A DNA stretch of 64,000 bases from Propionivibrio soli (GTDB lineage Bacteria; Pseudomonadota; Gammaproteobacteria; Burkholderiales; Rhodocyclaceae): the NCBI RefSeq assembly GCF_025770765.1, contig NZ_JANZKY010000015.1:62001-126000 (forward strand), written 5' to 3'. Below are positions 1 through 64,000 of this stretch, one piece after another; positions within the stretch are counted from its first letter, which is position 1, and each line of letters starts with the position of its first letter. The notes beneath the pieces are model-generated. The model saw only the letters and a list, made by a program, of their open reading frames with translations. It ran no database searches and was not told the DNA's origin. A program made the position numbers and the translations under genes.

Positions 1-33
1 GGATGCCGGAGGGCAGTTCTCGTCGGCTACTGA

Positions 34-231
34 TTCGACGTTCAGGATGGAAGCAAATCGACATCCCTCAACGACTTTCTCGTGGCTAGACACATCCGCC
101 TTGGAGCGGCACTCGGTGCCGACCTCCTGGAGGCCTTCGGAACGTTGATCGGAAACACCGATCGGAAAGCGGAAGAACTGGCGAATGGATTCCTTGCTCG
201 GCTAGAGAGGGAGAAGCGGTTCACCGGCTGA
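34..231 (+). CDS. Short unknown ORF, possibly the broken 3' end of a gene
   Basis: An open frame follows an in-frame TGA at 31-33 and ends at TGA 229-231. The only evident start codon is GTG at 82, which gives 49 residues. The translated end is helical and charged (a run like ARHIRLGAALGADLL, then an Arg/Glu/Lys-rich tail), so it could be the C-terminus of a gene that lies left of the window and has lost its frame. I recognise no family. From 232 to 454 I see no gene. Confidence 0.25.
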   Translation, partial: FDVQDGSKSTSLNDFLVARHIRLGAALGADLLEAFGTLIGNTDRKAEELANGFLARLEREKRFTG

Positions 232-454
232 TTTCGGTCTTGCATCGCGGCGCTGGGACAACACGCCGAAATGCCCAGGGGCAGGATACGAAAGCTGGGT
301 AAATAGCTCGTTGGCTACTGTTCCGTGATCGAAGACGTCGACTTATTGGCCGGAACGGGTGTTAACTTCACCATTCGACGAAGTCAGGAAGCAACCAGAA
401 GCGATCGTCGAATAAGGCGGACGTTTGCTCTGTCCGTATGATTGTTGGTTGATA

Positions 455-484
455 AGGAGACCGGAACCGGTCGGTCTCTTTTGT
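455..484 (+). terminator. Rho-independent terminator before the cassette array
   Basis: Perfect 7-bp stem GAGACCG (457-463) and CGGTCTC (472-478) with an 8-nt loop, followed by TTTTGT. This is a classical intrinsic terminator and would separate whatever is transcribed on the left from the cassette array. Confidence 0.7.
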
Positions 485-493
485 ATTCAATAC

Positions 494-567
494 GTTAGAC
501 GCGTCTCCAACGTGTCCGTATTATTAACAATAACCCGGACGCTTTGGCGTCTGAATAACTGTTATGC
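494..567 (+). other. Palindromic site at the left edge of the array (attC- or attI-like)
   Basis: A nested palindrome: AGACGC (497-502) pairs with GCGTCT near 547-552, and GTGTCCG pairs with CGGACGC. The right part, from TAACAA at 525 to GTTATGC at 561-567, also reads as a short attC-like imperfect inverted repeat. It directly precedes the first complete cassette. The core GTTATGC departs from GTTRRRY, so the exact nature of the site is unsure. Confidence 0.5.
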
Positions 568-584
568 ATCTTAGGAGTCTGTAG

Positions 585-1427
585 TTGACCGAATCTCGTA
601 ACCCATATATCGACGCCAATGGAACTCCGAAACTGAGGCGATCAGTTGTCGGCTTCATCGACATTTTGGGCTATACGGATCTCGTGAAGTCTGCGAAGTC
701 ACGCAAGGAAAGCCAAGACATACTTGATCGCCTTCATAGGACCCTAAAGCGATCGAGAGAACATGTCGATCCGAACCAATCCGAAGACACATTGCGAAGG
801 CTCCGCGATAAGGACTTTTCTGCGTTTCGGGCCTTTACTGACAACATCGTCATTGGTCATCCAATACATGATGATGGCGAAATCGAACTTGGTAGCGTCT
901 TCAACGACCTGTCGTACTTCCAAATGCTCATGACGATGGAAGGATTCTTTGTGCGAGGTGCTATAGCAATTGGCGATCTATATATGGACGACATTGCAGT
1001 TTTCGGTGGAGGATTGATAGAAGCCTACGAAGCCGAAACAACGTTGGCCCGCGATCCGAGAATTGTTCTTGCGCCATCCGCTCAAACTGCAGTGAATCGG
1101 CATCTTGAGTACTACGGCAGAGGTTCTCATGCGCCTCAAAATCGAGACCTTCTCCGTGATAGCGACGGACAATACTTCGTTAACTATCTCGACACTCTCA
1201 TTCCCGAAAACGGCCACTTCTACGAAAAGGAACTTTCTTCTCATAAGGCAAGGATTGAAGAGAAACTAGCGCTACTTAGGTCTCGCCCGCCTGTTTGGGC
1301 AAAGTATCTCTGGGCAGCCAACTACCATAACTATTGGTGCGACCAAAACTCGTGCGTTGACGCATCAATGAAAATTGACACAGAAACTTTTCAACTGTCG
1401 CCCGCTAGGCTGGTGTCAGATGCATAA
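585..1427 (+). CDS. Cassette 1: class III nucleotidyl-cyclase-like protein
   Basis: A 280-residue protein starting at TTG 585 behind a TTAGGAG ribosome site. Seen: a segment VVGFIDILGYTDLV at residues 21-34, a second aspartate in FTDNIVIG (Asp86), then RGAIAIGDLY around 124-133 and a GGGLIEAYEAE segment around 141-151. This order matches the two metal aspartates and the later substrate region of class III adenylate/guanylate cyclase folds, including the stand-alone cyclases of Pycsar anti-phage systems. The usual Asn of the transition-state motif is not evident, so activity is uncertain. No recognised effector gene follows. The stop codon lies inside the left core of the next attC. A non-catalytic cyclase-homology protein is the main alternative. 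Confidence 0.6.
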   Translation: MTESRNPYIDANGTPKLRRSVVGFIDILGYTDLVKSAKSRKESQDILDRLHRTLKRSREHVDPNQSEDTLRRLRDKDFSAFRAFTDNIVIGHPIHDDGEIELGSVFNDLSYFQMLMTMEGFFVRGAIAIGDLYMDDIAVFGGGLIEAYEAETTLARDPRIVLAPSAQTAVNRHLEYYGRGSHAPQNRDLLRDSDGQYFVNYLDTLIPENGHFYEKELSSHKARIEEKLALLRSRPPVWAKYLWAANYHNYWCDQNSCVDASMKIDTETFQLSPARLVSDA

Positions 1428-1488
1428 CCTTTCATTCGAGCGGACCTGCGAGAGAAGCCGCGCAGGCCGCTCAATTCAAACGTTAGCC
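1422..1488 (+). other. attC site 1
   Basis: 67 bp. Left arm GCATAAC..GAGCGGACCTGCG pairs with right arm CGCAGGCCGCTC..GTTAGCC; one unpaired A in the left arm is the extrahelical base expected in attC. Confidence 0.9.
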
Positions 1489-1497
1489 GTCTTAAAC

Positions 1498-1941
1498 ATG
1501 AATCAACCAGTTGTCCGCGAAGTTACGCTGAAAAAAGAGTATTCGTTTCAATACGAGAACTTCGTGTTGTCATCCCAGCACGAGCTCTACCTTGTGCTCG
1601 CCAAAGATGGCTCTTCTGTCAGTGCACTGAAGTTCCGGTTCAGCACATTCAAGTACGGTAGTCCCAATGATGAAGCGCGAGGCAGTCATCCTCTCGCAAA
1701 ATTCGGTTTGGGCTTGTATGGCCTGTATCAAGTCGAGAACTCGCCTTGGATTCATGAACTCATGGTTGCCAACCGGATTCATCCCAGGCATCAGGATTTA
1801 ATGTTTGCTGACCGCAAACACTTTATCGCTTGCTTCAAAGATGTGATGCTGGAGGTTGTCTGTCGTGAATTCGAAGAGATCGAGATCGAAGAGCGCGCTT
1901 TACTGGCTGTTCTTCAGGCGGAGCTGCTGTGCCTAGAATGA
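1498..1941 (+). CDS. Cassette 2: unknown 147-residue protein
   Basis: Starts at ATG 1498, ten bases after the attC 1 core, and stops at TGA 1939 just before attC 2. The same frame is open upstream, but those codons fall inside the attC site. No signal peptide or membrane segment. Residues from about 60 to 115 are the most structured-looking part, with an HPLAKFGLGLYGLYQVE stretch and an aromatic/acidic C-terminal helix. I do not recognise the family. Confidence 0.65.
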   Translation: MNQPVVREVTLKKEYSFQYENFVLSSQHELYLVLAKDGSSVSALKFRFSTFKYGSPNDEARGSHPLAKFGLGLYGLYQVENSPWIHELMVANRIHPRHQDLMFADRKHFIACFKDVMLEVVCREFEEIEIEERALLAVLQAELLCLE

Positions 1942-1948
1942 GCGAGAC

Positions 1949-2044
1949 GGCTAACCCTACAGTCGAGCGGGACAGCCAACAAGCTGCGCTTGTTGGTTCC
2001 CTCCGTGCTTCGCACTCCGGCTGCCCCTCACTTCCACGTTAGGC
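1949..2044 (+). other. attC site 2
   Basis: 96 bp from GGCTAAC to GTTAGGC, with an inner self-complementary part CCAACAAGCTGCGCTTGTTGG. It begins eight bases after the stop of cassette 2. Confidence 0.9.
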
Positions 2045-2061
2045 AACACAGGACGCACCGT

Positions 2062-3060
2062 ATGTCTCTCGCGACTCTCTTCGCGCTGCATGAACGCGAG
2101 AGCCTTTACTCTGGCGCAAATTCTGCAATTTGGCATTCACACCAACTTGCCGACCACCTCGCCAAGGGCAAAATCAGAGAGGAAGACTACGTCGCCACAC
2201 TCGTAACGAATGGCATTCCCCTGCTATTGGACCGCTGGGAGCCACTCCTGCGTCCAAAGGGAATTACCCTAAAGCTCGCTGGTGTGTTCTGTCACGGACA
2301 TCCTCAGGTCTCGTTTGGCGTTCCTCGTAATCAGGTTGAACTCGCCGATCTACTCGTCGTACACCAACATACAAAGGGCACCCGCGTATCGGCTAGAGCC
2401 ATTCTTCTTCAGGCCAAGATGTCGACTGACTCTACGCACAGACTTTCCGCATCAGATCCTCAGCTGCAACTCTTCAGTACTTGGCCGTCGTTCGAGTTTG
2501 TTACGGGTGGTCTTGCTCCTGGGCTTCGCAATATCAAGGAGAAGGGGAAAGGCTCTCGCTACGCACTGATACATGATGGCCCCTCATATCCAGAGCAGAT
2601 TACGTGGACTGATCAATGTCCTTGGGCGGCAAGTCCAGCAACGCCGATGCTTACCGCTGATCGCTCGTTAGCGCGTCTGCTTGGCGACATACTCTTAAAT
2701 AAGGACGGCAGGCCATTTCAACTCGGAAAACCCAAAGATGATTGGTCTCGCACGATTCAAGAGTTACTTGAGACGACGGGGAAGCGTACGTACAGGCGCG
2801 CCAATATCAAGCGTGGGCCTACGCCGCGCATCACCGGCAATCTTGTCGGCTCTGGTGTAATGCTTGCCTACGCGCCTCATCTGCAGTTTCCTTTCCCATT
2901 TTCGGCATCCAGAGTTTCCATTCTCGACCGCTACTTCGGAGCGACGCCAACCTCACAGGGCGACGGTAGCGACAACATGTCACCACCAGCAGAGCAGCCT
3001 GATCTCCCCCCCGGAGGGATTTCAAGCCTGATCATCGAAACAGCCGAAGGTGCAGGCTAA
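2062..3060 (+). CDS. Cassette 3: PD-(D/E)XK nuclease-like unknown protein
   Basis: 332 residues; ATG 2062 is the first Met after the attC 2 core. Seen: ELADLLVV at 93-100 followed 13 residues later by ILLQAK (114-119). An acidic residue pair (Glu93, Asp96) plus a hydrophobic strand ending in QxK (Gln117, Lys119) is the layout of the PD-(D/E)XK nuclease core in its QxK variant. A segment QLQLFSTWPSFEF around 153-165 follows, and the C-terminus is proline-rich and probably disordered. Proteins of this type occur in restriction and defence loci, but that role is inference. Alternative: a non-nuclease protein with a chance motif. Confidence 0.6.
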   Translation: MSLATLFALHERESLYSGANSAIWHSHQLADHLAKGKIREEDYVATLVTNGIPLLLDRWEPLLRPKGITLKLAGVFCHGHPQVSFGVPRNQVELADLLVVHQHTKGTRVSARAILLQAKMSTDSTHRLSASDPQLQLFSTWPSFEFVTGGLAPGLRNIKEKGKGSRYALIHDGPSYPEQITWTDQCPWAASPATPMLTADRSLARLLGDILLNKDGRPFQLGKPKDDWSRTIQELLETTGKRTYRRANIKRGPTPRITGNLVGSGVMLAYAPHLQFPFPFSASRVSILDRYFGATPTSQGDGSDNMSPPAEQPDLPPGGISSLIIETAEGAG

Positions 3061-3074
3061 GTGGCGCAGGTGTT

Positions 3075-3173
3075 GCCTAACAACTCCGTCGAGAGGGACG
3101 GTTTGCAAGCTGCGCTTGCAAATACCCTCCGCCGCTTCGCGGCTCCGGCCGCCCCTCACGTCAAACGTTAGCG
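3075..3173 (+). other. attC site 3
   Basis: 99 bp from GCCTAAC to GTTAGCG. It contains an inner stem TTTGCAAGCTGCGCTTGCAAA and a second GCCGCTTCGCGGC-type stem. It has a very regular, intact appearance. Confidence 0.9.
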
Positions 3174-3176
3174 CTC

Positions 3177-3827
3177 ATGAGCCCCGAGCTAGAGCAGCGC
3201 ATTGCACACATCGAGAGCCTTAAGGACGCTCATCTCGCTTTGGCTATGGAGATGCTCAAGGCCGATGGCGGAACGATGTACTCGCTCGACATGCTTGCCG
3301 CCGCAGCGATCAAGAGATCAATGGCGCAATGCGCCGGCTTCGCGTCGTTGGTGCGAGATAAGAACTATGTCTGTGCAGCTTCGCTGTTACGACTTCAACT
3401 CGATAGTTGCATGAGGTTCTTTGCGGCTTTCATCGTCAAGGAGCCACACGAATTTGCGAGCCAAGTTCTCCATGGAACCCCTATTCGGAAGCTAAAGGAC
3501 CGGAATGGAAAGTTCATGACCGACAAGCACCTCGTGGACCTTCTTGGGAAGAAGTACAGTTGGATGCCGAGAGTCTACGATTCAACGTCGGGATTCATAC
3601 ATCTCTCACAAAAGCACATTTTCACGGTGTTCCAAGATTGGGAGGGGAACGGGAAGTTCTCAGCGAGAATTGGTGCTGACGACAGAGACATTCCCGAAGA
3701 CCTTTGGATTGAACTGGCAGATGGTTTTCTTGCGGCAACGGATGCATTGTTCGAGTATCTGAAGGGATGGACCCTTACCAAGAAACACCCAGAACTTGCC
3801 AGCCAGGCCCGAAAACATGAGCGCTAA
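3177..3827 (+). CDS. Cassette 4: unknown all-alpha protein
   Basis: 216 residues, ATG 3177 three bases after the attC 3 core. Predicted mostly helical, soluble, with a Cys-rich first half (CAGFASLV, DSCMRFF). A conserved-looking block around residues 140-151 reads STSGFIHLSQKH, preceded by an MTDKHLVDLL helix. It resembles helical hypothetical proteins common in cassettes and defence contexts (DUF5677-like in my recollection), but I cannot confirm a family. It is the second of three adjacent soluble unknowns (cassettes 3, 4 and 6). Confidence 0.6.
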   Translation: MSPELEQRIAHIESLKDAHLALAMEMLKADGGTMYSLDMLAAAAIKRSMAQCAGFASLVRDKNYVCAASLLRLQLDSCMRFFAAFIVKEPHEFASQVLHGTPIRKLKDRNGKFMTDKHLVDLLGKKYSWMPRVYDSTSGFIHLSQKHIFTVFQDWEGNGKFSARIGADDRDIPEDLWIELADGFLAATDALFEYLKGWTLTKKHPELASQARKHER

Positions 3828-3887
3828 CCTTGCAGTGGAGCGGACGCTTCGCCTATCGGCTTGGCGTCACTCACTTTCACGTTAGCC
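3822..3887 (+). other. attC site 4
   Basis: 66 bp from CGCTAAC (overlapping the TAA stop of cassette 4) to GTTAGCC; arms GGAGCGGACGC and GGCGTCACTC pair with a bulge. Confidence 0.9.
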
Positions 3888-3892
3888 GTTCC

Positions 3893-4357
3893 ATGGCCGA
3901 TACCCGCCCAACACCACTCTCGTTCTTTGCAGCGCTTAAGCTCTGTTTGCTTCTGCTCGTATCGCCGCGTCGATTCATCGAGATCGAGCGTGCAGATCAG
4001 GAAACGCGAAACAACTACACCGGCTATTCTGAGCCACGCCACCGCGTATATGTCATTCGGGCCGCATTTTTCAAATCGCTTGCTCTTGTGTTGGGGTTTT
4101 CGGTTCTCGGGTATGCCACCGGGCATTTGATGCATCTGCTAGGCCGATGTGCCACGTCCGAAACCGTTGTTTGGCTCCAGATCGTAGGAGCGGGCCTTCT
4201 CCTTTGGGGCACACTATTTGTTCGCGGCTGGGAAGTTCAGTCTTTTTCCGGGGTGCAATTCTCTGAGCGAGTCAATCAATGGCTATACCGCGCGCTCTAT
4301 TGCCTTGGTACTACGGCTATTGTTTACTCGCTATCGTTTCCCCAATGCGGAGCGTAA
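3893..4357 (+). CDS. Cassette 5: small membrane protein
   Basis: 154 residues from ATG 3893, five bases after the attC 4 core. A hydrophobic amphipathic stretch at residues 9-24 is followed by three likely membrane helices near 58-80, 91-111 and 131-149, with a basic cytoplasmic-looking loop in between. No recognised family. Small membrane proteins of unknown role are frequent in cassette arrays. Confidence 0.6.
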   Translation: MADTRPTPLSFFAALKLCLLLLVSPRRFIEIERADQETRNNYTGYSEPRHRVYVIRAAFFKSLALVLGFSVLGYATGHLMHLLGRCATSETVVWLQIVGAGLLLWGTLFVRGWEVQSFSGVQFSERVNQWLYRALYCLGTTAIVYSLSFPQCGA

Positions 4358-4358
4358 C

Positions 4359-4448
4359 GGCTAACAATTCGGTCAAGGCCGCTCCCTGCGGTCGCTGGGC
4401 GCTGCGCGATAAAGCTCCGCGCAGCGCCCCTTACCTTCGACGTTAGGC
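4359..4448 (+). other. attC site 5
   Basis: 90 bp from GGCTAAC to GTTAGGC; an inner stem GGGCGCTGCGCG pairs with CGCGCAGCGCCC, one of the longest arms in the array. Confidence 0.9.
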
Positions 4449-4456
4449 GGCAGAAC

Positions 4457-5215
4457 ATGGTCCCTTCTGAATCACCTTCTCCGTTGCCTTGGGTCGAGGC
4501 GTTGCGGTCAATTGGTGAAAGTGTGGCGCGCGTTATGCAAGCCTTCTCAGCCAACGTACTACCATCGGTCGTTGCTCTTGCAGAGGGCATACGAAAGCTC
4601 CCGGATGAATTGCGCCCCATGGTTCGCTCCTTGGCAGAACGTGGTTGGTTTATTTCCGGTGAAATGGGCATGTCCGAGCTGCGCCACTTTCAACACTTAT
4701 CAGGCTCTTCTACCCCGGAAGAAGTGGACGCCATGTTGGCGCAATGGATCGAGAACGAAATTGATCGTATCTATGCAACCGCAGTGCAGCACTTCCCGAA
4801 GCGCCAAGCCATATTGGCCGCCGCCTTTAACGCACACAGAACCGGCATATATGAACTGTCCATTCCTGCGCTCTTGATACAGGTCGAAGGCATGTGCATC
4901 GAGACTCTGGGAAGGAAGTTGTTCGCCACGAAAGGTGGAATTCCAAGAACAAAAGAAGTGACAGACGCGCTAATCGACGGTGCTTTCTCTGAGGTCATTT
5001 TCCTTCCGCTAAGGGAAGCAAACGGCTTTACCGCAAGCAACGACACGAGACGCAACTGGCCCAACTCTCCCAATCGGCATGAGATTCTGCACGGCATCTC
5101 TACAGACTATCCGAGCAAGCTAAATAGCCAGAAAGCCATTTCCTTGTTGGAGTATTTCGTGACTTTCGTTGCAGCAGAAAAGGCGGAGGGGCCAAGTGGC
5201 ACATCTGCCGCCTAA
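4457..5215 (+). CDS. Cassette 6: HEPN-like unknown protein with an R-x4-H motif
   Basis: 252 residues from ATG 4457. Largely helical and soluble. Near the C-terminus it has SPNRHEILHG, giving Arg207-x4-His212, the R-x(4-6)-H pattern of HEPN-fold ribonucleases, followed by a DYPSKLNSQKAISLLEYF helix (about 217-234). In HEPN RNases the Arg and His pair across a dimer to cut RNA, and many act in abortive infection or toxin-antitoxin systems. Here the assignment rests on motif position and helicity only. No antitoxin-like partner is in the same cassette. Stop TAA overlaps attC 6. Confidence 0.6.
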   Translation: MVPSESPSPLPWVEALRSIGESVARVMQAFSANVLPSVVALAEGIRKLPDELRPMVRSLAERGWFISGEMGMSELRHFQHLSGSSTPEEVDAMLAQWIENEIDRIYATAVQHFPKRQAILAAAFNAHRTGIYELSIPALLIQVEGMCIETLGRKLFATKGGIPRTKEVTDALIDGAFSEVIFLPLREANGFTASNDTRRNWPNSPNRHEILHGISTDYPSKLNSQKAISLLEYFVTFVAAEKAEGPSGTSAA

Positions 5216-5279
5216 CCCTTCGGTCAACACGGACCTTGCGAATAAAGCCGCGCAAGGCCGGTGAATTCAGACGTTGGGC
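5210..5279 (+). other. attC site 6
   Basis: 70 bp from GCCTAAC to GTTGGGC; arms GGACCTTGCG and CGCAAGGCCGG pair, with an unpaired base in the left arm. Confidence 0.9.
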
Positions 5280-5282
5280 GTC

Positions 5283-5396
5283 ATGGAATGGTGTTGCGTT
5301 ATGCTGACTAGGCCACTTAGTGCGGAGTATGTTGTTCCACCGATTGAGAATGTTTGCTCTGATGCTTTCACTGTCGGTAATGGTTGTTCGACGTAA
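5283..5396 (+). CDS. Cassette 7: 37-residue leader ORF coupled to the cupin gene
   Basis: ATG 5283 lies four bases after the attC 6 core; the frame ends at TAA 5394-5396, which overlaps the AAGGAG ribosome site (5395-5400) of the following cupin gene. The peptide is Cys-containing and not membrane-spanning (contains VVPPIENVCSDAFTVG). An internal ATG at 5301 could be an alternative start. The geometry suggests a translated leader that couples or controls cupin translation. It could also be a chance frame within a cassette's own promoter region. Confidence 0.4.
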   Translation: MEWCCVMLTRPLSAEYVVPPIENVCSDAFTVGNGCST

Positions 5397-5410
5397 GGAG
5401 ATATTTCGCT

Positions 5411-5722
5411 GTGAAGGTATTCCGAAGCAAGAAATTCAAGGCAAGTCGACCGTGGGGCGCAGAAAACGTCGCCAACATGGCAGGTACCACGGTACGCCTC
5501 CACTGGACGGATCAGCCGTACAAATGGCACACCAACGACGGCGAGGAAGTATTCGCTGTCCTTGATGGTACTGTCGACATGCACTACCGAGCCTCAGGGG
5601 TAGAGCAAGTAGTGACGTTAGAGACCGGTGACGTTTTCTTCGCAGAGGTCGGGTGTGAGCATGTTGCACACCCTCGCGGTGAAGCCCGTATTCTGGTCGT
5701 CGAACGAGAAGGTAGCGTCTGA
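5411..5722 (+). CDS. Cassette 7: cupin-domain protein
   Basis: 103 residues from GTG 5411 with AAGGAG ten bases upstream; no ATG gives a better start. A single small beta-barrel cupin: motif 1 region YKWHTNDGEEVFAVLDG (His, Glu) and motif 2 region GDVFFAEVGCEHVAHP (His). Members bind a metal or act as sugar-isomerase-like or sensor proteins; the substrate cannot be told. Unlike the other cassettes the gene starts about 130 bases after the attC core, leaving room for its own promoter or leader. Confidence 0.75.
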   Translation: MKVFRSKKFKASRPWGAENVANMAGTTVRLHWTDQPYKWHTNDGEEVFAVLDGTVDMHYRASGVEQVVTLETGDVFFAEVGCEHVAHPRGEARILVVEREGSV

Positions 5723-5728
5723 TATGGC

Positions 5729-5771
5729 GCCCAACGTTTCGGTCGGCCGCCTCTCACCTCGGATGTTAGCA
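5729..5771 (+). other. attC site 7 (short, degenerate)
   Basis: Cores GCCCAAC and GTTAGCA are present 43 bp apart, but the inner arms (TTCGGTCGGC and CACCTCGGAT) pair only partly. Position between two cassettes supports it as an attC remnant or a minimal site. Confidence 0.6.
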
Positions 5772-5778
5772 ATCGGAG

Positions 5779-6453
5779 ATGTTCGTGTTAGGAACCTTGA
5801 AGTTCGCGGTTGTTCTTCTTGCCCTTATCCCTCTCGATGGCATGGCTGTTGAGGTATTTGACAGTTTTCCCAACGAAATACGAGCCAGCGATCGATACGT
5901 CATTTATTCGTACGGGCTAATTGTAGAGGGTAGCGATCCGACGCCTGTCCATCCGACGCGCGGCATTTACGACTTCCCCGCGATTAAGCAGGCGCTGTTC
6001 ATGAATGGGGATTTCAATCTCATCGCACCCCAGCGACCTAAGAACACCGAAATCCGCTCGTACGTAGCGACTCTCGAGTCATGGGTTCGACGCTTGGTGG
6101 CCGCAGGAGTCAAGCCGAGTCGAATCACTCTCGTCGGATTTTCTCGAGGCGGCCAGCTGACGGCATACGCTTCTGGTCGCCTCGTCGACCTTGAATTGAA
6201 TACGGCAATCATGGGCGCGTGCAGCAATGGGGACATAGACCGTGATCCACCTCTAACGCTGAGCGGAAATTTCATGTCCATCTATGACGCCAAGGATTCG
6301 GTGCTGTCGTGCGAGAAGATCGCAACGCGAAGTAGGCTCACCTCGTTTGAAGAGATTGCGATCTCAACAGGCAAGGGGCACGCAGCCTTCTTTCGTCCAT
6401 TGCCGGAGTGGGTAGATCCATTAAAGCAATGGATACAAAAGACCAATCGCTAA
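5779..6453 (+). CDS. Cassette 8: secreted alpha/beta hydrolase
   Basis: 224 residues from ATG 5779. An N-terminal signal peptide (hydrophobic 7-19, likely cut after GMA near residue 23) predicts export. The nucleophile elbow GFSRGG places Ser121; Asp169 or Asp172 in YDAKDS and His200 in GKGHAAF complete a plausible catalytic triad in the right order. This is a serine esterase/lipase/peptidase-like fold; the substrate is unknown. It is the only clearly exported enzyme in the array. Confidence 0.75.
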   Translation: MFVLGTLKFAVVLLALIPLDGMAVEVFDSFPNEIRASDRYVIYSYGLIVEGSDPTPVHPTRGIYDFPAIKQALFMNGDFNLIAPQRPKNTEIRSYVATLESWVRRLVAAGVKPSRITLVGFSRGGQLTAYASGRLVDLELNTAIMGACSNGDIDRDPPLTLSGNFMSIYDAKDSVLSCEKIATRSRLTSFEEIAISTGKGHAAFFRPLPEWVDPLKQWIQKTNR

Positions 6454-6508
6454 CAACCCCATGCACGCGACGAGCGAAGACGCACGCACGTGACGACGAA
6501 CGTTAACC
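6448..6508 (+). other. attC site 8
   Basis: 61 bp from CGCTAAC (overlapping the TAA stop) to GTTAACC; arms GCACGCGACGAGCG and the GCACGTGACGACGAA side pair imperfectly. Confidence 0.75.
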
Positions 6509-6520
6509 CGCACAACCGAA

Positions 6521-7186
6521 ATGCACTGCGCCATCCTCTGGGACAACGACGGAGTTCTGGTAGACAGCGAGCGCCTCTTCTATGAGGCGAACCGAACCTA
6601 CTTCGCGGACCTCGGCATCGACTTGGATGTCAGCCTCTACTTCGAACACTTTCTGTGCAACAACGCGGGCTTGTGGCATCTCTTGCGAGACAGGGGTTGG
6701 GACGATCAGCGCATCGCCGAAGGGCGAGCTCAGCGCAATCGCCTCTACGCATCTCTCCTGCGTGAATCGCCAAACCTGATCAACCCGGGCATTGAGAGTG
6801 TTCTCGAAGAGTTCGTCGGCTCTTGCCGCATGGCGGTCGTCACAAGCTCCGCGCGCGAGCACTTTGATCAGATTCACGGTCGCACAAACCTCCTTAGGCA
6901 CTTTGAGCTTGTGGTTGCCGCGGGAGACTACGCACGAGAGAAGCCGGACCCCGAGCCCTACCAAGTCGCTATGAACCGGCTATCCGTCGAGCCCAGAGAC
7001 TGTATCGCGGTCGAAGACTCGCCTCGAGGGTTGCGCGCGGCAACCGCTGCTGGCATCGATTGCATCGTCCTGCGCTCCGAACTTACTGAGCAGCATTCGT
7101 TCGAAGATGCATTCGCCACCGTTGACTCGCCAATTGAACTTGGTTGGGAACTTCGTCGCTGGCTGGCGCGACGCAGTGCGGCCTAA
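6521..7186 (+). CDS. Cassette 9: HAD-family phosphatase/phosphoglucomutase-like
   Basis: 221 residues from ATG 6521. All HAD motifs are visible: DNDG (nucleophile Asp8, acid Asp10), VVTSS ending near 110, Lys141 in REKPDPEPY, and EDSPRG at 165-170. The alpha-helical cap after motif I is of the beta-phosphoglucomutase/phosphoglycolate phosphatase type. It hydrolyses or transfers phosphate on a small metabolite in the cytoplasm; the substrate cannot be read from sequence. Confidence 0.85.
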   Translation: MHCAILWDNDGVLVDSERLFYEANRTYFADLGIDLDVSLYFEHFLCNNAGLWHLLRDRGWDDQRIAEGRAQRNRLYASLLRESPNLINPGIESVLEEFVGSCRMAVVTSSAREHFDQIHGRTNLLRHFELVVAAGDYAREKPDPEPYQVAMNRLSVEPRDCIAVEDSPRGLRAATAAGIDCIVLRSELTEQHSFEDAFATVDSPIELGWELRRWLARRSAA

Positions 7187-7211
7187 CCTTCGCTCAGCTT
7201 AACCGTTGGGC
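7181..7211 (+). other. attC remnant 9 (cores only)
   Basis: GCCTAAC (overlapping the TAA stop of cassette 9) and GTTGGGC lie only 31 bp apart, too close for a normal folded site. It looks like an attC that lost its central arms by deletion. Confidence 0.55.
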
Positions 7212-7234
7212 TGCACGCTGTTTTAGAGGCATAC

Positions 7235-7582
7235 ATGCAGAATTCTTTCTGGGAAAAGGTTGACTCTCTGATTCAAACCTCCCAAGTGATAATTGATCGC
7301 CCTAAAGGATCGATACACCCCCGTTTCAATAGCATCATCTACCCTCTCGATTATGGATATCTTCATGGGACATCGAGTGGAGACGGAAATGGAATCGACA
7401 TTTGGAAAGGATCATTGGATTCATGTTTTTGCGATGCCGTAATCTGCACCATTGACGTCATGAAACGCGATTCAGAGATCAAGCTATTGATTGGCTGTAA
7501 TGAAAGCGAAAAACAAATAGTTCTCAATTTTCATAACGAATCTCGATATATGTCTGGCGTCCTGATTAGTCGCAATTCATGA
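7235..7582 (+). CDS. Cassette 10: short inorganic-pyrophosphatase-like protein
   Basis: 115 residues from ATG 7235; visibly AT-richer than its neighbours. Family I pyrophosphatase features are clear: DRPKGS (Lys24), YPLDYGYLHGT (36-45), the metal block SGDGNGIDIW (Asp50, Asn52, Asp55), then DVMKRDSEIKLL (Asp74, Lys83). Full-length enzymes are about 170-180 residues, so the C-terminal third with the Tyr-Lys pair is missing, and the middle metal aspartate of the D-G-D-x-x-D block reads Asn. It may be a specialised nucleotide-type pyrophosphohydrolase or an inactive form. Confidence 0.7.
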   Translation: MQNSFWEKVDSLIQTSQVIIDRPKGSIHPRFNSIIYPLDYGYLHGTSSGDGNGIDIWKGSLDSCFCDAVICTIDVMKRDSEIKLLIGCNESEKQIVLNFHNESRYMSGVLISRNS

Positions 7583-7666
7583 GCAACAGAGGCCCTCAGC
7601 AGCTTCGCCAATCGATCAACCGACTGCCCGGCAAGCTGCGTTTGCCGGGTATCTGAAACGCTAGCC
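7581..7666 (+). other. attC site 10
   Basis: 86 bp from GAGCAAC (overlapping the TGA stop) to GCTAGCC; the inner stem CCCGGCAA..TTGCCGGG is perfect. The right core has GCT instead of GTT. A shorter version from GATCAAC at 7613 is possible. Confidence 0.7.
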
Positions 7667-7672
7667 ATCTCC

Positions 7673-8038
7673 ATGCGTCCATCGATTTTCCCTTCCGACG
7701 ATTCGCTCCCGACATGGCTGCATACGACGCTTCTGGTTCTCGTCGTTTCACCGTTCTCACTGATGACGCTTTGGTGGGGAGTTGGCGCCTTGGTTTCAGG
7801 ATACCTGGAGCCTCTGGCTGGCCCGGAGTTTGGCCAGTTCTTTTTTGGTCCCGTCGCGTTGCACGGCGCTGCAGCAAGACTCGCGGGCTTCGCACTGCTC
7901 GTTCTCAGCGGCGCCTTCGCGGCTATCGCTGTGCGGTTCTCACGATTTGCGAGCGACTCAGGATTCACTCGATTTGCACCATGGCTACTCCTTGTTTTGT
8001 TCATTTTCGTTTCGTTCGTGGTCAGCACTCTGGCATGA
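7673..8038 (+). CDS. Cassette 11: small membrane protein with three helices
   Basis: 121 residues from ATG 7673, six bases after the attC 10 core. Likely membrane helices at about 17-41, 68-88 and 100-120. Charged residues are few and sit in the loops. No family recognised. Confidence 0.6.
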   Translation: MRPSIFPSDDSLPTWLHTTLLVLVVSPFSLMTLWWGVGALVSGYLEPLAGPEFGQFFFGPVALHGAAARLAGFALLVLSGAFAAIAVRFSRFASDSGFTRFAPWLLLVLFIFVSFVVSTLA

Positions 8039-8046
8039 CTTTTACA

Positions 8047-8144
8047 CCTAAGCTCTCGGGCAGTACGAACTGCCAGCAAGCTGCACTTCCTAACACCCGC
8101 CTGCATACGGCGCACCGGCAGCCGGTTACCTGCAGCGTTTGAAC
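8047..8144 (+). other. attC-like region 11 (degenerate)
   Basis: Between cassettes 11 and 12. A core-like CCTAAGC at 8047 and GTTTGAAC at 8137 frame the region, and an inner hairpin GGCAGTACGAACTGCC is present, but the outer arms no longer match. Called mainly by position. Confidence 0.4.
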
Positions 8145-8151
8145 CATAGCC

Positions 8152-8793
8152 ATGTATATCCCGAAGCACTTTGCTGAGCCAAGAGTCGATGCCTTGCATC
8201 AGCTCATTCGCGCCCGTCCGCTCGCCACGCTGGTTACGCTTGCGTCGAACGGGCTCAATGCCAATCACATTCCGTTGCACCTGTCTCCGGAACCGAGTCC
8301 TTTCGGAACGTTGCGCGGCCATGTGGCCCGCGCCAACCCGATCTGGAAGGACATCGCCAACGATGTGGAGGCACTGGCTATCTTCCATGGCCCCGACGCT
8401 TACGTTACGCCTTCGTGGTACCCCACCAAAGCAGAAACGGGGAGGGTTGTGCCCACTTGGAACTATGCGGTTGCCCACGCCTACGGCACACTCCGTGTGG
8501 TCGATGACCCCGCTTGGCTTCGCGCACACCTTGAGGCGCTGGTGGCCCATAACGAGAGCGCTTTACCCGAGCCGTGGCATATCGAAGATGCACCTTCGGA
8601 CTATGTTGAGAAACTCCTTGGGGCGATCGTCGGCATCGAGATCGTCGTCACACGCCTGTCAGGCAAGTGGAAGACAAGCCAAAACCAGTCCGCGGAGAAC
8701 CGAGCCGGAGTCATTCATGGTCTTCGCGCCAGCGGAGCGTCGGAGGCTAATGACATGGCCGCTCTCATTGAGGGTAGCAACCCAACGCGTTAA
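8152..8793 (+). CDS. Cassette 12: PaiB-type FMN-binding regulator/flavin protein
   Basis: 213 residues from ATG 8152. The start MYIPKHFAEP, the block GLNANHIPLHL and the block YVTPSWYPTK..VVPTWNYAVAHAYG are characteristic of the PaiB family (split-barrel FMN-binding proteins annotated as negative transcriptional regulators), whose usual length is about 200 residues. The C-terminal GKWKTSQNQ..NRAGVIHGL motif is also typical. It probably binds flavin in the cytoplasm; DNA binding has been claimed for Bacillus PaiB but is not visible here. Confidence 0.85.
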   Translation: MYIPKHFAEPRVDALHQLIRARPLATLVTLASNGLNANHIPLHLSPEPSPFGTLRGHVARANPIWKDIANDVEALAIFHGPDAYVTPSWYPTKAETGRVVPTWNYAVAHAYGTLRVVDDPAWLRAHLEALVAHNESALPEPWHIEDAPSDYVEKLLGAIVGIEIVVTRLSGKWKTSQNQSAENRAGVIHGLRASGASEANDMAALIEGSNPTR

Positions 8794-8880
8794 CCCAACC
8801 TTGCCAGGGACTGTCGGCAAGTTCCGCGTGGCGGTATCTGCCTTGCGGGCTCCTGCGGCCCTAGAGCTCAAACGTTGGAT
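8793..8880 (+). other. attC site 12
   Basis: 88 bp from ACCCAAC, right after the TAA stop of cassette 12, to GTTGGAT. Inner arms include CTTGCCAGGGA and the TGCCTTGCGGGCTCC side. Confidence 0.75.
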
Positions 8881-8899
8881 CTAATAGGAAGGAGCCGTT

Positions 8900-9817
8900 G
8901 TGACTAGACTCAAAACACCATTCGGATTTCACTCTACGGCTTCGGAGGTCATCGACGGCATCGACTTGACCGGGAAGCACGCTATCGTCACCGGTGGCGC
9001 GGCCGGTATTGGCATCGAGACCGCTCGCGCACTTGCACAGGCTGGCGCAGCCGTCACCCTTGCCGTGCGGCGGCCGGAATCGGCCATCGCCGTGGCTGAG
9101 AATTTGCGCCACGCAACCGGCAATCGGAATATCCTCGTTAGGAGCTTGGACCTTGCTGATTTGCGCTCGGTAAGTGCCTTCGCCGCAGGGTGGGAGAACC
9201 CACTGCATATTCTTGTTAACAACGCCGGGATCATGGCCGTCCCCGAGTTGGAGAAAACCTCTCAAGGGTTTGAGATGCAGTTCGGCACCAACTTTCTGGG
9301 CCATTTCGCACTGACTTATTGGTTGCACAAAGCACTTGCTGCGGCTAACGGGGCGCGTGTCGTTTCGCTGAGTTCCAGCGGCCATCTCTTCTCACCCGTC
9401 AACTTTGACGACTTGAATTTCGATTTCATTCCGTACACGCCGTTTGGCGCGTACGGCCAATCCAAGACCGCCAACGCGCTACTGGCGGTGGCCGTCACGC
9501 GGCATTGGTCCAGCGATGGCATCTTCTCCAATGCCGTAAATCCGGGCGCGATAGCCACTGGTTTACAAAAGCATACGGGTGGATTGAAGACCCCTGTTGA
9601 GCGCCGCAAGACCCCGGAACAAGGGGCCGCAACCTCGGTTCTTCTTGCGGCTTCCCCGCTTGTTGAGGGGGTAGGCGGCCTCTATTTCGAAGACTGCAAC
9701 GAATCCCATCCTGTCTCGAAGCGCCCGACAGACTTCAGTGGCGGTGTCGCCCCCTACGCCCTCAATGCAGAGAATGCGGAGCGTCTTTGGGATGTGGCTC
9801 TTAGACTGATTTCGTGA
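8900..9817 (+). CDS. Cassette 13: short-chain dehydrogenase/reductase
   Basis: 305 residues from GTG 8900 behind a strong AGGAAGGAG site. Classical SDR: cofactor motif TGGAAGIG (31-38), NNAG (107-110), catalytic Ser near 158-160, Tyr185-x3-Lys189 in YGQSK. The extended length and the N-terminal FGFHSTASEVIDGIDLTGK are like the retinol-dehydrogenase/WW-oxidoreductase-type SDRs of bacteria. An intact, presumably NADP-dependent oxidoreductase of unknown substrate. The small winged-helix-like gene of cassette 14 follows on the same strand. Confidence 0.85.
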   Translation: MTRLKTPFGFHSTASEVIDGIDLTGKHAIVTGGAAGIGIETARALAQAGAAVTLAVRRPESAIAVAENLRHATGNRNILVRSLDLADLRSVSAFAAGWENPLHILVNNAGIMAVPELEKTSQGFEMQFGTNFLGHFALTYWLHKALAAANGARVVSLSSSGHLFSPVNFDDLNFDFIPYTPFGAYGQSKTANALLAVAVTRHWSSDGIFSNAVNPGAIATGLQKHTGGLKTPVERRKTPEQGAATSVLLAASPLVEGVGGLYFEDCNESHPVSKRPTDFSGGVAPYALNAENAERLWDVALRLIS

Positions 9818-9910
9818 GCGCAACTAGTGTTGCTGCATAGATCCGACCCGTCATTCCAGCGGGCGTTGCGCGATGGAACCGCTCATCGCCGTTGAATTCA
9901 AACGCAGGGC
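9818..9910 (+). other. attC site 13 (right core mutated)
   Basis: 93 bp from GCGCAAC, directly after the TGA stop, to GCAGGGC. The sequence leading into the right core (AATTCAAAC) matches sites 1 and 3, but GTT has become GCA. Confidence 0.6.
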
Positions 9911-9945
9911 GTCATTCGTAGCACTTTTCTAGAGAGGATACCGCC

Positions 9946-10380
9946 ATGCAACTTCCCCCGCTCACACAGTCAGTTGGCTCAGCAGAGCGTTCCATGCGGG
10001 CGCTGCTCGAGCGGCATCTTCAAGACGTAGGGCTTTCATTTCCAGCTTGGATTTCCCTTGTATTTACCAATGCTTCGCCACTAACCGTTGATCAAATTGC
10101 GCAACGCCAGATCAGTGGTCATGTGGTCTCAAGCATTGATGAGGTGCGCTTGGAAATAGACACACTCTTACAGGCTGGCCTGCTCAAAGCGAGTGAGAGC
10201 GGGACTCTTTCGCACACAGACAAAGGCTCCGCTCTCTTTGTCGAACTCAGCGGTAAGGTCAAGGACGTTACTCAGTCTCTTTACGGCGATTTGCCCAGTG
10301 AGGACTTGGAAGCCACTCACCGTACCCTGCTAGAAATTGCAAAAAGGGCGAACGGTATTCTCACGTCTTCCAAACCCTAA
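9946..10380 (+). CDS. Cassette 14: small winged-helix (MarR-like) protein
   Basis: 144 residues from ATG 9946 with an AGAGAGGA ribosome site. Helical N-terminus (RALLERHLQDVGLSFPAWI), then a TVDQIAQRQISGHVV..DEVRLEIDTLLQAGLL block that fits a DNA-recognition helix and wing, and TLSHTDKGSALF, typical of MarR-like winged helices. Probably a small DNA-binding regulator in the cytoplasm. Its position after the SDR cassette could make it a regulator of that gene, but each has its own attC context. Confidence 0.6.
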   Translation: MQLPPLTQSVGSAERSMRALLERHLQDVGLSFPAWISLVFTNASPLTVDQIAQRQISGHVVSSIDEVRLEIDTLLQAGLLKASESGTLSHTDKGSALFVELSGKVKDVTQSLYGDLPSEDLEATHRTLLEIAKRANGILTSSKP

Positions 10381-10381
10381 T

Positions 10382-10425
10382 GCCTAACCGATCATTCCAC
10401 CGGTTCGATTTGACGTGCCTTAATC
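10382..10425 (+). other. attC remnant 14
   Basis: GCCTAAC at 10382-10388 next to the TAA stop and a short ACCGATC..CGGTTCGAT inverted repeat; no GTTRRRY core is left before the next gene. Probably a decayed attC at the array end. Confidence 0.4.
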
Positions 10426-10431
10426 CGACCC

Positions 10432-10782
10432 ATGTACTCCAGCAACCTCTTCACCAACGCCAACCCGCCCGCTGAAGGCGAGCGCTTCGACGAGCTCCTT
10501 CGCCACAAGAATCTCGTGATCGAGCGGATCATCAGTTCTTCGCTCATCACTCCCCAGGAATACGTGCAATCCCAGGATGAGTGGGTGCTGCTCGTGCAAG
10601 GCGAGGCGGCGCTACAGGTTGATGGAAGGTCGGTTTCGCTGAAGGCCGGCGACTATCTGTTCCTGCCGGCCGGCACGCCGCACACGGTTGAGCGCACGAG
10701 TGACGGAGCGATGTGGCTCGCCGTTCATCTGCATCCCCAGCCCTTACCGGAATTCGACGGCGGCTCACTCCCTGCAGGCTGA
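10432..10782 (+). CDS. Cassette 15 or array-edge gene: cupin-domain protein
   Basis: 116 residues from ATG 10432. Single cupin barrel: EWVLLVQGEAAL (motif 1 lacks the usual His pair) and AGDYLFLPAGTPHTVE (motif 2 with His), which ends in VHLHPQPLPE. Related to small cupins annotated as phosphoribosylaminoimidazole-carboxylase-like or metal-dependent isomerase-like; function unknown. No attC follows, so it may be the last cassette or the first resident gene beyond the array. From 10783 to 10956 I see no gene. Confidence 0.75.
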   Translation: MYSSNLFTNANPPAEGERFDELLRHKNLVIERIISSSLITPQEYVQSQDEWVLLVQGEAALQVDGRSVSLKAGDYLFLPAGTPHTVERTSDGAMWLAVHLHPQPLPEFDGGSLPAG

Positions 10783-10956
10783 TCTTCAAACGCTCCACCA
10801 GGGAGGGGGGCTGGACGTTTTTTGCCTGTCCCGAAATGACACAGCCGCTTTTCTGAGTGCGCCCAATCCGTTGCGCGTGCCCGGCCCGACCCCGAATACT
10901 GCGGCCAACTGAGACGAAGGCGCTTACCGTGGCGAGCGCGAGCATGGGGTCGGACG

Positions 10957-11979
10957 ATGGACGAGATTTCACTTTCCGCTGGTACGGCGGCCAAAGCGGC
11001 TGCGGGGCTGACGGATGGCTTCGGCCGTGCGATCACCTACCTTCGGCTCTCGGTCACCGATCGGTGCAACCTGCGCTGTTCGTATTGCATGCGTACCGAC
11101 GTCAAGTTTCTGCCGAAAGCCGACATCCTTACCCTTGAAGAAATGGAGCGTTTAGGCGCGGCGTTTATCCGTTTCGGCGTGCGCAAGATCCGGCTGACGG
11201 GCGGCGAGCCTCTGGTGCGCCCGGGGGTGATGCTGCTGGTCGAGCGGCTGGGCGCCCGCGTGGCGTCGGGCGAATTGGACGAACTGACGCTGACGACCAA
11301 CGGCACTTTACTGGCAAAGTACGCCACCGGTTTGGCGTCGGCGGGGATCGGCCGAGTGAATGTTTCGCTCGATACGCTTGACGATGAAGTCTTTCGCCGG
11401 CTTACTCGGCGCGATGGTATTGCCGATGTGCTCAACGGCATCGAGGCGGCGCGCTCAGCCGGGCTTGCGGTACGCATCAACGCCGTGGCGATGGCCGGGG
11501 TGAACGAGGCGGAATACGACCGCTTGATCCGCTGGTGCGGGGAGCAGGGCTGCGATCTCGCTTTGATCGAGCTAATGCCGTTCGGCGAGCGTACCGAAGG
11601 CTTGTATCTGCCGCTCGACCCGGTGCGCGAGCGTCTCGCTACGCGCTGGACGTTGACTCCGGCGAAGCACAAAAGCGGTGGTCCGTGCCGCTATTGGCGG
11701 ATCGCCGAGACCGGGCGGTTGATCGGCTTCATCACACCGATGAGCCACGGCTTCTGCTCCTCGTGTAACCGCGTCCGCATTACGTGCACTGGCAAGCTGG
11801 TGCCGTGCATGGCGCGGCAGGGCGACTACGACTTGCGTGCCGCCTTGCGCTCTCCGGAAGGCGACCAGGCTCTGGAAGCCGCGATATTTGCGGCGGTGGG
11901 GTGCAAACCGGAAGGTCACCAATTCAACGAAGGTTACAAGCCCCAGCAGGGCCAGCCGATGTGGCGGATGGGCGGCTAG
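10957..11979 (+). CDS. moaA: GTP 3',8-cyclase MoaA (radical SAM, molybdopterin synthesis)
   Basis: 340 residues. Converts GTP to 3',8-cyclo-GTP, the first step of molybdopterin cofactor synthesis. The radical SAM motif CNLRCSYC near residues 37-44, RLTGGEPL, the C-terminal second [4Fe-4S] cluster region GFCSSCNRVRIT..CM, and the C-terminal Gly-Gly end are all present, so the enzyme is complete. It heads the hyp operon, 47 bases before hypB; no other molybdopterin gene is nearby, which is unusual. The start is ATG 10957; the upstream ribosome site is weak. Confidence 0.93.
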   Translation: MDEISLSAGTAAKAAAGLTDGFGRAITYLRLSVTDRCNLRCSYCMRTDVKFLPKADILTLEEMERLGAAFIRFGVRKIRLTGGEPLVRPGVMLLVERLGARVASGELDELTLTTNGTLLAKYATGLASAGIGRVNVSLDTLDDEVFRRLTRRDGIADVLNGIEAARSAGLAVRINAVAMAGVNEAEYDRLIRWCGEQGCDLALIELMPFGERTEGLYLPLDPVRERLATRWTLTPAKHKSGGPCRYWRIAETGRLIGFITPMSHGFCSSCNRVRITCTGKLVPCMARQGDYDLRAALRSPEGDQALEAAIFAAVGCKPEGHQFNEGYKPQQGQPMWRMGG

Positions 11980-12026
11980 GGCGATTGAGTCAAACGCGGC
12001 GGCAAGCCGCCAACCGAGGAAACGAC

Positions 12027-12767
12027 ATGTGCGATAGCTGCGGCTGCAATGTGACCGACGCCAACCGGCACCTTTTGGAACACGATGGCACGCATACGAT
12101 AGACGTGCTGGAAAACCTGCTGCACGAGAACGACGTGCAGGCCGATCACAACCGGGCGCATTTCGACGAGCACGGCGTGTTGGCCATCAACATGATGTCC
12201 GGGCCCGGCAGCGGCAAGACGGGCCTGCTCGAACGCACGATTCAGGCGCTGCCCGCGGGCCTGCGCATCGCGGTCATCGAGGGCGACCTGGAAACCGAGA
12301 ACGACGCCGAGCGCATCCGTCGCCATGGCGTCCACGCCGTCCAGATCACCACCGGCATGGCGTGCCACCTAGACGCGCATATGGTGCACGATGCGCTCCA
12401 CGACATCCGGCTGGAAGGGCTCGACATCGTGTTCATCGAGAACGTCGGCAACCTCGTTTGCCCGGCGACGTTCGACATCGGGCAGCACTACAACGTGCTT
12501 CTGCTGTCGGTCACTGAAGGCGACGACAAGCCCTCCAAGTACCCGATCATGTTCCGCATCGCCGATCAGGCGCTGATCACCAAGACCGATCTCTTGCCGT
12601 ACATCGACGAGTTTGACGTGAGCCGTGCGCGCGCCAACATCGCGGCGATTCGCGGCGACCTGCCGGTCATCGAGGTATCGGCGAAGAACGGCGATGGCAT
12701 CGACCGATGGGTCGAGTGGCTCGTCGACGCCGTGGCGGAGCATCGACGCGAGCTGAAGGCCGCCTGA
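12027..12767 (+). CDS. hypB: Hydrogenase maturation GTPase HypB (nickel insertion)
   Basis: 246 residues from ATG 12027. GTPase that, with HypA, delivers nickel to the large subunit of [NiFe] hydrogenase. N-terminal Ni-site MCDSCGC, Walker A SGPGSGKT, metal-binding GMACHLDAHM, ENVGNLVCP and the guanine motif TKTD are seen. A His-rich nickel-storage stretch, found in some HypB, is absent. Its partner hypA is not in the window. Confidence 0.95.
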   Translation: MCDSCGCNVTDANRHLLEHDGTHTIDVLENLLHENDVQADHNRAHFDEHGVLAINMMSGPGSGKTGLLERTIQALPAGLRIAVIEGDLETENDAERIRRHGVHAVQITTGMACHLDAHMVHDALHDIRLEGLDIVFIENVGNLVCPATFDIGQHYNVLLLSVTEGDDKPSKYPIMFRIADQALITKTDLLPYIDEFDVSRARANIAAIRGDLPVIEVSAKNGDGIDRWVEWLVDAVAEHRRELKAA

Positions 12768-12786
12768 GCGCGGGTTCGCCATCGGG

Positions 12787-14529
12787 ATGAGCAGCGCAAT
12801 GTCGCCGGACGATCCCGAAGCGCGCGCACGGCGGGTTCTCAGCCGTTGTTCGAGTTGTGGTCACTGCCGCGAGTTGATGGACGACGCGTCGTGCCTTTTC
12901 ATGCCCGAGCTGTACCGTCTGGCCGACCGCGAAGCCGCTGGAGGCGAGGCGATTTCGGAGGTCGAGCTGAAGGCGTTGATCGGTCTGTGCAACGCATGCG
13001 GCATCTGCCCGTGCGCTCCGGTACAGGCGTGGATCAACGAGGCGCGGGATGCGTTCGTAAACCGCGACGGGCTGGCGTCGGGGGTGCGCCTCCTGGAAAA
13101 CGTGCAACGCCTTGGACAGATCGGCGAGGCGGTTCCCCACCTTGCCAATGCACTGACCGGGGCAAACTCGATCGCGCGTACGGTACGGCGCATCGTCAGG
13201 ATTCACCCTGAAAGAAAGGTGCCGCGTTTTCCGATCGACGGTTTCTCCACTTGGGCTCGCGCCCGTGGCCTGCACGGCAAGCCGCGCACGGCTTCACGCA
13301 AGATCGCCTATTTTGTCGGCTGTACAGCGCGCTACTTTTTTCCGGAAGTGGCCAAGGCGACGGTTGAAGTCCTTGAACGTAACGGAGTCGCCGTTCATCT
13401 ACCCGAACAAAAGTGCTGCGGAATGCCGGCGTTGCTCGAAGGCGACCGGTCCTTCACTTTCGACCGCGTACGTTTCAACGTCGAAGAACTCGCGCGCTGC
13501 GTCGAGGAAGGATTCGACATCGTCTGTTCGTGCCCGACGTGCGGCTACTTGCTGAAATCACTCCTCCGCGACGGCGCCGAGTATTCCGAGGATTACCGAT
13601 CGCTGGTCGCCAAGATGATCGACGAGGCGGGGGGCGACATGGGGTTGGTCAGCCAACGCTTGAGCGAGCGGGACGCGGCGTTCACCGGGAACGTGTCACG
13701 GCGTGCCGGGCACGGGCGGCAGCCCTGGCTGCTGGGCCTTGTACCGCGGCAGGTGTTTCAGGATCAAGGTTACTTTTCGGCGCTGAGCGGGCTCGCGCGC
13801 TTGCGCGTTGCCAATCACACGTACGATCTCGGCGAATACCTGTCGATGCTCCACCAAGCGAGAGAGCTCGCACTCCAGTTCGGGGCCATCGGGAGCAGCG
13901 CCAGCTACTTCGCCCCTTGCCATCAGCGGCAGCAGGGTATCGGACAGCCATGGAAGGATCTGCTTGGCTTGATACCCGGCCTGGAAGTCGCCCGTGTGGG
14001 TGATGGATTTGATTGCTGCGGGCAGGGCGGCCTGATGGGATTCAAGCAGGATTTTCACGTGACTTCGCTGCGCATCGGCCAGCGCTTGACGGAAAAAATC
14101 CGCGCCGCCGCGCCCGAATGTTTGGTAACGGACTGCCTCAGTTGCCGAATCCAGTTCGAGCAGGTTCTTTCAAGGGAAGCGCGCCACCCGGTTGAACTGC
14201 TGCGTGATTCGTATCGCGCTTACCGCGCGGCAATGGTCGGAGAGATCAAGGGAGAACAAACTCACGAATGTCGGGGCTCAGACTTCTCACCTGGCAGGCG
14301 AGCACCCGAAGAGGGCGGAGAGAGAGGAACGGGGAAATCGCTAAGCCCGCTTCGTTCCGGCATGACCGGTTCGGTTGGTGAAGTTGCCCACAGGCTCTTG
14401 AGATGGGACAACTACTCCCCTGACAAGGGAAGGTTGGGAGGAGGGGGCAACGCTCCGTGGACCACGCAATCGTTGTTCAACCCTCCTTGTTTGCCCCCTG
14501 TCAGTGGGGAAACGGAGCCTCGATCGTGA
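12787..14529 (+). CDS. HdrD/GlpC-like iron-sulfur protein with two CCG domains
   Basis: 580 residues. Two ferredoxin-type Cys clusters at the N-terminus (CSSCGHC and CNACGICPC) are followed by two CCG domains: GCTARYF..KCCGMPAL..CSCPTCGY and APCHQRQ..DCCGQGG..DCLSC. This is the layout of the heterodisulfide reductase subunit D/GlpC/Isp2 group, which moves electrons through Fe-S clusters. It sits between hypB and hypF, so a role as electron donor to hydrogenase or to Hyp maturation is likely but inferred. The last roughly 95 residues (after about 490) are low-complexity and not part of the fold; they arise from read-through of a repeat insertion. Its stop overlaps hypF (GTGA). Confidence 0.8.
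   Translation: MSSAMSPDDPEARARRVLSRCSSCGHCRELMDDASCLFMPELYRLADREAAGGEAISEVELKALIGLCNACGICPCAPVQAWINEARDAFVNRDGLASGVRLLENVQRLGQIGEAVPHLANALTGANSIARTVRRIVRIHPERKVPRFPIDGFSTWARARGLHGKPRTASRKIAYFVGCTARYFFPEVAKATVEVLERNGVAVHLPEQKCCGMPALLEGDRSFTFDRVRFNVEELARCVEEGFDIVCSCPTCGYLLKSLLRDGAEYSEDYRSLVAKMIDEAGGDMGLVSQRLSERDAAFTGNVSRRAGHGRQPWLLGLVPRQVFQDQGYFSALSGLARLRVANHTYDLGEYLSMLHQARELALQFGAIGSSASYFAPCHQRQQGIGQPWKDLLGLIPGLEVARVGDGFDCCGQGGLMGFKQDFHVTSLRIGQRLTEKIRAAAPECLVTDCLSCRIQFEQVLSREARHPVELLRDSYRAYRAAMVGEIKGEQTHECRGSDFSPGRRAPEEGGERGTGKSLSPLRSGMTGSVGEVAHRLLRWDNYSPDKGRLGGGGNAPWTTQSLFNPPCLPPVSGETEPRS
14415..14510. repeat. REPIN-like inverted repeat at the HdrD-like/hypF junction
   Basis: Two inverted copies of a G-rich element: CTCCCCTGACAAGGG at 14415 on the + strand and TCCCCACTGACAGGGG reading from 14510 on the - strand, each followed by a GGAGG/GGTTG-rich arm. 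The element lies inside the extended 3' end of the Fe-S protein gene and just before the hypF start. Confidence 0.6.
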
Positions 14530-16946
14530 GCGCGGGCCACAACGTACCCAACGCCGCATCGGCCGAGCGCATCCGCGTTCGCGGCGCCGTGCAGGGTGTG
14601 GGCTTTCGGCCGATGGTGTGGCGATTGGCGAATGACTACGGCCTTCGCGGGTGGGTGGGCAATGACGGGCAGGGCGTCACGATCTACGTACGCGGAAATG
14701 CGAACGACATCGATATGTTCGCTCGCGAGTTGCCGCGCAAGGCGCCGCCCTTGTCGCGCATCGTAGCGATCGACCGCGAACGCGTCCTCGACTCGTCACC
14801 GGCGACGGAAAACGGCTCTTTTGGCGCAGACGCATTCAGCATCGTGGAGAGTGCCGGCAGCGCGGTACGCACCCAAGTCGTGGCCGATGCCGCAACGTGC
14901 CCGGAGTGCTTGGCGGAAATCACGGACCCGACGACGCGCCGTCATGGCTATGCGTTCACCAACTGTACACATTGCGGCCCACGCCTGTCGATCATCGAAG
15001 CCATCCCGTACGATCGGCAGTCGACGACGATGCGGGATTTCCAGCTTTGCCGGCAATGCGCAGCTGAGTACGCGGCTCCCGCCGACCGCCGCTTCCATGC
15101 TCAGCCGATCGCCTGCCCGGTATGCGGCCCGAGGCTCTGGCTTGAAAAGGCCAATGGAAACGAGTCGGCAGAATCCGATCACCCCATTGAAGCCGCTTGC
15201 GCGGCGATCGAAGCTGGCGACATCGTTGCCATCAAGGGCCTCGGCGGCTTCCAGCTCGCGTGTGACGCGGCGGACGCCGCTGCCGTCGACAAGCTGCGCC
15301 GCCGCAAGCAACGCGAGCGCAAGCCCTTCGCGCTGATGGCGCGCGACATCGAGATGATCCGTCGTTATTGCAAGGTCGACGAGGCGGAAAGCGCGCTCTT
15401 GCTCAGCCCCGCCGCGCCGATCGTAATTCTCGAACGCCACGGACGCACCGAGATTGCCGACGGTGTCGCGCCCGGCGTAAGCACCTTGGGATTCATGCTG
15501 CCAAACACGCCGCTGCATCATCTTCTGCTGCGGCAATTGAAAGGGCCGGTGATACTCACCAGCGGCAACCTCAGCGACGAGCCGCAGGGTATCGACAACG
15601 ACGACGCGCGCGAACGGCTGGGCGCCATCGCCGACCATTTTCTGATGCACAACCGGGGCATCGCGCGCCGCGTCGATGATTCCGTGGTACGGGTGATGGC
15701 CGGCGAAGCCCGTCTGCTGCGTCGGGCACGCGGTTATGCACCGGCCCCGATCCGATTGCCGGAGGGGTTCTCGACGGCCGTGCCGATTCTCGCCCTGGGC
15801 GGCGAATTGAAGAACACGTTTTGCCTTTTGTGCGAGGGCGAGGCGGTGCTGTCGCATCACATCGGGGATCTGGCCGACGCACGTTGCCATGCCGACTACC
15901 TCGCGGCATTAGCCGATTATCGGCGGCTGTTCGAGCACGAGCCGCGCATCGTGGCCGTGGACCGGCACCCCGAATATCTGTCGCGCAAACTCGGTCTTGA
16001 GATGGCGACCGAAGAAGGAATTCCGTGCGTCGAGGTCCAGCATCATCATGCGCATATCGCCGCCTGCATGGCAGAGAACGGCGTCGAACTCACCGCTTCC
16101 CCGGTTCTCGGCATCTGCCTCGATGGCCTGGGATATGGCGACGACGGTCTGTTGTGGGGTGGCGAAATCGTCCTTGCCGATTATTGCCAGTACCGGCGCT
16201 TGGCTAGCCTGCAACCCGTGGCGATGCCGGGCGGTGCGCGCGCGATCCGGGAACCGTGGCGCAACACTTATGCGCATTTGATGGCGGCTGTCGGCCGCAA
16301 GCGGCTGGAAGAAGGTTATGGCACCCTCGACCTGTGGCGCTTTCTTGCTTCCAAACCCACGGTGATGCTCGACGGCATGATCGCCCGCGGCATCAATAGT
16401 CCGCGCGCCAGTTCATGCGGCCGGCTGTTCGACGCCGTTGCCGCCGCGGCCGGTGTGTGCTGCGAAGAGGCGCTGTACGAAGGGCAAGCGGCCGTCGAGT
16501 TCGAAGCGCTTGTCGACCGGAACGCGCTCGCCGAGGAGGATATGTACGCCTATTCCTTCGGCTATGCGCAGACGGCGGACGGCCTCTTGCGCATTGACCC
16601 CGCGCCGATGTGGATGGCGTTGCTCGATGATTTGCGCCTTGCGACACCGGTGCCGCTTGTCGCCGCCCGTTTCCATAAGGGGCTCGCCATCGCTCTTGCC
16701 CGCATCGCGGAGGATCTGGTGCAGCGACGCCCAAACGGCGGACCGATGGGGGGACCGATTACGACCGCCGCCCTTTCCGGCGGTGTTTTTCAGAATCGCG
16801 TTTTGCTCGAACAGGTGCTTACACGGCTACGGAGCGCCGGATTCGACGTGATGACGCATCGGCAGGTGCCGGCCCATGACGGCGGAATCGCTCTCGGCCA
16901 GGCGGCCATCGCGGCGGCCAGGGTCTTGGCCGTTCAAATGGATTGA
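14526..16946 (+). CDS. hypF: Carbamoyltransferase HypF (cyanide ligand synthesis)
   Basis: 806 residues from GTG 14526, which overlaps the upstream stop as GTGA; longer starts would run into the inverted repeat. HypF uses carbamoyl phosphate and ATP to make the thiocarbamate on HypE that becomes the CN ligands. Domains in order: acylphosphatase (RIRVRGAVQGVGFRP at the N-terminus), paired zinc fingers (CPECLAEI..CTHC and CRQC..CPVCGP), YrdC-like, and Kae1-like ATPase with the HHHAH motif and a GGVFQNR loop. Complete. Confidence 0.95.
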   Translation: MSAGHNVPNAASAERIRVRGAVQGVGFRPMVWRLANDYGLRGWVGNDGQGVTIYVRGNANDIDMFARELPRKAPPLSRIVAIDRERVLDSSPATENGSFGADAFSIVESAGSAVRTQVVADAATCPECLAEITDPTTRRHGYAFTNCTHCGPRLSIIEAIPYDRQSTTMRDFQLCRQCAAEYAAPADRRFHAQPIACPVCGPRLWLEKANGNESAESDHPIEAACAAIEAGDIVAIKGLGGFQLACDAADAAAVDKLRRRKQRERKPFALMARDIEMIRRYCKVDEAESALLLSPAAPIVILERHGRTEIADGVAPGVSTLGFMLPNTPLHHLLLRQLKGPVILTSGNLSDEPQGIDNDDARERLGAIADHFLMHNRGIARRVDDSVVRVMAGEARLLRRARGYAPAPIRLPEGFSTAVPILALGGELKNTFCLLCEGEAVLSHHIGDLADARCHADYLAALADYRRLFEHEPRIVAVDRHPEYLSRKLGLEMATEEGIPCVEVQHHHAHIAACMAENGVELTASPVLGICLDGLGYGDDGLLWGGEIVLADYCQYRRLASLQPVAMPGGARAIREPWRNTYAHLMAAVGRKRLEEGYGTLDLWRFLASKPTVMLDGMIARGINSPRASSCGRLFDAVAAAAGVCCEEALYEGQAAVEFEALVDRNALAEEDMYAYSFGYAQTADGLLRIDPAPMWMALLDDLRLATPVPLVAARFHKGLAIALARIAEDLVQRRPNGGPMGGPITTAALSGGVFQNRVLLEQVLTRLRSAGFDVMTHRQVPAHDGGIALGQAAIAAARVLAVQMD

Positions 16947-16958
16947 TTGGAGAAGTCT

Positions 16959-17237
16959 ATGTGCTTGGGAATTCCCGGACAAATCGCGGCGATCGCGGAT
17001 AAGGACGCGAAGCTCGCGGTCGTCGACGTCGGCGGCGTGAAGCGGACAATCAATATCGCGTTCATCGTCAATAAGGACCATTCGGTCGAATCGTGCGTGG
17101 GCGAATGGACGCTGGTGCACGTGGGTTTCGCCATGGTGCGCATCGACGAGGCCGAAGCCGCGGCGACGCTCGCCTTGCTGCGTGAGATGGGCGAATACGA
17201 AAGTGAACTCGATAACGTGCGGCAAGCGGTGGCTTGA
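16959..17237 (+). CDS. hypC: Hydrogenase maturation chaperone HypC
   Basis: 92 residues. ATG 16959 gives the diagnostic start MCLGIPGQ, whose Cys2 carries the Fe(CN)2CO group; a TTG four codons earlier would bury it and is rejected. A GGAGAAG site precedes. Shuttles iron between HypD and the hydrogenase large subunit. Confidence 0.95.
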   Translation: MCLGIPGQIAAIADKDAKLAVVDVGGVKRTINIAFIVNKDHSVESCVGEWTLVHVGFAMVRIDEAEAAATLALLREMGEYESELDNVRQAVA

Positions 17238-17249
17238 GCGGGAGGCAAC

Positions 17250-18413
17250 ATGAAATACGTCGATGAATTCCGTAATCCCGAGCAGGCCAAGGCGCTCTCA
17301 CAGGAGATTCGTGCGCTGGCCTCCCGCATCGGAAGAACGCGCGAACGGCCATTGCAGATCATGGAAGTGTGCGGCGGACACACGCATTCGATTTTCCGGT
17401 ACGGCATCACGCAATTCTTACCTGAAGAGATTGAGTTCGTGCACGGCCCCGGCTGCCCGGTTTGCGTGTTGCCGATGGGTCGGGTGGACGACTGCGTGGC
17501 ACTCGCCGAGCTGCCGAATGTGATCTTCACGACTTTCGGCGACGCGATGCGCGTGCCTGGATCGAAGAAAAGCTTGCTCAAGGCAAAGGCCGGCGGAGCC
17601 GACGTACGCATGGTTTACTCGCCGCTCGACGCGCTGCAAATCGCCCGGCAGAACCCGTACCGCGAAGTCGTGTTCTTTGGCCTCGGCTTCGAGACCACGA
17701 TGCCGAGCACGGCCATGACGGTGTTGCAGGCGAAGGCGGAAGGTATCCCTAATTTCTCGTTGTTCTGCAATCACATCACGATCATCCCGACGCTGCGCGC
17801 GATCCTTGATGCGCCTGACCTGAACCTGGACGGGTTTCTGGGGCCGGGCCACGTCAGCATGGTGATCGGCACACGCCCGTACGAGTTCATCGCGAGCGAT
17901 TTTTCAAAGCCGATCGTGATTTCCGGGTTCGAACCCCTCGACGTGCTGCAGTCGGTGTGGATGGTTCTCAAGCAGATCGCTGAGGGACGCGCGGAGGTCG
18001 AGAACCAGTATGGTCGTATCGTGCCGCGCGACGGTAATCCGCTGGCGCAGAAGGCGGTGCATGAAGTGTTCGAGGTACGCGAGTTCTTCGAATGGCGGGG
18101 CCTCGGATCGATCGATTATTCGGGGGTGAGGTTACGCGACGCTTACGCCGCGTATGACGCCGAGCGCAAGTTCAAACTGCCCAACCTGCGGGTGGCCGAT
18201 CCAAAATCCTGCCAGTGCGGCGATGTGCTCAAAGGACTGATCAAGCCGGCGCAGTGCCGAGTTTTCGGCACGCAGTGCTCGCCGGAGACACCGCTGGGAG
18301 CACTCATGGTTTCGACAGAGGGGGCGTGCGCTGCGTACTACCGGTATGGGCGCATCGATACCAGCGGGCTTGCCAAACGTCCCCAGAGCAACGTCACGGA
18401 GATTGCCGCATGA
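17250..18413 (+). CDS. hypD: Hydrogenase maturation Fe-S protein HypD
   Basis: 387 residues from ATG 17250 with a GGGAGG site. Scaffold on which the Fe(CN)2CO group is built. Seen: MEVCGGHTHSIFRYG, GPGCPVCVLPMG, FGLGFETTMPSTA and the C-terminal [4Fe-4S] cysteines in CQCGDVLKG..CRVFGTQCSP. Overlaps hypE by ATGA, indicating translational coupling. Confidence 0.95.
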   Translation: MKYVDEFRNPEQAKALSQEIRALASRIGRTRERPLQIMEVCGGHTHSIFRYGITQFLPEEIEFVHGPGCPVCVLPMGRVDDCVALAELPNVIFTTFGDAMRVPGSKKSLLKAKAGGADVRMVYSPLDALQIARQNPYREVVFFGLGFETTMPSTAMTVLQAKAEGIPNFSLFCNHITIIPTLRAILDAPDLNLDGFLGPGHVSMVIGTRPYEFIASDFSKPIVISGFEPLDVLQSVWMVLKQIAEGRAEVENQYGRIVPRDGNPLAQKAVHEVFEVREFFEWRGLGSIDYSGVRLRDAYAAYDAERKFKLPNLRVADPKSCQCGDVLKGLIKPAQCRVFGTQCSPETPLGALMVSTEGACAAYYRYGRIDTSGLAKRPQSNVTEIAA

Positions 18414-19492
18414 ACAGCTTAGAGAAAACGCTGGCGCCGGCCAGCACCGGGCGCCCCCGCCGGTCGCTGCGCGATTCGCACATCAACCTATCGCATGGCA
18501 GCGGCGGCAAGGCCATGCGCGATCTCATCGAGGATGTCTTCGTCGGTGCCTTCGAGAACCCTATTCTTGCGGCGATGGAGGATCAGGCGGTCTTCCCGCT
18601 TGCCGATTTCGCACGCCTTGGCAACCGTTTGGCATTTACTACGGATACTTTCGTTGTCGATCCGCTCTTTTTCCCGGGGGGCGACATCGGCACGCTGGCC
18701 GTTGCCGGTACCGTGAACGATCTCGCGATGAGCGGCGCCGTGCCGTTGTTCCTGTCGTGCGGCATGGTGATCGAGGAAGGATTGCCGACCGAGGTGCTGC
18801 GGCGTGCGGTCGCCAGCATGAAGGCGACCGCGCTTGAGGCCTGTGTCACGGTGGTTACCGGCGATACCAAAGTGGTGGGCCGCGGGGCGGCCGACAAGCT
18901 GTTCATCAACACGGCGGGCATCGGGGTCGTTCCGGAAGGGGTAAACATTTCGGCCCGGCGCGCCCGGCCGGGAGACGTGGTGATCGTGAACGGCTACCTG
19001 GGCGACCATGGAACGGCGATTCTCATCGCGCGCAACGAATTGGGCGTCGAATGCGGCGTGCGCAGCGATTGCCAACCGCTCGGGACGCTCGTCGCTTCGA
19101 TGGTGGCCGCGTGTCCCGATATCCACTGCCTGCGCGATGCCACGCGGGGAGGGCTGGCGACCGTGCTCAACGAGTTCGCCGAAAGCTCGAATGTTGGGAT
19201 CCGCATCCGCGAATCGTCGCTGCCCATTCGCGAGGAAGTGAAAGGCGCGTGCGAAATCCTCGGCCTCGATCCGCTCTACCTCGCCAACGAGGGCAAGCTT
19301 GTGGCCATCGTGCCGGCCGACCGGGCGGAGTCTGTCCTCGCCGCCATGCGGAGCCAGCCGGCCGGGAAGCACTCGGCAATCATCGGCGAAGTGACGGAAG
19401 CCCGATCCGCCGGCGTGATCCTGCATACGACATTTGGTGGTGACCGCGTGGTCGATATGCTGGTGGGCGAACAACTGCCACGGATTTGCTGA
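18410..19492 (+). CDS. hypE: Hydrogenase maturation dehydratase HypE
   Basis: 360 residues from ATG 18410. Dehydrates the thiocarbamate to thiocyanate using ATP. PurM/AIR-synthase-like; SHGSGGKAM near the N-terminus, GDTKVVGRG, DATRGGLATVLNE, and the essential C-terminal end PRIC with the terminal Cys that carries the group. A 25-residue N-terminal extension before LRDSHINLSHGSGG is longer than typical. Last gene of the operon. Confidence 0.95.
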   Translation: MNSLEKTLAPASTGRPRRSLRDSHINLSHGSGGKAMRDLIEDVFVGAFENPILAAMEDQAVFPLADFARLGNRLAFTTDTFVVDPLFFPGGDIGTLAVAGTVNDLAMSGAVPLFLSCGMVIEEGLPTEVLRRAVASMKATALEACVTVVTGDTKVVGRGAADKLFINTAGIGVVPEGVNISARRARPGDVVIVNGYLGDHGTAILIARNELGVECGVRSDCQPLGTLVASMVAACPDIHCLRDATRGGLATVLNEFAESSNVGIRIRESSLPIREEVKGACEILGLDPLYLANEGKLVAIVPADRAESVLAAMRSQPAGKHSAIIGEVTEARSAGVILHTTFGGDRVVDMLVGEQLPRIC

Positions 19493-19504
19493 GCAGTTGG
19501 AGCG

Positions 19505-19520
19505 GCGTGCTTCCGCACGC
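19505..19520 (+). terminator. Hairpin after hypE
   Basis: GCGTGC-TTCC-GCACGC, a 6-bp GC stem with a tight loop 12 bases after the hypE stop. No T tract follows, so it may stabilise or weakly terminate. Confidence 0.35.
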
Positions 19521-19620
19521 TCGTGTGTCCGAAAACGAAGTTGACGTTATTGCTTCTCGGTTGCGGCAAGAACCTTCATCTCAGGCAGTGCACAAGGTCG
19601 GCGCTTGATTGAGCAAAGGT

Positions 19621-19649
19621 GACGGAGCCGTGGCCCAGACAGCTCCGTC
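19621..19649 (-). terminator. Hairpin after the manganese catalase gene
   Basis: GACGGAGC (19621-19628) pairs perfectly with GCTCCGTC (19642-19649), 7 bases beyond the catalase stop on the - strand; only a short T run follows. Confidence 0.4.
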
Positions 19650-19656
19650 CGGCGTG

Positions 19657-20604
19657 TCATCTCGTCTTCTTCTTTCCGCTTGCCGGGGCGGAGCCGGCTT
19701 CCGGGCTAGACAGGGCGCTGTCCGCTGTCGTCTCGGCCATCATGCCCAGGTCCGCACCGGTCACCGGATTGGTGCTCGGGTCCGAGAGCGTACGGTCGGC
19801 CATCTGTTTCAGCGGCTTTGATTCCTCTTTTTTGAGGATCACGCTCGCGCTTCCATCCTCTCCATCGGCCGCCGCCTGTTCGTCACGCTCCGATACGTAA
19901 CTGAAGTTCTCATCGCTGTTCCAGGGACCGCGCGTATCGCCTTCGCCTTGCGACATGTTGAAGTACACGCTGGAGAAGGCTGGAACGCCCGGCAGCTTGC
20001 CCGGTGGAAAGTTACCGGCGATGGCGTACAACGCCTTTTCGAACGATTTTTGGTGCGCGATCTCGCGTGTCATCAGAAAACCCAGCGCTTCCTTGACGCC
20101 CGGGTCATCGGTCAGATTGATCAAGCGCTCATAGACGATTTTCGCACGCGCTTCCGCCGCGATATTGGAGCGCAGGTCGGCGGTCGGTTCGCCGATCGTG
20201 TCGATATAGGCAGCGGTCCATGGGACACCGGCAGAGTTCACGAGCGCCGGTCCGCCTCCGTAAAGTACTTGCGTCACGTGCGAATCGTTACCGGCGCCCG
20301 AAATCTGGCGATACATCTCGGCCTCTGTCAGATTGCCTTCCGCCAGCACGCCTTTGGCACCCTTGTTGAGCATGCCGACGATCGTGCCGATCACTTCCAG
20401 ATGGCTGAGTTCTTCGGTAGCGATGTCCATCAGCATGTCCTTGCGGCCCGGATCGTCCTCGCCGAGCGCCTGCGTGAAGTAGCGGCACGCGGCAGCGAGT
20501 TCGCCTTGCGGCCCGCCGAATTGCTCCAGCATGAGGTTCGCGAGGCCCGGGTTGGTCTGGCTGACACGAACGGTGTATTGAAGGCGTTTGTTATGGGCAA
20601 ACAT
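19657..20604 (-). CDS. Manganese catalase
   Basis: 315 residues; start chosen at MFAHNKRLQY (20604) with an AAAGGA site just upstream, the family's usual N-terminus. Non-heme di-manganese catalase that splits H2O2. The four-helix bundle with metal ligands is visible: GPQGELAAACRYF, DIATEELSHLEVIG, NIAAEARAKIVYERL, and REIAHQKSFEKAL. The C-terminal 60 residues are charged and probably disordered, ending in Lys/Arg. Follows hypE in convergent orientation; may protect an oxygen-exposed hydrogenase-bearing cell, but that is inference. Confidence 0.92.
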   Translation of the reverse strand: MFAHNKRLQYTVRVSQTNPGLANLMLEQFGGPQGELAAACRYFTQALGEDDPGRKDMLMDIATEELSHLEVIGTIVGMLNKGAKGVLAEGNLTEAEMYRQISGAGNDSHVTQVLYGGGPALVNSAGVPWTAAYIDTIGEPTADLRSNIAAEARAKIVYERLINLTDDPGVKEALGFLMTREIAHQKSFEKALYAIAGNFPPGKLPGVPAFSSVYFNMSQGEGDTRGPWNSDENFSYVSERDEQAAADGEDGSASVILKKEESKPLKQMADRTLSDPSTNPVTGADLGMMAETTADSALSSPEAGSAPASGKKKTR

Positions 20605-20863
20605 GAATGTCCTTTCAGTGGGTGATGGCACGACGGCGCCAGTCCGCTGAATTGAGCAAGCCGTATGCCTTGTTCAAACAGTGGGCTGAGGTGTTGTCAA
20701 GGTCGGGAGGGTGAAGGACTTACGGTGGCGGGCTTACGGCGCCGGGGCGGTGCCCGGGAGGAAGATGCGCACGGTTGCCGTTCAGGAGCGGCAGCGAATA
20801 CACATCGAGCTTCTGGTGAGCGCTAAGTCGGAAATGCCGCGGAGATCGATGAAGCGGGGCTCG

Positions 20864-22006
20864 TCAGTCGTTCTGCTCATCATCGGCGCGCTGATTGCGT
20901 GGCAGGTGCACCCGGAAGACCGTTTCCCCATCGTCCGAGCGGGCTTCGATGTTGCCGCCATGTGCCTTGGTGATCTCGCGAGCGATATAGAGCCCCAGGC
21001 CGAGGCTGCTGTGATCATTCTCATCCCGCACGCCGCGTCTCAGCGGCTCAAAAAGACTATCGAGCATTACTGGGTCGATCGTATCGCCCGTATTCCAGAC
21101 CTCGATACGCACCTGATCGGCCTCTCCGATCACGACGACCTGCACTGGGGCGCCGGATTTCCCATACTTGACGGCGTTGACGACGAGATTGTTCAGCGAC
21201 TGACGCAGGCGCCGCCCATCCCAGTGCCCCTGCACATCGCCGGCTATGCGCAGCTCGATCGGATGATCGGGGTAAGCGGAACGGATTTCGGTCAGCTCCT
21301 CAGCACATAGGCCGGCGAGGTCCACCAGGGCTTGCGTCACGGGAATGCCCAAGCCGAGTTGCGTCCGGTTGAAGTCGAGTAGGTCATCGAGCAGCGCGTG
21401 CATGCGCGCACCGCTGCTGATGAGGCGCTGGGCGGCCGCGGAGACCTTCTCGCCGGCATTGAGCGCGGCCAGATAGGTGGCCGTCATCTGAATGCTCTGC
21501 AACGGACTGCGCAGGTCGTGCCCCAGCATGCCGAGAAACAGATTACGTGACTGTTCGACCTGTGCCGTGAAGTAGTCGAGCGATTCGGCGAGCGCCTGGT
21601 CGATGGCCTCATTGAACCGAATCACGTCGTCGAGATGGGGTGGATTGGCCCCGCAGTCGTCTATCCACAACTGAAGCACGCTAGCTCGCAGCGCTCGATA
21701 CTCCGCCGCGAGCTGCCGGACGTCGAAGCCGCTGTGCGCTCTTAGCAGGGCATGTGTTTGCGCCGCTGTTTCGGGCGCATTTTCGATCTTTGGCGCGAGG
21801 CCTTTTGATTTCTGGGCTTGTTCCTCGCGGGTTTGCGGTTTTCCCAGATCCTTGGCGATGGCTTGGAGAATCTCCTCGGCATGGTCACGCAGCGCGAGCA
21901 CTTCCATCTTCGCTGCCGCAGGCAACTGCGTGCGAGCAAAGGCTTCCCATTGCGCCACGATCCTCTCCATGTCGCGCAAGATGAAATCGGCGAGTCGCAT
22001 GGCCAT
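20864..22006 (-). CDS. Soluble sensor histidine kinase with RsbRD-like N-terminal domain
   Basis: 380 residues, no membrane segment. N-terminal helical domain (ADFILRDMERIVAQWEAFAR, about 5-95) resembles the RsbR/RsbRD-type input region of many stand-alone kinases. The phosphoacceptor is in GHDLRSPLQ near residue 163; the ATP-binding domain has N-box NNLVVNAVKYG and G-box GLGLYIAREITKAHGG. It should autophosphorylate and pass phosphate to a response regulator, but none is encoded nearby, so it is an orphan kinase. From 20605 to 20863 I see no gene. Confidence 0.88.
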   Translation of the reverse strand: MAMRLADFILRDMERIVAQWEAFARTQLPAAAKMEVLALRDHAEEILQAIAKDLGKPQTREEQAQKSKGLAPKIENAPETAAQTHALLRAHSGFDVRQLAAEYRALRASVLQLWIDDCGANPPHLDDVIRFNEAIDQALAESLDYFTAQVEQSRNLFLGMLGHDLRSPLQSIQMTATYLAALNAGEKVSAAAQRLISSGARMHALLDDLLDFNRTQLGLGIPVTQALVDLAGLCAEELTEIRSAYPDHPIELRIAGDVQGHWDGRRLRQSLNNLVVNAVKYGKSGAPVQVVVIGEADQVRIEVWNTGDTIDPVMLDSLFEPLRRGVRDENDHSSLGLGLYIAREITKAHGGNIEARSDDGETVFRVHLPRNQRADDEQND

Positions 22007-22326
22007 TCCGGGCTCCTCCGTCTTGTCCGTCTATTCGGATTATTTGATAACAGATTACGAGGGTCTTTGAGTTTTCTTGCTCTGCAGGAGTTCAGGTCAC
22101 CGGTCGTCGCGAGAGAGGAGGTGGTTATCTCTGGCAGCAGGAAGGGGGCGTCCCAGATTCTGCGGCGGATGATTTTTGCACCTGGTTTTCACAGAGGCGA
22201 TCACCTCGCTGGGCTAGTCCGGATACCTTTGTTTGCGTAGCGCATAGCGGCAGTCGGGCCCACGCACGGTGGATACGCCTACGGGGCGGAATGATCACGC
22301 CGTACAGGCCCCTTTTGATGCGAGCG
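22007..22326. other. Intergenic, no gene seen
   Basis: Short frames here lack ribosome sites and codon bias. It should hold the promoter of the - strand kinase gene, but I find no clear -35/-10 pair. Confidence 0.5.
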
Positions 22327-22704
22327 CTAATGGAGCCAAAGACTGCCGGAATGGCGGCCGGATGCCAGCCAGCCGGCGACATCCCAGCCGTCTTCTTCAA
22401 AGAAGTCAAACCGGTCCCACTCGTCGCTTTCCGAATAGAACTCGAACACTTCACGACCAGCTAGCCGGGCGGCGGCGAGAACAACAGCCTTGCAGCCTTC
22501 CTCCTCATCGACAAGATGAGCGTACTCGCGACGCAAATACTCGCCGTCCGGCGAGAGGAAGACGGCGACGACGCGGCGCCCGAACTCCAACTGTGCTTCC
22601 AGATGCGGTAACACGGTCTCAAACTCCGCCGCATAGCAGTCGAAGGCAGAGCTCAGGTAGCGGTGCCTAGCTTTTTCGAAATCGAAACGTGCGCGCACGG
22701 GCAT
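22327..22704 (-). CDS. Unknown 125-residue acidic protein
   Basis: Start ATG 22704 has a strong AAAGGAG site nine bases upstream; longer starts lack one. Soluble, very rich in Glu/Asp and aromatics (EFETVLPHLEAQLEF, ESDEWDRFDFFEEDGWD). No family recognised. Divergent from pncB, which starts 151 bases away. Confidence 0.6.
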   Translation of the reverse strand: MPVRARFDFEKARHRYLSSAFDCYAAEFETVLPHLEAQLEFGRRVVAVFLSPDGEYLRREYAHLVDEEEGCKAVVLAAARLAGREVFEFYSESDEWDRFDFFEEDGWDVAGWLASGRHSGSLWLH

Positions 22705-22855
22705 TCTCTTCTCCTTTGTTGGTGTCCCGAACGATGATGAGCAAAGTTCGCGCCTACAGAGCCTGGTTTTCCGATCGTTCGGTGCGAGTCGTTCAACGAC
22801 GTGTTGAAGGGAATACCGCATAATTCGTCCGGTGACTCATTAGCGAGCTTTGGAC

Positions 22856-24064
22856 ATGAAGAGTGTGGCCCCGGTCGTGCGCAGCCTGCTGGAGAACGAC
22901 CTTTACAAGTTCACGATGTGGCAGGCACTCCTGCACAGCAATCCCGGGGCGTCGGCTGAATATCGCTTCGTTTGCCGCAATACGCCGGCGTACCCGCTCG
23001 CGGAACTGAAAGACGAGGTTGAGCGCGAACTTGGCCGGCTATGCAGCCTGCACTTTACGCAGGACGAACTTGATTACCTCTCCAGCCTGCGTTTCATCAA
23101 AAGCGACTTCGTCGATTTTCTCTCGGTGTTTCGTTTCCAAGAGCGATTCGTCGAGGTGCGGACGGTTGGCGAAACCCTCGAAATCATCGCGCGCGGCCCC
23201 TTGGTGCATGTGATGGGCTTTGAGGTCTTCATTCTCTATATCGTCAATGAACTGTACTTCAGGCGATTACCGACCGAAGGCGTGCTTGATGCCGCGCGCG
23301 AACGCCTTGAAGCGAAGATCGCGGGCCTGCTGGCGGGCATTGCGGAGCTGCCGATCGCCGAAGGTTTTCATTTCACGCTCTTCGATTTCGGGCTGCGCCG
23401 TCGCTACTCGGGCACCTGGCATGAGGAGATGGTGAGCCGGTTTGCCGAAGCGGCGCCGGACCACTTTCGAGGCACATCCAACGTCTACCTGGCAAAAAAG
23501 CTTGGCCTCACGCCGATCGGCACGATGGCCCATGAATATCTCCAGGCCTACCAAGGGTTCGGTTTCCGGTTGCGGGATTTCCAGAAAGCCGCGCTGGAAG
23601 GATGGGTACAAGAATATCGGGGAGACCTCGGCGTAGCCCTGACCGACGTGGTCGGCATGGATGCTTTTCTGCGCGATTTCGACCTCTATTTCGCCAAGCT
23701 CTTCGACGGACTACGCCACGATTCGGGCGATCCGATCGAGTGGGGCGAGAAGGCGATCAGGCACTATCAAGCGCTGCGCATCGATCCGGCGACCAAGCGC
23801 CTGGTTTTCTCCGATGCGCTCGACATTCCGCGCGCGTTGACGCTGTACCGTCATTTCCGCGGGCGTATCCACACCAGTTTCGGCATCGGCACCAATCTCT
23901 CTAACGATACGCCGCACAAGGCGCTCAATATCGTCATGAAGATCACCGCGTGCGGCGGACAACCTGTCGCCAAGCTCTCCGATTCGCCGGGCAAGACGCT
24001 GTGCGAGGACGAGACGTTTCTCGCGTACCTTCGGCAAGTGTTCAATCATCCTCAACCGACTTGA
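22856..24064 (+). CDS. pncB: Nicotinate phosphoribosyltransferase
   Basis: 402 residues from ATG 22856. Makes nicotinate mononucleotide from nicotinate, PRPP and ATP in NAD salvage. Typical N-terminus [47 protein letters not shown] (phosphorylated His region), LRHDSGDP and [10 protein letters not shown]. Length is normal. Start ATG is preferred over the TTG two codons upstream. Confidence 0.93.
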
Positions 24065-24084
24065 GGCAAGGAACCTCTTGCCTC
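24063..24084. terminator. Hairpin between pncB and the hydrolase gene
   Basis: GAGGCAAG-GAACCT-CTTGCCTC, a perfect 8-bp stem just after the pncB stop between two converging genes; a second small GGGG..CCCC hairpin follows at about 24091. No T tract. Confidence 0.45.
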
Positions 24085-24118
24085 TCGACGGGGGGAACCT
24101 CCCCGCAGCGAAGTGCCG

Positions 24119-25108
24119 CTATGGGTTCGTTACAAGGTGCTTGTCAAAGAAGTCGACCATCGCGTGTCTCAGCGCGTCATGCACGGCGGCCCGGTCCACG
24201 CCTGGCGGATCGATGCACAGAGCGGGCGACGAGATTTCCATTGCGGCGTTGCATGGGGCAAGGAAAACGAAATGGCCCGCTTTCGGGATTTCCTCATATT
24301 TGGCCGGGACCGGTAGGTGGTCTCTGAGCCAGCGTGCGTTCTCGCCCACCGGAAGAATCGCATCGGCTTCGGATGCCCAGATCGCCACGGGGCGCGAAAT
24401 GGACGATAACTCTTTGGCGCTGAAGTAGGCGGCGACCGGGTTCATGACAAACGCGGCTCGAACGCGTATATCGGGACGCGGAATCAAGGGCGGTGACGAG
24501 ATGTTCACCTTCCCGCCGCCGGAGCACAGGACGCTTTGCGGGTTCCTTGCGCAGTAAGGCTTCAACTGCGAGAAATCCGGTTTCGCTCCGATCATCAGGA
24601 GCGCCGTGTAGCCCCCGGCGGAAAAACCCGCGACACCGATGCGGTCGGCGTCGATACGCGCTCCATAGGACGAATGCCCAAGCAGTGCATCGAGCAACGC
24701 GATCAATTGCAAGTTGCGCCCGACAAGGACGCGGTCGCTGCCCAATCCGGATTCATCGCGGAAGTTGTCGCCGGGATGCTCGATCGCCGCGACGAGATAG
24801 CCGTGTCGAGCGAGGAACGTCGCGATGTCGTGATGACCGAACAGGCTGCCGCTGCTGCCGTGCGAGAGCAGGAGCAGCGGGTGACGGCCCGGCTCGAGCG
24901 CTGCATCCTTCTTTGCCCTGATTTCAAGCGGCCCAACGTTCATGTCCTGCGCGGCGTCATGCGTCGGGAAGAAAACCGCGGCGCGCGCGGGTCGCCCGGA
25001 CACCGGGTCATTGAACTCGAACAGGCGAACGCCTGCATTCAGCCCTTCTTGCGCTGCCCACGCCGGAAGATGCAGAGCCAACGCTAGGAGGAACGTCAGG
25101 AATCGCAT
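24119..25108 (-). CDS. Secreted alpha/beta hydrolase (PAF-acetylhydrolase/dienelactone-hydrolase-like)
   Basis: 329 residues starting at MRFLTFLLALALHLPAWAA, a clear signal peptide cut near residue 18. Core motifs: LLLLSHGSSGSLFGHH (oxyanion), GVAGFSAGGYTALL (nucleophile Ser), WASEADAILP (Asp) and AGHFVF (His), in order. Likely a periplasmic esterase or amidase. It begins 28 bases after the last ABC ATPase gene on the same strand, so it is probably the last gene of the peptide-uptake operon. Confidence 0.85.
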   Translation of the reverse strand: MRFLTFLLALALHLPAWAAQEGLNAGVRLFEFNDPVSGRPARAAVFFPTHDAAQDMNVGPLEIRAKKDAALEPGRHPLLLLSHGSSGSLFGHHDIATFLARHGYLVAAIEHPGDNFRDESGLGSDRVLVGRNLQLIALLDALLGHSSYGARIDADRIGVAGFSAGGYTALLMIGAKPDFSQLKPYCARNPQSVLCSGGGKVNISSPPLIPRPDIRVRAAFVMNPVAAYFSAKELSSISRPVAIWASEADAILPVGENARWLRDHLPVPAKYEEIPKAGHFVFLAPCNAAMEISSPALCIDPPGVDRAAVHDALRHAMVDFFDKHLVTNP

Positions 25109-25136
25109 CGTTGGTCCGGAACGTACAAGGTGGCTG

Positions 25137-26195
25137 TCACGGTTCAAGGACGCAGGCCGACCAGTGCCCGGGCGCAATTTCCCTCAGCGCCGGCCGTTCC
25201 GTGATGCATTCGGCCCTGGCAAAGGGACAACGCGGATGGAAGTGGCAGCCCTTGGGTGGATGGATCGGGGAGGGCGGCTCTCCTTGAACCGGTTGATACA
25301 CGCGATGCCGTTGCGAAAGTGAAGGCAATTCGGCAATCAAGGCCCGCGTGTAGGGGTGATGTCGGCGTTCAAAGATGTCGGCTGCCGAAGCGACTTCGAC
25401 AATTCGGCCGAGGTACATGACAACGACGCGGTCGCTGATATGGCGGACGACACCGAGGTCGTGGCTGATGAAGAGGTACGTCAGCCCGAGATCCGCGCGC
25501 AGTTGCATGAAGAGGTTGATAATCTGCGCCTGAATCGATACGTCGAGCGCGGCGACGGCCTCGTCGCAAACGATGAATTCGGGTTGCACGGCCAACGCCC
25601 GGGCGATACCCAAACGAGCGCGCTGCCCGCCGGAGAACTGGTGCGGGTAACGTTCGGCAAGGCTCGGATCGAGCCCGACTCGCCGCATCAATTGCGCGAG
25701 CCAGTCCTCGCGATCCTGGCGCTTGATCAGTCCATGCGCTAGGGGCGCTTCGCTGATCGCCGCTCCCACCCGCATTCTCGGATTGAGCGAAGCCGACGCA
25801 TCCTGAAACACCATCTGCATCCGGATCTGAATCGCCTGCCTTTCGGAGGCGGGCAGCTCGTCTATGGCGAGCCGTTCGGTTTGCTTGCCGGGAGCACCTC
25901 CCGTCTCTTCGCCGTACCAGAAGCGCTGTCCGCTGGTCGGCGCGTACAAACCGACCGCCAGGCGCCCAAGCGTCGACTTGCCGCATCCGGACTCTCCGAC
26001 GAGGCCGACGATCTCCCCACGGGCAATCGTCAGCGAAACGTCGTCGACCGCGTGCACAGTCTCCGTCGAGACGGCGGCGCCAAGCTTTTGCGCCACGCGC
26101 GCCGCCAGGTCCGGCGAGCGGACGAACAACTTGCTGATGTGCCGGAGCTCAACGAGCGGCGATGAGCGAGACGCGGAAGCGGGGGAGTCGGTCAT
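25137..26195 (-). CDS. Peptide ABC transporter ATPase (DppF/OppF type)
   Basis: 352 residues. Walker A GESGCGKST, signature FSGGQRARLG, switch His in SHDLG. Walker B reads FIVCDEAVAALD, a variant of the usual DEPTSALD. The C-terminal OppF/DppF extension with the Fe-S-type Cys motif (CHFHPRCPFARAEC) is complete. One of the pair of nucleotide-binding subunits with the next gene. Confidence 0.92.
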   Translation of the reverse strand: MTDSPASASRSSPLVELRHISKLFVRSPDLAARVAQKLGAAVSTETVHAVDDVSLTIARGEIVGLVGESGCGKSTLGRLAVGLYAPTSGQRFWYGEETGGAPGKQTERLAIDELPASERQAIQIRMQMVFQDASASLNPRMRVGAAISEAPLAHGLIKRQDREDWLAQLMRRVGLDPSLAERYPHQFSGGQRARLGIARALAVQPEFIVCDEAVAALDVSIQAQIINLFMQLRADLGLTYLFISHDLGVVRHISDRVVVMYLGRIVEVASAADIFERRHHPYTRALIAELPSLSQRHRVYQPVQGEPPSPIHPPKGCHFHPRCPFARAECITERPALREIAPGHWSACVLEP

Positions 26196-26213
26196 ATCCA
26201 GGTTCGGGCCTGC

Positions 26214-27224
26214 TCAGCGCTGAATAGTAGGCATAGGCGCAGGCACCGGACTATGCAACCAGCACCGCGTGCGGCGTGGCCCGGCGTCGCCTGCGATTTC
26301 TGTCTCGCCGAGGGGTACCGAGCATTGGGCGAAAGCCCGCGGACAACGATCGGCAAAGGCACAGCCTGTGGGCAGGCTTGCCAGCGAAGGCGTCGCACCG
26401 GGAATCGCGCGCAAGGGCTCGCCTCGCTCGTGCAAAGCGGGAATCGCGCCGAGCAATCCTTCGGTATAAGGGTGTAATGGAGCGGCAAGCACGGATTGAA
26501 CGGGCCCGGATTCGACGATTCTGCCGGCGTACATCACCGCCACTTGATCGGCCAACCCGGCGATGACCGACAAATCGTGCGTAATCCAGATCAAGCTTGT
26601 CTGGCGCTCACGGCAAAGCCTCTGCACGAGGGCGAGGATCTGCCCCTGGATCGTCACATCCAGCGCCGTGGTCGGTTCATCGGCGATGACCAGATCCGGT
26701 CGGTTAAGCAGGGCAATCGCTATCGCCACGCGTTGCCGCATGCCGCCGGAGAACTGGTGCGGATAGGCACTGAGCCTTTCGGCTGGCGAGGGAATGCCAA
26801 CGTCGGCGAGCGCCTCGATGGCTCGCGTGCGTGCCAGAGAGCGGCTGATGGATTGGTGGGCCTGCAGCGTTTCGACCATCTGCGTCTCGATCCGGAGCAC
26901 CGGATTGAGCGTCATCATCGGGTCCTGGAAGATCATGGCGATGCGGTCGCCGCGCAGTTGACGCAGGCGCTCCGGGTCCATCGTCAGCAGGTTCTGCCCC
27001 TTGAACAATACGTTGCCCGCAACCACCTTTCCGGGCGGATCGACGAGACCGAGAATCGAAAAGCCGGTCATCGACTTTCCGGACCCCGATTCTCCGACCA
27101 GGCCGAGAATCTGGCCGGACTGCACTCGCAGGCTCACGTCGTCGACGGCGCGAACCACGCCTTTGGCGGTCGCGAAGTGCGTGCTCAAGTGGCTGACGTC
27201 CAGCACGGGCAAGGGCTCCGTCAT
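26214..27224 (-). CDS. Peptide ABC transporter ATPase (DppD/OppD type)
   Basis: 336 residues. Walker A GESGSGKS, signature FSGGMRQRV, Walker [13 protein letters not shown], and the C-terminal Cys motif [14 protein letters not shown]. Overlaps the upstream permease gene by ATGA and precedes the partner ATPase by 18 bases. Confidence 0.93.
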
Positions 27225-28099
27225 TGCTTTTGCAACCGTGGGTTGAGCACGTCGCGCAAGCGATCGGCGACCAGGTTGATCGACACGATCAAGAGCACGA
27301 GCGCGATCCCGGGAAAGAAGCTGATCCAGTAGTCGCCGACCATGAGGTATTGAAAGCCCGTCGAAATCAGCAATCCCAGCGAGGGTTCTGTGATTGGCAG
27401 ACCGATGCCGAGGAACGACAACGTGGCTTCAAGCGATATGGCGCTTGCCACTTGCAGTGCCGAAACCACGATCAGCGGCGGCAGACAGTTCGGCAGCAAA
27501 TGCCGGAAGAGGATGCGCCAAGTGCTTAGCCCGAGCAGTCTGGCCGCGGCGATATAGTCCTTGTTGCGCTCGACGAGCGCGGCGCTGCGCGCGGTCCGCG
27601 CGTAGTAGGCCCACTGCACGGCGAAGAGTGCGGTGATGATCTTGCCTACGCCTTGACCCAGCACAGCCAGCAGCACGAGGGCGATCAGGATGGCGGGGAA
27701 CGACAATTGGATATCGGCGATGCGCATCACAGCCGTATCGATCCAGCCGCCGAAATACCCGGCCAGCAGACCGAGGGAGAGTCCGAAAGCCAGTGCCAGC
27801 AAGGTACTGCTCAGGCCCACCGTCAAACTGATGCGCAGCCCGTAGAGGATCGCCGAGAACATGTCGCGCCCTTGATCGTCGCTGCCCAGCCAATAATGTT
27901 GAGGTCCGGTGGCCGTGTCGCTTCCGGCATGGGTCCCCGGGGGCAGACGGCCGTCGGCGATGTTCAGTTGCGCCAGGTCGTACGGGTTCTGGGGCGAGAT
28001 CAGCGGGGCGGCGAGGGCGGCCACCACGAGCACGAGCAGTGCGAACAACGCCAGGCGGTCGGCGAAGTGCGGCGAATAGGCGTCGAGGAGTTTGCGCAT
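27221..28099 (-). CDS. Peptide ABC transporter permease (DppC type)
   Basis: 292 residues. N-terminal membrane helix, then the OppC_N region and five helices with the EAA-type loop (AAARLLGLSTWRILFRHLLPN). Contains the periplasmic HYWLGSDDQGRDMFS segment typical of DppC/OppC. Confidence 0.93.
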   Translation of the reverse strand: MRKLLDAYSPHFADRLALFALLVLVVAALAAPLISPQNPYDLAQLNIADGRLPPGTHAGSDTATGPQHYWLGSDDQGRDMFSAILYGLRISLTVGLSSTLLALAFGLSLGLLAGYFGGWIDTAVMRIADIQLSFPAILIALVLLAVLGQGVGKIITALFAVQWAYYARTARSAALVERNKDYIAAARLLGLSTWRILFRHLLPNCLPPLIVVSALQVASAISLEATLSFLGIGLPITEPSLGLLISTGFQYLMVGDYWISFFPGIALVLLIVSINLVADRLRDVLNPRLQKQ

Positions 28100-28102
28100 C
28101 GT

Positions 28103-29080
28103 TCAGTCGGCGGCGGCGTTGAGGCGGATGCGCGGGTCGAGGAGCGAGTAGAGGATGTCGACGATGAGATTGATCACGACGAACATCGCGACGACGATCA
28201 ACAGGTAGGCCACGACCACCGGCCGATCGAGCAGGCTGATCGACTCGATCAGCAGCTTGCCCATCCCAGGCCAGGCGAATATCGATTCGGTGACGACGGC
28301 AAAGGCAATCAGCGAGCCGAGTTCGAGGCCAAGCACCGTGACGATAGGAATCAGAATGTTCTTGAGAACGTGGACGCCGACGATGCGCGACGCCTTGAGC
28401 CCTTTGGCGCGCGCGAAACGCACATAGTCCTGCAGCATTGCTTCCTGTGTGCCGGCGCGAGTCAGTCGAATGACGAGCGAGATCTTGAAGAGCGCCAGAT
28501 TCAACGCGGGCATCAGGATGTGTTTGAGCCCGTCCCATGTCAGGATCGAAACGGGCAGGCCAAACAGGTCAACCGTGCTTCCACGGCCATTCGACGGTAG
28601 CCAGCCGAGTTGGACCGAGAACACCATGATGAGCATTAGACCGACCCAGAACGTCGGCAACGAGAAGCCGAGGATCGAGAGCCCCATGATCGTTCGTCCG
28701 CTCGCGCTTTCAGGCCGCAGCCCGGCCCACAGTCCGAGCGGAATGCCGAGGACGATGGCGATCACGAGAGCGGCAAACGCCAGTTCCAGCGTGGCCGGCA
28801 TCCGATGCAGGATCAACTGGGTGGCGGATGAGCCATGCACGAAGGAATTCCCGAAGTCGCCCGAGAATGCCTTCTGCAGAAAGATCAGGTATTGCGTCCA
28901 CAGCGGCCGGTCCAGGCCCAACGCCGCCGTGGCGCGTTCGATCTCCGCGCTGTCCGCTTCGGGGTTGACGAGAATATCGATTGGGTTGCCGATGGCATAC
29001 ACGCCGACGAAAACGAGCACCGACATGACGAGCAGCGCCACGCCGCTCTGCATCACGCGGCGCAGCAGGAACACTAGCAT
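28103..29080 (-). CDS. Peptide ABC transporter permease (DppB type)
   Basis: 325 residues. First helix MLVFLLRRVMQSGVALLVMSV, the periplasmic region with GLDRPLWTQYLIFLQ, and the EAA loop YVRFARAKGLKASRIVGVHVLKN identify it as DppB/OppB. Its start overlaps the end of the amidotransferase gene by seven bases. Confidence 0.93.
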   Translation of the reverse strand: MLVFLLRRVMQSGVALLVMSVLVFVGVYAIGNPIDILVNPEADSAEIERATAALGLDRPLWTQYLIFLQKAFSGDFGNSFVHGSSATQLILHRMPATLELAFAALVIAIVLGIPLGLWAGLRPESASGRTIMGLSILGFSLPTFWVGLMLIMVFSVQLGWLPSNGRGSTVDLFGLPVSILTWDGLKHILMPALNLALFKISLVIRLTRAGTQEAMLQDYVRFARAKGLKASRIVGVHVLKNILIPIVTVLGLELGSLIAFAVVTESIFAWPGMGKLLIESISLLDRPVVVAYLLIVVAMFVVINLIVDILYSLLDPRIRLNAAAD

Positions 29081-29916
29081 GCGACGCTTTCGGCCTTTTC
29101 GCTGTTGTCTGGCGCTGCCGCTTCCTGGGGTTCCTGCTCCGGCGCATACCGGCGCACGATTTCGCCATTGAGAAAGGCGATCAGTTCTCCATGCTTGAAC
29201 TTGGTCCAGTTTTCGTTACAGGTGAGCGGCTGGGTGGTGATCACCGTGATCAGGTCGTTCGGCTTGTTGTAATGGCTGAAATCGATGGAGAGATCGCAGT
29301 CGACCAGTTTCGCTGTGGAGAAGGGATAACCGCGTTGCACCCAGTGCAGATTTGTCGAGCAGTGGGCAAACATCGCGTCGCCGTTGGAGAGCAGGAAATT
29401 GAAGGTGCCGTGCCGAGCAATGTCGGCAACGATTTCCTGAATGCTCTCAAACAGAACCCCGAGCGGTGGCTCGCGGTAGGGGTGCTGTTCTCTCAGCCGT
29501 TGAAGAATCAAGCAGAACGCCGCTTCGCTATCGGTAAAGCCTACGGGGAGAAACTGACCGGTGAGTTCGGGGTAAAAGTCCTTGAGATCGCCGTTGTGAG
29601 CGAACACCCAGTATTTGCCCCAAAGTTCGCGCATGAAAGGATGGCAATTGGGCAGGCATATCTTGCCCTGGGTCGCCCGGCGCACGTGCGCGATGATGTT
29701 GGTCGACTTGATCGGGTAGTGCTTGATCAGCTGCGCCACCGGCGAGTCGATCGAAGCCTGGTAGTCGATGAAGACGCGGCACCCCGTGTCTTCGAAAAAT
29801 GCGATTCCCCAGCCGTCGCGATGATGGTCAGTCAAGCCTCCTCGGGCCACGAATCCTTCGAATGAGAAAGTGATTGAAGCGGGGTGGTTGCTGTTCAGCG
29901 CGAGCAATTGACACAT
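29074..29916 (-). CDS. YafJ-like class II glutamine amidotransferase
   Basis: 280 residues starting MCQLLALNSN, which after Met removal exposes the N-terminal nucleophile Cys of the Ntn amidotransferase fold. The GGLTDHHRDGWGIAF, AHVRRATQG, NCHPFMRELWGKYWVFAHNG and TDSEAAF blocks match the YafJ/EgtC group. The last 25 residues are an acidic tail beyond the usual length. It sits between the binding protein (79-base gap) and the permeases (overlap), so it is a true member of the uptake operon; hydrolysis of gamma-glutamyl or amide bonds in imported peptides is a reasonable inference. Confidence 0.9.
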   Translation of the reverse strand: MCQLLALNSNHPASITFSFEGFVARGGLTDHHRDGWGIAFFEDTGCRVFIDYQASIDSPVAQLIKHYPIKSTNIIAHVRRATQGKICLPNCHPFMRELWGKYWVFAHNGDLKDFYPELTGQFLPVGFTDSEAAFCLILQRLREQHPYREPPLGVLFESIQEIVADIARHGTFNFLLSNGDAMFAHCSTNLHWVQRGYPFSTAKLVDCDLSIDFSHYNKPNDLITVITTQPLTCNENWTKFKHGELIAFLNGEIVRRYAPEQEPQEAAAPDNSEKAESVAC

Positions 29917-29995
29917 TTTCGGGTCGTTCTGTTTGAGCGCCTCGCCCCGTTTTGTCCTCCGGGGCGAGGTTCTACGCCGGTCTACGGCATTCCTT

Positions 29996-31567
29996 TCATT
30001 CTGGCTGGACAAACTGCGCCAGGGTCGCTTCGTCGGGCCGCGGCGTATAGCGGATTCCCTTGCGCGAGGCCCACGTAGCAACCTGATTATACAGAGGGAT
30101 TATCGCGTGGTCGTTCTTGATTGCGATTTCCGCCGCATCCTGGAAGAGCTTTTCGCGTTTTTTGTCGTCGATCGTGCTCAAGGCTTCGACCAGCGTCGCG
30201 TCGAACTTGGGATTGCTGTAGCTGCTCCAGTTGCTCGCTCCGAGACCTTTGTCCTTGTCGGTCGTCGCCAGAACGCCGCGCAGCGGGCTTGACGGCTCAC
30301 CGCCGCCGACCCCCCAGCCGAGCAGGCCGAAGCCAAGCTCCTTCTTGGCGGCCTTCGGAATATAGGTCGCCATCGGCTGCGTCTGTACCTTCGTCACGAT
30401 GCCTCCGCGCGTCAGCATCTGGCCGATGGCCTGCAGGACCTGCTCGTCGTTGATGAAGCGGTCGTTGGGTCCGAAGATCGTGATCCCGAATCCATCCGGA
30501 TATCCGGCTTCGGCGAGCAGCTTCTTGGCGCCGGCGATATCCAGTGCGTCGGGCTTGAGGTTCGGGTTGTGCCCGAACATTCCGGGAGGCGCCGGGTTGG
30601 CATTTGGCACCCCGAGTTTGTCGAGCACCTTCTCGGTCAGCGTGTTGCGGTCAATCAGCTTTGAGATCGCCTCACGAACGCGCGCATCCTTGAGCGGGTT
30701 CTTGTCGAGCGGCTTGCCGGCCTTGTCGGTCACGAACGGCGACGTGTCGCGATGGTCGGTATAAAGGAACATGTAACGATTCGACATTTTCTCGAAGACG
30801 TTCAAATCCTTGTTGCTCTTGAACTGCGAGACGAGGTTGGCTTGCACGTTTTCGATCAGTTGAACGTCGCTCGAAAGCAAGGCGGCCATACGGGCAGGAT
30901 CGTTGGGCAGGAACTTCAGCGTAACGGACGACCATGCCGCCTTGTTGCCCCAATAGCCGTCGAAGCGCGCAAGCTGGAGATTCTCGCCCTTGCTGAACTT
31001 CACGAGCTTGAACGGCCCGGTGCCGCCTTCGACCTTGCCTTGATTGAAATCGTCGGTCGTCGCTTTCTCGGCGGCCTTGCGCGAGACGATGAATATGCGC
31101 GTCAGGTCGTTGGGGAGCAGCGGCGCCGGGGCGGCGGTCGTCAACTGGATTGTCAGCGGATCCACCACTTTTTTCGCCACGATCGACTTCGTGTAGGTGG
31201 TGAAAGAACTCGGGCTGTTGGCGATCGTCGCCGGGCGTTCAAGCGAGAAGATCACATCGTCCGCCGTGAAGTCGCTGCCGTCATGGAACTTCACGCCCTT
31301 GCGCAGCTTGAACTCCCACGTCGTGTCGTTCACGGTGCGCCACGAAACTGCGAGCGCCGGCGCGAGTTTGCCATCGGCGTCGATGGCCACGAGGGGCTCG
31401 TAGATATGGCTGCACAGCGCGCTTACCGCATCGTTATTGAAGAAGTGCGGATCGACCGCCACCGGGCTGCTGCTCAGCCCAATCTTCAATTCCTGCGCGG
31501 ACGCGCCATGAGGAGCCGCCGCGAAGGCCAAGGCGAGAGAAACGAAGCAGGCGCGCAGAGTCGTCAT
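29996..31567 (-). CDS. Peptide ABC transporter substrate-binding protein
   Basis: 523 residues starting MTTLRACFVSLALAFAAAPHGASA, a Sec signal peptide with cleavage before QELKIG. Cluster C (DppA/OppA family 5) features: PHFFNNDAVSALCSHIYEPLV, LRKGVKFHDGSDFTADDVIFSLER. Export to the periplasm; probably binds di/oligopeptides or a peptide-like ligand. First gene of the seven-gene - strand operon. Confidence 0.92.
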   Translation of the reverse strand: MTTLRACFVSLALAFAAAPHGASAQELKIGLSSSPVAVDPHFFNNDAVSALCSHIYEPLVAIDADGKLAPALAVSWRTVNDTTWEFKLRKGVKFHDGSDFTADDVIFSLERPATIANSPSSFTTYTKSIVAKKVVDPLTIQLTTAAPAPLLPNDLTRIFIVSRKAAEKATTDDFNQGKVEGGTGPFKLVKFSKGENLQLARFDGYWGNKAAWSSVTLKFLPNDPARMAALLSSDVQLIENVQANLVSQFKSNKDLNVFEKMSNRYMFLYTDHRDTSPFVTDKAGKPLDKNPLKDARVREAISKLIDRNTLTEKVLDKLGVPNANPAPPGMFGHNPNLKPDALDIAGAKKLLAEAGYPDGFGITIFGPNDRFINDEQVLQAIGQMLTRGGIVTKVQTQPMATYIPKAAKKELGFGLLGWGVGGGEPSSPLRGVLATTDKDKGLGASNWSSYSNPKFDATLVEALSTIDDKKREKLFQDAAEIAIKNDHAIIPLYNQVATWASRKGIRYTPRPDEATLAQFVQPE

Positions 31568-31853
31568 GCGCGGCAGAATGGAAGAGCTCACGAATATTCT
31601 CCTTTTTCGAGGGGGAAAGCGGCAAGAGCCGAAACCGTGCGAATGTAGCAGCGAGGTTGCCAGGGAGAAACGAACATTTTTCCATATGGGTATTCCAAAA
31701 TACACCATCGGAACCGGTGTTGCCCGTCGCGATATGCAAACCTGTACCCGTTGTCCGTGGGACGATTCAGCCTGGATAATTGCCGTGTGGTATCAGACTG
31801 GAAACGGCCTGAAACCCCTTCCGCACAACTAACTTAGCCTTTGACATCCACTC

Positions 31854-32318
31854 ATGCCAACACCGCTTGAAGTACGCCTCATCGCTCGCAACGACTACGA
31901 CCAGTGGCGCCCGCTCTGGGACGGCTATAACGCATTCTATGGCCGCGTTGCCGACACGGCGCTTCCCGAGCCCATCACCGCCACGACGTGGGAACGGTTC
32001 TTTGATCCCAACGAGCCCGTCTTCGCCCTGGTCGCCATAGCCGAAGGCCAGATCGTCGGCCTTACTCATTATCTGTTCCATCGCAGCACGACCAAGATCG
32101 AGCCTGTGTGCTACCTCCAGGATCTTTTTACCAGCCAGGAGCATCGGAGGGCCGGCATTGGGCGCGCACTCATCGAAGGCGTGTATGAGCAAGCACGGAT
32201 GGCGGGTGCGAAGCGTGTCTATTGGCAGACCCATTTAACCAACATGGCGGGTCGGGCGCTTTACGACAAAGTTGCAAAGCATCTGGGTTTCATCGTCTAT
32301 ACCTGCGAGCCCGTATGA
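31854..32318 (+). CDS. GNAT-family N-acetyltransferase
   Basis: 154 residues. The acetyl-CoA-binding motif A reads CYLQDLFTSQEHRRAGIGRALIEGV (R-x-x-G-I-G-R), followed by the beta-5/alpha-4 part VYWQTHLTNMAGRALYDKV. A single domain; substrate unknown. The 31568-31853 gap to the divergent peptide operon holds both promoters; no clear boxes seen. Confidence 0.88.
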   Translation: MPTPLEVRLIARNDYDQWRPLWDGYNAFYGRVADTALPEPITATTWERFFDPNEPVFALVAIAEGQIVGLTHYLFHRSTTKIEPVCYLQDLFTSQEHRRAGIGRALIEGVYEQARMAGAKRVYWQTHLTNMAGRALYDKVAKHLGFIVYTCEPV

Positions 32319-32540
32319 GGCGTCCCCCGGTCGGGTGGATGACCGAAACTCATCCTGTGACTGGCGCGGTTGGCTGCTGAACTCCAATCCGCCGGCGACG
32401 CCGGTTTGGGCGCGCGCGGTATTGTTGGGTAATTCTTGGGTTGGCCGGCGGCCTGATAGGCCTTATTGAACTCTTCCTCCGATGCGGCAGTCTGCTTGCT
32501 TCATTCCATGCCGATAACCGGCATTAATCCAAGGAACCTC

Positions 32541-32948
32541 ATGAAGCCAAGTATTGTTCGCATGAATCCCTCGTCGCTCCCAGACGCCTCCGCCATGGGC
32601 TACTCGCAGATTTCCGTTGTTGAGCCGGGGCGTATGGCGTACATCTCGGGGCAGGTCGCTTGGCGTCCAGGCGGGGAACCTGTGCCAGAGGATTTGGTGG
32701 AGCAGATGAAAATCGCGACGGGGAACGCTAAGGCGACTTTGGAAGCGCTCGGTGCAACGCCGCACGATATCGTCATCGCCCGCTGTTTCATGACCGATTT
32801 GACGACGGAAAGGCTGAACTTGATTTTCCCGCCTTTACTGGCGTTCTTCGATGGTGCCCAGCCCAGCGTTACCGGCGTCGGCGTGGCCGCACTGGCCGCG
32901 CCGGACCTTCAGATCGAGTTGGAGCTGACGGTCCGCCTTCCCGATTAG
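32541..32948 (+). CDS. RidA/YjgF-family protein
   Basis: 135 residues from ATG 32541 with an AAGGAA site. RidA deaminates reactive enamine/imine intermediates. The fold segments GRMAYISGQVAWRPGG, QMKIATGNAKATLEALGA and CFMTDLT are present; the canonical arginine lies in a less conserved C-terminal part (PSVTGVGVAALAAPDLQIELE), where the usual xRxxV is changed, so it may be a non-deaminase member. Confidence 0.85.
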   Translation: MKPSIVRMNPSSLPDASAMGYSQISVVEPGRMAYISGQVAWRPGGEPVPEDLVEQMKIATGNAKATLEALGATPHDIVIARCFMTDLTTERLNLIFPPLLAFFDGAQPSVTGVGVAALAAPDLQIELELTVRLPD

Positions 32949-33278
32949 CCAGCGTTGCCTGCGGCTCGACGTCTAGGCGTCGTCTCCACGTTCGTACGCG
33001 ACGCGCATTCGACCGCATTCGAACCCATTACGGTGCTAGGCAGCAAACGCCGCCCCCGCTGCCTCGTTTGACGGCAAATCTTGCTTGCTCGGTGCTCTGC
33101 GTGGGTTGGTGTCTGCTCGTTTTTCGGATCGTGGAACCGCCTCGATTCTCCTGCCAAGACGAGCAGATCACGTCCTAAAGGGGCTATCCTTCTTCTGGCG
33201 CGCTCTACGTCGCTCCAATTGTTCGTTTGACGCGAGGGCGCAACCTAACGCAAGGAGAACGTAGACGACCCCCTGTGC
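32949..33278. other. Intergenic, no gene seen
   Basis: Upstream region of the ribose operon. Short frames on the - strand lack ribosome sites; nothing else is recognised until the promoter at 33279. Confidence 0.5.
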
Positions 33279-33306
33279 TTGTATTTCAAAAACACCTTCG
33301 TATAAT
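33279..33306 (+). promoter_or_regulatory. Promoter of the ribose operon
   Basis: TTGTAT (33279-33284), 16-bp spacer, consensus -10 TATAAT (33301-33306). The operator begins three bases downstream, covering the expected transcription start. Confidence 0.75.
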
Positions 33307-33309
33307 GAG

Positions 33310-33333
33310 GCAAACGTTTGCGCAATCGTTTGC
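33310..33333 (+). promoter_or_regulatory. LacI-family operator O1
   Basis: Perfect 12-bp palindrome GCAAACGTTTGC (33310-33321) directly followed by GCAATCGTTTGC (33322-33333). The central CG step flanked by A and T is typical of LacI-family half sites. Placement on the start site implies repression. Confidence 0.8.
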
Positions 33334-33412
33334 CTGCGAGCGCATACCGTTTTGTAGCGGTTCGGGTATCCACACGGTGGTTTTGTTATCGCAAACACTA
33401 AAGGAGAGTCAC

Positions 33413-34360
33413 ATGAATAGCCGTCGTATAGCCGTCAAGACGTTAGCCACACTCGCCGTACTCGCAGCTTTCCCGTTCACGAATGCGCTGGCCGCCGACG
33501 CGAAGCCAAAAGTCGCCTTGGTAATGAAGTCGTTGGCGAACGAGTTCTTCCAGACCATGGAGCAAGGCGCGAAGGCCCACCAAAAGGCGCATGCCGCGGA
33601 TTACAACCTGGTGGCCAACGGGATCAAGGATGAGACCGACACCGCCGCGCAGATCAAGATCATTCAGCAAATGATCGTCGAGAAGGTGGACGCGATCGTG
33701 CTGGCCCCGGCCGATTCCAAGGCGCTCGTGCCGGTGGTCAAGGAAGCCGTCGACAAGGGCGTGCTGGTGGTCAATATCGACAACAAGCTCGATGACGGCG
33801 CGCTGAAGGAAAAAGGCCTGGTGGTTCCCTTCGTCGGTCCTGACAATCGCAAGGGCGCCAAGCTGGTCGGCGACTATCTGGCGAAGCAGTTGAAGGCCGG
33901 AGACAAGGTCGGCATTCTTGAGGGAGTATCGACGACGTTCAACGCGCAGCAGCGTACGGCCGGTTTCCAGGATGCCATGAAGGAAGTCGGCGCCGTCGTG
34001 GTTGGCGTCCAGTCCGGCCAATGGGAAATGGAGAAGGGCAACAAGGTCGCCAGTGCGATGTTGCGTGAACACCCCGATATGAAGGCCCTGCTGTGCGGTA
34101 ACGACAACATGGCGCTCGGCGCTGTGGCCGCGGTGAAGACGGCCGGCAAGACCGCGCAGGTGAAGGTCGTCGGCTACGACAACATCAACGCCGTCAAACC
34201 GCTGCTGAAGAGCGGCAAGATGCTCGCGACGGCCGACCAGTATGCCGCCAAGCAAGCGGTGTTCGGCATCGAAACCGCATTGAAGGCGCTCAAGGCGAAG
34301 ACTCCGCAATCCGAGCTGCCTGGCGTAGTCGAGACCCAAGTCGACCTCGTTACCAAGTAA
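33413..34360 (+). CDS. rbsB: Ribose ABC transporter substrate-binding protein
   Basis: 315 residues from ATG 33413 with AAGGAGAG upstream. Signal peptide to about residue 28 (ALAADAKPK). Type I periplasmic sugar-binding fold with KSLANEFFQTMEQGAK, DAIVLAPADSKALVPVVKEA, VVNIDNKLD, FVGPDNRKGAKLVGDY and GNDNMALGA. These match RbsB, with Asn/Asp ligand positions kept. First gene of the rbsBACRK-type operon, about 80 bases after the operator. Confidence 0.92.
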   Translation: MNSRRIAVKTLATLAVLAAFPFTNALAADAKPKVALVMKSLANEFFQTMEQGAKAHQKAHAADYNLVANGIKDETDTAAQIKIIQQMIVEKVDAIVLAPADSKALVPVVKEAVDKGVLVVNIDNKLDDGALKEKGLVVPFVGPDNRKGAKLVGDYLAKQLKAGDKVGILEGVSTTFNAQQRTAGFQDAMKEVGAVVVGVQSGQWEMEKGNKVASAMLREHPDMKALLCGNDNMALGAVAAVKTAGKTAQVKVVGYDNINAVKPLLKSGKMLATADQYAAKQAVFGIETALKALKAKTPQSELPGVVETQVDLVTK

Positions 34361-34374
34361 TCCGAGGGGAGAGC

Positions 34375-34399
34375 GGTGCCCGGAACGCCTCCGGGCACC
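34375..34399 (+). terminator. Intercistronic hairpin between rbsB and rbsA
   Basis: Perfect 10-bp stem GGTGCCCGGA/TCCGGGCACC with a 5-nt loop, no T tract. Such hairpins protect the binding-protein mRNA or reduce read-through, raising RbsB over RbsA/C. Confidence 0.7.
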
Positions 34400-34426
34400 T
34401 GCTTTAAGCACGAGCGGAGTATCCAG

Positions 34427-35986
34427 ATGACCCCACCGTTGCTGCATGGCGAAGGCCTCGGCAAAACCTATGTGACGCCCGTCCTGAGCGACGTTTCGTT
34501 CGACCTGCAGGCAGGCGAGGTATTGGCTTTGGCCGGCGAAAACGGGGCCGGCAAGAGCACTCTGACCAAGATCGTCGCCGGATTGATCCCCGCCACGGCG
34601 GGCCGCATGTCCCTCAACGGCCAGCCTTTCCAGCCCGCTTCGCGGCGCGAAGCGGAACACCTCGGCGTGCGCATGGTGCTGCAGGAACTCGGCTTGATTC
34701 CGACGCTCACGGTTGCCGAGAACCTGATGCTGGATCACTTGCCCCACAAGGCCGGCTTCATCGACAGAGATACGCTGAACGAAGCGGCAGAACGCCAGAT
34801 GGCCAATATCGGCCTCGGCAACATCGACCCGCGCACGCTGGTTGGAGAACTCGGCGTCGGCTACCAGCAAATGGTGGAAATCGCCCGTAACCTCGTCGGC
34901 GATTGCCGGCTCCTGATCCTCGACGAACCGACAGCCGCGCTGACGAGCCGGGAGATCGAGCACCTGTTTTCGCAGATCGCCGTTCTCAAACAACGCGGCG
35001 TGGGCATTATCTACATCTCACATCGATTGGACGAATTGCAGGAAATCGCCGACCGGGTGATGGTCCTCCGCGATGGTCGCCATATCGGTACCCGTCCGAT
35101 GCGCGAGGTAAACCAGGAGGACATCGTGCGCATGATGGTCGGGCGCGACGTCCATGAGGCGCTTGATCGGCCGCGCCGTCCGGCGGGCAAAACGGCCCTC
35201 GAAGTCCGTGGCCTGAGCCGCGGCAAGGTCGTGCAGGACGTGAGCTTTTCGCTCCAGTCCGGCGAAATCCTCGGCGTTGCCGGGCTTGTGGGTGCCGGTC
35301 GTACCGAGTTGTTGCGCCTGATCTACGGCGCCGACCGCCGCGATGCCGGCGAGATATTCTTGAATGGCCGCGAGACGCCGGCCCACATTTCTTCACCGAT
35401 GTCGGCGGTACGACAAGGCATCGGCTTGGTGACCGAGGACCGCAAAACGCAGGGGTTGCTGCTGCCGCTGGCGATCCGTATCAACACGACGCTGGCCAAC
35501 ATCGCTTCAGTTTCTCGTCGCGGCTGGCTGCAGGCCGACGAGGAAAGATCACAGGTCGGCCGCTTGAGCAGCCTCCTTGGCGTACGCAGCCAGTCGATCG
35601 AACAACCGGTCGGCGAACTCTCCGGCGGCAACCAGCAGAAGGTCGTCTTTGGGCGCTGGCTGCACCGCGACTGCGCGGTTCTCCTGCTCGACGAACCAAC
35701 GCGCGGCGTCGACATCGGCGCGCGAGCCGACATCTATGCGCAGATGGATCAATTGGCCGAGATGGGCAAGGCGCTATTGATGGTGTCCAGCGATTTGCGC
35801 GAACTCATGTCGGTGTGCGACCGAATCGCCGTGATGAGCGCGGGCCGACTCGTGCGGATTTTCGAGCGAGGCGAATGGACGCAGCAGGACCTCCTCGAAG
35901 CGGCTTTCAGCGGCTATCTCACGGGCGAAAAATCTTCCGGAACAACGATTTCCACCACCGAAGCTGTTGGTGCGACTTGCCATTGA
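34427..35986 (+). CDS. rbsA: Ribose ABC transporter ATPase (two-domain)
   Basis: 519 residues from ATG 34427. Two nucleotide-binding domains: N-terminal Walker A GENGAGKST, Walker B LLILDEPTAALTSRE, and C-terminal signature LSGGNQQKVVFGRWL with Walker B LLLDEPTRGVD; the C-terminal Walker A is degenerate (GLVGAGRTEL), as usual in RbsA. Membrane-associated energiser of ribose uptake. Confidence 0.92.
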   Translation: MTPPLLHGEGLGKTYVTPVLSDVSFDLQAGEVLALAGENGAGKSTLTKIVAGLIPATAGRMSLNGQPFQPASRREAEHLGVRMVLQELGLIPTLTVAENLMLDHLPHKAGFIDRDTLNEAAERQMANIGLGNIDPRTLVGELGVGYQQMVEIARNLVGDCRLLILDEPTAALTSREIEHLFSQIAVLKQRGVGIIYISHRLDELQEIADRVMVLRDGRHIGTRPMREVNQEDIVRMMVGRDVHEALDRPRRPAGKTALEVRGLSRGKVVQDVSFSLQSGEILGVAGLVGAGRTELLRLIYGADRRDAGEIFLNGRETPAHISSPMSAVRQGIGLVTEDRKTQGLLLPLAIRINTTLANIASVSRRGWLQADEERSQVGRLSSLLGVRSQSIEQPVGELSGGNQQKVVFGRWLHRDCAVLLLDEPTRGVDIGARADIYAQMDQLAEMGKALLMVSSDLRELMSVCDRIAVMSAGRLVRIFERGEWTQQDLLEAAFSGYLTGEKSSGTTISTTEAVGATCH

Positions 35987-35993
35987 GGTTCGA

Positions 35994-36983
35994 ATGAACA
36001 ATAAGACAGGACAAATCACCGGTGCGGGGAGCAGCTCATTGCTGCGCGGTGCCTTCGGCAATTATGTGGGCCTGATCGCGGCGCTCGCCTTGATGGTGGT
36101 GCTGTTTGGGTCGCTGAGCGAATACTTCTTCTCGGCCGAGACCTTCGTCACCATCGCTAACGACATCCCGGCGATCGCCGTCACTGCCGTCGGCATGACC
36201 TTCGTGCTGATTATTGCCGGCATCGACCTTTCGGTCGGGTCGGTGATGGCGTTGACGGCCGCCGTCGCGGGAATTGCGATGGTGCAATGGGAATGGCCGC
36301 TTTATCTGGCCGTCGTCGTCGCGATGGTGGTCGGGACGGTGGCGGGGCTGTTGAATGGAGCGATCTCGGTCGGGTGGCGGATTCCGTCCTTCATCGTCAC
36401 GCTCGGCATGCTCGAAGTGGCACGCGGTGCCGCCTACATCGCGACGGATTCGCGTACGCAGTACATCGGCGAAGCGGTGGAGTGGCTGAGTGCGCCGATG
36501 TTCGGCGGCGTATCGCCCGCGTTCTTGATTGCCATCGTGATCGTCATCGTTGCGCATCTTGTCCTGACGCGTTCGGTTTTCGGGCGTTACATGATTGGCA
36601 TCGGCACCAACGAAGAAGCCATGCGGCTCGCCGGCGTCGACCCGCGGCCGATCAAGATCGCCGTTTATGCGATTCTCGGTGCGCTCGCCGGGCTTGCCGG
36701 CATCATGCAGTCCTCGCGCCTCGAGGCCGCGGACCCCAATGCGGGGATCGGCGCGGAGCTGGTCGTGATTGCCTCGGTGGTCATCGGCGGAACGAGCCTG
36801 ATGGGTGGGCGCGGTTCGGTCATCAGCACCTTCTTCGGAGTTTTGGTAATCTCGGTGCTGGAGGCGGGACTGGCGCAAATAGGCGCTTCGGAGCCGACCA
36901 AACGAATCATAACGGGCTGCGTGATCATCGCCGCGGTAATCCTCGACATGTACCGCGAGCGGAGCCGGAGCAGGCGCACCTGA
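35994..36983 (+). CDS. rbsC: Ribose ABC transporter permease
   Basis: 329 residues from ATG 35994, seven bases after the rbsA stop. About nine to ten membrane helices; conserved GIDLSVGSVMALTAAVAG, NGAISVGWRIPSFIVTLGML and RSVFGRYMIGIGTNEEAMRLAGV loops identify RbsC. Works as a homodimer with RbsA and RbsB. Confidence 0.92.
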   Translation: MNNKTGQITGAGSSSLLRGAFGNYVGLIAALALMVVLFGSLSEYFFSAETFVTIANDIPAIAVTAVGMTFVLIIAGIDLSVGSVMALTAAVAGIAMVQWEWPLYLAVVVAMVVGTVAGLLNGAISVGWRIPSFIVTLGMLEVARGAAYIATDSRTQYIGEAVEWLSAPMFGGVSPAFLIAIVIVIVAHLVLTRSVFGRYMIGIGTNEEAMRLAGVDPRPIKIAVYAILGALAGLAGIMQSSRLEAADPNAGIGAELVVIASVVIGGTSLMGGRGSVISTFFGVLVISVLEAGLAQIGASEPTKRIITGCVIIAAVILDMYRERSRSRRT

Positions 36984-37035
36984 GTATTGAAATGTCGGGA
37001 AACATCGCGCTCAAGACGATACCGAAAGCAAACGA

Positions 37036-38058
37036 ATGGCGAACATCAAGGACGTAGCGCTTCGCGCCGGGGTCTCGGTGACCACCGTGTCGCATGTGGT
37101 CAACGGCACGCGCTTCGTCAGTGAAGCCGCCCGCCAGAGTGTGGAGGAGGCGGTGCGGGAACTGGGCTACGTTCCGAGTGCCGTCGCGCGCAGTCTCAAG
37201 CACAACACCACGCGCACCTTCGGCATGGTGATCCCGAACAACTCCAACCCATACTTCGCAGAGATCATCCGAGGCGTCGAGGACCGCTGCTTCGCCGCCG
37301 GGTACAACATCATTCTGTGCAACTCCAACGACGACCCGAAGCGGCAGACGGCGTACGTGCGCGTGCTTGCCGAGAAGCGCGTTGACGGCCTAGTGTTCGT
37401 GGCGTCGGGCAGCGATGCCGTCGTGCGTGCCACCTTTAGCGACGTCAATATCCCGTTGGTGCTCCTCGACCGGGAGGTGGCGGGCCTACCGAACTGCGAC
37501 CTTGTGGAGGTCAACCATACGGTCGGAGGGGAACTCGCCACACGGCATCTGCTCGACCTCGGGCATCCCCGAGTGGCCTGCATCAGCGGACCGCCGGGAT
37601 TGTCGCCGAGCTCGCAGCGGCGCGCCGGGTGGAAGCAGGCACTGGAAGAAGCACGTGTCGAACGGAAGGAAACCGACTTGGCGCGCGGCGACTTCACGGC
37701 GCGTGGCGGCTACCTTGCCATGCAGGTTCTGCTCAAGCGCAAGCCGCGTCCCACAGCCGTCTTTGTGTGCAACGACTTGATGGCGTTTGGTGCATTGCTC
37801 GCGGCTCGGGAAGCCGGAATCTCCGTACCGGAGCAGCTCTCCATCGTTGGCTTCGATGACATCGAGCTCGCTGCGTTTTCTGCGCCGCCTTTGACCACCG
37901 TAGCCCAACCGAAACGGCAAATCGGCACGTCCGCCGCCGAACTCCTGCTCGACCGTCTCAATGCCAGCGGCAATGAGGGGCGGCGCATCATTCTCGACCC
38001 CGAGTTGAAGGTTCGGGAATCAACGGCCGCCTATCGACCCGCTAAAGCAAAATCATGA
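37036..38058 (+). CDS. rbsR: LacI-family repressor, ribose operon
   Basis: 340 residues. N-terminal helix-turn-helix MANIKDVALRAGVSVTTVSHVVNG and hinge helix VPSAVARSLKHN, then a type I sugar-binding domain (FGMVIPNNSNPYFAEII, CNDLMAFGALLAAREAGI, GFDDIELAAFSAPPLTTV). Lies between rbsC and rbsK and overlaps rbsK by ATGA. The two GCAAACGTTTGC operators at 33310 and 39051 are its most likely targets; ribose or a phosphorylated sugar would be the inducer. Confidence 0.9.
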   Translation: MANIKDVALRAGVSVTTVSHVVNGTRFVSEAARQSVEEAVRELGYVPSAVARSLKHNTTRTFGMVIPNNSNPYFAEIIRGVEDRCFAAGYNIILCNSNDDPKRQTAYVRVLAEKRVDGLVFVASGSDAVVRATFSDVNIPLVLLDREVAGLPNCDLVEVNHTVGGELATRHLLDLGHPRVACISGPPGLSPSSQRRAGWKQALEEARVERKETDLARGDFTARGGYLAMQVLLKRKPRPTAVFVCNDLMAFGALLAAREAGISVPEQLSIVGFDDIELAAFSAPPLTTVAQPKRQIGTSAAELLLDRLNASGNEGRRIILDPELKVRESTAAYRPAKAKS

Positions 38059-38993
38059 GCTCATTGGATTTCTCAAGCCGAAAAGGCAAACCGATCGTTG
38101 TCGTTGGCAGTCTCAATATGGACTTGGTGATGCGCACGCCGCGCGTCCCCGCCGGTGGAGAGACGCTGCACGGCCATGAGTTTTCCACCCTGCCGGGGGG
38201 GAAAGGAGCCAATCAGGCGGTTGCCTGTGCCCGCCTCGGCGCGCGCGTGAGCATGATAGGGCAGGTGGGCAACGATGGTTTCGGCACCACCCTGCGCGAA
38301 GGGCTCATAGCGGACGGCATCGACGTCACCGGTGTTCGGCAGACGACCGAAGTCGGCACGGGAGTCGCCATGATTCTCGTCGAGGACATCGGACAGAACC
38401 GCATCGTGCTGGCGGCGGGTGCCAACGGCGCTCTCACACCGCAGGCCATTGATTCCCATGCCGGGATGATCGAGGGTGCGGCCTTGCTGGTGCTGCAACT
38501 GGAAGTGCCGATGCCGGTCGTAGAGCACGCCATCGGTATGGCTCATGCGGCCGGTGTGCCGGTTTTGCTGAACCCCGGCCCGGCCGCGCCGTTGCCCGAA
38601 AACCTTTGGACTAAGATCGATTTCCTGGTGCCTAACGAATCGGAAGCTTCGCTCCTTTCGGGAATCGAAGTGGTGGACGTGCCCAGTGCGTTTGCCGCCG
38701 CGAGGGTATTGCGTCAACGCGGTGTGAAGTACGTGCTGATTACCTTGGGCGAGAACGGGGTAGTTGTTGTCTCCGACGCCGGTGAGAACCATCTGCCCGC
38801 CAACGTGGTCAAGGCCGTGGATACGACGGCAGCCGGCGATACCTTCATCGGCGGTTTATCTGCCGGGCTTATCGAAGGGATGGGATTGCTTGATGCCGTG
38901 GCACTTGGACAACGTGCAAGTGCCGTATGCGTCACGCGACGCGGAGCGCAGCCGTCGATTCCCTATCGCCGAGAACTGAAGCCGGCGGTCTGA
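38055..38993 (+). CDS. rbsK: Ribokinase (PfkB family)
   Basis: 312 residues. Phosphorylates ribose at O5 after uptake. Motif 1 PGGKGANQAVACARLG and motif 2 DTTAAGDTFIGGLSAGL with the catalytic Asp; NMDLVMRTPRVPAGGETLHG at the N-terminus is ribokinase-like. Last gene of the first sugar operon. Confidence 0.92.
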   Translation: MSSLDFSSRKGKPIVVVGSLNMDLVMRTPRVPAGGETLHGHEFSTLPGGKGANQAVACARLGARVSMIGQVGNDGFGTTLREGLIADGIDVTGVRQTTEVGTGVAMILVEDIGQNRIVLAAGANGALTPQAIDSHAGMIEGAALLVLQLEVPMPVVEHAIGMAHAAGVPVLLNPGPAAPLPENLWTKIDFLVPNESEASLLSGIEVVDVPSAFAAARVLRQRGVKYVLITLGENGVVVVSDAGENHLPANVVKAVDTTAAGDTFIGGLSAGLIEGMGLLDAVALGQRASAVCVTRRGAQPSIPYRRELKPAV

Positions 38994-39018
38994 CGCCGGG
39001 TCACCGATTCAAGGTGTG

Positions 39019-39047
39019 TTGCTAAGCGGTTTTCGCGCCTGTATAGT
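39019..39047 (+). promoter_or_regulatory. Promoter of the second sugar operon
   Basis: TTGCTA (39019-39024), 17-bp spacer, TATAGT (39042-39047). The bases from the -10 through the operator are nearly identical to those at 33301-33325. Confidence 0.75.
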
Positions 39048-39050
39048 GAG

Positions 39051-39074
39051 GCAAACGTTTGCGCAAACGATTGC
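39051..39074 (+). promoter_or_regulatory. LacI-family operator O2
   Basis: GCAAACGTTTGC (39051-39062) followed by GCAAACGATTGC (39063-39074). Same palindrome pair and same distance from the -10 as O1, so both are probably bound by the same LacI-family protein. Confidence 0.8.
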
Positions 39075-39183
39075 TAACGGTTTTTAGTTATTGCGTTTGT
39101 TTTGTCCGGCTTGAGGAGTTGCGCCGCGAAAGGCGCGCCCGAACAGGGAGAGCCGCTGAGACGTTCCAATCAAGGAGGGAAGA

Positions 39184-39630
39184 ATGCTGAAACACGTGCC
39201 GGCGTTCATGGATGCCGAATTGTTGTGGGTGCTTGCGGCGATGGGCCACGGCGACGAACTCGTTGTCGTGGATCGAAATTTCCCCGCGCAATCGGTCGCC
39301 ATGGAAACGCAGTCCGGCAAGTTGATCACCCTGGGCGGCATGGATGCGCCGACGTCCATTGGCGGAATTCTCGAACTGATGCCGCTAGATAACTTCGTCG
39401 ATGCCCCGCTCGCCTGGATGGACCCGGTTGACCAGCCCGGCGCCATCCTCCCCGTGCACGCCGATGTACTGGCTGCCTGCAACAAGGCGGAAGGGCGGGC
39501 GGTACAGCACACGGTGATCGAACGCCATCAGTTCTACGCCGCCGCGAAGAAATGCTTCGCCGTCGTGCAGAACAGCGAAAACCGACCCTACGGCTGCTTC
39601 ATTCTCAAGAAGGGCGTCGTTTTCGACTAA
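39184..39630 (+). CDS. RbsD/FucU-family sugar mutarotase
   Basis: 148 residues from ATG 39184 with GGAGGGA five bases upstream. Interconverts sugar anomers or pyranose/furanose forms. LKHVPAFMDAELLWVLAAMGHGDELVVVDRNFPA at the start and NRPYGCFILKKGVV at the end are closer to FucU (fucose mutarotase, about 140-150 aa) than to E. coli RbsD. First gene of the second sugar operon. Confidence 0.9.
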   Translation: MLKHVPAFMDAELLWVLAAMGHGDELVVVDRNFPAQSVAMETQSGKLITLGGMDAPTSIGGILELMPLDNFVDAPLAWMDPVDQPGAILPVHADVLAACNKAEGRAVQHTVIERHQFYAAAKKCFAVVQNSENRPYGCFILKKGVVFD

Positions 39631-39745
39631 GCGTGGTCGCCGGCAAGCGGTTTGGCCGCTGTACAGCGTTGCGCGCGTATCTCGCGCCGCGATAGCGGCG
39701 CTGTCTGACCGTCAAAGCGCAAGGCACAAAACAAGGATTGGGTCG

Positions 39746-40741
39746 ATGAAAGAGTGGTTCTCTGATCGTCATCTGGTTTTTCTGGTCGCCATGAACGTGG
39801 TCGTCGTCCTGCTTGCGACGGCGGTCTCTGGGGGACTTTTCATTGACATCGACAACTTGCAGTCAATGGGTGGCCAGGTATCGGAACTCGGCATCCTGGC
39901 GATTGCCGTGATGCTGGCGATGATCTCCGGCAATGGCGGCATCGATTTGTCCGTGGTCGCCCTTGCCAACTTGGCGGGCGTGGTCGCCGGCCTCGTCGTT
40001 CCGCACTTTTTCTCACCGGACGATGCTCCGGTTGCTTTCACGCTCGGGTTCGTCGGGCTCTCGCTACTTGTCGGTGCAGCCGGCGGCCTCATCAACGGCC
40101 TCCTCATCGCGCGCGGCCGCATGACACCGATCCTAGCCACGCTCGGCACGCAGCTTCTCTTCACCGGCCTCGCAGTCGGACTGACCAACGGCTCGGCCGT
40201 CCGCATCGGATATGTCGAAGCGCTTTCGGCCATCGGCAACGAAACGCTGTTCAACGTGCCGATTCCTTTCCTGATCTTCATCGCCATCGTCGCGTTGGTC
40301 GGTTTCGTGCTCAAGCGCAGCCCGTTCGGCATTCGTCTTTTCTTGATGGGGACGAACCCTAAAGCGGCGCGCTATGCGGGCATTCCAGAGAACCGCATGC
40401 TGGTTTTCACCTACACCTTCTGCGGCATCCTGGCAGCGATCGCGGGAATCATCATCGCCTCCCGAACATCGAGCGCCAAGTGGGACTTCGGTAGCTCCTA
40501 CCTCATGATCGCCATCCTGACGGTGGTGATGGCGGGCGTGAAACCGGAGGGCGGTTACGGCAGGGCGCTGTGCCTGTTCTTTTCAGCGACGACGCTGCAG
40601 GTCATGTCCAGCGCATTCAATCTGGTCGGCATTTCGAGCTTCTTCCGCGACATGGCATGGGGCGCACTACTGCTGCTTTCGCTCGCTTCCAGCCGTTTCG
40701 ATTTACGAGCTTTCTGGCCGCTGATCCGGAGTCCGGGTTAG
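39746..40741 (+). CDS. Sugar ABC transporter permease (RbsC/LsrC family)
   Basis: 331 residues. About nine helices; the GNGGIDLSVVALANLAGVVAG loop and the MGTNPKAARYAGIPENRMLVFTY region correspond to the monosaccharide permease family. First of two different permeases in this operon, so the channel is probably a heterodimer. Confidence 0.9.
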   Translation: MKEWFSDRHLVFLVAMNVVVVLLATAVSGGLFIDIDNLQSMGGQVSELGILAIAVMLAMISGNGGIDLSVVALANLAGVVAGLVVPHFFSPDDAPVAFTLGFVGLSLLVGAAGGLINGLLIARGRMTPILATLGTQLLFTGLAVGLTNGSAVRIGYVEALSAIGNETLFNVPIPFLIFIAIVALVGFVLKRSPFGIRLFLMGTNPKAARYAGIPENRMLVFTYTFCGILAAIAGIIIASRTSSAKWDFGSSYLMIAILTVVMAGVKPEGGYGRALCLFFSATTLQVMSSAFNLVGISSFFRDMAWGALLLLSLASSRFDLRAFWPLIRSPG

Positions 40742-40829
40742 TCGCTTCCTAATTCATTTGTACGACCCGAAGCGGCGCCCTCCCGCGCAGGGACAAGAAA
40801 CCGGGGGCATATTTCACGAGGAGAGGTTG

Positions 40830-41831
40830 ATGAATCGTAAGCTGATTTGTTCCGCGCTCGCCCTGGCATTCCTGGGTGCCGCGGGTACGCTCTACGCGCA
40901 AGGCAAGCAACAGACCATCACGACGGTCGTGAAAATCACCGGCATTGCCTGGTTCGACCGCATGGAAGCCGGCGTCAAGGAATTCGGCACGCAGAATGCG
41001 GGGATCAAGACAGAGCAGACCGGTCCTGGCCAGGCCGACGCCGCGCAGCAATTGCGCGTGATCGAGGATCTGATTGCCAAGAAGGTCGACGCGCTGGCCG
41101 TAGTGCCGATCGACCCCGCTGCCCTTGAGCCGGTGTTCAAGAAGGCCATGTCGCGCGGCATCAAGGTCGTTACTCATGAAGCGGATAACCAGAAGAACAC
41201 GATGGTCGACGTCGAAGCGTTCGAAAACGCGGCTTACGGCGCACGCATCAACGATCGCCTGGCGAAATGCATGGGCGAGGCGGGCAAGTGGACGTCGTTC
41301 GTCGGATCGCTGGGCATGCAGTCCCACGTGCAATGGGCTGAAGGCGGTGCGGCCAATGCTGCCAAGAAGTATCCGAAGATGCAGCTCGTCGACGCCAAGA
41401 CCGAGTCGAACAACGATGCGACCAAGGCTTACGAGAAGGCCAAGGAACTGCTGCGCAAGCATCCGGACATCAAGGGCTTCCAGGGCGGTTCGTCGGTTGA
41501 CGTGCTAGGCATCGGACGCGCGCTTGAGGAAGCCGGCCTGCAAGGCAAGGTTTGCGTGTTCGGTACCGGTCTGCCGAGCGAGACGGCCAAGTACCTCGAA
41601 TCCGGCGCCATCAACGGCATCGCCTTCTGGGATCCGAAAGACGCGGGTCTGGCGATGAACAAGATCGCCAAGCTGTTGCTCGACGGCAAGACCGTCACCG
41701 ACGGCATGGACCTGGGCATCAAGGGTTACGACAAGGTCAAAGTGACAAAAGGACCCGGAGGCGGAATCGTCGTTAAGGGCCAGGCGTGGGTCGACGCCGA
41801 CAAGAGCAACTACAAGCAGTATCCATTCTGA
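40830..41831 (+). CDS. Sugar-binding protein, LsrB/RhaS-like
   Basis: 333 residues from ATG 40830 with GAGGAGAGG upstream. Signal peptide MNRKLICSALALAFLGAAG cut near YAQ. Type I binding fold with TVVKITGIAWFDRMEAGVKEF, DALAVVPIDPAALEPVFKKAMSRGIKVVTHEADNQ and the INGIAFWDPKDAGLAMNKIA C-terminal block, like autoinducer-2/rhamnose binding proteins. The ligand cannot be told; the FucU-type mutarotase suggests a deoxy or aldo sugar. Confidence 0.85.
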   Translation: MNRKLICSALALAFLGAAGTLYAQGKQQTITTVVKITGIAWFDRMEAGVKEFGTQNAGIKTEQTGPGQADAAQQLRVIEDLIAKKVDALAVVPIDPAALEPVFKKAMSRGIKVVTHEADNQKNTMVDVEAFENAAYGARINDRLAKCMGEAGKWTSFVGSLGMQSHVQWAEGGAANAAKKYPKMQLVDAKTESNNDATKAYEKAKELLRKHPDIKGFQGGSSVDVLGIGRALEEAGLQGKVCVFGTGLPSETAKYLESGAINGIAFWDPKDAGLAMNKIAKLLLDGKTVTDGMDLGIKGYDKVKVTKGPGGGIVVKGQAWVDADKSNYKQYPF

Positions 41832-41839
41832 CGAATGGA

Positions 41840-41885
41840 CCGGAACATGCGGACAACGGAGCAATCCGAAATCCGCGTGTTCCGG
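41840..41885 (+). terminator. Intercistronic hairpin after the LsrB/RhaS-like gene
   Basis: CCGGAACATGCGG (41840-41852) pairs 12 of 13 with CCGCGTGTTCCGG (41873-41885). Placed directly after a binding-protein gene, as between rbsB and rbsA. Confidence 0.6.
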
Positions 41886-41967
41886 GACGCGTAGTCCCAC
41901 CGCCGCGCTTCGTAACGGTTAGCGCGGCGGATCTTCATCCCTATAGCGCCTCGATGATTTGTCCGCA

Positions 41968-43548
41968 ATGCCAATAGACACTTCAACGCAAGTCGGTAAT
42001 TCGTCTCTCCAAGACTCTGGACAGCCGTTCCTGAGCGCGGTCGGAATCCACAAGCGCTTCGGTGGCGTGCACGCGCTGAAGGGGGTTTCGCTCGATATCG
42101 TGCCAGGCGAGATCTATCACCTGCTCGGCGAGAATGGCTGCGGCAAGAGCACGCTGATCAAGATCATTTCGGGGGCACAGCCGCCGGACGAGGGCCACTT
42201 GATCGTCGCCGGCCGCACGTATAGCGAGCTCAAGCCGCTCGATTCCCTGGGAGCCGGCATCGAAACCGTATACCAGGATCTTTCGCTGATCCCCAATCTG
42301 AGCGTCGCGGAAAACGTTGCGCTGACCGAACAACTGGTGGCCACCAACGGTCGTCTGTTGCGCCGTTACGATCGGCCGACTCTGGCGCAAACGGCCGTCC
42401 ACGCGCTGGAGGCCGCGGGCCTGCCCAGTGATGCGCGATTCCGCGATACGCCCGTCGAACTGCTGCCCATTGCTACGCGCCAACTGGTTGCCATTGCTCG
42501 AGCCATTGCCACCAAGGCGCGCATGGTGATCATGGACGAACCGACGACGGCGCTGACGCAGCGCGAGGTCGACAACCTCATTCGTGTTATCGAAGGGCTG
42601 CGCGCATCCGGTGTCGCGGTGCTTTTCGTCAGCCACAAGCTCGATGAGTGTTATGCCATCGGCGGGCAAGTCATCATCCTGCGCGATGGCGAAAAAGTCG
42701 CGCAAGGACCGATCGCCGACTACACCAAATCGCAACTGATGCAGCTCATGACTGGAAAGCAACTCGAAGGCCGCCGTTACCGAGCCAACGCGAACTGGGG
42801 CGAAATCGTCCTCGACGTGCGCAATCTTGGCGTTGCAGGAGCGTTCGATGGCGTTTCCTTCGCCCTCCGACGCGGCGAGATTCTGGGTTTGACCGGGCTG
42901 CTCGATTCAGGGCGCAACGAGCTGGCGTTGGCCCTTGCCGGTGTCCGCCCGGCGGATCGCGGCGAGATCCGCGTCGATAACGAAGTGCAGCATTTCAAGA
43001 CGCCGGCCGAAGCCATCGCCAAGGGGATTGGCTATGTGCCGGAGGACCGATTGAGCGAGGGCCTGTTCCTCGACAAATCCATTCGCGACAATGTCGCCAC
43101 CGCCGTGCTCGATCGCCTGCTGGGCCGCTTCGGCATGCTCGACGCCGGGAAGGGCGATGATTTGGCCGCGCGCACGATCAAGGATTTGCAGATTGCCGCA
43201 CCGAACATCCGTCTGCCCGTTCAGTCGCTCTCGGGCGGCAACCAGCAACGCGTGCTGATTGGGCGCTGGCTCGCCATCGAACCGCGGGTGCTGGTCCTGC
43301 ACGGGCCGACCGTCGGTGTCGATGTCGGTTCCAAGGATACGATCTACCGCATCGTCCAACGGCTGGCCGAAAACGGGCTGACGGTCCTCATCATTAGCGA
43401 CGACCTTCCCGAACTCCTGCAAAACTGCGACCGGATTTTGCTCATGCGCAAAGGACACCTGGCCGGCGAATACGATGCGGCCACCCTGCAAGAAGCGGAC
43501 TTGTACCATGCGCTGATCGGTGATGACGCCGAGGAGGTACGCGCATGA
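41968..43548 (+). CDS. Sugar ABC transporter ATPase with degenerate second domain
   Basis: 526 residues from ATG 41968; no strong ribosome site is seen. N-terminal domain is intact (Walker A GENGCGKST, Walker B MVIMDEPTTALTQRE), although the signature reads LPIATRQLVAIARA. In the second domain the signature SLSGGNQQRVLIGRWL is intact, but Walker B is VLVLHGPTVGVDVG, lacking both the Asp and the Glu, and Walker A is degenerate. One active ATP site per polypeptide is expected. Confidence 0.9.
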   Translation: MPIDTSTQVGNSSLQDSGQPFLSAVGIHKRFGGVHALKGVSLDIVPGEIYHLLGENGCGKSTLIKIISGAQPPDEGHLIVAGRTYSELKPLDSLGAGIETVYQDLSLIPNLSVAENVALTEQLVATNGRLLRRYDRPTLAQTAVHALEAAGLPSDARFRDTPVELLPIATRQLVAIARAIATKARMVIMDEPTTALTQREVDNLIRVIEGLRASGVAVLFVSHKLDECYAIGGQVIILRDGEKVAQGPIADYTKSQLMQLMTGKQLEGRRYRANANWGEIVLDVRNLGVAGAFDGVSFALRRGEILGLTGLLDSGRNELALALAGVRPADRGEIRVDNEVQHFKTPAEAIAKGIGYVPEDRLSEGLFLDKSIRDNVATAVLDRLLGRFGMLDAGKGDDLAARTIKDLQIAAPNIRLPVQSLSGGNQQRVLIGRWLAIEPRVLVLHGPTVGVDVGSKDTIYRIVQRLAENGLTVLIISDDLPELLQNCDRILLMRKGHLAGEYDAATLQEADLYHALIGDDAEEVRA

Positions 43549-44570
43549 ATGCCGTGGCATCCGCATTGAAAGGCGGTTCGCATATGGCGGGCGTGCCGCA
43601 CCGGGGCTTTTTCGCCCGGCATCCGGAGTCATTCACGCTGGTTCTTATCGTTGCCGTCAGCGTGATCGTGGGCAGCATCAATCCCAACTTCTTCGAACTC
43701 TCGACCGTCTTCGACATCCTGCGTTCGTCCACCGTCACCGGCCTGTTCGCGCTCGGCGTGTTGATCGTGCTCGCGGCCGGCGGCATCGACGTCTCGTTCA
43801 CCGCCATCGCCGTGCTGTGCATGTACGCGATCACCAAGGCCGTACTGGGCTACTGGCCGGAAGCTCCATTCATCGTCATTATCGTGAGTGGAGCCATCAT
43901 CGGAACGCTGCTCGGCGCATGCAACGGTTATATGGTCCACAGGCTCAAGGCACCTTCGCTGATCGTCACCATCGGGACTCAATATCTGCTGCGCGGCTTT
44001 CTTCTCACGTTCGTCGGCACGTTGTTTTTCATGGTGATTCCTCAGAGCATGGATAACTTTGGGCGCATCGCGTTGTTCAATTACCGGTCCGCCACCGGAG
44101 CAACGGCCATCCTGCCGGCGTCGGTCTTGGTCCTTGCGCTCGCGGCCGCCGTGACGTGGTTCCTGCTCAACCGTACGCTGATGGGCCGAGCGATCTACGC
44201 GATGGGCGGCAGCTTAGCCATCGCGGAACGACTGGGCTACAACGTGCGCGTGGTACACGTTTTTGCCTTCGGCTATGTCGGTCTGCTCGCCGGCATCGGA
44301 GGCATCGTGCATGCTTCCACCATTCGCCTGGCAAGCCCATTCGATCTTGTCGGCACCGAGTTGGACGTGATCGCCGCGGTCATCCTGGGTGGGGCGCGCA
44401 TTACCGGCGGCACGGGAACGGTATCCGGTACGTTGCTCGGCGTGATCCTCGTCACGCTGATCAACAACGTCATGATCCTGGCCGGCGTCCCGAGCACTTG
44501 GCAAAAGGTCGTGATCGGCGCTTTCATCCTGCTGGCCGGGGCGGTGTTCGCCACGCGCGGCAAGAAATAG
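43545..44570 (+). CDS. Sugar ABC transporter permease, second
   Basis: 341 residues, start overlaps the ATPase stop (ATGA). Hydrophobic, about nine helices, AAGGIDVSFTAIAVLCMYAI and NGYMVHRLKAPSLIVTIGTQ loops. Differs clearly from the first permease of the operon. Last gene; from 44571 to 44856 no gene is seen, only a GAGCACG..CGTGCTC hairpin near 44589 that may end transcription. Confidence 0.9.
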   Translation: MNAVASALKGGSHMAGVPHRGFFARHPESFTLVLIVAVSVIVGSINPNFFELSTVFDILRSSTVTGLFALGVLIVLAAGGIDVSFTAIAVLCMYAITKAVLGYWPEAPFIVIIVSGAIIGTLLGACNGYMVHRLKAPSLIVTIGTQYLLRGFLLTFVGTLFFMVIPQSMDNFGRIALFNYRSATGATAILPASVLVLALAAAVTWFLLNRTLMGRAIYAMGGSLAIAERLGYNVRVVHVFAFGYVGLLAGIGGIVHASTIRLASPFDLVGTELDVIAAVILGGARITGGTGTVSGTLLGVILVTLINNVMILAGVPSTWQKVVIGAFILLAGAVFATRGKK

Positions 44571-44856
44571 CCGCACATTGCCGGTACATGAGCACGTCAC
44601 GGCGTGGCGTGCTCGGTGCCGGAACGCTTCGATCAAATCCCTCTCTAAGACCAACATGGCCCTTCCGTCGAATTGGGCGGCGATTCGTCCTGACGTGACT
44701 TGACGGGTAGTAGCAGGGCCTCTGTGACTTGGCCCCCTCTCGGGAGGCGCCTGCGAAGGTGCGCGTGAGGGCTTCGCGTGACCCGCACAGGCGGGAGCAC
44801 GGGAACCGCTCGCCGTACCCTATGGACACCTTCTCCCACCCGTTTCAGGAGACCCC

Positions 44857-45345
44857 ATGGTTAGCAAGAACACGATTTGCCTTTGGTACGACGGCACGGC
44901 GTTGGAGGCCGCGACGTTCTACGCCGAAACCTTCCCGGACAGCGCAGTGAAAGCCGTCCATCGCGCACCCGGCGACTATCCGTCGGGAAAGGAAGGCGAT
45001 GTCTTGACCGTCGAATTCACCGTGTTGGGCATCCCTTGTCTCGGCCTCAACGGAGGGCCGGCTTTCAAGCATAGCGAAGCTTTCTCGTTCCAAGTGGCTA
45101 CTGACGACCAGAGTGAAACAGATCGCCTATGGAATGCGATCATGGAAAACGGAGGTCAGGAGAGTGCTTGTGGCTGGTGCAAAGATAAGTGGGGAGTGTC
45201 GTGGCAAATCACGCCGCGCGCGCTCACGGCGGCCGTGACCGACCCGGACGCCGCGGCGGCCAAACGGGCATTCAAAGCGATGATGGGCATGCGAAAGATC
45301 GACATCGCCGCCATCGAAGCTGCGCGCCGCGGCACCGGATCTTGA
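44857..45345 (+). CDS. VOC-superfamily protein (PhnB-like)
   Basis: 162 residues with an AGGAGA site. Paired beta-alpha-beta-beta-beta modules; ICLWYDGTALEAATFYAETFPDS at the start and MENGGQESACGWCKDKWGVSWQITPRAL at the end are typical of the PhnB/3-demethylubiquinone-like VOC group. Metal-dependent enzyme or resistance protein of unknown substrate. Followed 13 bases later by the SRPBCC gene. Confidence 0.88.
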   Translation: MVSKNTICLWYDGTALEAATFYAETFPDSAVKAVHRAPGDYPSGKEGDVLTVEFTVLGIPCLGLNGGPAFKHSEAFSFQVATDDQSETDRLWNAIMENGGQESACGWCKDKWGVSWQITPRALTAAVTDPDAAAAKRAFKAMMGMRKIDIAAIEAARRGTGS

Positions 45346-45358
45346 CGAAAGGTGAGCG

Positions 45359-45808
45359 ATGGAACCCACTCCCAACCGTTCGGACACCCGAAGCAAACAG
45401 ATTTCCGCCAGCCCCTCCGAGGTTTTTCGCGCCATGAGCGATCCGGCGCGTATTGCCAGGTGGTGGGGACCGGACGGATTCACCAACACCATCCACGAAT
45501 TCGCCTTCCATCCAGGCGGAACATGGCGTTTGACGATGCACGGGCCGGACGGTCAAGACTATCCGAATGAAAGCCGCTTCACCCGCGTCGAAACCGACAG
45601 GGTTTTCGAGATCGAACATCTCAACGGACATCACTTCGTATTGACGATTGAGTTGTCTCCGCACGGCGAGGGCACCGAAGTGAGATGGCGCCAAGTCTTC
45701 GATACGGTCGAGCACTACCAACGCATAGCGCAGTTCGTTGCGGCGGCCAATCAACAGAATCTGGAGCGCCTCGAAGCCGAGGTTCTGCGCGGTAGAGGCG
45801 CTCCATAG
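45359..45808 (+). CDS. SRPBCC/AHSA1-type protein
   Basis: 149 residues from ATG 45359. Helix-grip ligand-binding fold: ISASPSEVFRAMSDPARIARWWGPDGF, PGGTWRLTMHGPDG, and a C-terminal helix QRIAQFVAAANQQNLERLEAEV. VOC plus AHSA1 gene pairs are common, often with an ArsR-type regulator, which is absent here. Cytoplasmic, ligand unknown. Confidence 0.88.
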   Translation: MEPTPNRSDTRSKQISASPSEVFRAMSDPARIARWWGPDGFTNTIHEFAFHPGGTWRLTMHGPDGQDYPNESRFTRVETDRVFEIEHLNGHHFVLTIELSPHGEGTEVRWRQVFDTVEHYQRIAQFVAAANQQNLERLEAEVLRGRGAP

Positions 45809-45904
45809 CTCTACGAAGAATTTGCCGAAGCAGGCAGATCGCTCGCTTGACCGGAAGTGAGTGTCCGGTTTCCCCTGCAAGTAGACTGTTCCTCGTTGCT
45901 CGCC

Positions 45905-46718
45905 TTACTTGCCCACGAAACTCGGACGGCGTTTCTCGACAAAGGCGGCGACGCCTTCTTGGGCGTCAAGGGTTGGAACGATACGCGCGAAAGCCGCTTC
46001 TTCGATGGCGAGCCCGTCGTCAATGGAAGCGTCCATGCCGCGGTGAATCGCTGACTGAGAGCGTGGCCGCTACGGAGAGCGGAGGTTTGGCGGCCAGTTC
46101 GTTCGCGAGCGCCATTGTTTCGTGGAGCAGTTCGTCGTCCGCAACGACTCGGTTTACCAACCCAAGGTCGGCGGCCTCGCTCGATGAGAATACTCGCCCC
46201 GTCAGAATCAGTTCGATTGCCGCCTTCCGGCCGACATTGCGCGGCAAGCGTTGAGTGCCGCCAAAAGTCGGCATTATTCCGATATTGATCTCCGCTTTCG
46301 AGAAGGAGGCGGACTCCGCGGCAAGGGCAAGATGCGCGGCTTCGGTCACTTCGCAGCCGCCGCCAAACGCGAGCCCATTGACGGCCACGATAATCGGCTT
46401 GGGAAAGGATTCCACCCGGCGGGTCAGGTGATGACCAGGGCGCATGAAATGCATGACGGCGCTTTCCGGGCCCGCTCGCATGTGTTTCTGGAACTCCGCG
46501 ATGTCAGCGCCAGCGCTGAAAGCTCTTCCAGACCCTACGATCACAACGACCCGGATGGTGGAATCGAGCTCAATACGGTCGAAGGCTTCCATCAGGCAAG
46601 CGATCAACTCGTTGTTCAGAGCGTTAAGCTTGCTCGGCCGGTTCAGCGTCAAGATGGCGACGGCGCCGCGATCCTCCCGCAAGACCACGGGGGGCATTTC
46701 CTGTTTGATTGCGCTCAT
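45905..46718 (-). pseudogene. Enoyl-CoA hydratase, frameshifted near its 3' end
   Basis: The - strand frame from 46718 encodes a crotonase with the oxyanion loops SGRAFSAGADIAEF and GLAFGGGCEVTEA, but shifts near 46049-46052 and stops at 46020 with an unrelated tail. In the next frame the expected C-terminus continues (IHRGMDASIDDGLAIEEAAF .. EKRRPSFVGK) to TAA at 45905. Read across the shift it is a normal-length hydratase of about 270 residues. The shift is a one-base insertion or two-base deletion; a sequencing error is possible. Confidence 0.85.
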
Positions 46719-47006
46719 GTTCCCTCACGCCTGTGCTCGATAAGGGGAATCAGACAAATGCATGATCTTCAAGTTCGACTGCCTCGGTGGCGAGCATGGC
46801 GAGACGGTCTATGACATTGGGTCTCGCGCCATGAGCTGGCCGGCACTGAATCACGAGGGGGCTGATGCCGAAGCCATGGATAGCCAGGGCAACAGTCTGG
46901 GAGAGGTTCGTCGGCGAGGCGTTTGATCGCAAGCATGAGCTCGTGCACCCGACGCAAAGAATGGCTGGTCCCGGCGGTCTTTTCTGGCCTGCTATAGTTG
47001 GCACCT

Positions 47007-47615
47007 ATGACCGTATTTGCGCTTCTTGAAGCTGTCGGCGTCGTTGCCTTTGCCCTTTCCGGGCTTGTCGAGGCAAGACACCGCGATATGGACCTTGTAG
47101 GTCTGTTCGTCGTCGCCTTGGCGGCGGCATTTGGGGGCGGCACGCTGCGCGATCTATTGCTCGATCGCTCCCCGGTGTTCTGGATCGAGCATGACGCGTA
47201 TGCCGTCGCGATCCTTGGCTTGTCGGCGGTTTTCGCATTTTTTCCCATCACGGCACGGCTCCCCGCTTTCGTGTTGCTGGTAGCGGATGCGCTTGGCCTT
47301 GGGCTATTCAGCGTTGCCGGGGCGGGATACGCGTTGCAGGCTGGCACGTCGACATTCATCGCCGCGCTGATGGGCACCATTACCGGAACATTCGGCGGCG
47401 TCATTCGGGACATCCTGTGCCAGGAGCTACCTTCCCTGTTCCAGCAGACGCCCCTTTATGCGACATGTGCCTTCGTCGGGTGCTACTTCTTTTTCCTCCT
47501 GACATACCTTTCCATCCCGAGCGAGGTGGCGGGGTGGGTGGCGACGGCCGGCATTACGGTCTTTCGCCTGGCCGCCGTCAAGTGGAACTGGGTGCTGCCT
47601 GTTTCTCGGCACTAG
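47007..47615 (+). CDS. TRIC-family (UPF0126) cation channel protein
   Basis: 202 residues from ATG 47007. Seven hydrophobic segments arranged as two repeats, each with a glycine-rich bend followed by R-D: AAAFGGGTLRDLL and TGTFGGVIRDIL. This matches bacterial TRIC homologues, which are trimeric monovalent cation channels of the inner membrane. Upstream 46719-47006 contains no gene. Confidence 0.9.
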   Translation: MTVFALLEAVGVVAFALSGLVEARHRDMDLVGLFVVALAAAFGGGTLRDLLLDRSPVFWIEHDAYAVAILGLSAVFAFFPITARLPAFVLLVADALGLGLFSVAGAGYALQAGTSTFIAALMGTITGTFGGVIRDILCQELPSLFQQTPLYATCAFVGCYFFFLLTYLSIPSEVAGWVATAGITVFRLAAVKWNWVLPVSRH

Positions 47616-47683
47616 CCTGATCGACGGGCAGGGTTCCCCAATCCTTTCAAAAAGCACATCTCCAGACGCGGACTATCGCCCGG

Positions 47684-48787
47684 TCATTCCACGCCGCTGC
47701 CCGAGCCGTACACTCGGATTGGCCTGTAGTATCCGTCTGGTTTGTCGCCGACCGTCGCGCCGCCATACATCATTCCCTGCATGGCATTGGTAAAGAAGTA
47801 GTACGGGAACGGCAGCGGCGATTCGCTGGCTTGCGTCAGGCGTTCGGCCAATACCGAGGGTAACTCGAAATCCAACGCGCCCAAGTTGTCGACAAGCTGC
47901 TCAGGGCGACTCGCGCCCAGAATGACACTTGCTACACCGGGCCGGCCGGCTACCCAGTTCAACGCCACCTGCGCCATCGGGCGACCGACCTCCGCAGAAA
48001 CGCGCTCCAGTTCTTCGACGATGCGCCAGTTACGTTCGTTGAGATGCTGGAAGGCAGGATTGCCGTTATCTTTCATCGCCCCTAAACGTCCATCGGGTGC
48101 GGCATCGCGCCGATATCGCCCGGAAAGCAGGCCGCTGGCCAATGGGCTCCAGACGGTGATTCCCATGCCGAGCTCAGTCGCCAGCCGCGCATGTTCGTGC
48201 TCAAGATGGCGTTCCACCAAGGAATACTGGAGCTGCAATGCCGAGACCGGTTCATAGCCTCGCCATTCGGCGAGCGTCTGGGCCCGGGCCGCATACCAGG
48301 CGGGAACGTCGGAGAGGCCGACGTGCCTCACTTTGCCGCTGCGAACGAGGTCGTCCATGGTGCGCATGACTTCTTCTACCGGCGTTAGCTGATCCCAGGC
48401 GTGCACATAGAACAGATCCAGGTAGTCCGTATTGAGCCGCTTGAGCGAGCCCTCGACGGCTCGCAACAGGTTTTTGCGCCCGTTACCGCCGCCATTGGCA
48501 TTACGATCGCCCAGGTTGAACGTGTACTTGCTCGCGATTACCAGTCGGTCTCGTAGGTGGGACTCGGCGACGAACTCGCCGAGCCAGGTTTCGCTCGTAC
48601 CGTTTGTATAGACGTCGGCGGTATCGACGAAATTGCCGCCGCGCTCGACATACAGATCGAAGATGCGTCGTGCGTTTCCTTTGTCCGATCCCCAGCCCCA
48701 TTCGGTCCCGAATGTCATGGCGCCGAGTGAGAGCCGGCTGACGCGCAGTCCGCTGCGGCCTAGCGTGTAGTAGGTGTCAAGTGACAT
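47684..48787 (-). CDS. Aldo/keto reductase
   Basis: 367 residues; start at MSLDTYYTLGRSGLRVS (48787) behind GGAGCAC. NADPH-dependent reductase. Tetrad residues: Asp and Tyr in GNFVDTADVYTNGTSE, Lys in VIASKYTF, His in LFYVHAWD. YajO/AKR13-like length. Divergent from the LysR gene 99 bases away, its probable regulator. Confidence 0.9.
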   Translation of the reverse strand: MSLDTYYTLGRSGLRVSRLSLGAMTFGTEWGWGSDKGNARRIFDLYVERGGNFVDTADVYTNGTSETWLGEFVAESHLRDRLVIASKYTFNLGDRNANGGGNGRKNLLRAVEGSLKRLNTDYLDLFYVHAWDQLTPVEEVMRTMDDLVRSGKVRHVGLSDVPAWYAARAQTLAEWRGYEPVSALQLQYSLVERHLEHEHARLATELGMGITVWSPLASGLLSGRYRRDAAPDGRLGAMKDNGNPAFQHLNERNWRIVEELERVSAEVGRPMAQVALNWVAGRPGVASVILGASRPEQLVDNLGALDFELPSVLAERLTQASESPLPFPYYFFTNAMQGMMYGGATVGDKPDGYYRPIRVYGSGSGVE

Positions 48788-48886
48788 GGTGTGCTCCTTC
48801 GCGTGTTGGATGAAGAGAAGCTTAGTCATTGTCGAAAGGTGAATAAATCCACATAATCTTCACGTGCTAATAAGCAGGGCTACATA

Positions 48887-49783
48887 ATGAAGCTCACCCA
48901 ACTGGATGGTCTGCTTGCCTTTACCACGGTGGCGCGGCATCGGAGCTTCACGGCGGCCGCCTCGGCGCTTGAAGTGACGCCGCCAGCGGTGAGTCAGGCC
49001 GTCAAGCAACTTGAAGACCGCCTCGGGGTTCGGTTACTGCACCGCACGACGCGTAGTGTCAGTCTCACCGAGGCCGGGGAACGTTATCTGGCGCGGGTCG
49101 GCCCGGCGGTGAGCGAACTGATGGAGGCGTCGGAAGTGCTCGACCACTTTCGCGTGGGCGTAGGGGGCCGTTTGCGGGTCAACGCACCACTGGTGGTGCA
49201 CGAGATGTTGTTGCGCCCGGTGCTGCCGGGTTTTCTGGCAACGCACCCGGCCGTGCAACTGGAACTCACCCTCGATGATGGTTTTGTGGACATCGTCGGT
49301 TCGGGCTTCGACCTCGGTATTCGCCTCGGTGAGGCCGTGCAGCGGGACATGGTAGCCGTGCCGCTGACACGCCAGGAACGCACGTGCATGGTGGCTTCGC
49401 CCGCTTATGCCAAGCGGCATGGACTACCTGAAACACTGGAGGATCTACGCAATCATTCCTGTATTCGTTATCGTTTTCGCAGCAGCGGTGCGATTTACCG
49501 ATGGGAGGTCAAACATCACGGCCATGTTGCCGAAGTTGCGGTGGAAGGCCCGCTAACCGTCTCCGATAGCGTGAGCATGGCGCTAGCGGCGCTCGATGGG
49601 ATCGGCATCGCCTACGTGTTTGAACGGCAGGTGAGGCGGTACATTGCCGATGGTCGGCTATTGCCCGTTATGGCCGAGGCGTGGCCCACGCATCCCGGGT
49701 TTCATTTTTACTACGCGAGCCGGCAGACGCCCACCGCCGTACGGGCCTTCGTGGAGTATTGCAAGGCACATGTAGCCGAATGA
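48887..49783 (+). CDS. LysR-family transcriptional regulator
   Basis: 298 residues. N-terminal winged helix-turn-helix (LDGLLAFTTVARHRSFTAAASALEVTPPAVSQAVKQLE), then a LysR effector domain (RVNAPLVVHEMLLRPVLPGFLATHPAVQLELTLDD). Divergent from the aldo/keto reductase gene; LysR regulators usually bind such shared intergenic regions. Confidence 0.92.
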   Translation: MKLTQLDGLLAFTTVARHRSFTAAASALEVTPPAVSQAVKQLEDRLGVRLLHRTTRSVSLTEAGERYLARVGPAVSELMEASEVLDHFRVGVGGRLRVNAPLVVHEMLLRPVLPGFLATHPAVQLELTLDDGFVDIVGSGFDLGIRLGEAVQRDMVAVPLTRQERTCMVASPAYAKRHGLPETLEDLRNHSCIRYRFRSSGAIYRWEVKHHGHVAEVAVEGPLTVSDSVSMALAALDGIGIAYVFERQVRRYIADGRLLPVMAEAWPTHPGFHFYYASRQTPTAVRAFVEYCKAHVAE

Positions 49784-49948
49784 CGCGCAAAGTCATGTTG
49801 CAGAGCTTCATGCCGCATGCTTTTCACTGGTTTGCTTCGCGGGAAGTGAAATTGCCGGGACGTTGCGCGTAGGATAGATCACATATTTCGCGGGCTGAAT
49901 CGCTGATCGTCAGCGTGAGGGACGCACCACCTTTTGAGGAAAGACGCC

Positions 49949-50803
49949 ATGGGCACTATCGCATTTCTCGGCACAGGATTACTCGGCAGCGCTTTCGCGG
50001 AAGCCGCCGCCAAACGTGGCGATGACGTCACGGCTTGGAACCGGTCGCCTGATAAAGTCCTCGCTTTGGCACCGTTCGGCGTCAAAGCCGCCGCCACGCC
50101 AGCCGATGCTGTTCAAGGCGTTGATCGGGTCCACCTGATTCTCAAGGATGATGCGGTGGTGGAAGACGTAATCGCCACTGCGCGTCCTGGCCTTTCCTCC
50201 AGTACGGTTTTGATCGACCACAGCACCACCTTGCCCAAACTGACCGCGGAACGAGTTACGCGGCTTCAGGCCGAGGGAATCCAGTATCTTCATTGCCCCG
50301 TCTTCATGGGACCAGCGGCCGCTCGGAATGCACAGGGATCGATGTTGGCGAGCGGGCCGGAAACCGTATTCAACAGCGTCAAAGCAGAACTCGCCCGCAT
50401 GACGGGACGGCTGGATTATCTCGGGGAACGCCCGGATCTTGCCGCGCTCAACAAGCTATTCGGCAATGCCATGTTCATTGGTCTTTGGGGTATTCTGGCC
50501 GATATTCTGACGCTGGCCAAAGCCGGGGGCGTCGAGCCCGAAGATGCCATCACGTTGCTCGGAAGACTCGACCTGAATGGAGCGGCTGCCTCACGCGGTA
50601 CGAATATGGCGGCATGCAACTTCACGCCAACGTTCGAACTTGCCATGGCGCGCAAGGACGTGGGATTGATGCTCGAAACAGCAGGCAATCAGCCGCTCGC
50701 CGCGTTGCGCTCCATCGCCGCGCGCATGGATCAACTGATCGCCGCCGGCTATGGCGCCGAGGACGCCGGCGTGTTGGCTATCGACGCCGTGCGCCAAAGC
50801 TGA
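49949..50803 (+). CDS. NAD(P)-binding 6-phosphogluconate-dehydrogenase-like oxidoreductase
   Basis: 284 residues from ATG 49949 with a GAGGAAAG site. Rossmann start GTIAFLGTGLLGSAFAEAA, substrate region CPVFMGPAAARNAQGSMLASG, and a helical C-terminal domain (KLFGNAMFIGLWGILADIL) with a conserved Lys. Similar to beta-hydroxyacid dehydrogenases and imine reductases; substrate unknown. Confidence 0.87.
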   Translation: MGTIAFLGTGLLGSAFAEAAAKRGDDVTAWNRSPDKVLALAPFGVKAAATPADAVQGVDRVHLILKDDAVVEDVIATARPGLSSSTVLIDHSTTLPKLTAERVTRLQAEGIQYLHCPVFMGPAAARNAQGSMLASGPETVFNSVKAELARMTGRLDYLGERPDLAALNKLFGNAMFIGLWGILADILTLAKAGGVEPEDAITLLGRLDLNGAAASRGTNMAACNFTPTFELAMARKDVGLMLETAGNQPLAALRSIAARMDQLIAAGYGAEDAGVLAIDAVRQS

Positions 50804-50928
50804 CAGCGCCGTTCTGCGCCTGCGCCGAGATAGCTAAAGCGGTGGAGCCGTCTTGGGCTGCGCGGCCCTTAGCGGGAACAGTACTTCAGCAAAACGTATA
50901 GCAGTGTGGAAAGGATAGGGGTTGCGAC

Positions 50929-51393
50929 GTGGATGCAGAGCAACGACTAAAGGATCTTGGCCTCGTGCTTCCTCCGGCGAGTGCTCCCGCGGGGAACTAC
51001 TCGTCGGCGGTTCAAACCGGAAACCTGTTGTTCATCTCCGGCAAAGCGCCACGCCCGATTGACCATCGGCCGTTGAAAGGCAGGCTAGGGCGCGAGTACT
51101 CGGTGGCCGACGGTTATGCGCTGGCGCGCTCGGCGTGCGTGGAGCTGCTTGCCGCGATCAAGAACCAATTGGGCTCCCTCGATCACGTGGCTCAGGTGGT
51201 CGAACTTACCGGTTCGATCAACGCCGTTCCGGAGTTTGAGGATCACGCCAAAGTCCTCGATGGCGCATCGGATCTTCTCGTCCAAGTATTCGGTGCCGCG
51301 GGCGCCCACGCACGCTCCGTCGTCGGTGTGAGTTCGCTGCGAAACGGATTGCCGCTCACCCTCAAGGCAATCGTGGAAGTGAAGTCCGCGTAG
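50929..51393 (+). CDS. RidA-family protein (YjgF-like, longer form)
   Basis: 154 residues from GTG 50929 behind GGAAAGGA, the only start with a good site. ISGKAPRPIDHRPLKGRLGREYS, ARSACVELLAAIKNQLGSLDHVAQVVELTG and GAHARSVVGVSSLRNGLPLTLKAIVE define the longer subgroup, with Arg in the ARSVVGV motif. Second RidA-type protein in the window. Confidence 0.88.
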   Translation: MDAEQRLKDLGLVLPPASAPAGNYSSAVQTGNLLFISGKAPRPIDHRPLKGRLGREYSVADGYALARSACVELLAAIKNQLGSLDHVAQVVELTGSINAVPEFEDHAKVLDGASDLLVQVFGAAGAHARSVVGVSSLRNGLPLTLKAIVEVKSA

Positions 51394-51526
51394 CGGTTTC
51401 AACGGAACGGAGAGGCCGGCTTCTCTGCCCTTGGCATACTGTACGGACTTGCCATTGGAATCTGCACCGCTAGGCGTGGAGCGGTTTGCTTCTGGCTTCA
51501 AAGCTACTGAGATGGCCCTGAAACGG

Positions 51527-52006
51527 TTACATTTTGTCGGCGCCGTCTACCACGATGACTTCATGAAACCCTTCATCAAGCGTAGCTGGCTCGAGATTTG
51601 AGTACACGTGCGCAATGATCGATTCAGGAACCCTCGCCAAACCTTTTCGCTGAGCATTTCGTTCTAGAGCGAGGCCGAGCGGAACCTTCACCCAGACGGC
51701 AGTAACGCTGCAGCAATAACGTCCTGCAATCGCCAGAACGCGATGACGATGCCTTCGAGAAGGCAGAGGGCCTGAAAAGAACACCGTATGGTCTGACGCG
51801 GACGGGATTCTATGGCGAACCCAGGTGGACTTGCCGCCGGCCTGCACTCCAAACACAACGAAGAGTTGGGCTCGTTCTCCGAGGACGCTGAGCCGTTGAT
51901 CAAGTGCTGCGTAGGCAGCCTCCCATGCCGCCAAACCCTCTTCGCGTGAGAAGGGGGCGGTCCGGGATAAATCGAGAAACTGATCGGGATCGATCGTCGT
52001 TGCCAT
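51527..52006 (-). CDS. P-loop kinase-like ATPase
   Basis: 159 residues from ATG 52006. Walker A GVQAGGKST near residue 52; a lid-type Arg block ALERNAQRKGLARVPESII and VYSNLEPATLDEGFHEVIVV resemble small polynucleotide-kinase/AAA_33 proteins. No partner domain. Likely phosphorylates a small molecule or nucleic-acid end; target unknown. Confidence 0.7.
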   Translation of the reverse strand: MATTIDPDQFLDLSRTAPFSREEGLAAWEAAYAALDQRLSVLGERAQLFVVFGVQAGGKSTWVRHRIPSASDHTVFFSGPLPSRRHRHRVLAIAGRYCCSVTAVWVKVPLGLALERNAQRKGLARVPESIIAHVYSNLEPATLDEGFHEVIVVDGADKM

Positions 52007-52146
52007 GGAGTCCGAGCCGTTTGCTTGCCCGCGGAAGGGGAGTCACTGGGCCATGTTCAGACTCGAGACGGACGCTGGAAGCAATTGAACGGAGCGCGTT
52101 GCTCGAAGGCCGCAGTGGAATCCAACGGTTAATCGCTAGAGGGACC

Positions 52147-52578
52147 TTAACGTGTGGGCGACTGGTAAATGTCAGGCCGCAGAATTTCCATGTAGATGTG
52201 GGGATTGGCAAGCTCGGAAAAGCCGAACTGGCTATAGAGCCCGTGCGCGTCTTTTGTAGCGAGCATGAAGCGGCGCAGCCCTTGAAGGTCTGCGTGCTCG
52301 AAAACATGCGCCATGAGCCTTTTCGACAGGCCGAGCCCGCGATGCCCATCGAGGATAAAGACATCAGCGAGGTAGGCGAATGTCGCCTTGTCGGAAATAA
52401 CGCGAGCGAAGCCAACTTGTTTGTCATCAAGATAAACGCCGAAACACATCGATCCTTGAATCGCGCGTTCGACGGTTGAGCGCGGAATCCCCGGGGACCA
52501 GTAACTTTGTGACAAGAACTCATGAATCGCATCGATGTCTAGCCGCGACTTGTCGTCGGATATTTCGTAGTCGTGCAT
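52147..52578 (-). CDS. GNAT-family N-acetyltransferase
   Basis: 143 residues. Short GNAT with SQSYWSPGIPRSTVERAIQGS at the start, FAYLADVFILDGHRGLGLSKRLMAHV (R-G-L-G-L-S acetyl-CoA loop) and LATKDAHGLYSQFGF. YjcK/YitH-like general acetyltransferase; substrate unknown. Upstream of the kinase gene on the same strand. Confidence 0.87.
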   Translation of the reverse strand: MHDYEISDDKSRLDIDAIHEFLSQSYWSPGIPRSTVERAIQGSMCFGVYLDDKQVGFARVISDKATFAYLADVFILDGHRGLGLSKRLMAHVFEHADLQGLRRFMLATKDAHGLYSQFGFSELANPHIYMEILRPDIYQSPTR

Positions 52579-52882
52579 GCAGTAAGCCTCGGTTTGCGGG
52601 TTGTACTAGGAACGGTTTGAGAGCTGCCGTGAATCAATGCCACAGGGCAGAGAAACGCGGATCGCCAATGCCACCTTCCTGTGATTGACTCGGTGACATC
52701 CGGTTCCGTTCGCGTTCGATGTCGTCATTTCCAGGCCCTTAGCCACCTCGCAAAAAAAGAAATCCGAACTCCAACTCAAAGGAATTGTCTTGTCCGGCAA
52801 CGATAGAAGGCGGTCGGGACGCTTGGGAACCATCTCATGCGGCATAAGTTGTACTTTCGTTGCATTAATGGAGGAATTCAAA

Positions 52883-53317
52883 GTGGTTGATCAACAAACG
52901 CTGCAGCGCAACAAGGAAGTTGTCCTAAGGTTCAACCACGATTTCATCGAAAAGGGCGACCTGACTGCATTTAAGGAGATCATGGCGCCAGACTTCGTCA
53001 ATCGAACGGCCGCTCCAGGAATGTCGCCGGGATCAGATGGCATGTTTCTCACGCTGAATCAGATTCTTCGACCGGCTTTCCCCGATCTACGAGTCGAGAT
53101 CCACGATCAAATCGCTGAAGGCGACAAAGTGACGACGCGCAAGACGATACACGGTACGCATTTAGGGGCGCTTCAAGGGATTGCACCTACAGGACGCTCT
53201 ATCGCCATTGAAGTAATCGACATCGTCCGGCTCTGTGACGGCAGATACACTGAGCATTGGGGCATCAACACATTGCCTGTCGTCATTGCCCAGCTTAGGA
53301 CGGTCTCGCCCGGATAG
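52883..53317 (+). CDS. SnoaL-like (ester cyclase/polyketide cyclase) protein
   Basis: 144 residues from GTG 52883, which has GGAGGAA at ideal spacing; ATG 52868 overlaps that site and is less likely. NTF2-like fold: NKEVVLRFNHDFIEKGDLTAFKEIMAPDFVNRT, GMFLTLNQILRPAFPDLRVEIHDQIAEGDKVTTRKTIHGTH and GRYTEHWGI. Probably an enzyme on a small hydrophobic ligand. Confidence 0.85.
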   Translation: MVDQQTLQRNKEVVLRFNHDFIEKGDLTAFKEIMAPDFVNRTAAPGMSPGSDGMFLTLNQILRPAFPDLRVEIHDQIAEGDKVTTRKTIHGTHLGALQGIAPTGRSIAIEVIDIVRLCDGRYTEHWGINTLPVVIAQLRTVSPG

Positions 53318-53388
53318 TGGCGAAGGTGCGGACCGAGGTTCTCCATGTACCCGGCCCCCGCTTGTCCTCCGTCTCCGTCGTTATGCGC

Positions 53389-53988
53389 TCACAAGTCCTT
53401 GGCAAAGTCTGCACGGGTCTCTTCGTGCGTTTTCACGGGAAGCGTTATGCCCGTTTGGTCGTTAATCATTTCGATTACGGTGGGCATAACGGAACGCTCG
53501 ACGTGCGCTAGCTGATCCCATAGCCTTGAACGCATAAGTGCTTTGGGGCAATGAAGAAAGACTTCCTCGGCCGTTACCTTGATGAGCAACTTCGGTTGCC
53601 GTTTCTCCTCGGCAAAATGCGTCATCAGCGTCTCACACGTCGAAAGCTGCGCCGTACCATTCACACGCAGCGTCTCGTCGATCCCAGGTATCAGAAATAG
53701 CAAGCCCACGTGGCCGGTATCGACGATATTCTGCAAGGTGTCGATCCGATTATTCCCTGGGGCATCCGGGATAAGCAGCGTCCTATCATCGAGCACTTTG
53801 ACGAAACCTGGAGCGCCACCGCGGGGAGAGGCATCCGCCGAGTAATTGCGAGCGGAGCTCGCAATCACGACGAACGGGGAGAGCGAGATAAAGCGGCTGC
53901 AATGGGAATCAAGGGAGGAAAGCTGCTTCTTCACAAGGCGCTCGGTCGGCGCTGGGTAAAGGTGGCGGAGTTCTTCGATCGTATTCAT
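53389..53988 (-). CDS. Pyridoxamine 5'-phosphate oxidase-family flavoprotein
   Basis: 199 residues from ATG 53988. Split-barrel FMN-binding: FVVIASSARNYSADASPRGGAPGFVKVLDDRTLLIPDAPGN and RIDTLQNIVDTGHVGLLFLIPG are the diagnostic blocks of a stand-alone PNPOx-like subfamily (MSMEG_1061-like). A flavin/F420-type oxidoreductase of unknown substrate. 53989-54254 contains no gene. Confidence 0.88.
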   Translation of the reverse strand: MNTIEELRHLYPAPTERLVKKQLSSLDSHCSRFISLSPFVVIASSARNYSADASPRGGAPGFVKVLDDRTLLIPDAPGNNRIDTLQNIVDTGHVGLLFLIPGIDETLRVNGTAQLSTCETLMTHFAEEKRQPKLLIKVTAEEVFLHCPKALMRSRLWDQLAHVERSVMPTVIEMINDQTGITLPVKTHEETRADFAKDL

Positions 53989-54254
53989 TGGAAAATAGTC
54001 TTGGAATGGGGAACGCCGTGGGTGATGCGTAGGTTACGCGCCGTTCCCGGAAAATGGCAGTTTCCCCGCCTACGGAACGCGTGATATCGAGGCAACACGC
54101 GAACTGGCCAGCAGGCAGCGCTATTCATGCCATGGGCGCGCCGCTTGCTTACACCGCCGGATGCATTCCATCCCGCTTCGGTACCCTGGAAAGCAAGAAA
54201 GCTCGATGGACCTGAAGCAAATGCCGTGGATGCAGAAACGGAGATATAAGAGAA

Positions 54255-54911
54255 ATGGCCACCTTTATCTTGATACCTGGCGGTTGGCAGGGTGGTTGGG
54301 CGTTCGAGAAAGTCGAAGAATCGCTCATCGCGCGCGGTCATAAGGCTCTGCCGTTAACGCTTGCCGGGCTTGGCGACGTACCGGCTCCGCTGGCTAACCT
54401 CGACCTTCACATACACGAAGCGGTTCGCGCCATTCGGGCTCATCGAGGCGATGAAATCGTTTTGGCCGGTCACTCGTACGGCGGAATGATCGTCAGCGGT
54501 GCCGCCGACGTGGAAGCTGCCGATATCCGGGCTCTCGTTTATTCCGACGCGTATGTCCCCGAGTCGGGCGACTCGGTCTGGTCACTCACCAGCCCTCGCT
54601 TTCGGGATATGTTCATTCTCGGGGCGGCGGCCGACGGCCTGACTTGCGCACCGCCGCCCAACCTGGACTCCCGATGCCGCGCACACCCCATGGGGACGTT
54701 CTTACAGGCGATCAAGCTAAGCGGGTCCTGGCGCGAAGTCCCGCGAAAAGCGTTTGTCGGAGCGCATGGATGGGAAGGCAGCCCTTTTCTCGATCTCTAT
54801 CAACGATTGAGCGCCGATCCTGAGTGGGCCACGTTTTCTTTCGACTGTGGCCACAATATTCCTCGCTTGAAGCCAGAAGCCTTCGTCGAGATATTGTTGG
54901 CGCAAGTCTGA
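54255..54911 (+). CDS. Alpha/beta hydrolase (salicylate-esterase/HNL-like)
   Basis: 218 residues from ATG 54255. TFILIPGGWQGGWAFEKVEESLIARGHKA, LAGHSYGGMIVSGAAD (nucleophile Ser), DPEWATFSFDCGHNIPRLKPEAF (His). Subgroup of cytoplasmic esterases/hydroxynitrile-lyase-like hydrolases; substrate unknown. Confidence 0.87.
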   Translation: MATFILIPGGWQGGWAFEKVEESLIARGHKALPLTLAGLGDVPAPLANLDLHIHEAVRAIRAHRGDEIVLAGHSYGGMIVSGAADVEAADIRALVYSDAYVPESGDSVWSLTSPRFRDMFILGAAADGLTCAPPPNLDSRCRAHPMGTFLQAIKLSGSWREVPRKAFVGAHGWEGSPFLDLYQRLSADPEWATFSFDCGHNIPRLKPEAFVEILLAQV

Positions 54912-54986
54912 TGCCAGAAGGCATGACTCTCTCGTGCCTTCTGGTGTCTGAGAGTACAAGCGCAAAACTACATGGAGGCCGGAAAA

Positions 54987-55586
54987 CTAACCGAACAATT
55001 TGTTGGCGGTTTCAGCGATCAATCGCCCCTGGTACCGGGCTCCCGCGAGTTCGTTCGCACTGGGTTGCCGCTGCCCCTGGCCACCAGCAATCGTCGTTGC
55101 GCCATAAGGGCTGCCGCCAACAATCTCGTCGAGCGTCATTTGTCCCTGATAGCTGTAGGGCAGGCCGACCACGACCATGCCGAAATGCAACAGGTTGGCA
55201 ATGACGGAAAACAGGGTGACTTCCTGCCCGCCGTGTTGCGTTGCCGTCGACGTGAAGGCGCCGCCCACCTTGCCGTTGAGCGCACCGCTCGCCCAAAGTC
55301 CGCCCGCCTGATCGAGGAAGCTGGCCATTTGGGACGGCATGCGGCCGAAGCGCGTGGGGCAGCCAACGATGATGGAGTCGTAATCAGCCAACTCGGCGAC
55401 TGTCGCGACAGGCGCCGCCTGGTCCAACTTGAAGTGCGCGGCCTTTGCAACCTCCGCAGGCGCCGTTTCAGGAACTCGTTTGATGTCAACTTTCGCCCCC
55501 GCGGACTGGGCGCCTTCGGCAACCGCTTGCGCCATGGTTTCGATGTGACCGTAACTGGAATAGTACAGAACGAGTACCTTGGACAT
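54987..55586 (-). CDS. wrbA: NAD(P)H:quinone oxidoreductase WrbA
   Basis: 199 residues. Flavodoxin fold binding FMN; two-electron quinone reduction. [23 protein letters not shown] at the phosphate-binding loop, [19 protein letters not shown] and [15 protein letters not shown] identify WrbA. Ends in FG just before 54987. Upstream lies a 43-residue membrane peptide gene on the same strand. Confidence 0.92.
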
Positions 55587-55715
55587 GAACGACCTCCTGC
55601 GATAAGTGAATGCCTGCGATGTGAGCGGGACTCTTTGGCAACTTCCACAGCCCGTATCCCGATACCCATCCTAGGTCAAATTCCGATGCTTCGCCTCGAA
55701 ACGGGTCCAGGAAAA

Positions 55716-55847
55716 CTAAGGCGCTACCCCATACCACATGGCAAGGAGCGCGAGGATTCCTCCCAGGTTAATGAGCAAGCCGACGACGAACTTGATGGGA
55801 TGTTTTTTCATCGAATGGGCGAATACCTCCGACAGGCTATCGGACAT
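55716..55847 (-). CDS. 43-residue single-pass membrane protein
   Basis: ATG 55847 has a strong GAAGGAGA site; longer frames lack one. MSDSLSEVFAHSMKKHPIKF is followed by one transmembrane helix (about 21-40, VVGLLINLGGILALLAMWYG). Lies 129 bases upstream of wrbA on the same strand. Family not recognised. Confidence 0.55.
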   Translation of the reverse strand: MSDSLSEVFAHSMKKHPIKFVVGLLINLGGILALLAMWYGVAP

Positions 55848-56249
55848 GGCGGTCTCCTTCTGTCCGGCCATTGGACAACTGGCCAAGGCAATTGTTAGCA
55901 AGGAGATTTCGACCGCGCTTTGGCGAGAGACCGGGGAATCAGCACGTAACCCGGCCTTCTGTATGAATGACAAGCTCTTTGAGCCTTGCGCAGCGCGTAA
56001 TTTGCCCCGGCGAAGTGATTGACCTGCTTGCGCGGTCTACCCACCGTGCATGCCTGCGCCGGATGCCGGGTACCGATAGTCTCGAGTAATCGCTAGACAG
56101 ATATTTGCTCGCTGTTCGTGGTCTTTTCAGCACCTGCTAGGCACCGAATAACGCTTTACCTTCGCGTCGCCCTCCTTGCCGAACAGGAATCCCGAGACAG
56201 GCAGTGGAGGCAACACCCAAGCTCGAAACAACAGGTTTCCGATCGTCTT
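55848..56249. other. Intergenic, no gene seen
   Basis: Frames here are short and lack ribosome sites. No repeat or clear promoter was found. Confidence 0.45.
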
Positions 56250-56648
56250 CTACTTCTTCGGCTCAGGAGCAGGTTCAAATATCTCCACGAGATTTCCTGA
56301 GGGATCCTCAACAAGAATCTGTCGTCCTCCTGGGCCGGAAACAATGTCGCTGCGAAAACCAACGCCCACAGCGCGCAAGGTGGAAATGTCCTCATCAAGT
56401 CTTTCGCTTTTCACGATGAGACGATTCCACCCGCCAGGCTCCGGCCTACGGCCATCGGGCGTCGGTTGAGAGCCTCCTCCGGGCCCCTTCGGCGGACTCA
56501 ATACGAGCTGCAAGTTATTCTTCTCAAGAATCGCGAAGTACGGCCCGGACTGGCCGATCACTCGGAACCCAAAGTGCTCGGTGTAAAAAGCTACCGCGGT
56601 ATCGACGTCGTGAACGATGTAGCGAACCATCAGTGCGTTTAGGTTCAT
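56250..56648 (-). CDS. VOC-family (glyoxalase/bleomycin-resistance-like) protein
   Basis: 132 residues from ATG 56648 (MNLNALMVRYIVHDVDTAVAFYTEHFGF). Single VOC chain with metal-ligand candidates His in the first module and Glu in QILVEDPSGNLVEIFEP. Similar to glyoxalase-like stand-alone proteins; substrate unknown. Confidence 0.87.
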   Translation of the reverse strand: MNLNALMVRYIVHDVDTAVAFYTEHFGFRVIGQSGPYFAILEKNNLQLVLSPPKGPGGGSQPTPDGRRPEPGGWNRLIVKSERLDEDISTLRAVGVGFRSDIVSGPGGRQILVEDPSGNLVEIFEPAPEPKK

Positions 56649-56880
56649 CAGCCGACTCCTTCTGCATTGCCCCAGGGCCCTTTGTCCAGGCAATAAGTGT
56701 TCCTTCCTTGGACTGGGGCGATCAACCGTGGGATCCCAGCAAGAGGCGTCAGCCGCTTCGATGAAAACGCGTCAAGCGGTTGTTGACGAGGGCTATCCCC
56801 TGGGTCCAAGGCCTGGACGTAGCGGGCACGACGCATGCTGAATGGCTTGCTTCTGATCGAAGCTTAGGGATGAACGCCTC

Positions 56881-57288
56881 TTGACTGAGACTCACCTTGC
56901 CCGCCTCTACAAGGAGTATATCGCCTGCTTGAACATGCAGAAATGGTCAGATCTTGGGCGCCATGTTCACGACGGTGTTGTGCACAACGGGAAACGTCTT
57001 GGCCTCGCGGGCTACCAGGCGATGCTGGAGAACGACTTCGCCAGCATACCGGACCTGCACTTCAACATAGAACTCCTGGTGGCTGACTCACGGTTTGTCG
57101 CCAGCCGACTGGCCTTCAACTGCACTCCCCGTGGGCGATTCATGAACCTCGATATTGATGGACTGACCGTATCGTTTTCCGAGAACGTTTTTTATGAGTT
57201 CACGGAAAACAAAATCCTTCGCGTATGGTCTGTGATTGACAAGGCCGCCATTGAGGCGCAGCTGCCGGGCGCGCGACAGCCTAGATGA
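56881..57288 (+). CDS. SnoaL-like ester cyclase family protein
   Basis: 135 residues from TTG 56881; no ATG in frame nearby. ARLYKEYIACLNMQKWSDLGRHVHDGVVHNG, GYQAMLENDFASIPDLHFNIELLVADSRFVASRL and FTENKILRVWSVIDKAAIE fit the NTF2-like ester-cyclase group. Substrate unknown. Confidence 0.83.
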   Translation: MTETHLARLYKEYIACLNMQKWSDLGRHVHDGVVHNGKRLGLAGYQAMLENDFASIPDLHFNIELLVADSRFVASRLAFNCTPRGRFMNLDIDGLTVSFSENVFYEFTENKILRVWSVIDKAAIEAQLPGARQPR

Positions 57289-57366
57289 CAGTTTGTCATC
57301 CGCAAACGAAGAGCTTTCACGGTCGAATTCCTGCATTGGCATCAAGACGAATTAAGGAGGATTGAG

Positions 57367-58020
57367 GTGACCCGAGTGCGAGTCGAAAGCTTCACCATCT
57401 CCCTTGACGGATACGGCGCCGGGCCTCGTCAGGACATCAACAATCCGCTAGGCGTGGGCGGTAACGATTTGCATCAGTGGGCATTGCCGACACGCACGTT
57501 CCAGCAAGCCCTGTTTGGGTTGAATAGCGGCACCATGGGCACCGACGAGGAATTTGCGGCGAGAGGGTTTACGAATGTCGGGGCATGGATTCTCGGCAGG
57601 AATATGTTCGGTCCGATTCGAGGCCCGTGGAAAGACCTGAATTGGAAAGGCTGGTGGGGAGAGGACCCGCCTTATCACGTCCCAGTCTTCGTCCTCACTC
57701 ATCATGCGCGTTCTCCTATCCAGATGGAGGGCAACACCACATTTCATTTTGTTACCGGCGGCATTCTTGAAGCGCTGGACCGGGCGCGTGATGCGGCCGG
57801 CGAGATGGATGTGCGTATCGGTGGCGGCGTCAACACGATCCAGCAGTATCTGCGCGCCGGCCTAATTGACGAGATGCATCTTGCTATTTCGCCTGTGCTA
57901 CTGGGCAGCGGCGAGCGCCTCTTCGAGGGCGTTGACCTGCGAGCCTCCGGATACAAATGCGTGCAGCATGCCGCATCGGAGAAGGCAACTCACGTGGTGC
58001 TTCGCCGAGAAGTGGAGTAA
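57367..58020 (+). CDS. Dihydrofolate-reductase-like (RibD C-terminal domain) protein
   Basis: 217 residues from GTG 57367 with AAGGAGG seven bases upstream. Stand-alone RibD_C/DHFR-like fold: VESFTISLDGYGAGP, WILGRNMFGPIRG, FVLTHHARSPI, FVTGGILEALDRARDAAG, RIGGGVNTIQQYLRAGLIDEMHLAISPVLLGSGERLF. NADPH reductase of unknown substrate; true folate reduction is unlikely. Confidence 0.9.
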   Translation: MTRVRVESFTISLDGYGAGPRQDINNPLGVGGNDLHQWALPTRTFQQALFGLNSGTMGTDEEFAARGFTNVGAWILGRNMFGPIRGPWKDLNWKGWWGEDPPYHVPVFVLTHHARSPIQMEGNTTFHFVTGGILEALDRARDAAGEMDVRIGGGVNTIQQYLRAGLIDEMHLAISPVLLGSGERLFEGVDLRASGYKCVQHAASEKATHVVLRREVE

Positions 58021-58364
58021 CTCGCAGCAGCCGGTGCCAATTGAGTTCTCCGCGAGCGCCGTGCTGAAACGGGGCCTCGGACTGCCTCTGGCTCAGCCCG
58101 GCGTCACCATGTCAACTTGGAACCCCCAATTTCCTCACCCTCGTACATGCATATGGACATGAACTCGTCTATGACCGAATTCGTGGGACGGACTGGTGAA
58201 CGGGTAGGGTGGGGGAGCTGAACCGATTTCTGCTCGTCAGCCAGGCCGCGCGTTCGATCAGGACGTCGAGGACAGGCCGCGCAACCGTATGGACGTACCT
58301 TGCCTCGGAACTAAACGAGCTGAGACGGCTGGAAGCCGTGTAACTTTGCTCGAGAGAATGGAGC
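58021..58364. other. Intergenic, no gene seen
   Basis: Only short frames without ribosome sites; a C-terminal-looking stretch (YLASELNELRRLEAV) ends at a stop near 58340 and may be a gene relic. Confidence 0.35.
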
Positions 58365-58775
58365 CTAAGCGTGCATCGGCTGGTGGGCATTCAGGCGCAA
58401 CCAACCGCGCATGATTCGGTAGATGGCCCACAAGCCGAGTATGAACATGCCGAACGCCCAGGTTCCGAAGCCGATGATGACCAGCGTCAGCGGCAGAGAA
58501 ACCAGGGCCACCAACACTGCCCAAGCCAGCGCGTACCAGAAGGTGCGGATTTGCCAGTCGAAATGCGACTCAAGCCACGTGCCGCGCGCATCGCCGCGAT
58601 AGATGTAGTTGACGATCACCGCAATTATCGACGGCCAGCCGAGCAGGAAGGAACCGATCACCGTGGCTGCTCCAAACGCGCCTACCGCCAAGCCCAACGC
58701 ATGAAGTGCGTAAACGATATGCGCCGTGCGCACCAGCGCAGGCGAGGCTTCGACGGTCATCACTGAGTTGTTCAT
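58365..58775 (-). CDS. DUF4870-like membrane protein
   Basis: 136 residues from ATG 58775. Four hydrophobic segments (ALHALGLAVGAFGAATVIGSFLL, IIAVIVNYIY, FWYALAWAVLVALVSLPLTLVIIGFG, AFGMFILGLWAIYRIMRG) with the WLESHFDWQIRTFWY motif of small DUF4870-like proteins. Inner membrane, role unknown. Confidence 0.8.
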   Translation of the reverse strand: MNNSVMTVEASPALVRTAHIVYALHALGLAVGAFGAATVIGSFLLGWPSIIAVIVNYIYRGDARGTWLESHFDWQIRTFWYALAWAVLVALVSLPLTLVIIGFGTWAFGMFILGLWAIYRIMRGWLRLNAHQPMHA

Positions 58776-59368
58776 GCGGCCCGCTCCTCGATATTGGGTG
58801 ACGGCATCAACGTGGGGATCAGCCCTCGATCCCCAAGAGCCATTACATTACATAAGGATACGAAATTCAACGCCACTCTGCCGAAGTAGCGAGGGAGGGG
58901 TCTAGTCGTGGTCGATATCATTGCCACTCGGTGAGGCGCGTCGGTCTTTGCCTGATCGTCGCTCGCTATCGCCCCACCATGCGATCAAAGCGCTCGACTG
59001 CCTGCGTTCCGCGCGTCGCCTCGTGGCGTTGGCAGGTGCTTCACCTGGCGTCGCGCCGACTAGATCGCCGCCTGTTTTTCTCTCACTCTCGCGCGATACG
59101 ACCCGGCCTGCGGGTTGGCATTCCTCACCATTTCTATTTTGATGTTCGCCACCCACGGTTTTTCTCCTGTCCCGTAACTAAAATTAGACAGGGCGAATTT
59201 TCCTTCCGTTCATTTTCAGCCACACCCTTAAACCGCGTGAATGATCCCACCTTTCATGGTTCCAAAGACATATCCGTCCTTCACAACCGTGGAGAACGAC
59301 TTCTGGATAGTTCATGTCAAAAAATGGCGTTTCACGAACGTTAGAAGCACCACATGGGATGACGGCAG
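58776..59368. other. Long intergenic region, no gene I can support
   Basis: 593 bases. A - strand frame at 58902-59156 (Arg-rich, ends ERRSGKDRRAS..) has no ribosome site or start that I trust. Composition becomes AT-richer around 59150-59330. Confidence 0.4.
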
Positions 59369-59722
59369 ATGAACGAACTGATTGATCTGGAGCGCCAGGG
59401 ATGGGAGGCGCTTTCGTCGGTAGGCGAAGCGGGGAAGGATTTTTATGCCACCATGCTCCGCGAAGATGCCGTCATGCTGTTTCCTGGCGGAATGCGCATC
59501 GAGGGGAGGGAACGCATCCTGCAGTCCCTCGGCATACAGCCTTGGGAAACATTCCAGATCGAGAATCCCCGGGTGATTGCGCTCACGGAGAACGTGGCAA
59601 CCGTGGTCTACAAGGTCACGGCGCAACGCCAACGGCTCCAACCTTATATTGCTTTGATAAGCAGTACGTACGTGCGCAATGAGGGGTGGAAGTTAGTGGT
59701 GCACCAGCAGACTCCGGTGTAA
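59369..59722 (+). CDS. NTF2-like (DUF4440-type) protein
   Basis: 117 residues from ATG 59369. Small cone-shaped NTF2 fold: LIDLERQGWEALSSVGEAGKDFYATMLREDAVMLFPGGMRIEGRERILQSLG, ALTENVATVVYKVTAQ and YVRNEGWKLVVHQQTPV. Third NTF2-like protein in the window; ligand unknown. Confidence 0.85.
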   Translation: MNELIDLERQGWEALSSVGEAGKDFYATMLREDAVMLFPGGMRIEGRERILQSLGIQPWETFQIENPRVIALTENVATVVYKVTAQRQRLQPYIALISSTYVRNEGWKLVVHQQTPV

Positions 59723-59778
59723 GAGCTTCGGCGAGCATTGCTGACTAACTGCGAAACAAGAATTATCGTGCTTCGCCA

Positions 59779-60558
59779 TCAGAGGACGCCTGGATAGCTC
59801 CCCCCGTCCATAAGAAAATTCTGCCCCGTCACGTAACCGGCGTGAACGCTGCAGAGGAAAGCGCAAGCCGCCCCGAACTCCTCGATTTGTCCGAAACGCC
59901 CGCAGGGAATGCCTTGCAATTGACGCGCCGTTACTTCTTCGGTGCTGAGATTGGCAGCTTCGGCTTGGGCGCGCGTGACAGTAGCTAAACGATCGGTAGC
60001 AAACAAGCCCGGCAGGAGATTATTGATCGTCACGCCATACGGCGCGACTTGGCGGGCTAAACCAGCCACGAAGCCTGTCAGTCCGGCTCGAGCCCCGTTA
60101 GACAGACCCAGCACCCCGATCGGCGCCTTGACCGCAGCACTCGTGATATTGACGATGCGTCCAAAGCCGCGGGTGATCATCCCGTCGATGGTCGCACGCA
60201 TCAGCGCGATCGGCGTCAGCATGTTGGCACCCAGGGCGCGATACCAGTCCTCGTCGGTAAAGTCGCGGAAGTCGCCGGCTGGAGGACCGCCCGCATTGTT
60301 GATAAGAATGTCGGGCTGCGGGCATGCAGACAGCGCTGCGGTTCGTCCTTCCTCCGTGGTGATGTCGCAAACGACGGTCGTGACCTTGACGGCAAAACGT
60401 TCGCGAATCTGTTCGGCCGTTTGCTCCAACTCGACGGCGCGGCGTGCCAGGATAACGAGGTTCACTCCTTCCTCGGCGAGCGCCTCCGCGCATCCGCGCC
60501 CCAATCCCTTGCTGGCCCCACACACAAGCGCGTTTTTTCCTTTCAGCCCCAAATCCAA
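59779..60558 (-). CDS. SDR-fold protein lacking the YxxxK pair
   Basis: 259 residues. Cofactor motif GASKGLG near residue 14 and NNAG (about 86-89) are normal, but the catalytic region reads NITSAAVKAPIGVLGLSNGARAG, with Ser-Asn-Gly-Ala-Arg where YxxxK is expected; the catalytic Tyr and Lys are missing. A known group of SDR-like proteins shares this change. The C-terminus (GYVTGQNFLMDGGSYPGV) is that of FabG-like SDRs. Probably a divergent or non-catalytic oxidoreductase. Confidence 0.87.
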   Translation of the reverse strand: MDLGLKGKNALVCGASKGLGRGCAEALAEEGVNLVILARRAVELEQTAEQIRERFAVKVTTVVCDITTEEGRTAALSACPQPDILINNAGGPPAGDFRDFTDEDWYRALGANMLTPIALMRATIDGMITRGFGRIVNITSAAVKAPIGVLGLSNGARAGLTGFVAGLARQVAPYGVTINNLLPGLFATDRLATVTRAQAEAANLSTEEVTARQLQGIPCGRFGQIEEFGAACAFLCSVHAGYVTGQNFLMDGGSYPGVL

Positions 60559-60713
60559 AGTGTTTTCCTTCTGTGAGTTCCGCTGTTATCTGCCCTCTGT
60601 TATCTGCCGTTGGATCAGCGAGGTCGAGAAGCAGCGGTTTTCAATCCGATGAACTGCTCCTCGCGACCACGTGGCCGCCATTCAATAGGCTCTGAGGATC
60701 GCATCTTTTGACT

Positions 60714-61343
60714 TCAAGCGGCCTTACTCGGCAAACGCAGCAGCCCAAGCCCAAGGCAGCAGAAGATGGCACCGGAAACGCGATTGAATAGCCGGATGCG
60801 GGTTGGATTTTCAAATTGTCTTCTCAGGCTGTGCGCAAGCAGAGCATAGAACGTGTGCGACAGGACAGCGCAGGCCGAGAACGAGGTCGTCAGGACGACA
60901 AATTGTTCGATGAGCGGCAAGTCGCGCGTCAGGAACTGCGGAAAGAGCGCTGAGAAAAAAAGAATGGCTTTGGGATTCGTAAGCGCCAGCACGATTCCCC
61001 TGCCGAACAATTGCCAAGGCTCTCTGGGTAGTGTCGCGTTGGCGCTGTTAAACGCACTCGCCCGGCTTCGCCACTGCTTGTATCCGAGATAAATGAGATA
61101 CAGAGCCCCCATGACCTTCAAGACGGTAAAGGCAAGGGCTGAGGTCGCCAACACAACGCCCATCCCAGCCATCGCTATTCCCGACACGATAAACAAGCCG
61201 AGAGCATTGCCCAGCGAGCAAACCAATGCACTGCGCGGGCCGAGCGAAACCGAGTTGGATATAGCGAGCAGCACCGCGGGTCCGGGAGTGAATGTAGTAA
61301 GGAGTGCCACACCACAAAAGAGCAGCCAGTGGGTTAGGGTCAT
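60714..61343 (-). CDS. LysE/RhtB-family amino-acid exporter
   Basis: 209 residues from ATG 61343 (MTLTHWLLFCGVALLTTFTPGPAVLLAISNSVSLGPRSA). Six membrane helices with the conserved FTPGPA loop and ALTNPKAILFFSALFPQF. Exports amino acids or related metabolites from the cytoplasm. Confidence 0.92.
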   Translation of the reverse strand: MTLTHWLLFCGVALLTTFTPGPAVLLAISNSVSLGPRSALVCSLGNALGLFIVSGIAMAGMGVVLATSALAFTVLKVMGALYLIYLGYKQWRSRASAFNSANATLPREPWQLFGRGIVLALTNPKAILFFSALFPQFLTRDLPLIEQFVVLTTSFSACAVLSHTFYALLAHSLRRQFENPTRIRLFNRVSGAIFCCLGLGLLRLPSKAA

Positions 61344-61391
61344 ATCGAAAACCTTTCTTTGATTAGCCGCCAATAGCGTCTGCCCCTGCAA

Positions 61392-61806
61392 ATGCGGCCA
61401 GGTCCGACCTACTGTCTATGCGCTTATGCCAGTTTATCCGTATCCGGAAATCCTCGCAGCTTCCGCACACCCTTCCCTAAGTCAAACAAGTCAAACACCC
61501 AAGCACACGAGTCAAGGCTCGTTCACTACGCCTGACCAGTGCACCAAACAATGCAAGACGGTCGTAATGCGGCTCACCCTCGAACTGTTTGCAACTTGGC
61601 TCAATTTTCTCAGCAGCCGTTTTCATGGGCGCTCCTGACCTTATCGCGGAACAGACAGGGACTCCCGGATAGCGGAACTGAAGATGCGCTCATCTATCCA
61701 AGGGAGCGAGGAGGGGGGCTGGCGAAGTACTGAGCATCTTTTGCCTCCGGTCTTTCCTCCGTAAGCGGGTTCAGCGCTCAATATTGTGGGTCGAGGAGAA
61801 GAACTG
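61392..61806. other. Intergenic, no gene seen
   Basis: Frames on the + strand are Thr/Ser/Pro-rich and lack ribosome sites. It should hold the promoters of the LysE gene (-) and the hydrolase gene (+). Confidence 0.45.
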
Positions 61807-62595
61807 ATGGGCGAGGTCAAGTCAGACGGAATAGGCGTTAGTTACGATGACAAAGGACAAGGGGAGCCCGCGCTCCTCTTCCTGCCTGGCTGGTGTGGAA
61901 GCCGCCAGGTTTTTGGTCAACTTGCCGCCCGCTGCGTCACTCGGCGGCGTGTCCTGTCTGTTGACTGGCGAGGCCATGGGCAGTCCGAGACGCCCACCCA
62001 TGACTTCGGGGCTGACGATCTGGTTGACGATGCGCTTGCAGTCATCGAGGCAAGTGGGGCAACGAACGTCGTACCGGTCGCGCTCTCCCATGCAGGCTGG
62101 GTAGCCATCGAACTCCGCCGCCGGCTGGGGCCTCGTATTTCCAAGCTCGTACTGCTTGACTGGATCATCCTCGAGGCTCCGCCGCCGTTCCTCGAAGCGC
62201 TGCAGTCGCTCCAAGATCCAACTCAGTGGGGACAGGCGCGCGACCAACTCTTTTCCATGTGGCTCCATGGACTCGACATTCCCGAACTGACGAGTTACGT
62301 CCGGGAAGATATGGGATCCTACCCATTCGATATGTGGCGCCGCGCGGGGCGCGAAATAAGTGCGGCCTATGCCCATGCAACAAGCCCACTCAAAGTACTT
62401 GCCGGACTAAACCCTCCCGTTCCGGTATTGCATATTTATGCTCAACCGGAAGATCCGGGATATCTCGCCGCGCAACGTGCATTTGCGGCCGAGCACTCAT
62501 GGTTCAATGTATTGAAGCTGGAAGCGCGTAGCCATTTTCCGATGCTCGAAGTACCCGGCGAAATGGCGTCCGGGATCGAGCGGTTCCTTGCATAG
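61807..62595 (+). CDS. Alpha/beta hydrolase of the HOD/QDO (cofactor-free dioxygenase) type
   Basis: 262 residues from ATG 61807 behind GGAGAAG. Seen: FLPGWCGSRQVFGQLA, SVDWRGHGQSE, VALSHAGWVAIELRRRLG (Ser94, His95), VLLDWIILEAPPPFLEAL (Asp118), MWRRAGREISAAYAHATSPL, HIYAQPEDPGYLAAQRAFAAEHSWF and RSHFPMLE (His243). This order and wording match the Arthrobacter 1H-3-hydroxy-4-oxoquinaldine 2,4-dioxygenase family, which uses a His/Asp dyad and needs no cofactor. A plain esterase is the alternative. From memory only. Confidence 0.8.
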   Translation: MGEVKSDGIGVSYDDKGQGEPALLFLPGWCGSRQVFGQLAARCVTRRRVLSVDWRGHGQSETPTHDFGADDLVDDALAVIEASGATNVVPVALSHAGWVAIELRRRLGPRISKLVLLDWIILEAPPPFLEALQSLQDPTQWGQARDQLFSMWLHGLDIPELTSYVREDMGSYPFDMWRRAGREISAAYAHATSPLKVLAGLNPPVPVLHIYAQPEDPGYLAAQRAFAAEHSWFNVLKLEARSHFPMLEVPGEMASGIERFLA

Positions 62596-62731
62596 CGATG
62601 AGTGTGCAACGAGATAACGTTTCCCCTTAGCTTCGCATGCTGCTTGGATTTGCGAGGTTGGCCTCTGACGACATAGTTATAAGGCGCTCTTCACAATGCC
62701 GCTCTTTGCACAGCGTGAAACACAAATCGGA

Positions 62732-63037
62732 TCAGAGCGTGTGATCGGCATAGTGAGCCAATGCTGCCGCCTGACCAGCAATGCTGATGTTGGATGAAAC
62801 AACAAATGTCTGACGTCCGGGAACCTCTCCCAACGCGAAAGCCAGACTGAGTGCGGCAACGCCAGCTATGGCCAAGCGTACGCGGTTACCGCAGGAACTC
62901 ACAAAATCTCGGATGGCTTCGACGCCCACCGTCGTTGCTGGAAATTCCATCGCAACCGCTTTCTTGCCACGTTGCAAGGCCACAACTTCATACACGCCAT
63001 TCTTTGAAACGATACCAATACAGAGGGCTGAGCTCAT
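62732..63037 (-). CDS. Unknown 101-residue protein
   Basis: ATG 63037 has a GGAAAGGGAAG site; longer starts lack one. Alternating strands and helices (ALCIGIVSKNGVYEVVALQRGKK, VEAIRDFVSSCG, RLAIAGVAALSLAFALGE). No signal peptide and no recognised family. A weak resemblance to RNase-H-like N-termini of IS110 transposases was considered but lacks the acidic residues. Confidence 0.5.
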   Translation of the reverse strand: MSSALCIGIVSKNGVYEVVALQRGKKAVAMEFPATTVGVEAIRDFVSSCGNRVRLAIAGVAALSLAFALGEVPGRQTFVVSSNISIAGQAAALAHYADHTL

Positions 63038-63478
63038 TGCCAGTCTTCCCTTTCCTCTAGTCAAAAGCCACGTTGATCGCCTGTCCGGATGCATTTTTTC
63101 GTTAGTGACCGGGGGCTCCGGGTTAAACAACGTTTCATCTCGGCAAAGCGTTGTCAAGATAGCGAATTGTTTTGGTAACAATCCGTAGCAAGGTCAGCAG
63201 GGCCACTGCCTGGAATTGCGAGGAAAGCGCGGAATCTCCGGTTTCGTATACGGCAAGTTCAACGGGTATTGGCTTTGCCGCCACCGCCTGCTGCGCGATC
63301 AGCGGTAGGGAAGGCGGCGTCCAGGTGAAGCGCTCAATGGACAGCGACAGCAGCGGAATCGTCCGCTCTACGGATGCAGAAAGCATAGTGTCGAACCCGG
63401 GGTAGGAACTTCTAAGCACGTTCCGGCTCTACCGCAGACATTCACATTCCAACAGCGGAAATCCCTTTGGAGCACGCA
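63038..63478. other. Region between the unknown gene and the carbonic anhydrase gene
   Basis: 441 bases. Holds one possible short frame on the - strand (63135-63386, listed separately) and, presumably, promoters for both flanking genes. No clear boxes seen. Confidence 0.45.
63135..63386 (-). CDS. Possible unknown 83-residue protein
   Basis: ATG 63386 lacks a good ribosome site; a GTG at 63419 could also start it. The sequence (SLSIERFTWTPPSLPLIAQQAVAAKP..ALLTLLRIVTKTIRYL) has a plausible helical end and lies upstream of the 101-residue gene on the same strand. No family. Confidence 0.25.
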   Translation of the reverse strand: MLSASVERTIPLLSLSIERFTWTPPSLPLIAQQAVAAKPIPVELAVYETGDSALSSQFQAVALLTLLRIVTKTIRYLDNALPR

Positions 63479-64000
63479 GTGCAAAAAGTCATTGAAGGTT
63501 TCTTGAAGTTTCAAAAAGACGTTTTCCCGGAAAGAACGCAGCTGTTCAAACAATTGGCACAGAGCCAGAGTCCCAAGGTCCTGTTCGTGACCTGTTCGGA
63601 CAGCCGGGTCGTACCGGAGCTGTTTACCCAGCAGGAGCCCGGCGATCTGTTCGTTATCCGCAATGCGGGCAACATCGTTCCGTCCTACGGGCCTGAGCCT
63701 GGCGGCGTTTCGGCGACAGTCGAGTATGCGGTGGCCGTCCTCAAGGTCACCGATATTGTGATTTGCGGCCATTCGAATTGCGGGGCGATGTCGGCGATTT
63801 CCAGTTGCCAGAATATGGACCAATTGCCGGCAGTTGCTCATTGGCTGCGCTATTCGGATTGTGCCAAGGCGATTGTCGAAGCCCAGTCGCATGCGACGCA
63901 ACACGAGAAGGCTGATGCGCTGGTTCGGCAAAACGTTATCGCCCAGCTCGCCAATATTCAGACTCATCCGTCGGTCGCGGTGGCCCTTGCCCAGCATCGC
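63479..64000 (+). CDS. Beta-class carbonic anhydrase, cut by the window end
   Basis: First 174 residues from GTG 63479; the rest lies beyond 64000. Interconverts CO2 and bicarbonate with zinc. Zinc ligands in CSDSR (Cys, Asp) and HSNCG (His, Cys), plus [24 protein letters not shown], are typical of the prokaryotic type. [35 protein letters not shown] is the expected N-terminus. Cytoplasmic. Confidence 0.93.

Follow-up and report, generated by a model that had tools for sequence, protein, structure and literature searches.

A probable integrase-less array of 14 gene cassettes in a Propionivibrio-like Rhodocyclaceae chromosome

The window analysed here, a 64,000-nucleotide stretch of contig C7 from a Propionivibrio-like Rhodocyclaceae genome, contains near its left end 14 single genes (585 to 10380), all on the plus strand and separated by gaps of 48-195 bp. 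A scored attC site is present in 12 of the 14 gaps 3' of these genes, and the spacing between core boxes ranges from 31 to 99 bp across the 12 scored sites. These results bear out an earlier note on this DNA, which had read from the letters a run of one-strand single genes split by attC sites of differing length. GC content is 0.54 in the array versus 0.60 in window positions 10957-64000. Judging from translations, we take the array to sit within a hydrogenase locus, with hypA on one side and moaA/hypB on the other.

Scores for individual sites are those of covariance model R1, which was trained on the 11 attC sites beside the genome's two intI genes (three on contig C13 and eight on C33) and on none from the window. 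At the left edge of the array (494..568, plus strand) are two GTTA-type cores, at 494 and at 561, together with a small hairpin. This edge is absent from the R1 list, part of it scores 8.4 bits with a second model (R2, described below), and we assign it neither to an attC site nor to a junction. The first cassette gene, c01 (585..1427), encodes a 280-residue member of an orphan family on plasmids and in phages (PHROG 23933, E 1.3e-29), and its site lies at 1419..1491 (64.0 bits, E 6.3e-14). Family searches recognised no family for c02 (147 aa, 1498..1941; site at 1946..2047, 49.4 bits, E 3.1e-10). The product of c03 (332 aa, 2062..3060; site at 3072..3176, 43.3 bits, E 1.1e-8) carries a candidate motif, ELADLLVV..ILLQAK, that may resemble those of PD-(D/E)XK nucleases. 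Function is unassigned for c04 (216 aa, 3177..3827; site at 3819..3890, 43.7 bits, E 8.8e-9), with relatives on 11 plasmid records, and for c06 (252 aa, 4457..5215; site at 5207..5282, 47.2 bits, E 1.1e-9), which matches PHROG 28904 (E 7.9e-15) and has relatives on 7 plasmid records. Between them, c05 (154 aa, 3893..4357) is hydrophobic by eye and belongs to no recognised family; its site, at 4356..4451, scores highest in the array (69.9 bits, E 2e-15).

A cupin is encoded by c07 (5411..5722); a paralogue 72% identical to it belongs to the genome's C33 integron array. The c07 site, at 5726..5774, is short (22.3 bits, E 0.0023). The product of c08 (5779..6453; site at 6445..6511, 23.7 bits, E 0.001) is alpha/beta-hydrolase-like, just below the Pfam cut-off (PF02230, 22.6 bits, cut-off 23), and that of c09 (6521..7186) is a HAD-type hydrolase (PF13419, 86.6 bits) whose site at 7178..7214 has shrunk to about 31 bp (16.6 bits, E 0.06; R2 17.8 bits, E 0.03). 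A weak likeness to inorganic pyrophosphatase (PF00719, 16.2 bits, cut-off 23.5) is seen in c10 (7235..7582), and the site that follows at 7599..7669 (14.6 bits, E 0.2) has GCT in place of the GTT core. The 121-residue product of c11 (7673..8038) is hydrophobic by eye, and the c11/c12 junction at 8036..8150 is degenerate, attC-like and unscored by the models. The gene c12 (8152..8793) encodes an FMN_bind_2 (PaiB-like) protein (PF04299, 224.5 bits) and precedes a weak site at 8790..8883 (12.3 bits, E 0.75; R2 10.9 bits, E 1.7). Next come a short-chain dehydrogenase, c13 (8900..9817; PF00106, 95.9 bits), with a site at 9838..9913 (46.3 bits, E 1.8e-9) whose core reads GCA instead of GTT, and c14 (9946..10380), with a weak winged-helix-like match (PF21715, 19.9 bits, cut-off 30). 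The right edge (10381..10430) is a degenerate attC-like remnant that scores at noise level (7.1 bits with R2). The plus-strand cupin gene immediately beyond it (10432..10782) was considered as a fifteenth cassette. We rejected this assignment on its GC3 of 0.75 versus 0.42-0.69 in the cassettes and on its homologues in four relatives, which sit in stretches without attC; the gene looks like host flank. Our count is 14 gene cassettes, where the earlier note had 15.

Run unfiltered over the whole 64 kb, R1 returned 12 minus-strand (bottom-strand) attC matches at E<1, all between 1419 and 9913 and all overlapping intergenic gaps. Seven have E<=1.1e-8, two more fall below 0.01, and three are weak (0.06, 0.2 and 0.75). 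The remaining R1 matches below E 1 in the window are three opposite-strand echoes of array sites; outside the array no match fell below this value, the best having E 1.0. Model R2 recovers the same 12 sites with E up to 1.7. Its training set comprised 118 sites, 117 of them distinct, drawn from 10 genomes other than this one, nine of the genus plus G139. Because R1 chose these training sites, R2 is not a wholly independent check. The seven sites with R1 values of E<=1.1e-8 and the two below 0.01 fall within 8.5 kb, and R2 agrees. R2 also reports a site outside the array, at 28040 (E 0.43), that outranks two weak array sites. Three further junctions (505-567, 8036-8150 and 10381-10430) are attC-like by eye and score at noise level in both models. 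Together with the sites at E 0.2 and 0.75, they make 5 of 15 junctions weak, resting on position more than score. No Rfam family matched the window at the gathering thresholds. The covariance models find more than the three sites that had been proposed as a minimum for an integron array. The same proposal had named conserved synteny without the palindromes as evidence against such an array; no conserved run was seen when c01 and c03 were searched against 399 genomes of the order and all 14 genes against the comparison loci.

Integron cassettes move when the exposed bottom strand of attC folds into a hairpin, which is cut by IntI at the GTT core. In such a fold the R and L boxes pair, some bases are extrahelical and the terminal part varies. 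The RNAalifold structure of the bottom strand has its unpaired bases along a single side of the inner stems, and the window sites align to this model. Across the 118 sites (117 of them distinct, in nine genomes of the genus plus G139), 93.1% of stem cells are paired. The covariation score of 0.477 compares with 0.142 for shuffles and no more than 0.089 for slid alignments; the alignment had been fitted to the model, which favours covariation. Of the 12 scored sites, 10 retain the R' cleavage core GTT; those at 7599-7669 and 9838-9913 have lost it. The array is partly decayed, because some of its sites lack the cleavage core or most of the hairpin, and part of it is now fossil. Further, the median R2 score is 26.6 bits for window sites versus 62.9 bits for the two intI-linked arrays (p 0.001 when the unscored junctions are given low values of 8.4, 7.1 and 5 bits; another comparison used 8 bits). 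The same comparison with the 12 scored window sites alone gives p 0.009. When R1 is used, strength comparisons are biased in favour of the C13 and C33 arrays, on whose sites it was trained.

None of the genome's eight Phage_integrase places is on the window contig, which extends 62 kb to the left of the window. A tblastn search with both integron integrases of the genome against the 12 kb left flank and window positions 1-11000 returned noise (best E 0.19). Reading from translations, we take the nearest 12 kb to the left to hold hydrogenase, PAAR-type and glutathione-transferase-like genes. The two integron integrases of the genome lie elsewhere. One intI, of full length, is on C13, and its array extends to C17; in the other, on C33, ATG, GTG and TTG are all absent before the N-terminal domain. 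The left edge was also considered as an attI site. Local alignments of window positions 430-567 to the regions before the two intI genes are not above shuffles, 160 and 226 of 500 of which reach the score, and those two regions are also dissimilar to each other. A promoter scan found two sites versus 5.7 expected; one lies at 496-524, before c01, which is chance level. As intI is absent from the contig, the window array is a CALIN. The earlier note had left two options, an integrase-less cluster or an array with intI left of base 1, and the results bear out the former, as they do its description of an integron array without integrase that holds mostly uncharacterised accessory genes. We put the probability of this reading, a chromosomal CALIN with one gene in each of its 14 cassettes, at about 90%.

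The window array is not the only one in this genome. Genome-wide, R2 finds 49 sites in 11 contig stretches; since C13 and C17 overlap by 127 bp, these represent about ten loci. The assembly shows a branch where C13, C17 and C19 end. Six of the attC stretches are internal to their contigs and have no intI in the vicinity (on C3, C7, C16, C23 and C31, and at 145 kb on C33). The nearest attC neighbour of a site is in its own array for 5 of the 49 sites, versus 6.4 expected by shuffling, and the window sites resemble one another no more closely than they do sites of other arrays. The window and other arrays of the genome and genus have attC families in common, suggesting that the cassettes come from a shared pool. 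Among the 28 genomes of the genus searched, 21 (this one included) have attC sites. In one relative, G009, an attC site (C1:628909-629007) lies about 1.1 kb away from an intI fragment that contains a stop codon. A search across the genus with a single-attC locus of G009 found no relative with the flanks joined. G012, the one genus member found to carry both of the neighbouring hydrogenase genes, lacks attC at that place. Its hypA-moaA interval consists of about 5.2 kb of other genes, presumably a permease and a pst-like operon (read from translations). DNA searches matched hypA and moaA alone, so no empty-site junction is readable.

Two cassette genes have homologues in comparable settings. 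A 63% identical homologue of c03 adjoins attC in a genome of another family (G139), and a 60% identical homologue of c12 lies in an integron array of Methylotenera oryzisoli. The array also contributes functionally uncharacterised cassette families, and for two of these a homologue occurs next to attC in another family. Of the 399 genomes of the order, 10 have a match to c01 (this genome included); identity is 26-36% in the remaining genomes, and the nine short loci around those matches showed no attC. Against viral contigs, c01 has no relative by protein alone and one partial relative by alignment; c03 has none. The motif order of c01 is one that we take to resemble class III nucleotidyl-cyclases, and the c01 and c03 motifs could point to defence. 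Several defence-like unknowns had been expected in the array, an expectation that PADLOC does not uphold: eight of nine cassette proteins searched are without a match, c01 and c02 among them. The one match, to c14 (12 bits, E 0.013), was not counted. PDB sequence searches with c01 gave noise, and its single-sequence AlphaFold model has a mean pLDDT of 33.7. Three plasmid relatives of c01 have no neighbour annotated as a Pycsar effector, several of the neighbours being unnamed. Set beside the Pycsar anti-phage system (PMC11224242), c01 is alike in its presumed cyclase-like motif order and differs in having no PADLOC match, PDB sequence match or recognised effector in the next cassette.

Elements of this kind are known, and the array is a large one; attC sites occur in several scattered places of its genome. 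Sedentary chromosomal integrons of the Vibrio or Xanthomonas type have related attC families along the array and cassettes of mostly uncharacterised function. The window array is alike in both respects, whereas it has no intI or recognised attI, its sites are partly decayed and its cassettes number only 14. It also differs from any complete integron in lacking an adjacent intI. Like published CALINs, it combines two or more attC sites with single-gene cassettes that all point the same way, has no intI nearby and lies in a host with integrases elsewhere. PMC9024848 gives averages of almost 6 attC per CALIN and 14 per complete integron; with 12 scored sites (seven of them strong), the window array is larger than the former, and several of its sites are decayed. 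In Xanthomonas, PMC12444791 places CALINs in about half of genomes, at seven loci among well-sampled species and, as here, away from the intI locus of the same genome. In contrast to Xanthomonas, a single genome here has the six intI-free stretches inside contigs together with two intI genes, and the window array is missing from the homologous interval of the single comparable relative. A literature search showed no integron work on Propionivibrio or Rhodocyclaceae among the papers listed, which is no claim of absence from print.

How the array arose we infer from these comparisons. That it is an ordinary co-directional cluster with chance palindromes is scarcely credible. Taken alone, the three unscored junctions and the three lowest-scoring sites would not be convincing, but the strong sites refute this reading: all 12 scored sites lie in gaps, they are strand specific and their E values reach down to 2e-15. 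The attC stem also covaries across the 118 sites of other genomes. A chromosomal integron body with intI just left of base 1 would accord with an array size near the complete-integron average in PMC9024848. It is very improbable given the 62 kb to the left without a Phage_integrase match and the genes read in the nearest 12 kb, and is refuted for this assembly barring misassembly.

This leaves two routes to an integrase-less array, each of which we hold to be plausible at slightly under even odds. In the first, an intI and an attI belonging to the array originally stood at its left edge and were deleted, leaving the CALIN as the remnant. Integrase loss is the current paradigm for CALINs (PMC11389934) and is likewise proposed in PMC9024848. 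The stop-codon intI fragment near attC in G009 shows that such decay occurs in the genus, and attC scores in the window are below those of intI-linked arrays. Against it, neither integrase finds more than noise in the left flank and array, positions 430-567 are no more like the regions before either intI than shuffles are, and the hydrogenase interval of G012 is without attC, which counts equally against an old insertion. In the second route, given near-even chances as well, the C13 or C33 integrase placed the cassettes, singly or as a block, at an attG-type site beside the hydrogenase genes. Cassette insertion at attG sites was reportedly described by Loot et al. in 2024. That work is cited in PMC12444791, PMC12901181 and PMC11389934. 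The six attC stretches without a nearby integron integrase and the mixing of attC families between loci favour insertion in trans, but neither the G012 interval nor the G009 locus offers a readable empty site, the core is lost at the right-edge site, and the close search for remnants covered the window alone among the six stretches.

By either route, an integrase could now act on the window array in trans alone, the candidates being the C13 and C33 enzymes. We presume mobilisation in trans and poor cassette expression. We saw no excision or rearrangement of the array. For the origin of integrase-less arrays generally, integrase loss is the paradigm and insertion in trans the newer proposal. 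A broader and decidedly tentative idea is that the genus integron is a distributed system, in which one or two integrases insert and shuffle cassettes in trans at many non-integron places and arrays are born integrase-less. As a side observation, a distributed integron would fit both the mixing of attC families seen across all loci in this genome and the absence of intI remnants from the window array. With two integrase genes and about ten attC stretches, the genome is a natural testing ground for strain comparison.

Because the gaps between the genes were to be tested without circularity, the integron integrase genes (intI) of the same genome were sought first, and a covariance model (R1) was trained on 11 attC sites from two intI-linked arrays (3 from contig C13 and 8 from C33). 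RNAalifold on the 11 aligned sites gives the layout expected of attC: paired R boxes, L boxes whose pairing leaves an unpaired base on one strand side only, and a terminal stem, with compensatory changes in 12 of the 22 pairs. The array itself comprises 14 ORFs taken as cassette genes (c01 to c14) at 585-10380, all on the plus strand and separated by gaps of 48 to 195 bp. Scanning the entire window with R1 without filters identified seven sites at E ≤ 1.1e-8, two below 0.01, and three weaker ones (0.06, 0.2, and 0.75); all 12 are on the bottom strand and in gaps between genes, and the top match outside the array has an E value of 1.0. A second model (R2), built from 118 sites of other genomes that R1 had picked, recovers the same 12 sites at E values up to 1.7, with one match outside the array at 0.43. 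The GTT core is retained in 10 of these 12 sites. Three further junctions (505-567, 8036-8150, and 10381-10430) are attC-like by eye, with scores not above noise. These results bear out the earlier note, which had described an integron array with attC-type palindromes and named fewer than three sites by attC covariance models as grounds for dropping the idea; the array is a real, large CALIN (cluster of attC sites lacking intI).

The same note had counted 15 cassettes; our count is 14, excluding the cupin gene at 10432. Its GC3 of 0.75 is host-like (0.77 in the neighboring moaA, 0.42 to 0.69 in the cassettes), stretches around its homologues in four relatives are free of attC (with default filters, five stretches of 88 kb yielded a single match, at E 4.9), and similarity to these homologues begins only at or past the start codon. 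We therefore rejected it as a 15th cassette and take it to be host flank. We read part of the array as decayed: by score, its sites fall below those of both intI-linked arrays (R2 medians of 26.6 versus 62.9 bits; p = 0.001 when unscored junctions are given low values, p = 0.009 with the 12 scored sites alone). The difference from other intI-free stretches is not significant (R1, p = 0.08).

Of eight Phage_integrase places in the genome, two exceed the 265-bit cut-off of NCBIfam TIGR02249 (integron integrase). One is C13:2038-3048 (336 amino acids, 501 bits) and the other lies at about 65.2 to 66.1 kb on C33 (L011 9181-10110, minus strand, 371.5 bits); in the latter the N-terminal domain is open, with no ATG, GTG, or TTG before it. 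The suggestion of an intI left of base 1 was not upheld: contig C7, one of 36 in the genome and carrying the window at C7:62001-126000, has no Phage_integrase match, and tblastn of both integrases against the 12-kb left flank and window 1-11000 gave a best E value of only 0.19. Translations of the left flank read as hydrogenase genes, hypA, a PAAR-like gene, and duplicated small genes, with a glutathione-transferase-like gene on the opposite strand. The hypA 3' end occurs twice (C7:57994-58092 and 61189-61287, or 7994-8092 and 11189-11287 of the flank stretch L009; 99 bp, 90% identical), and the 3.2 kb between the copies, holding the PAAR-like and duplicated small genes, looks like an insertion that brought one of the two copies along.

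Genome-wide, 49 attC sites reach E ≤ 0.01 with R2: 4 on C3, 7 on C7, 3 on C13, 1 on C16, 11 on C17, 5 on C19, 2 on C23, 3 on C31, 8 and 1 on C33, and 4 on C34. Given a 127-bp overlap between C17 and C13, the C13 integron probably extends into C17; the stretches of C19 and C34 reach contig ends and may belong to other stretches. Six stretches lie inside contigs with no integron integrase nearby (C3, C7, C16, C23, C31, and C33 at 145 kb). That on C16 has its second site at E 0.04, and that at 145 kb on C33 has a second at 1.6e-4. The ends of C13, C17, and C19 have 119 to 127 bp in common (L010 1-127, L124 15358-15484, and L125 8829-8947). This block starts exactly at an attC cleavage region, and thus the assembly places one cassette behind two distinct attC sites; either the cassette is duplicated or the sample contained mixed arrangements. 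Across the genus, R1 matches at E ≤ 0.001 occur in 21 of 28 genomes (this one included), with up to 58 sites in one genome (G006), and seven have none; 12 of the 28 have a TIGR02249 match above cut-off. The four-contig assembly of another Propionivibrio, G009, has 15 attC sites in nine places, indicating that fragmentation alone does not produce the scatter.

The window CALIN may have originated by integrase loss or by insertion in trans. In G009, an intI fragment interrupted by a single TAG stop (C1:627523-627831) and a solitary attC (C1:628909-629007) lie about 1.1 kb apart, a locus that is a decayed integron; integrase loss therefore does occur in the genus. No intI remnant was found at the window array, the one array searched closely. 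Two short dispersed repeats at a single-attC locus of G009 (L194 3136-3232 and 1081-1222) have no attC match and recur in several genus genomes. IntI recombines attC sites by acting on the folded bottom strand, and an IntI encoded away from a CALIN in the same cell can mobilize it in trans. For the window array, the integrase of C13 or C33 would play this part. Lacking an integron promoter, the array would be expected to leave most cassettes silent, except any with a promoter of their own; a promoter scan found no more sites than chance. The CALIN is a further example of an already known kind of element, and its main value lies in the setting, with scattered arrays and two integrase genes in one genome of an attC-rich genus.

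Similarities across arrays point to a shared cassette pool. Among the best 49 of 64 R1 rows over this genome's arrays (7 from the window; of the 15 weaker rows left out, 7 are opposite-strand echoes), the attC most alike in sequence is in the same array for 5, whereas shuffled labels predict 6.4. With window 1-10432 as query, blastn against 31 stretches (20 of other genomes and 11 of this genome, including the left flank) gave 74 rows, 73 of which fall in five attC sites of the window (those of c01, c02, c03, c05, and c06); the sole gene row matches c07 to a 72% identical paralogue in the C33 array. Window 3128-3176, the right half of an attC with the first bases beyond it, is identical over 49 bp to L122 9890-9938 in the C3 array, and the match stops before the left half. 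The c03 gene itself has a match in only 2 of 399 genomes, its own and G139 from another family, where a scored attC ends 13 bp upstream of the 63% identical homologue. In Methylotenera oryzisoli, a 60% identical c12 homologue, at a distance of about 1.6 kb from intI, is flanked by two attC sites (E 0.007 and 0.16); further c12 relatives on intI contigs (L015, L019, and L023) are at most candidate cassettes.

Four of the 14 cassette proteins exceed curated Pfam cut-offs: c07 (cupin), c09 (HAD hydrolase), c12 (FMN_bind_2, PaiB-like), and c13 (short-chain dehydrogenase). Matches of c08, c10, c11, and c14 fall below the cut-offs, and c01 to c06 have none. Several had been thought defence-like, which PADLOC does not support, with no convincing match for the nine proteins scanned. 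The c01 (585-1427) family occurs in 46 plasmid records and also in phages (PHROG 23933); rhizobial, Cupriavidus, and Gram-positive plasmids carry it as a single gene. Its conserved blocks (F-x-D-x-L-G, F-T-D-N, and R-G) are presumably arranged as in class III nucleotidyl cyclases; we did not call it Pycsar because the following cassette is no recognized effector. Integrases and transfer genes are among the neighbors of c01 relatives at the three loci read. One of these, on a Rhizobium plasmid, may be a defence setting, with a patatin-like phospholipase, an endonuclease, and AAA ATPases near the c01 relative; the remaining two are less telling. Conserved ELADLL and LLQAK motifs in c03 form what we take to be a PD-(D/E)XK nuclease pattern.
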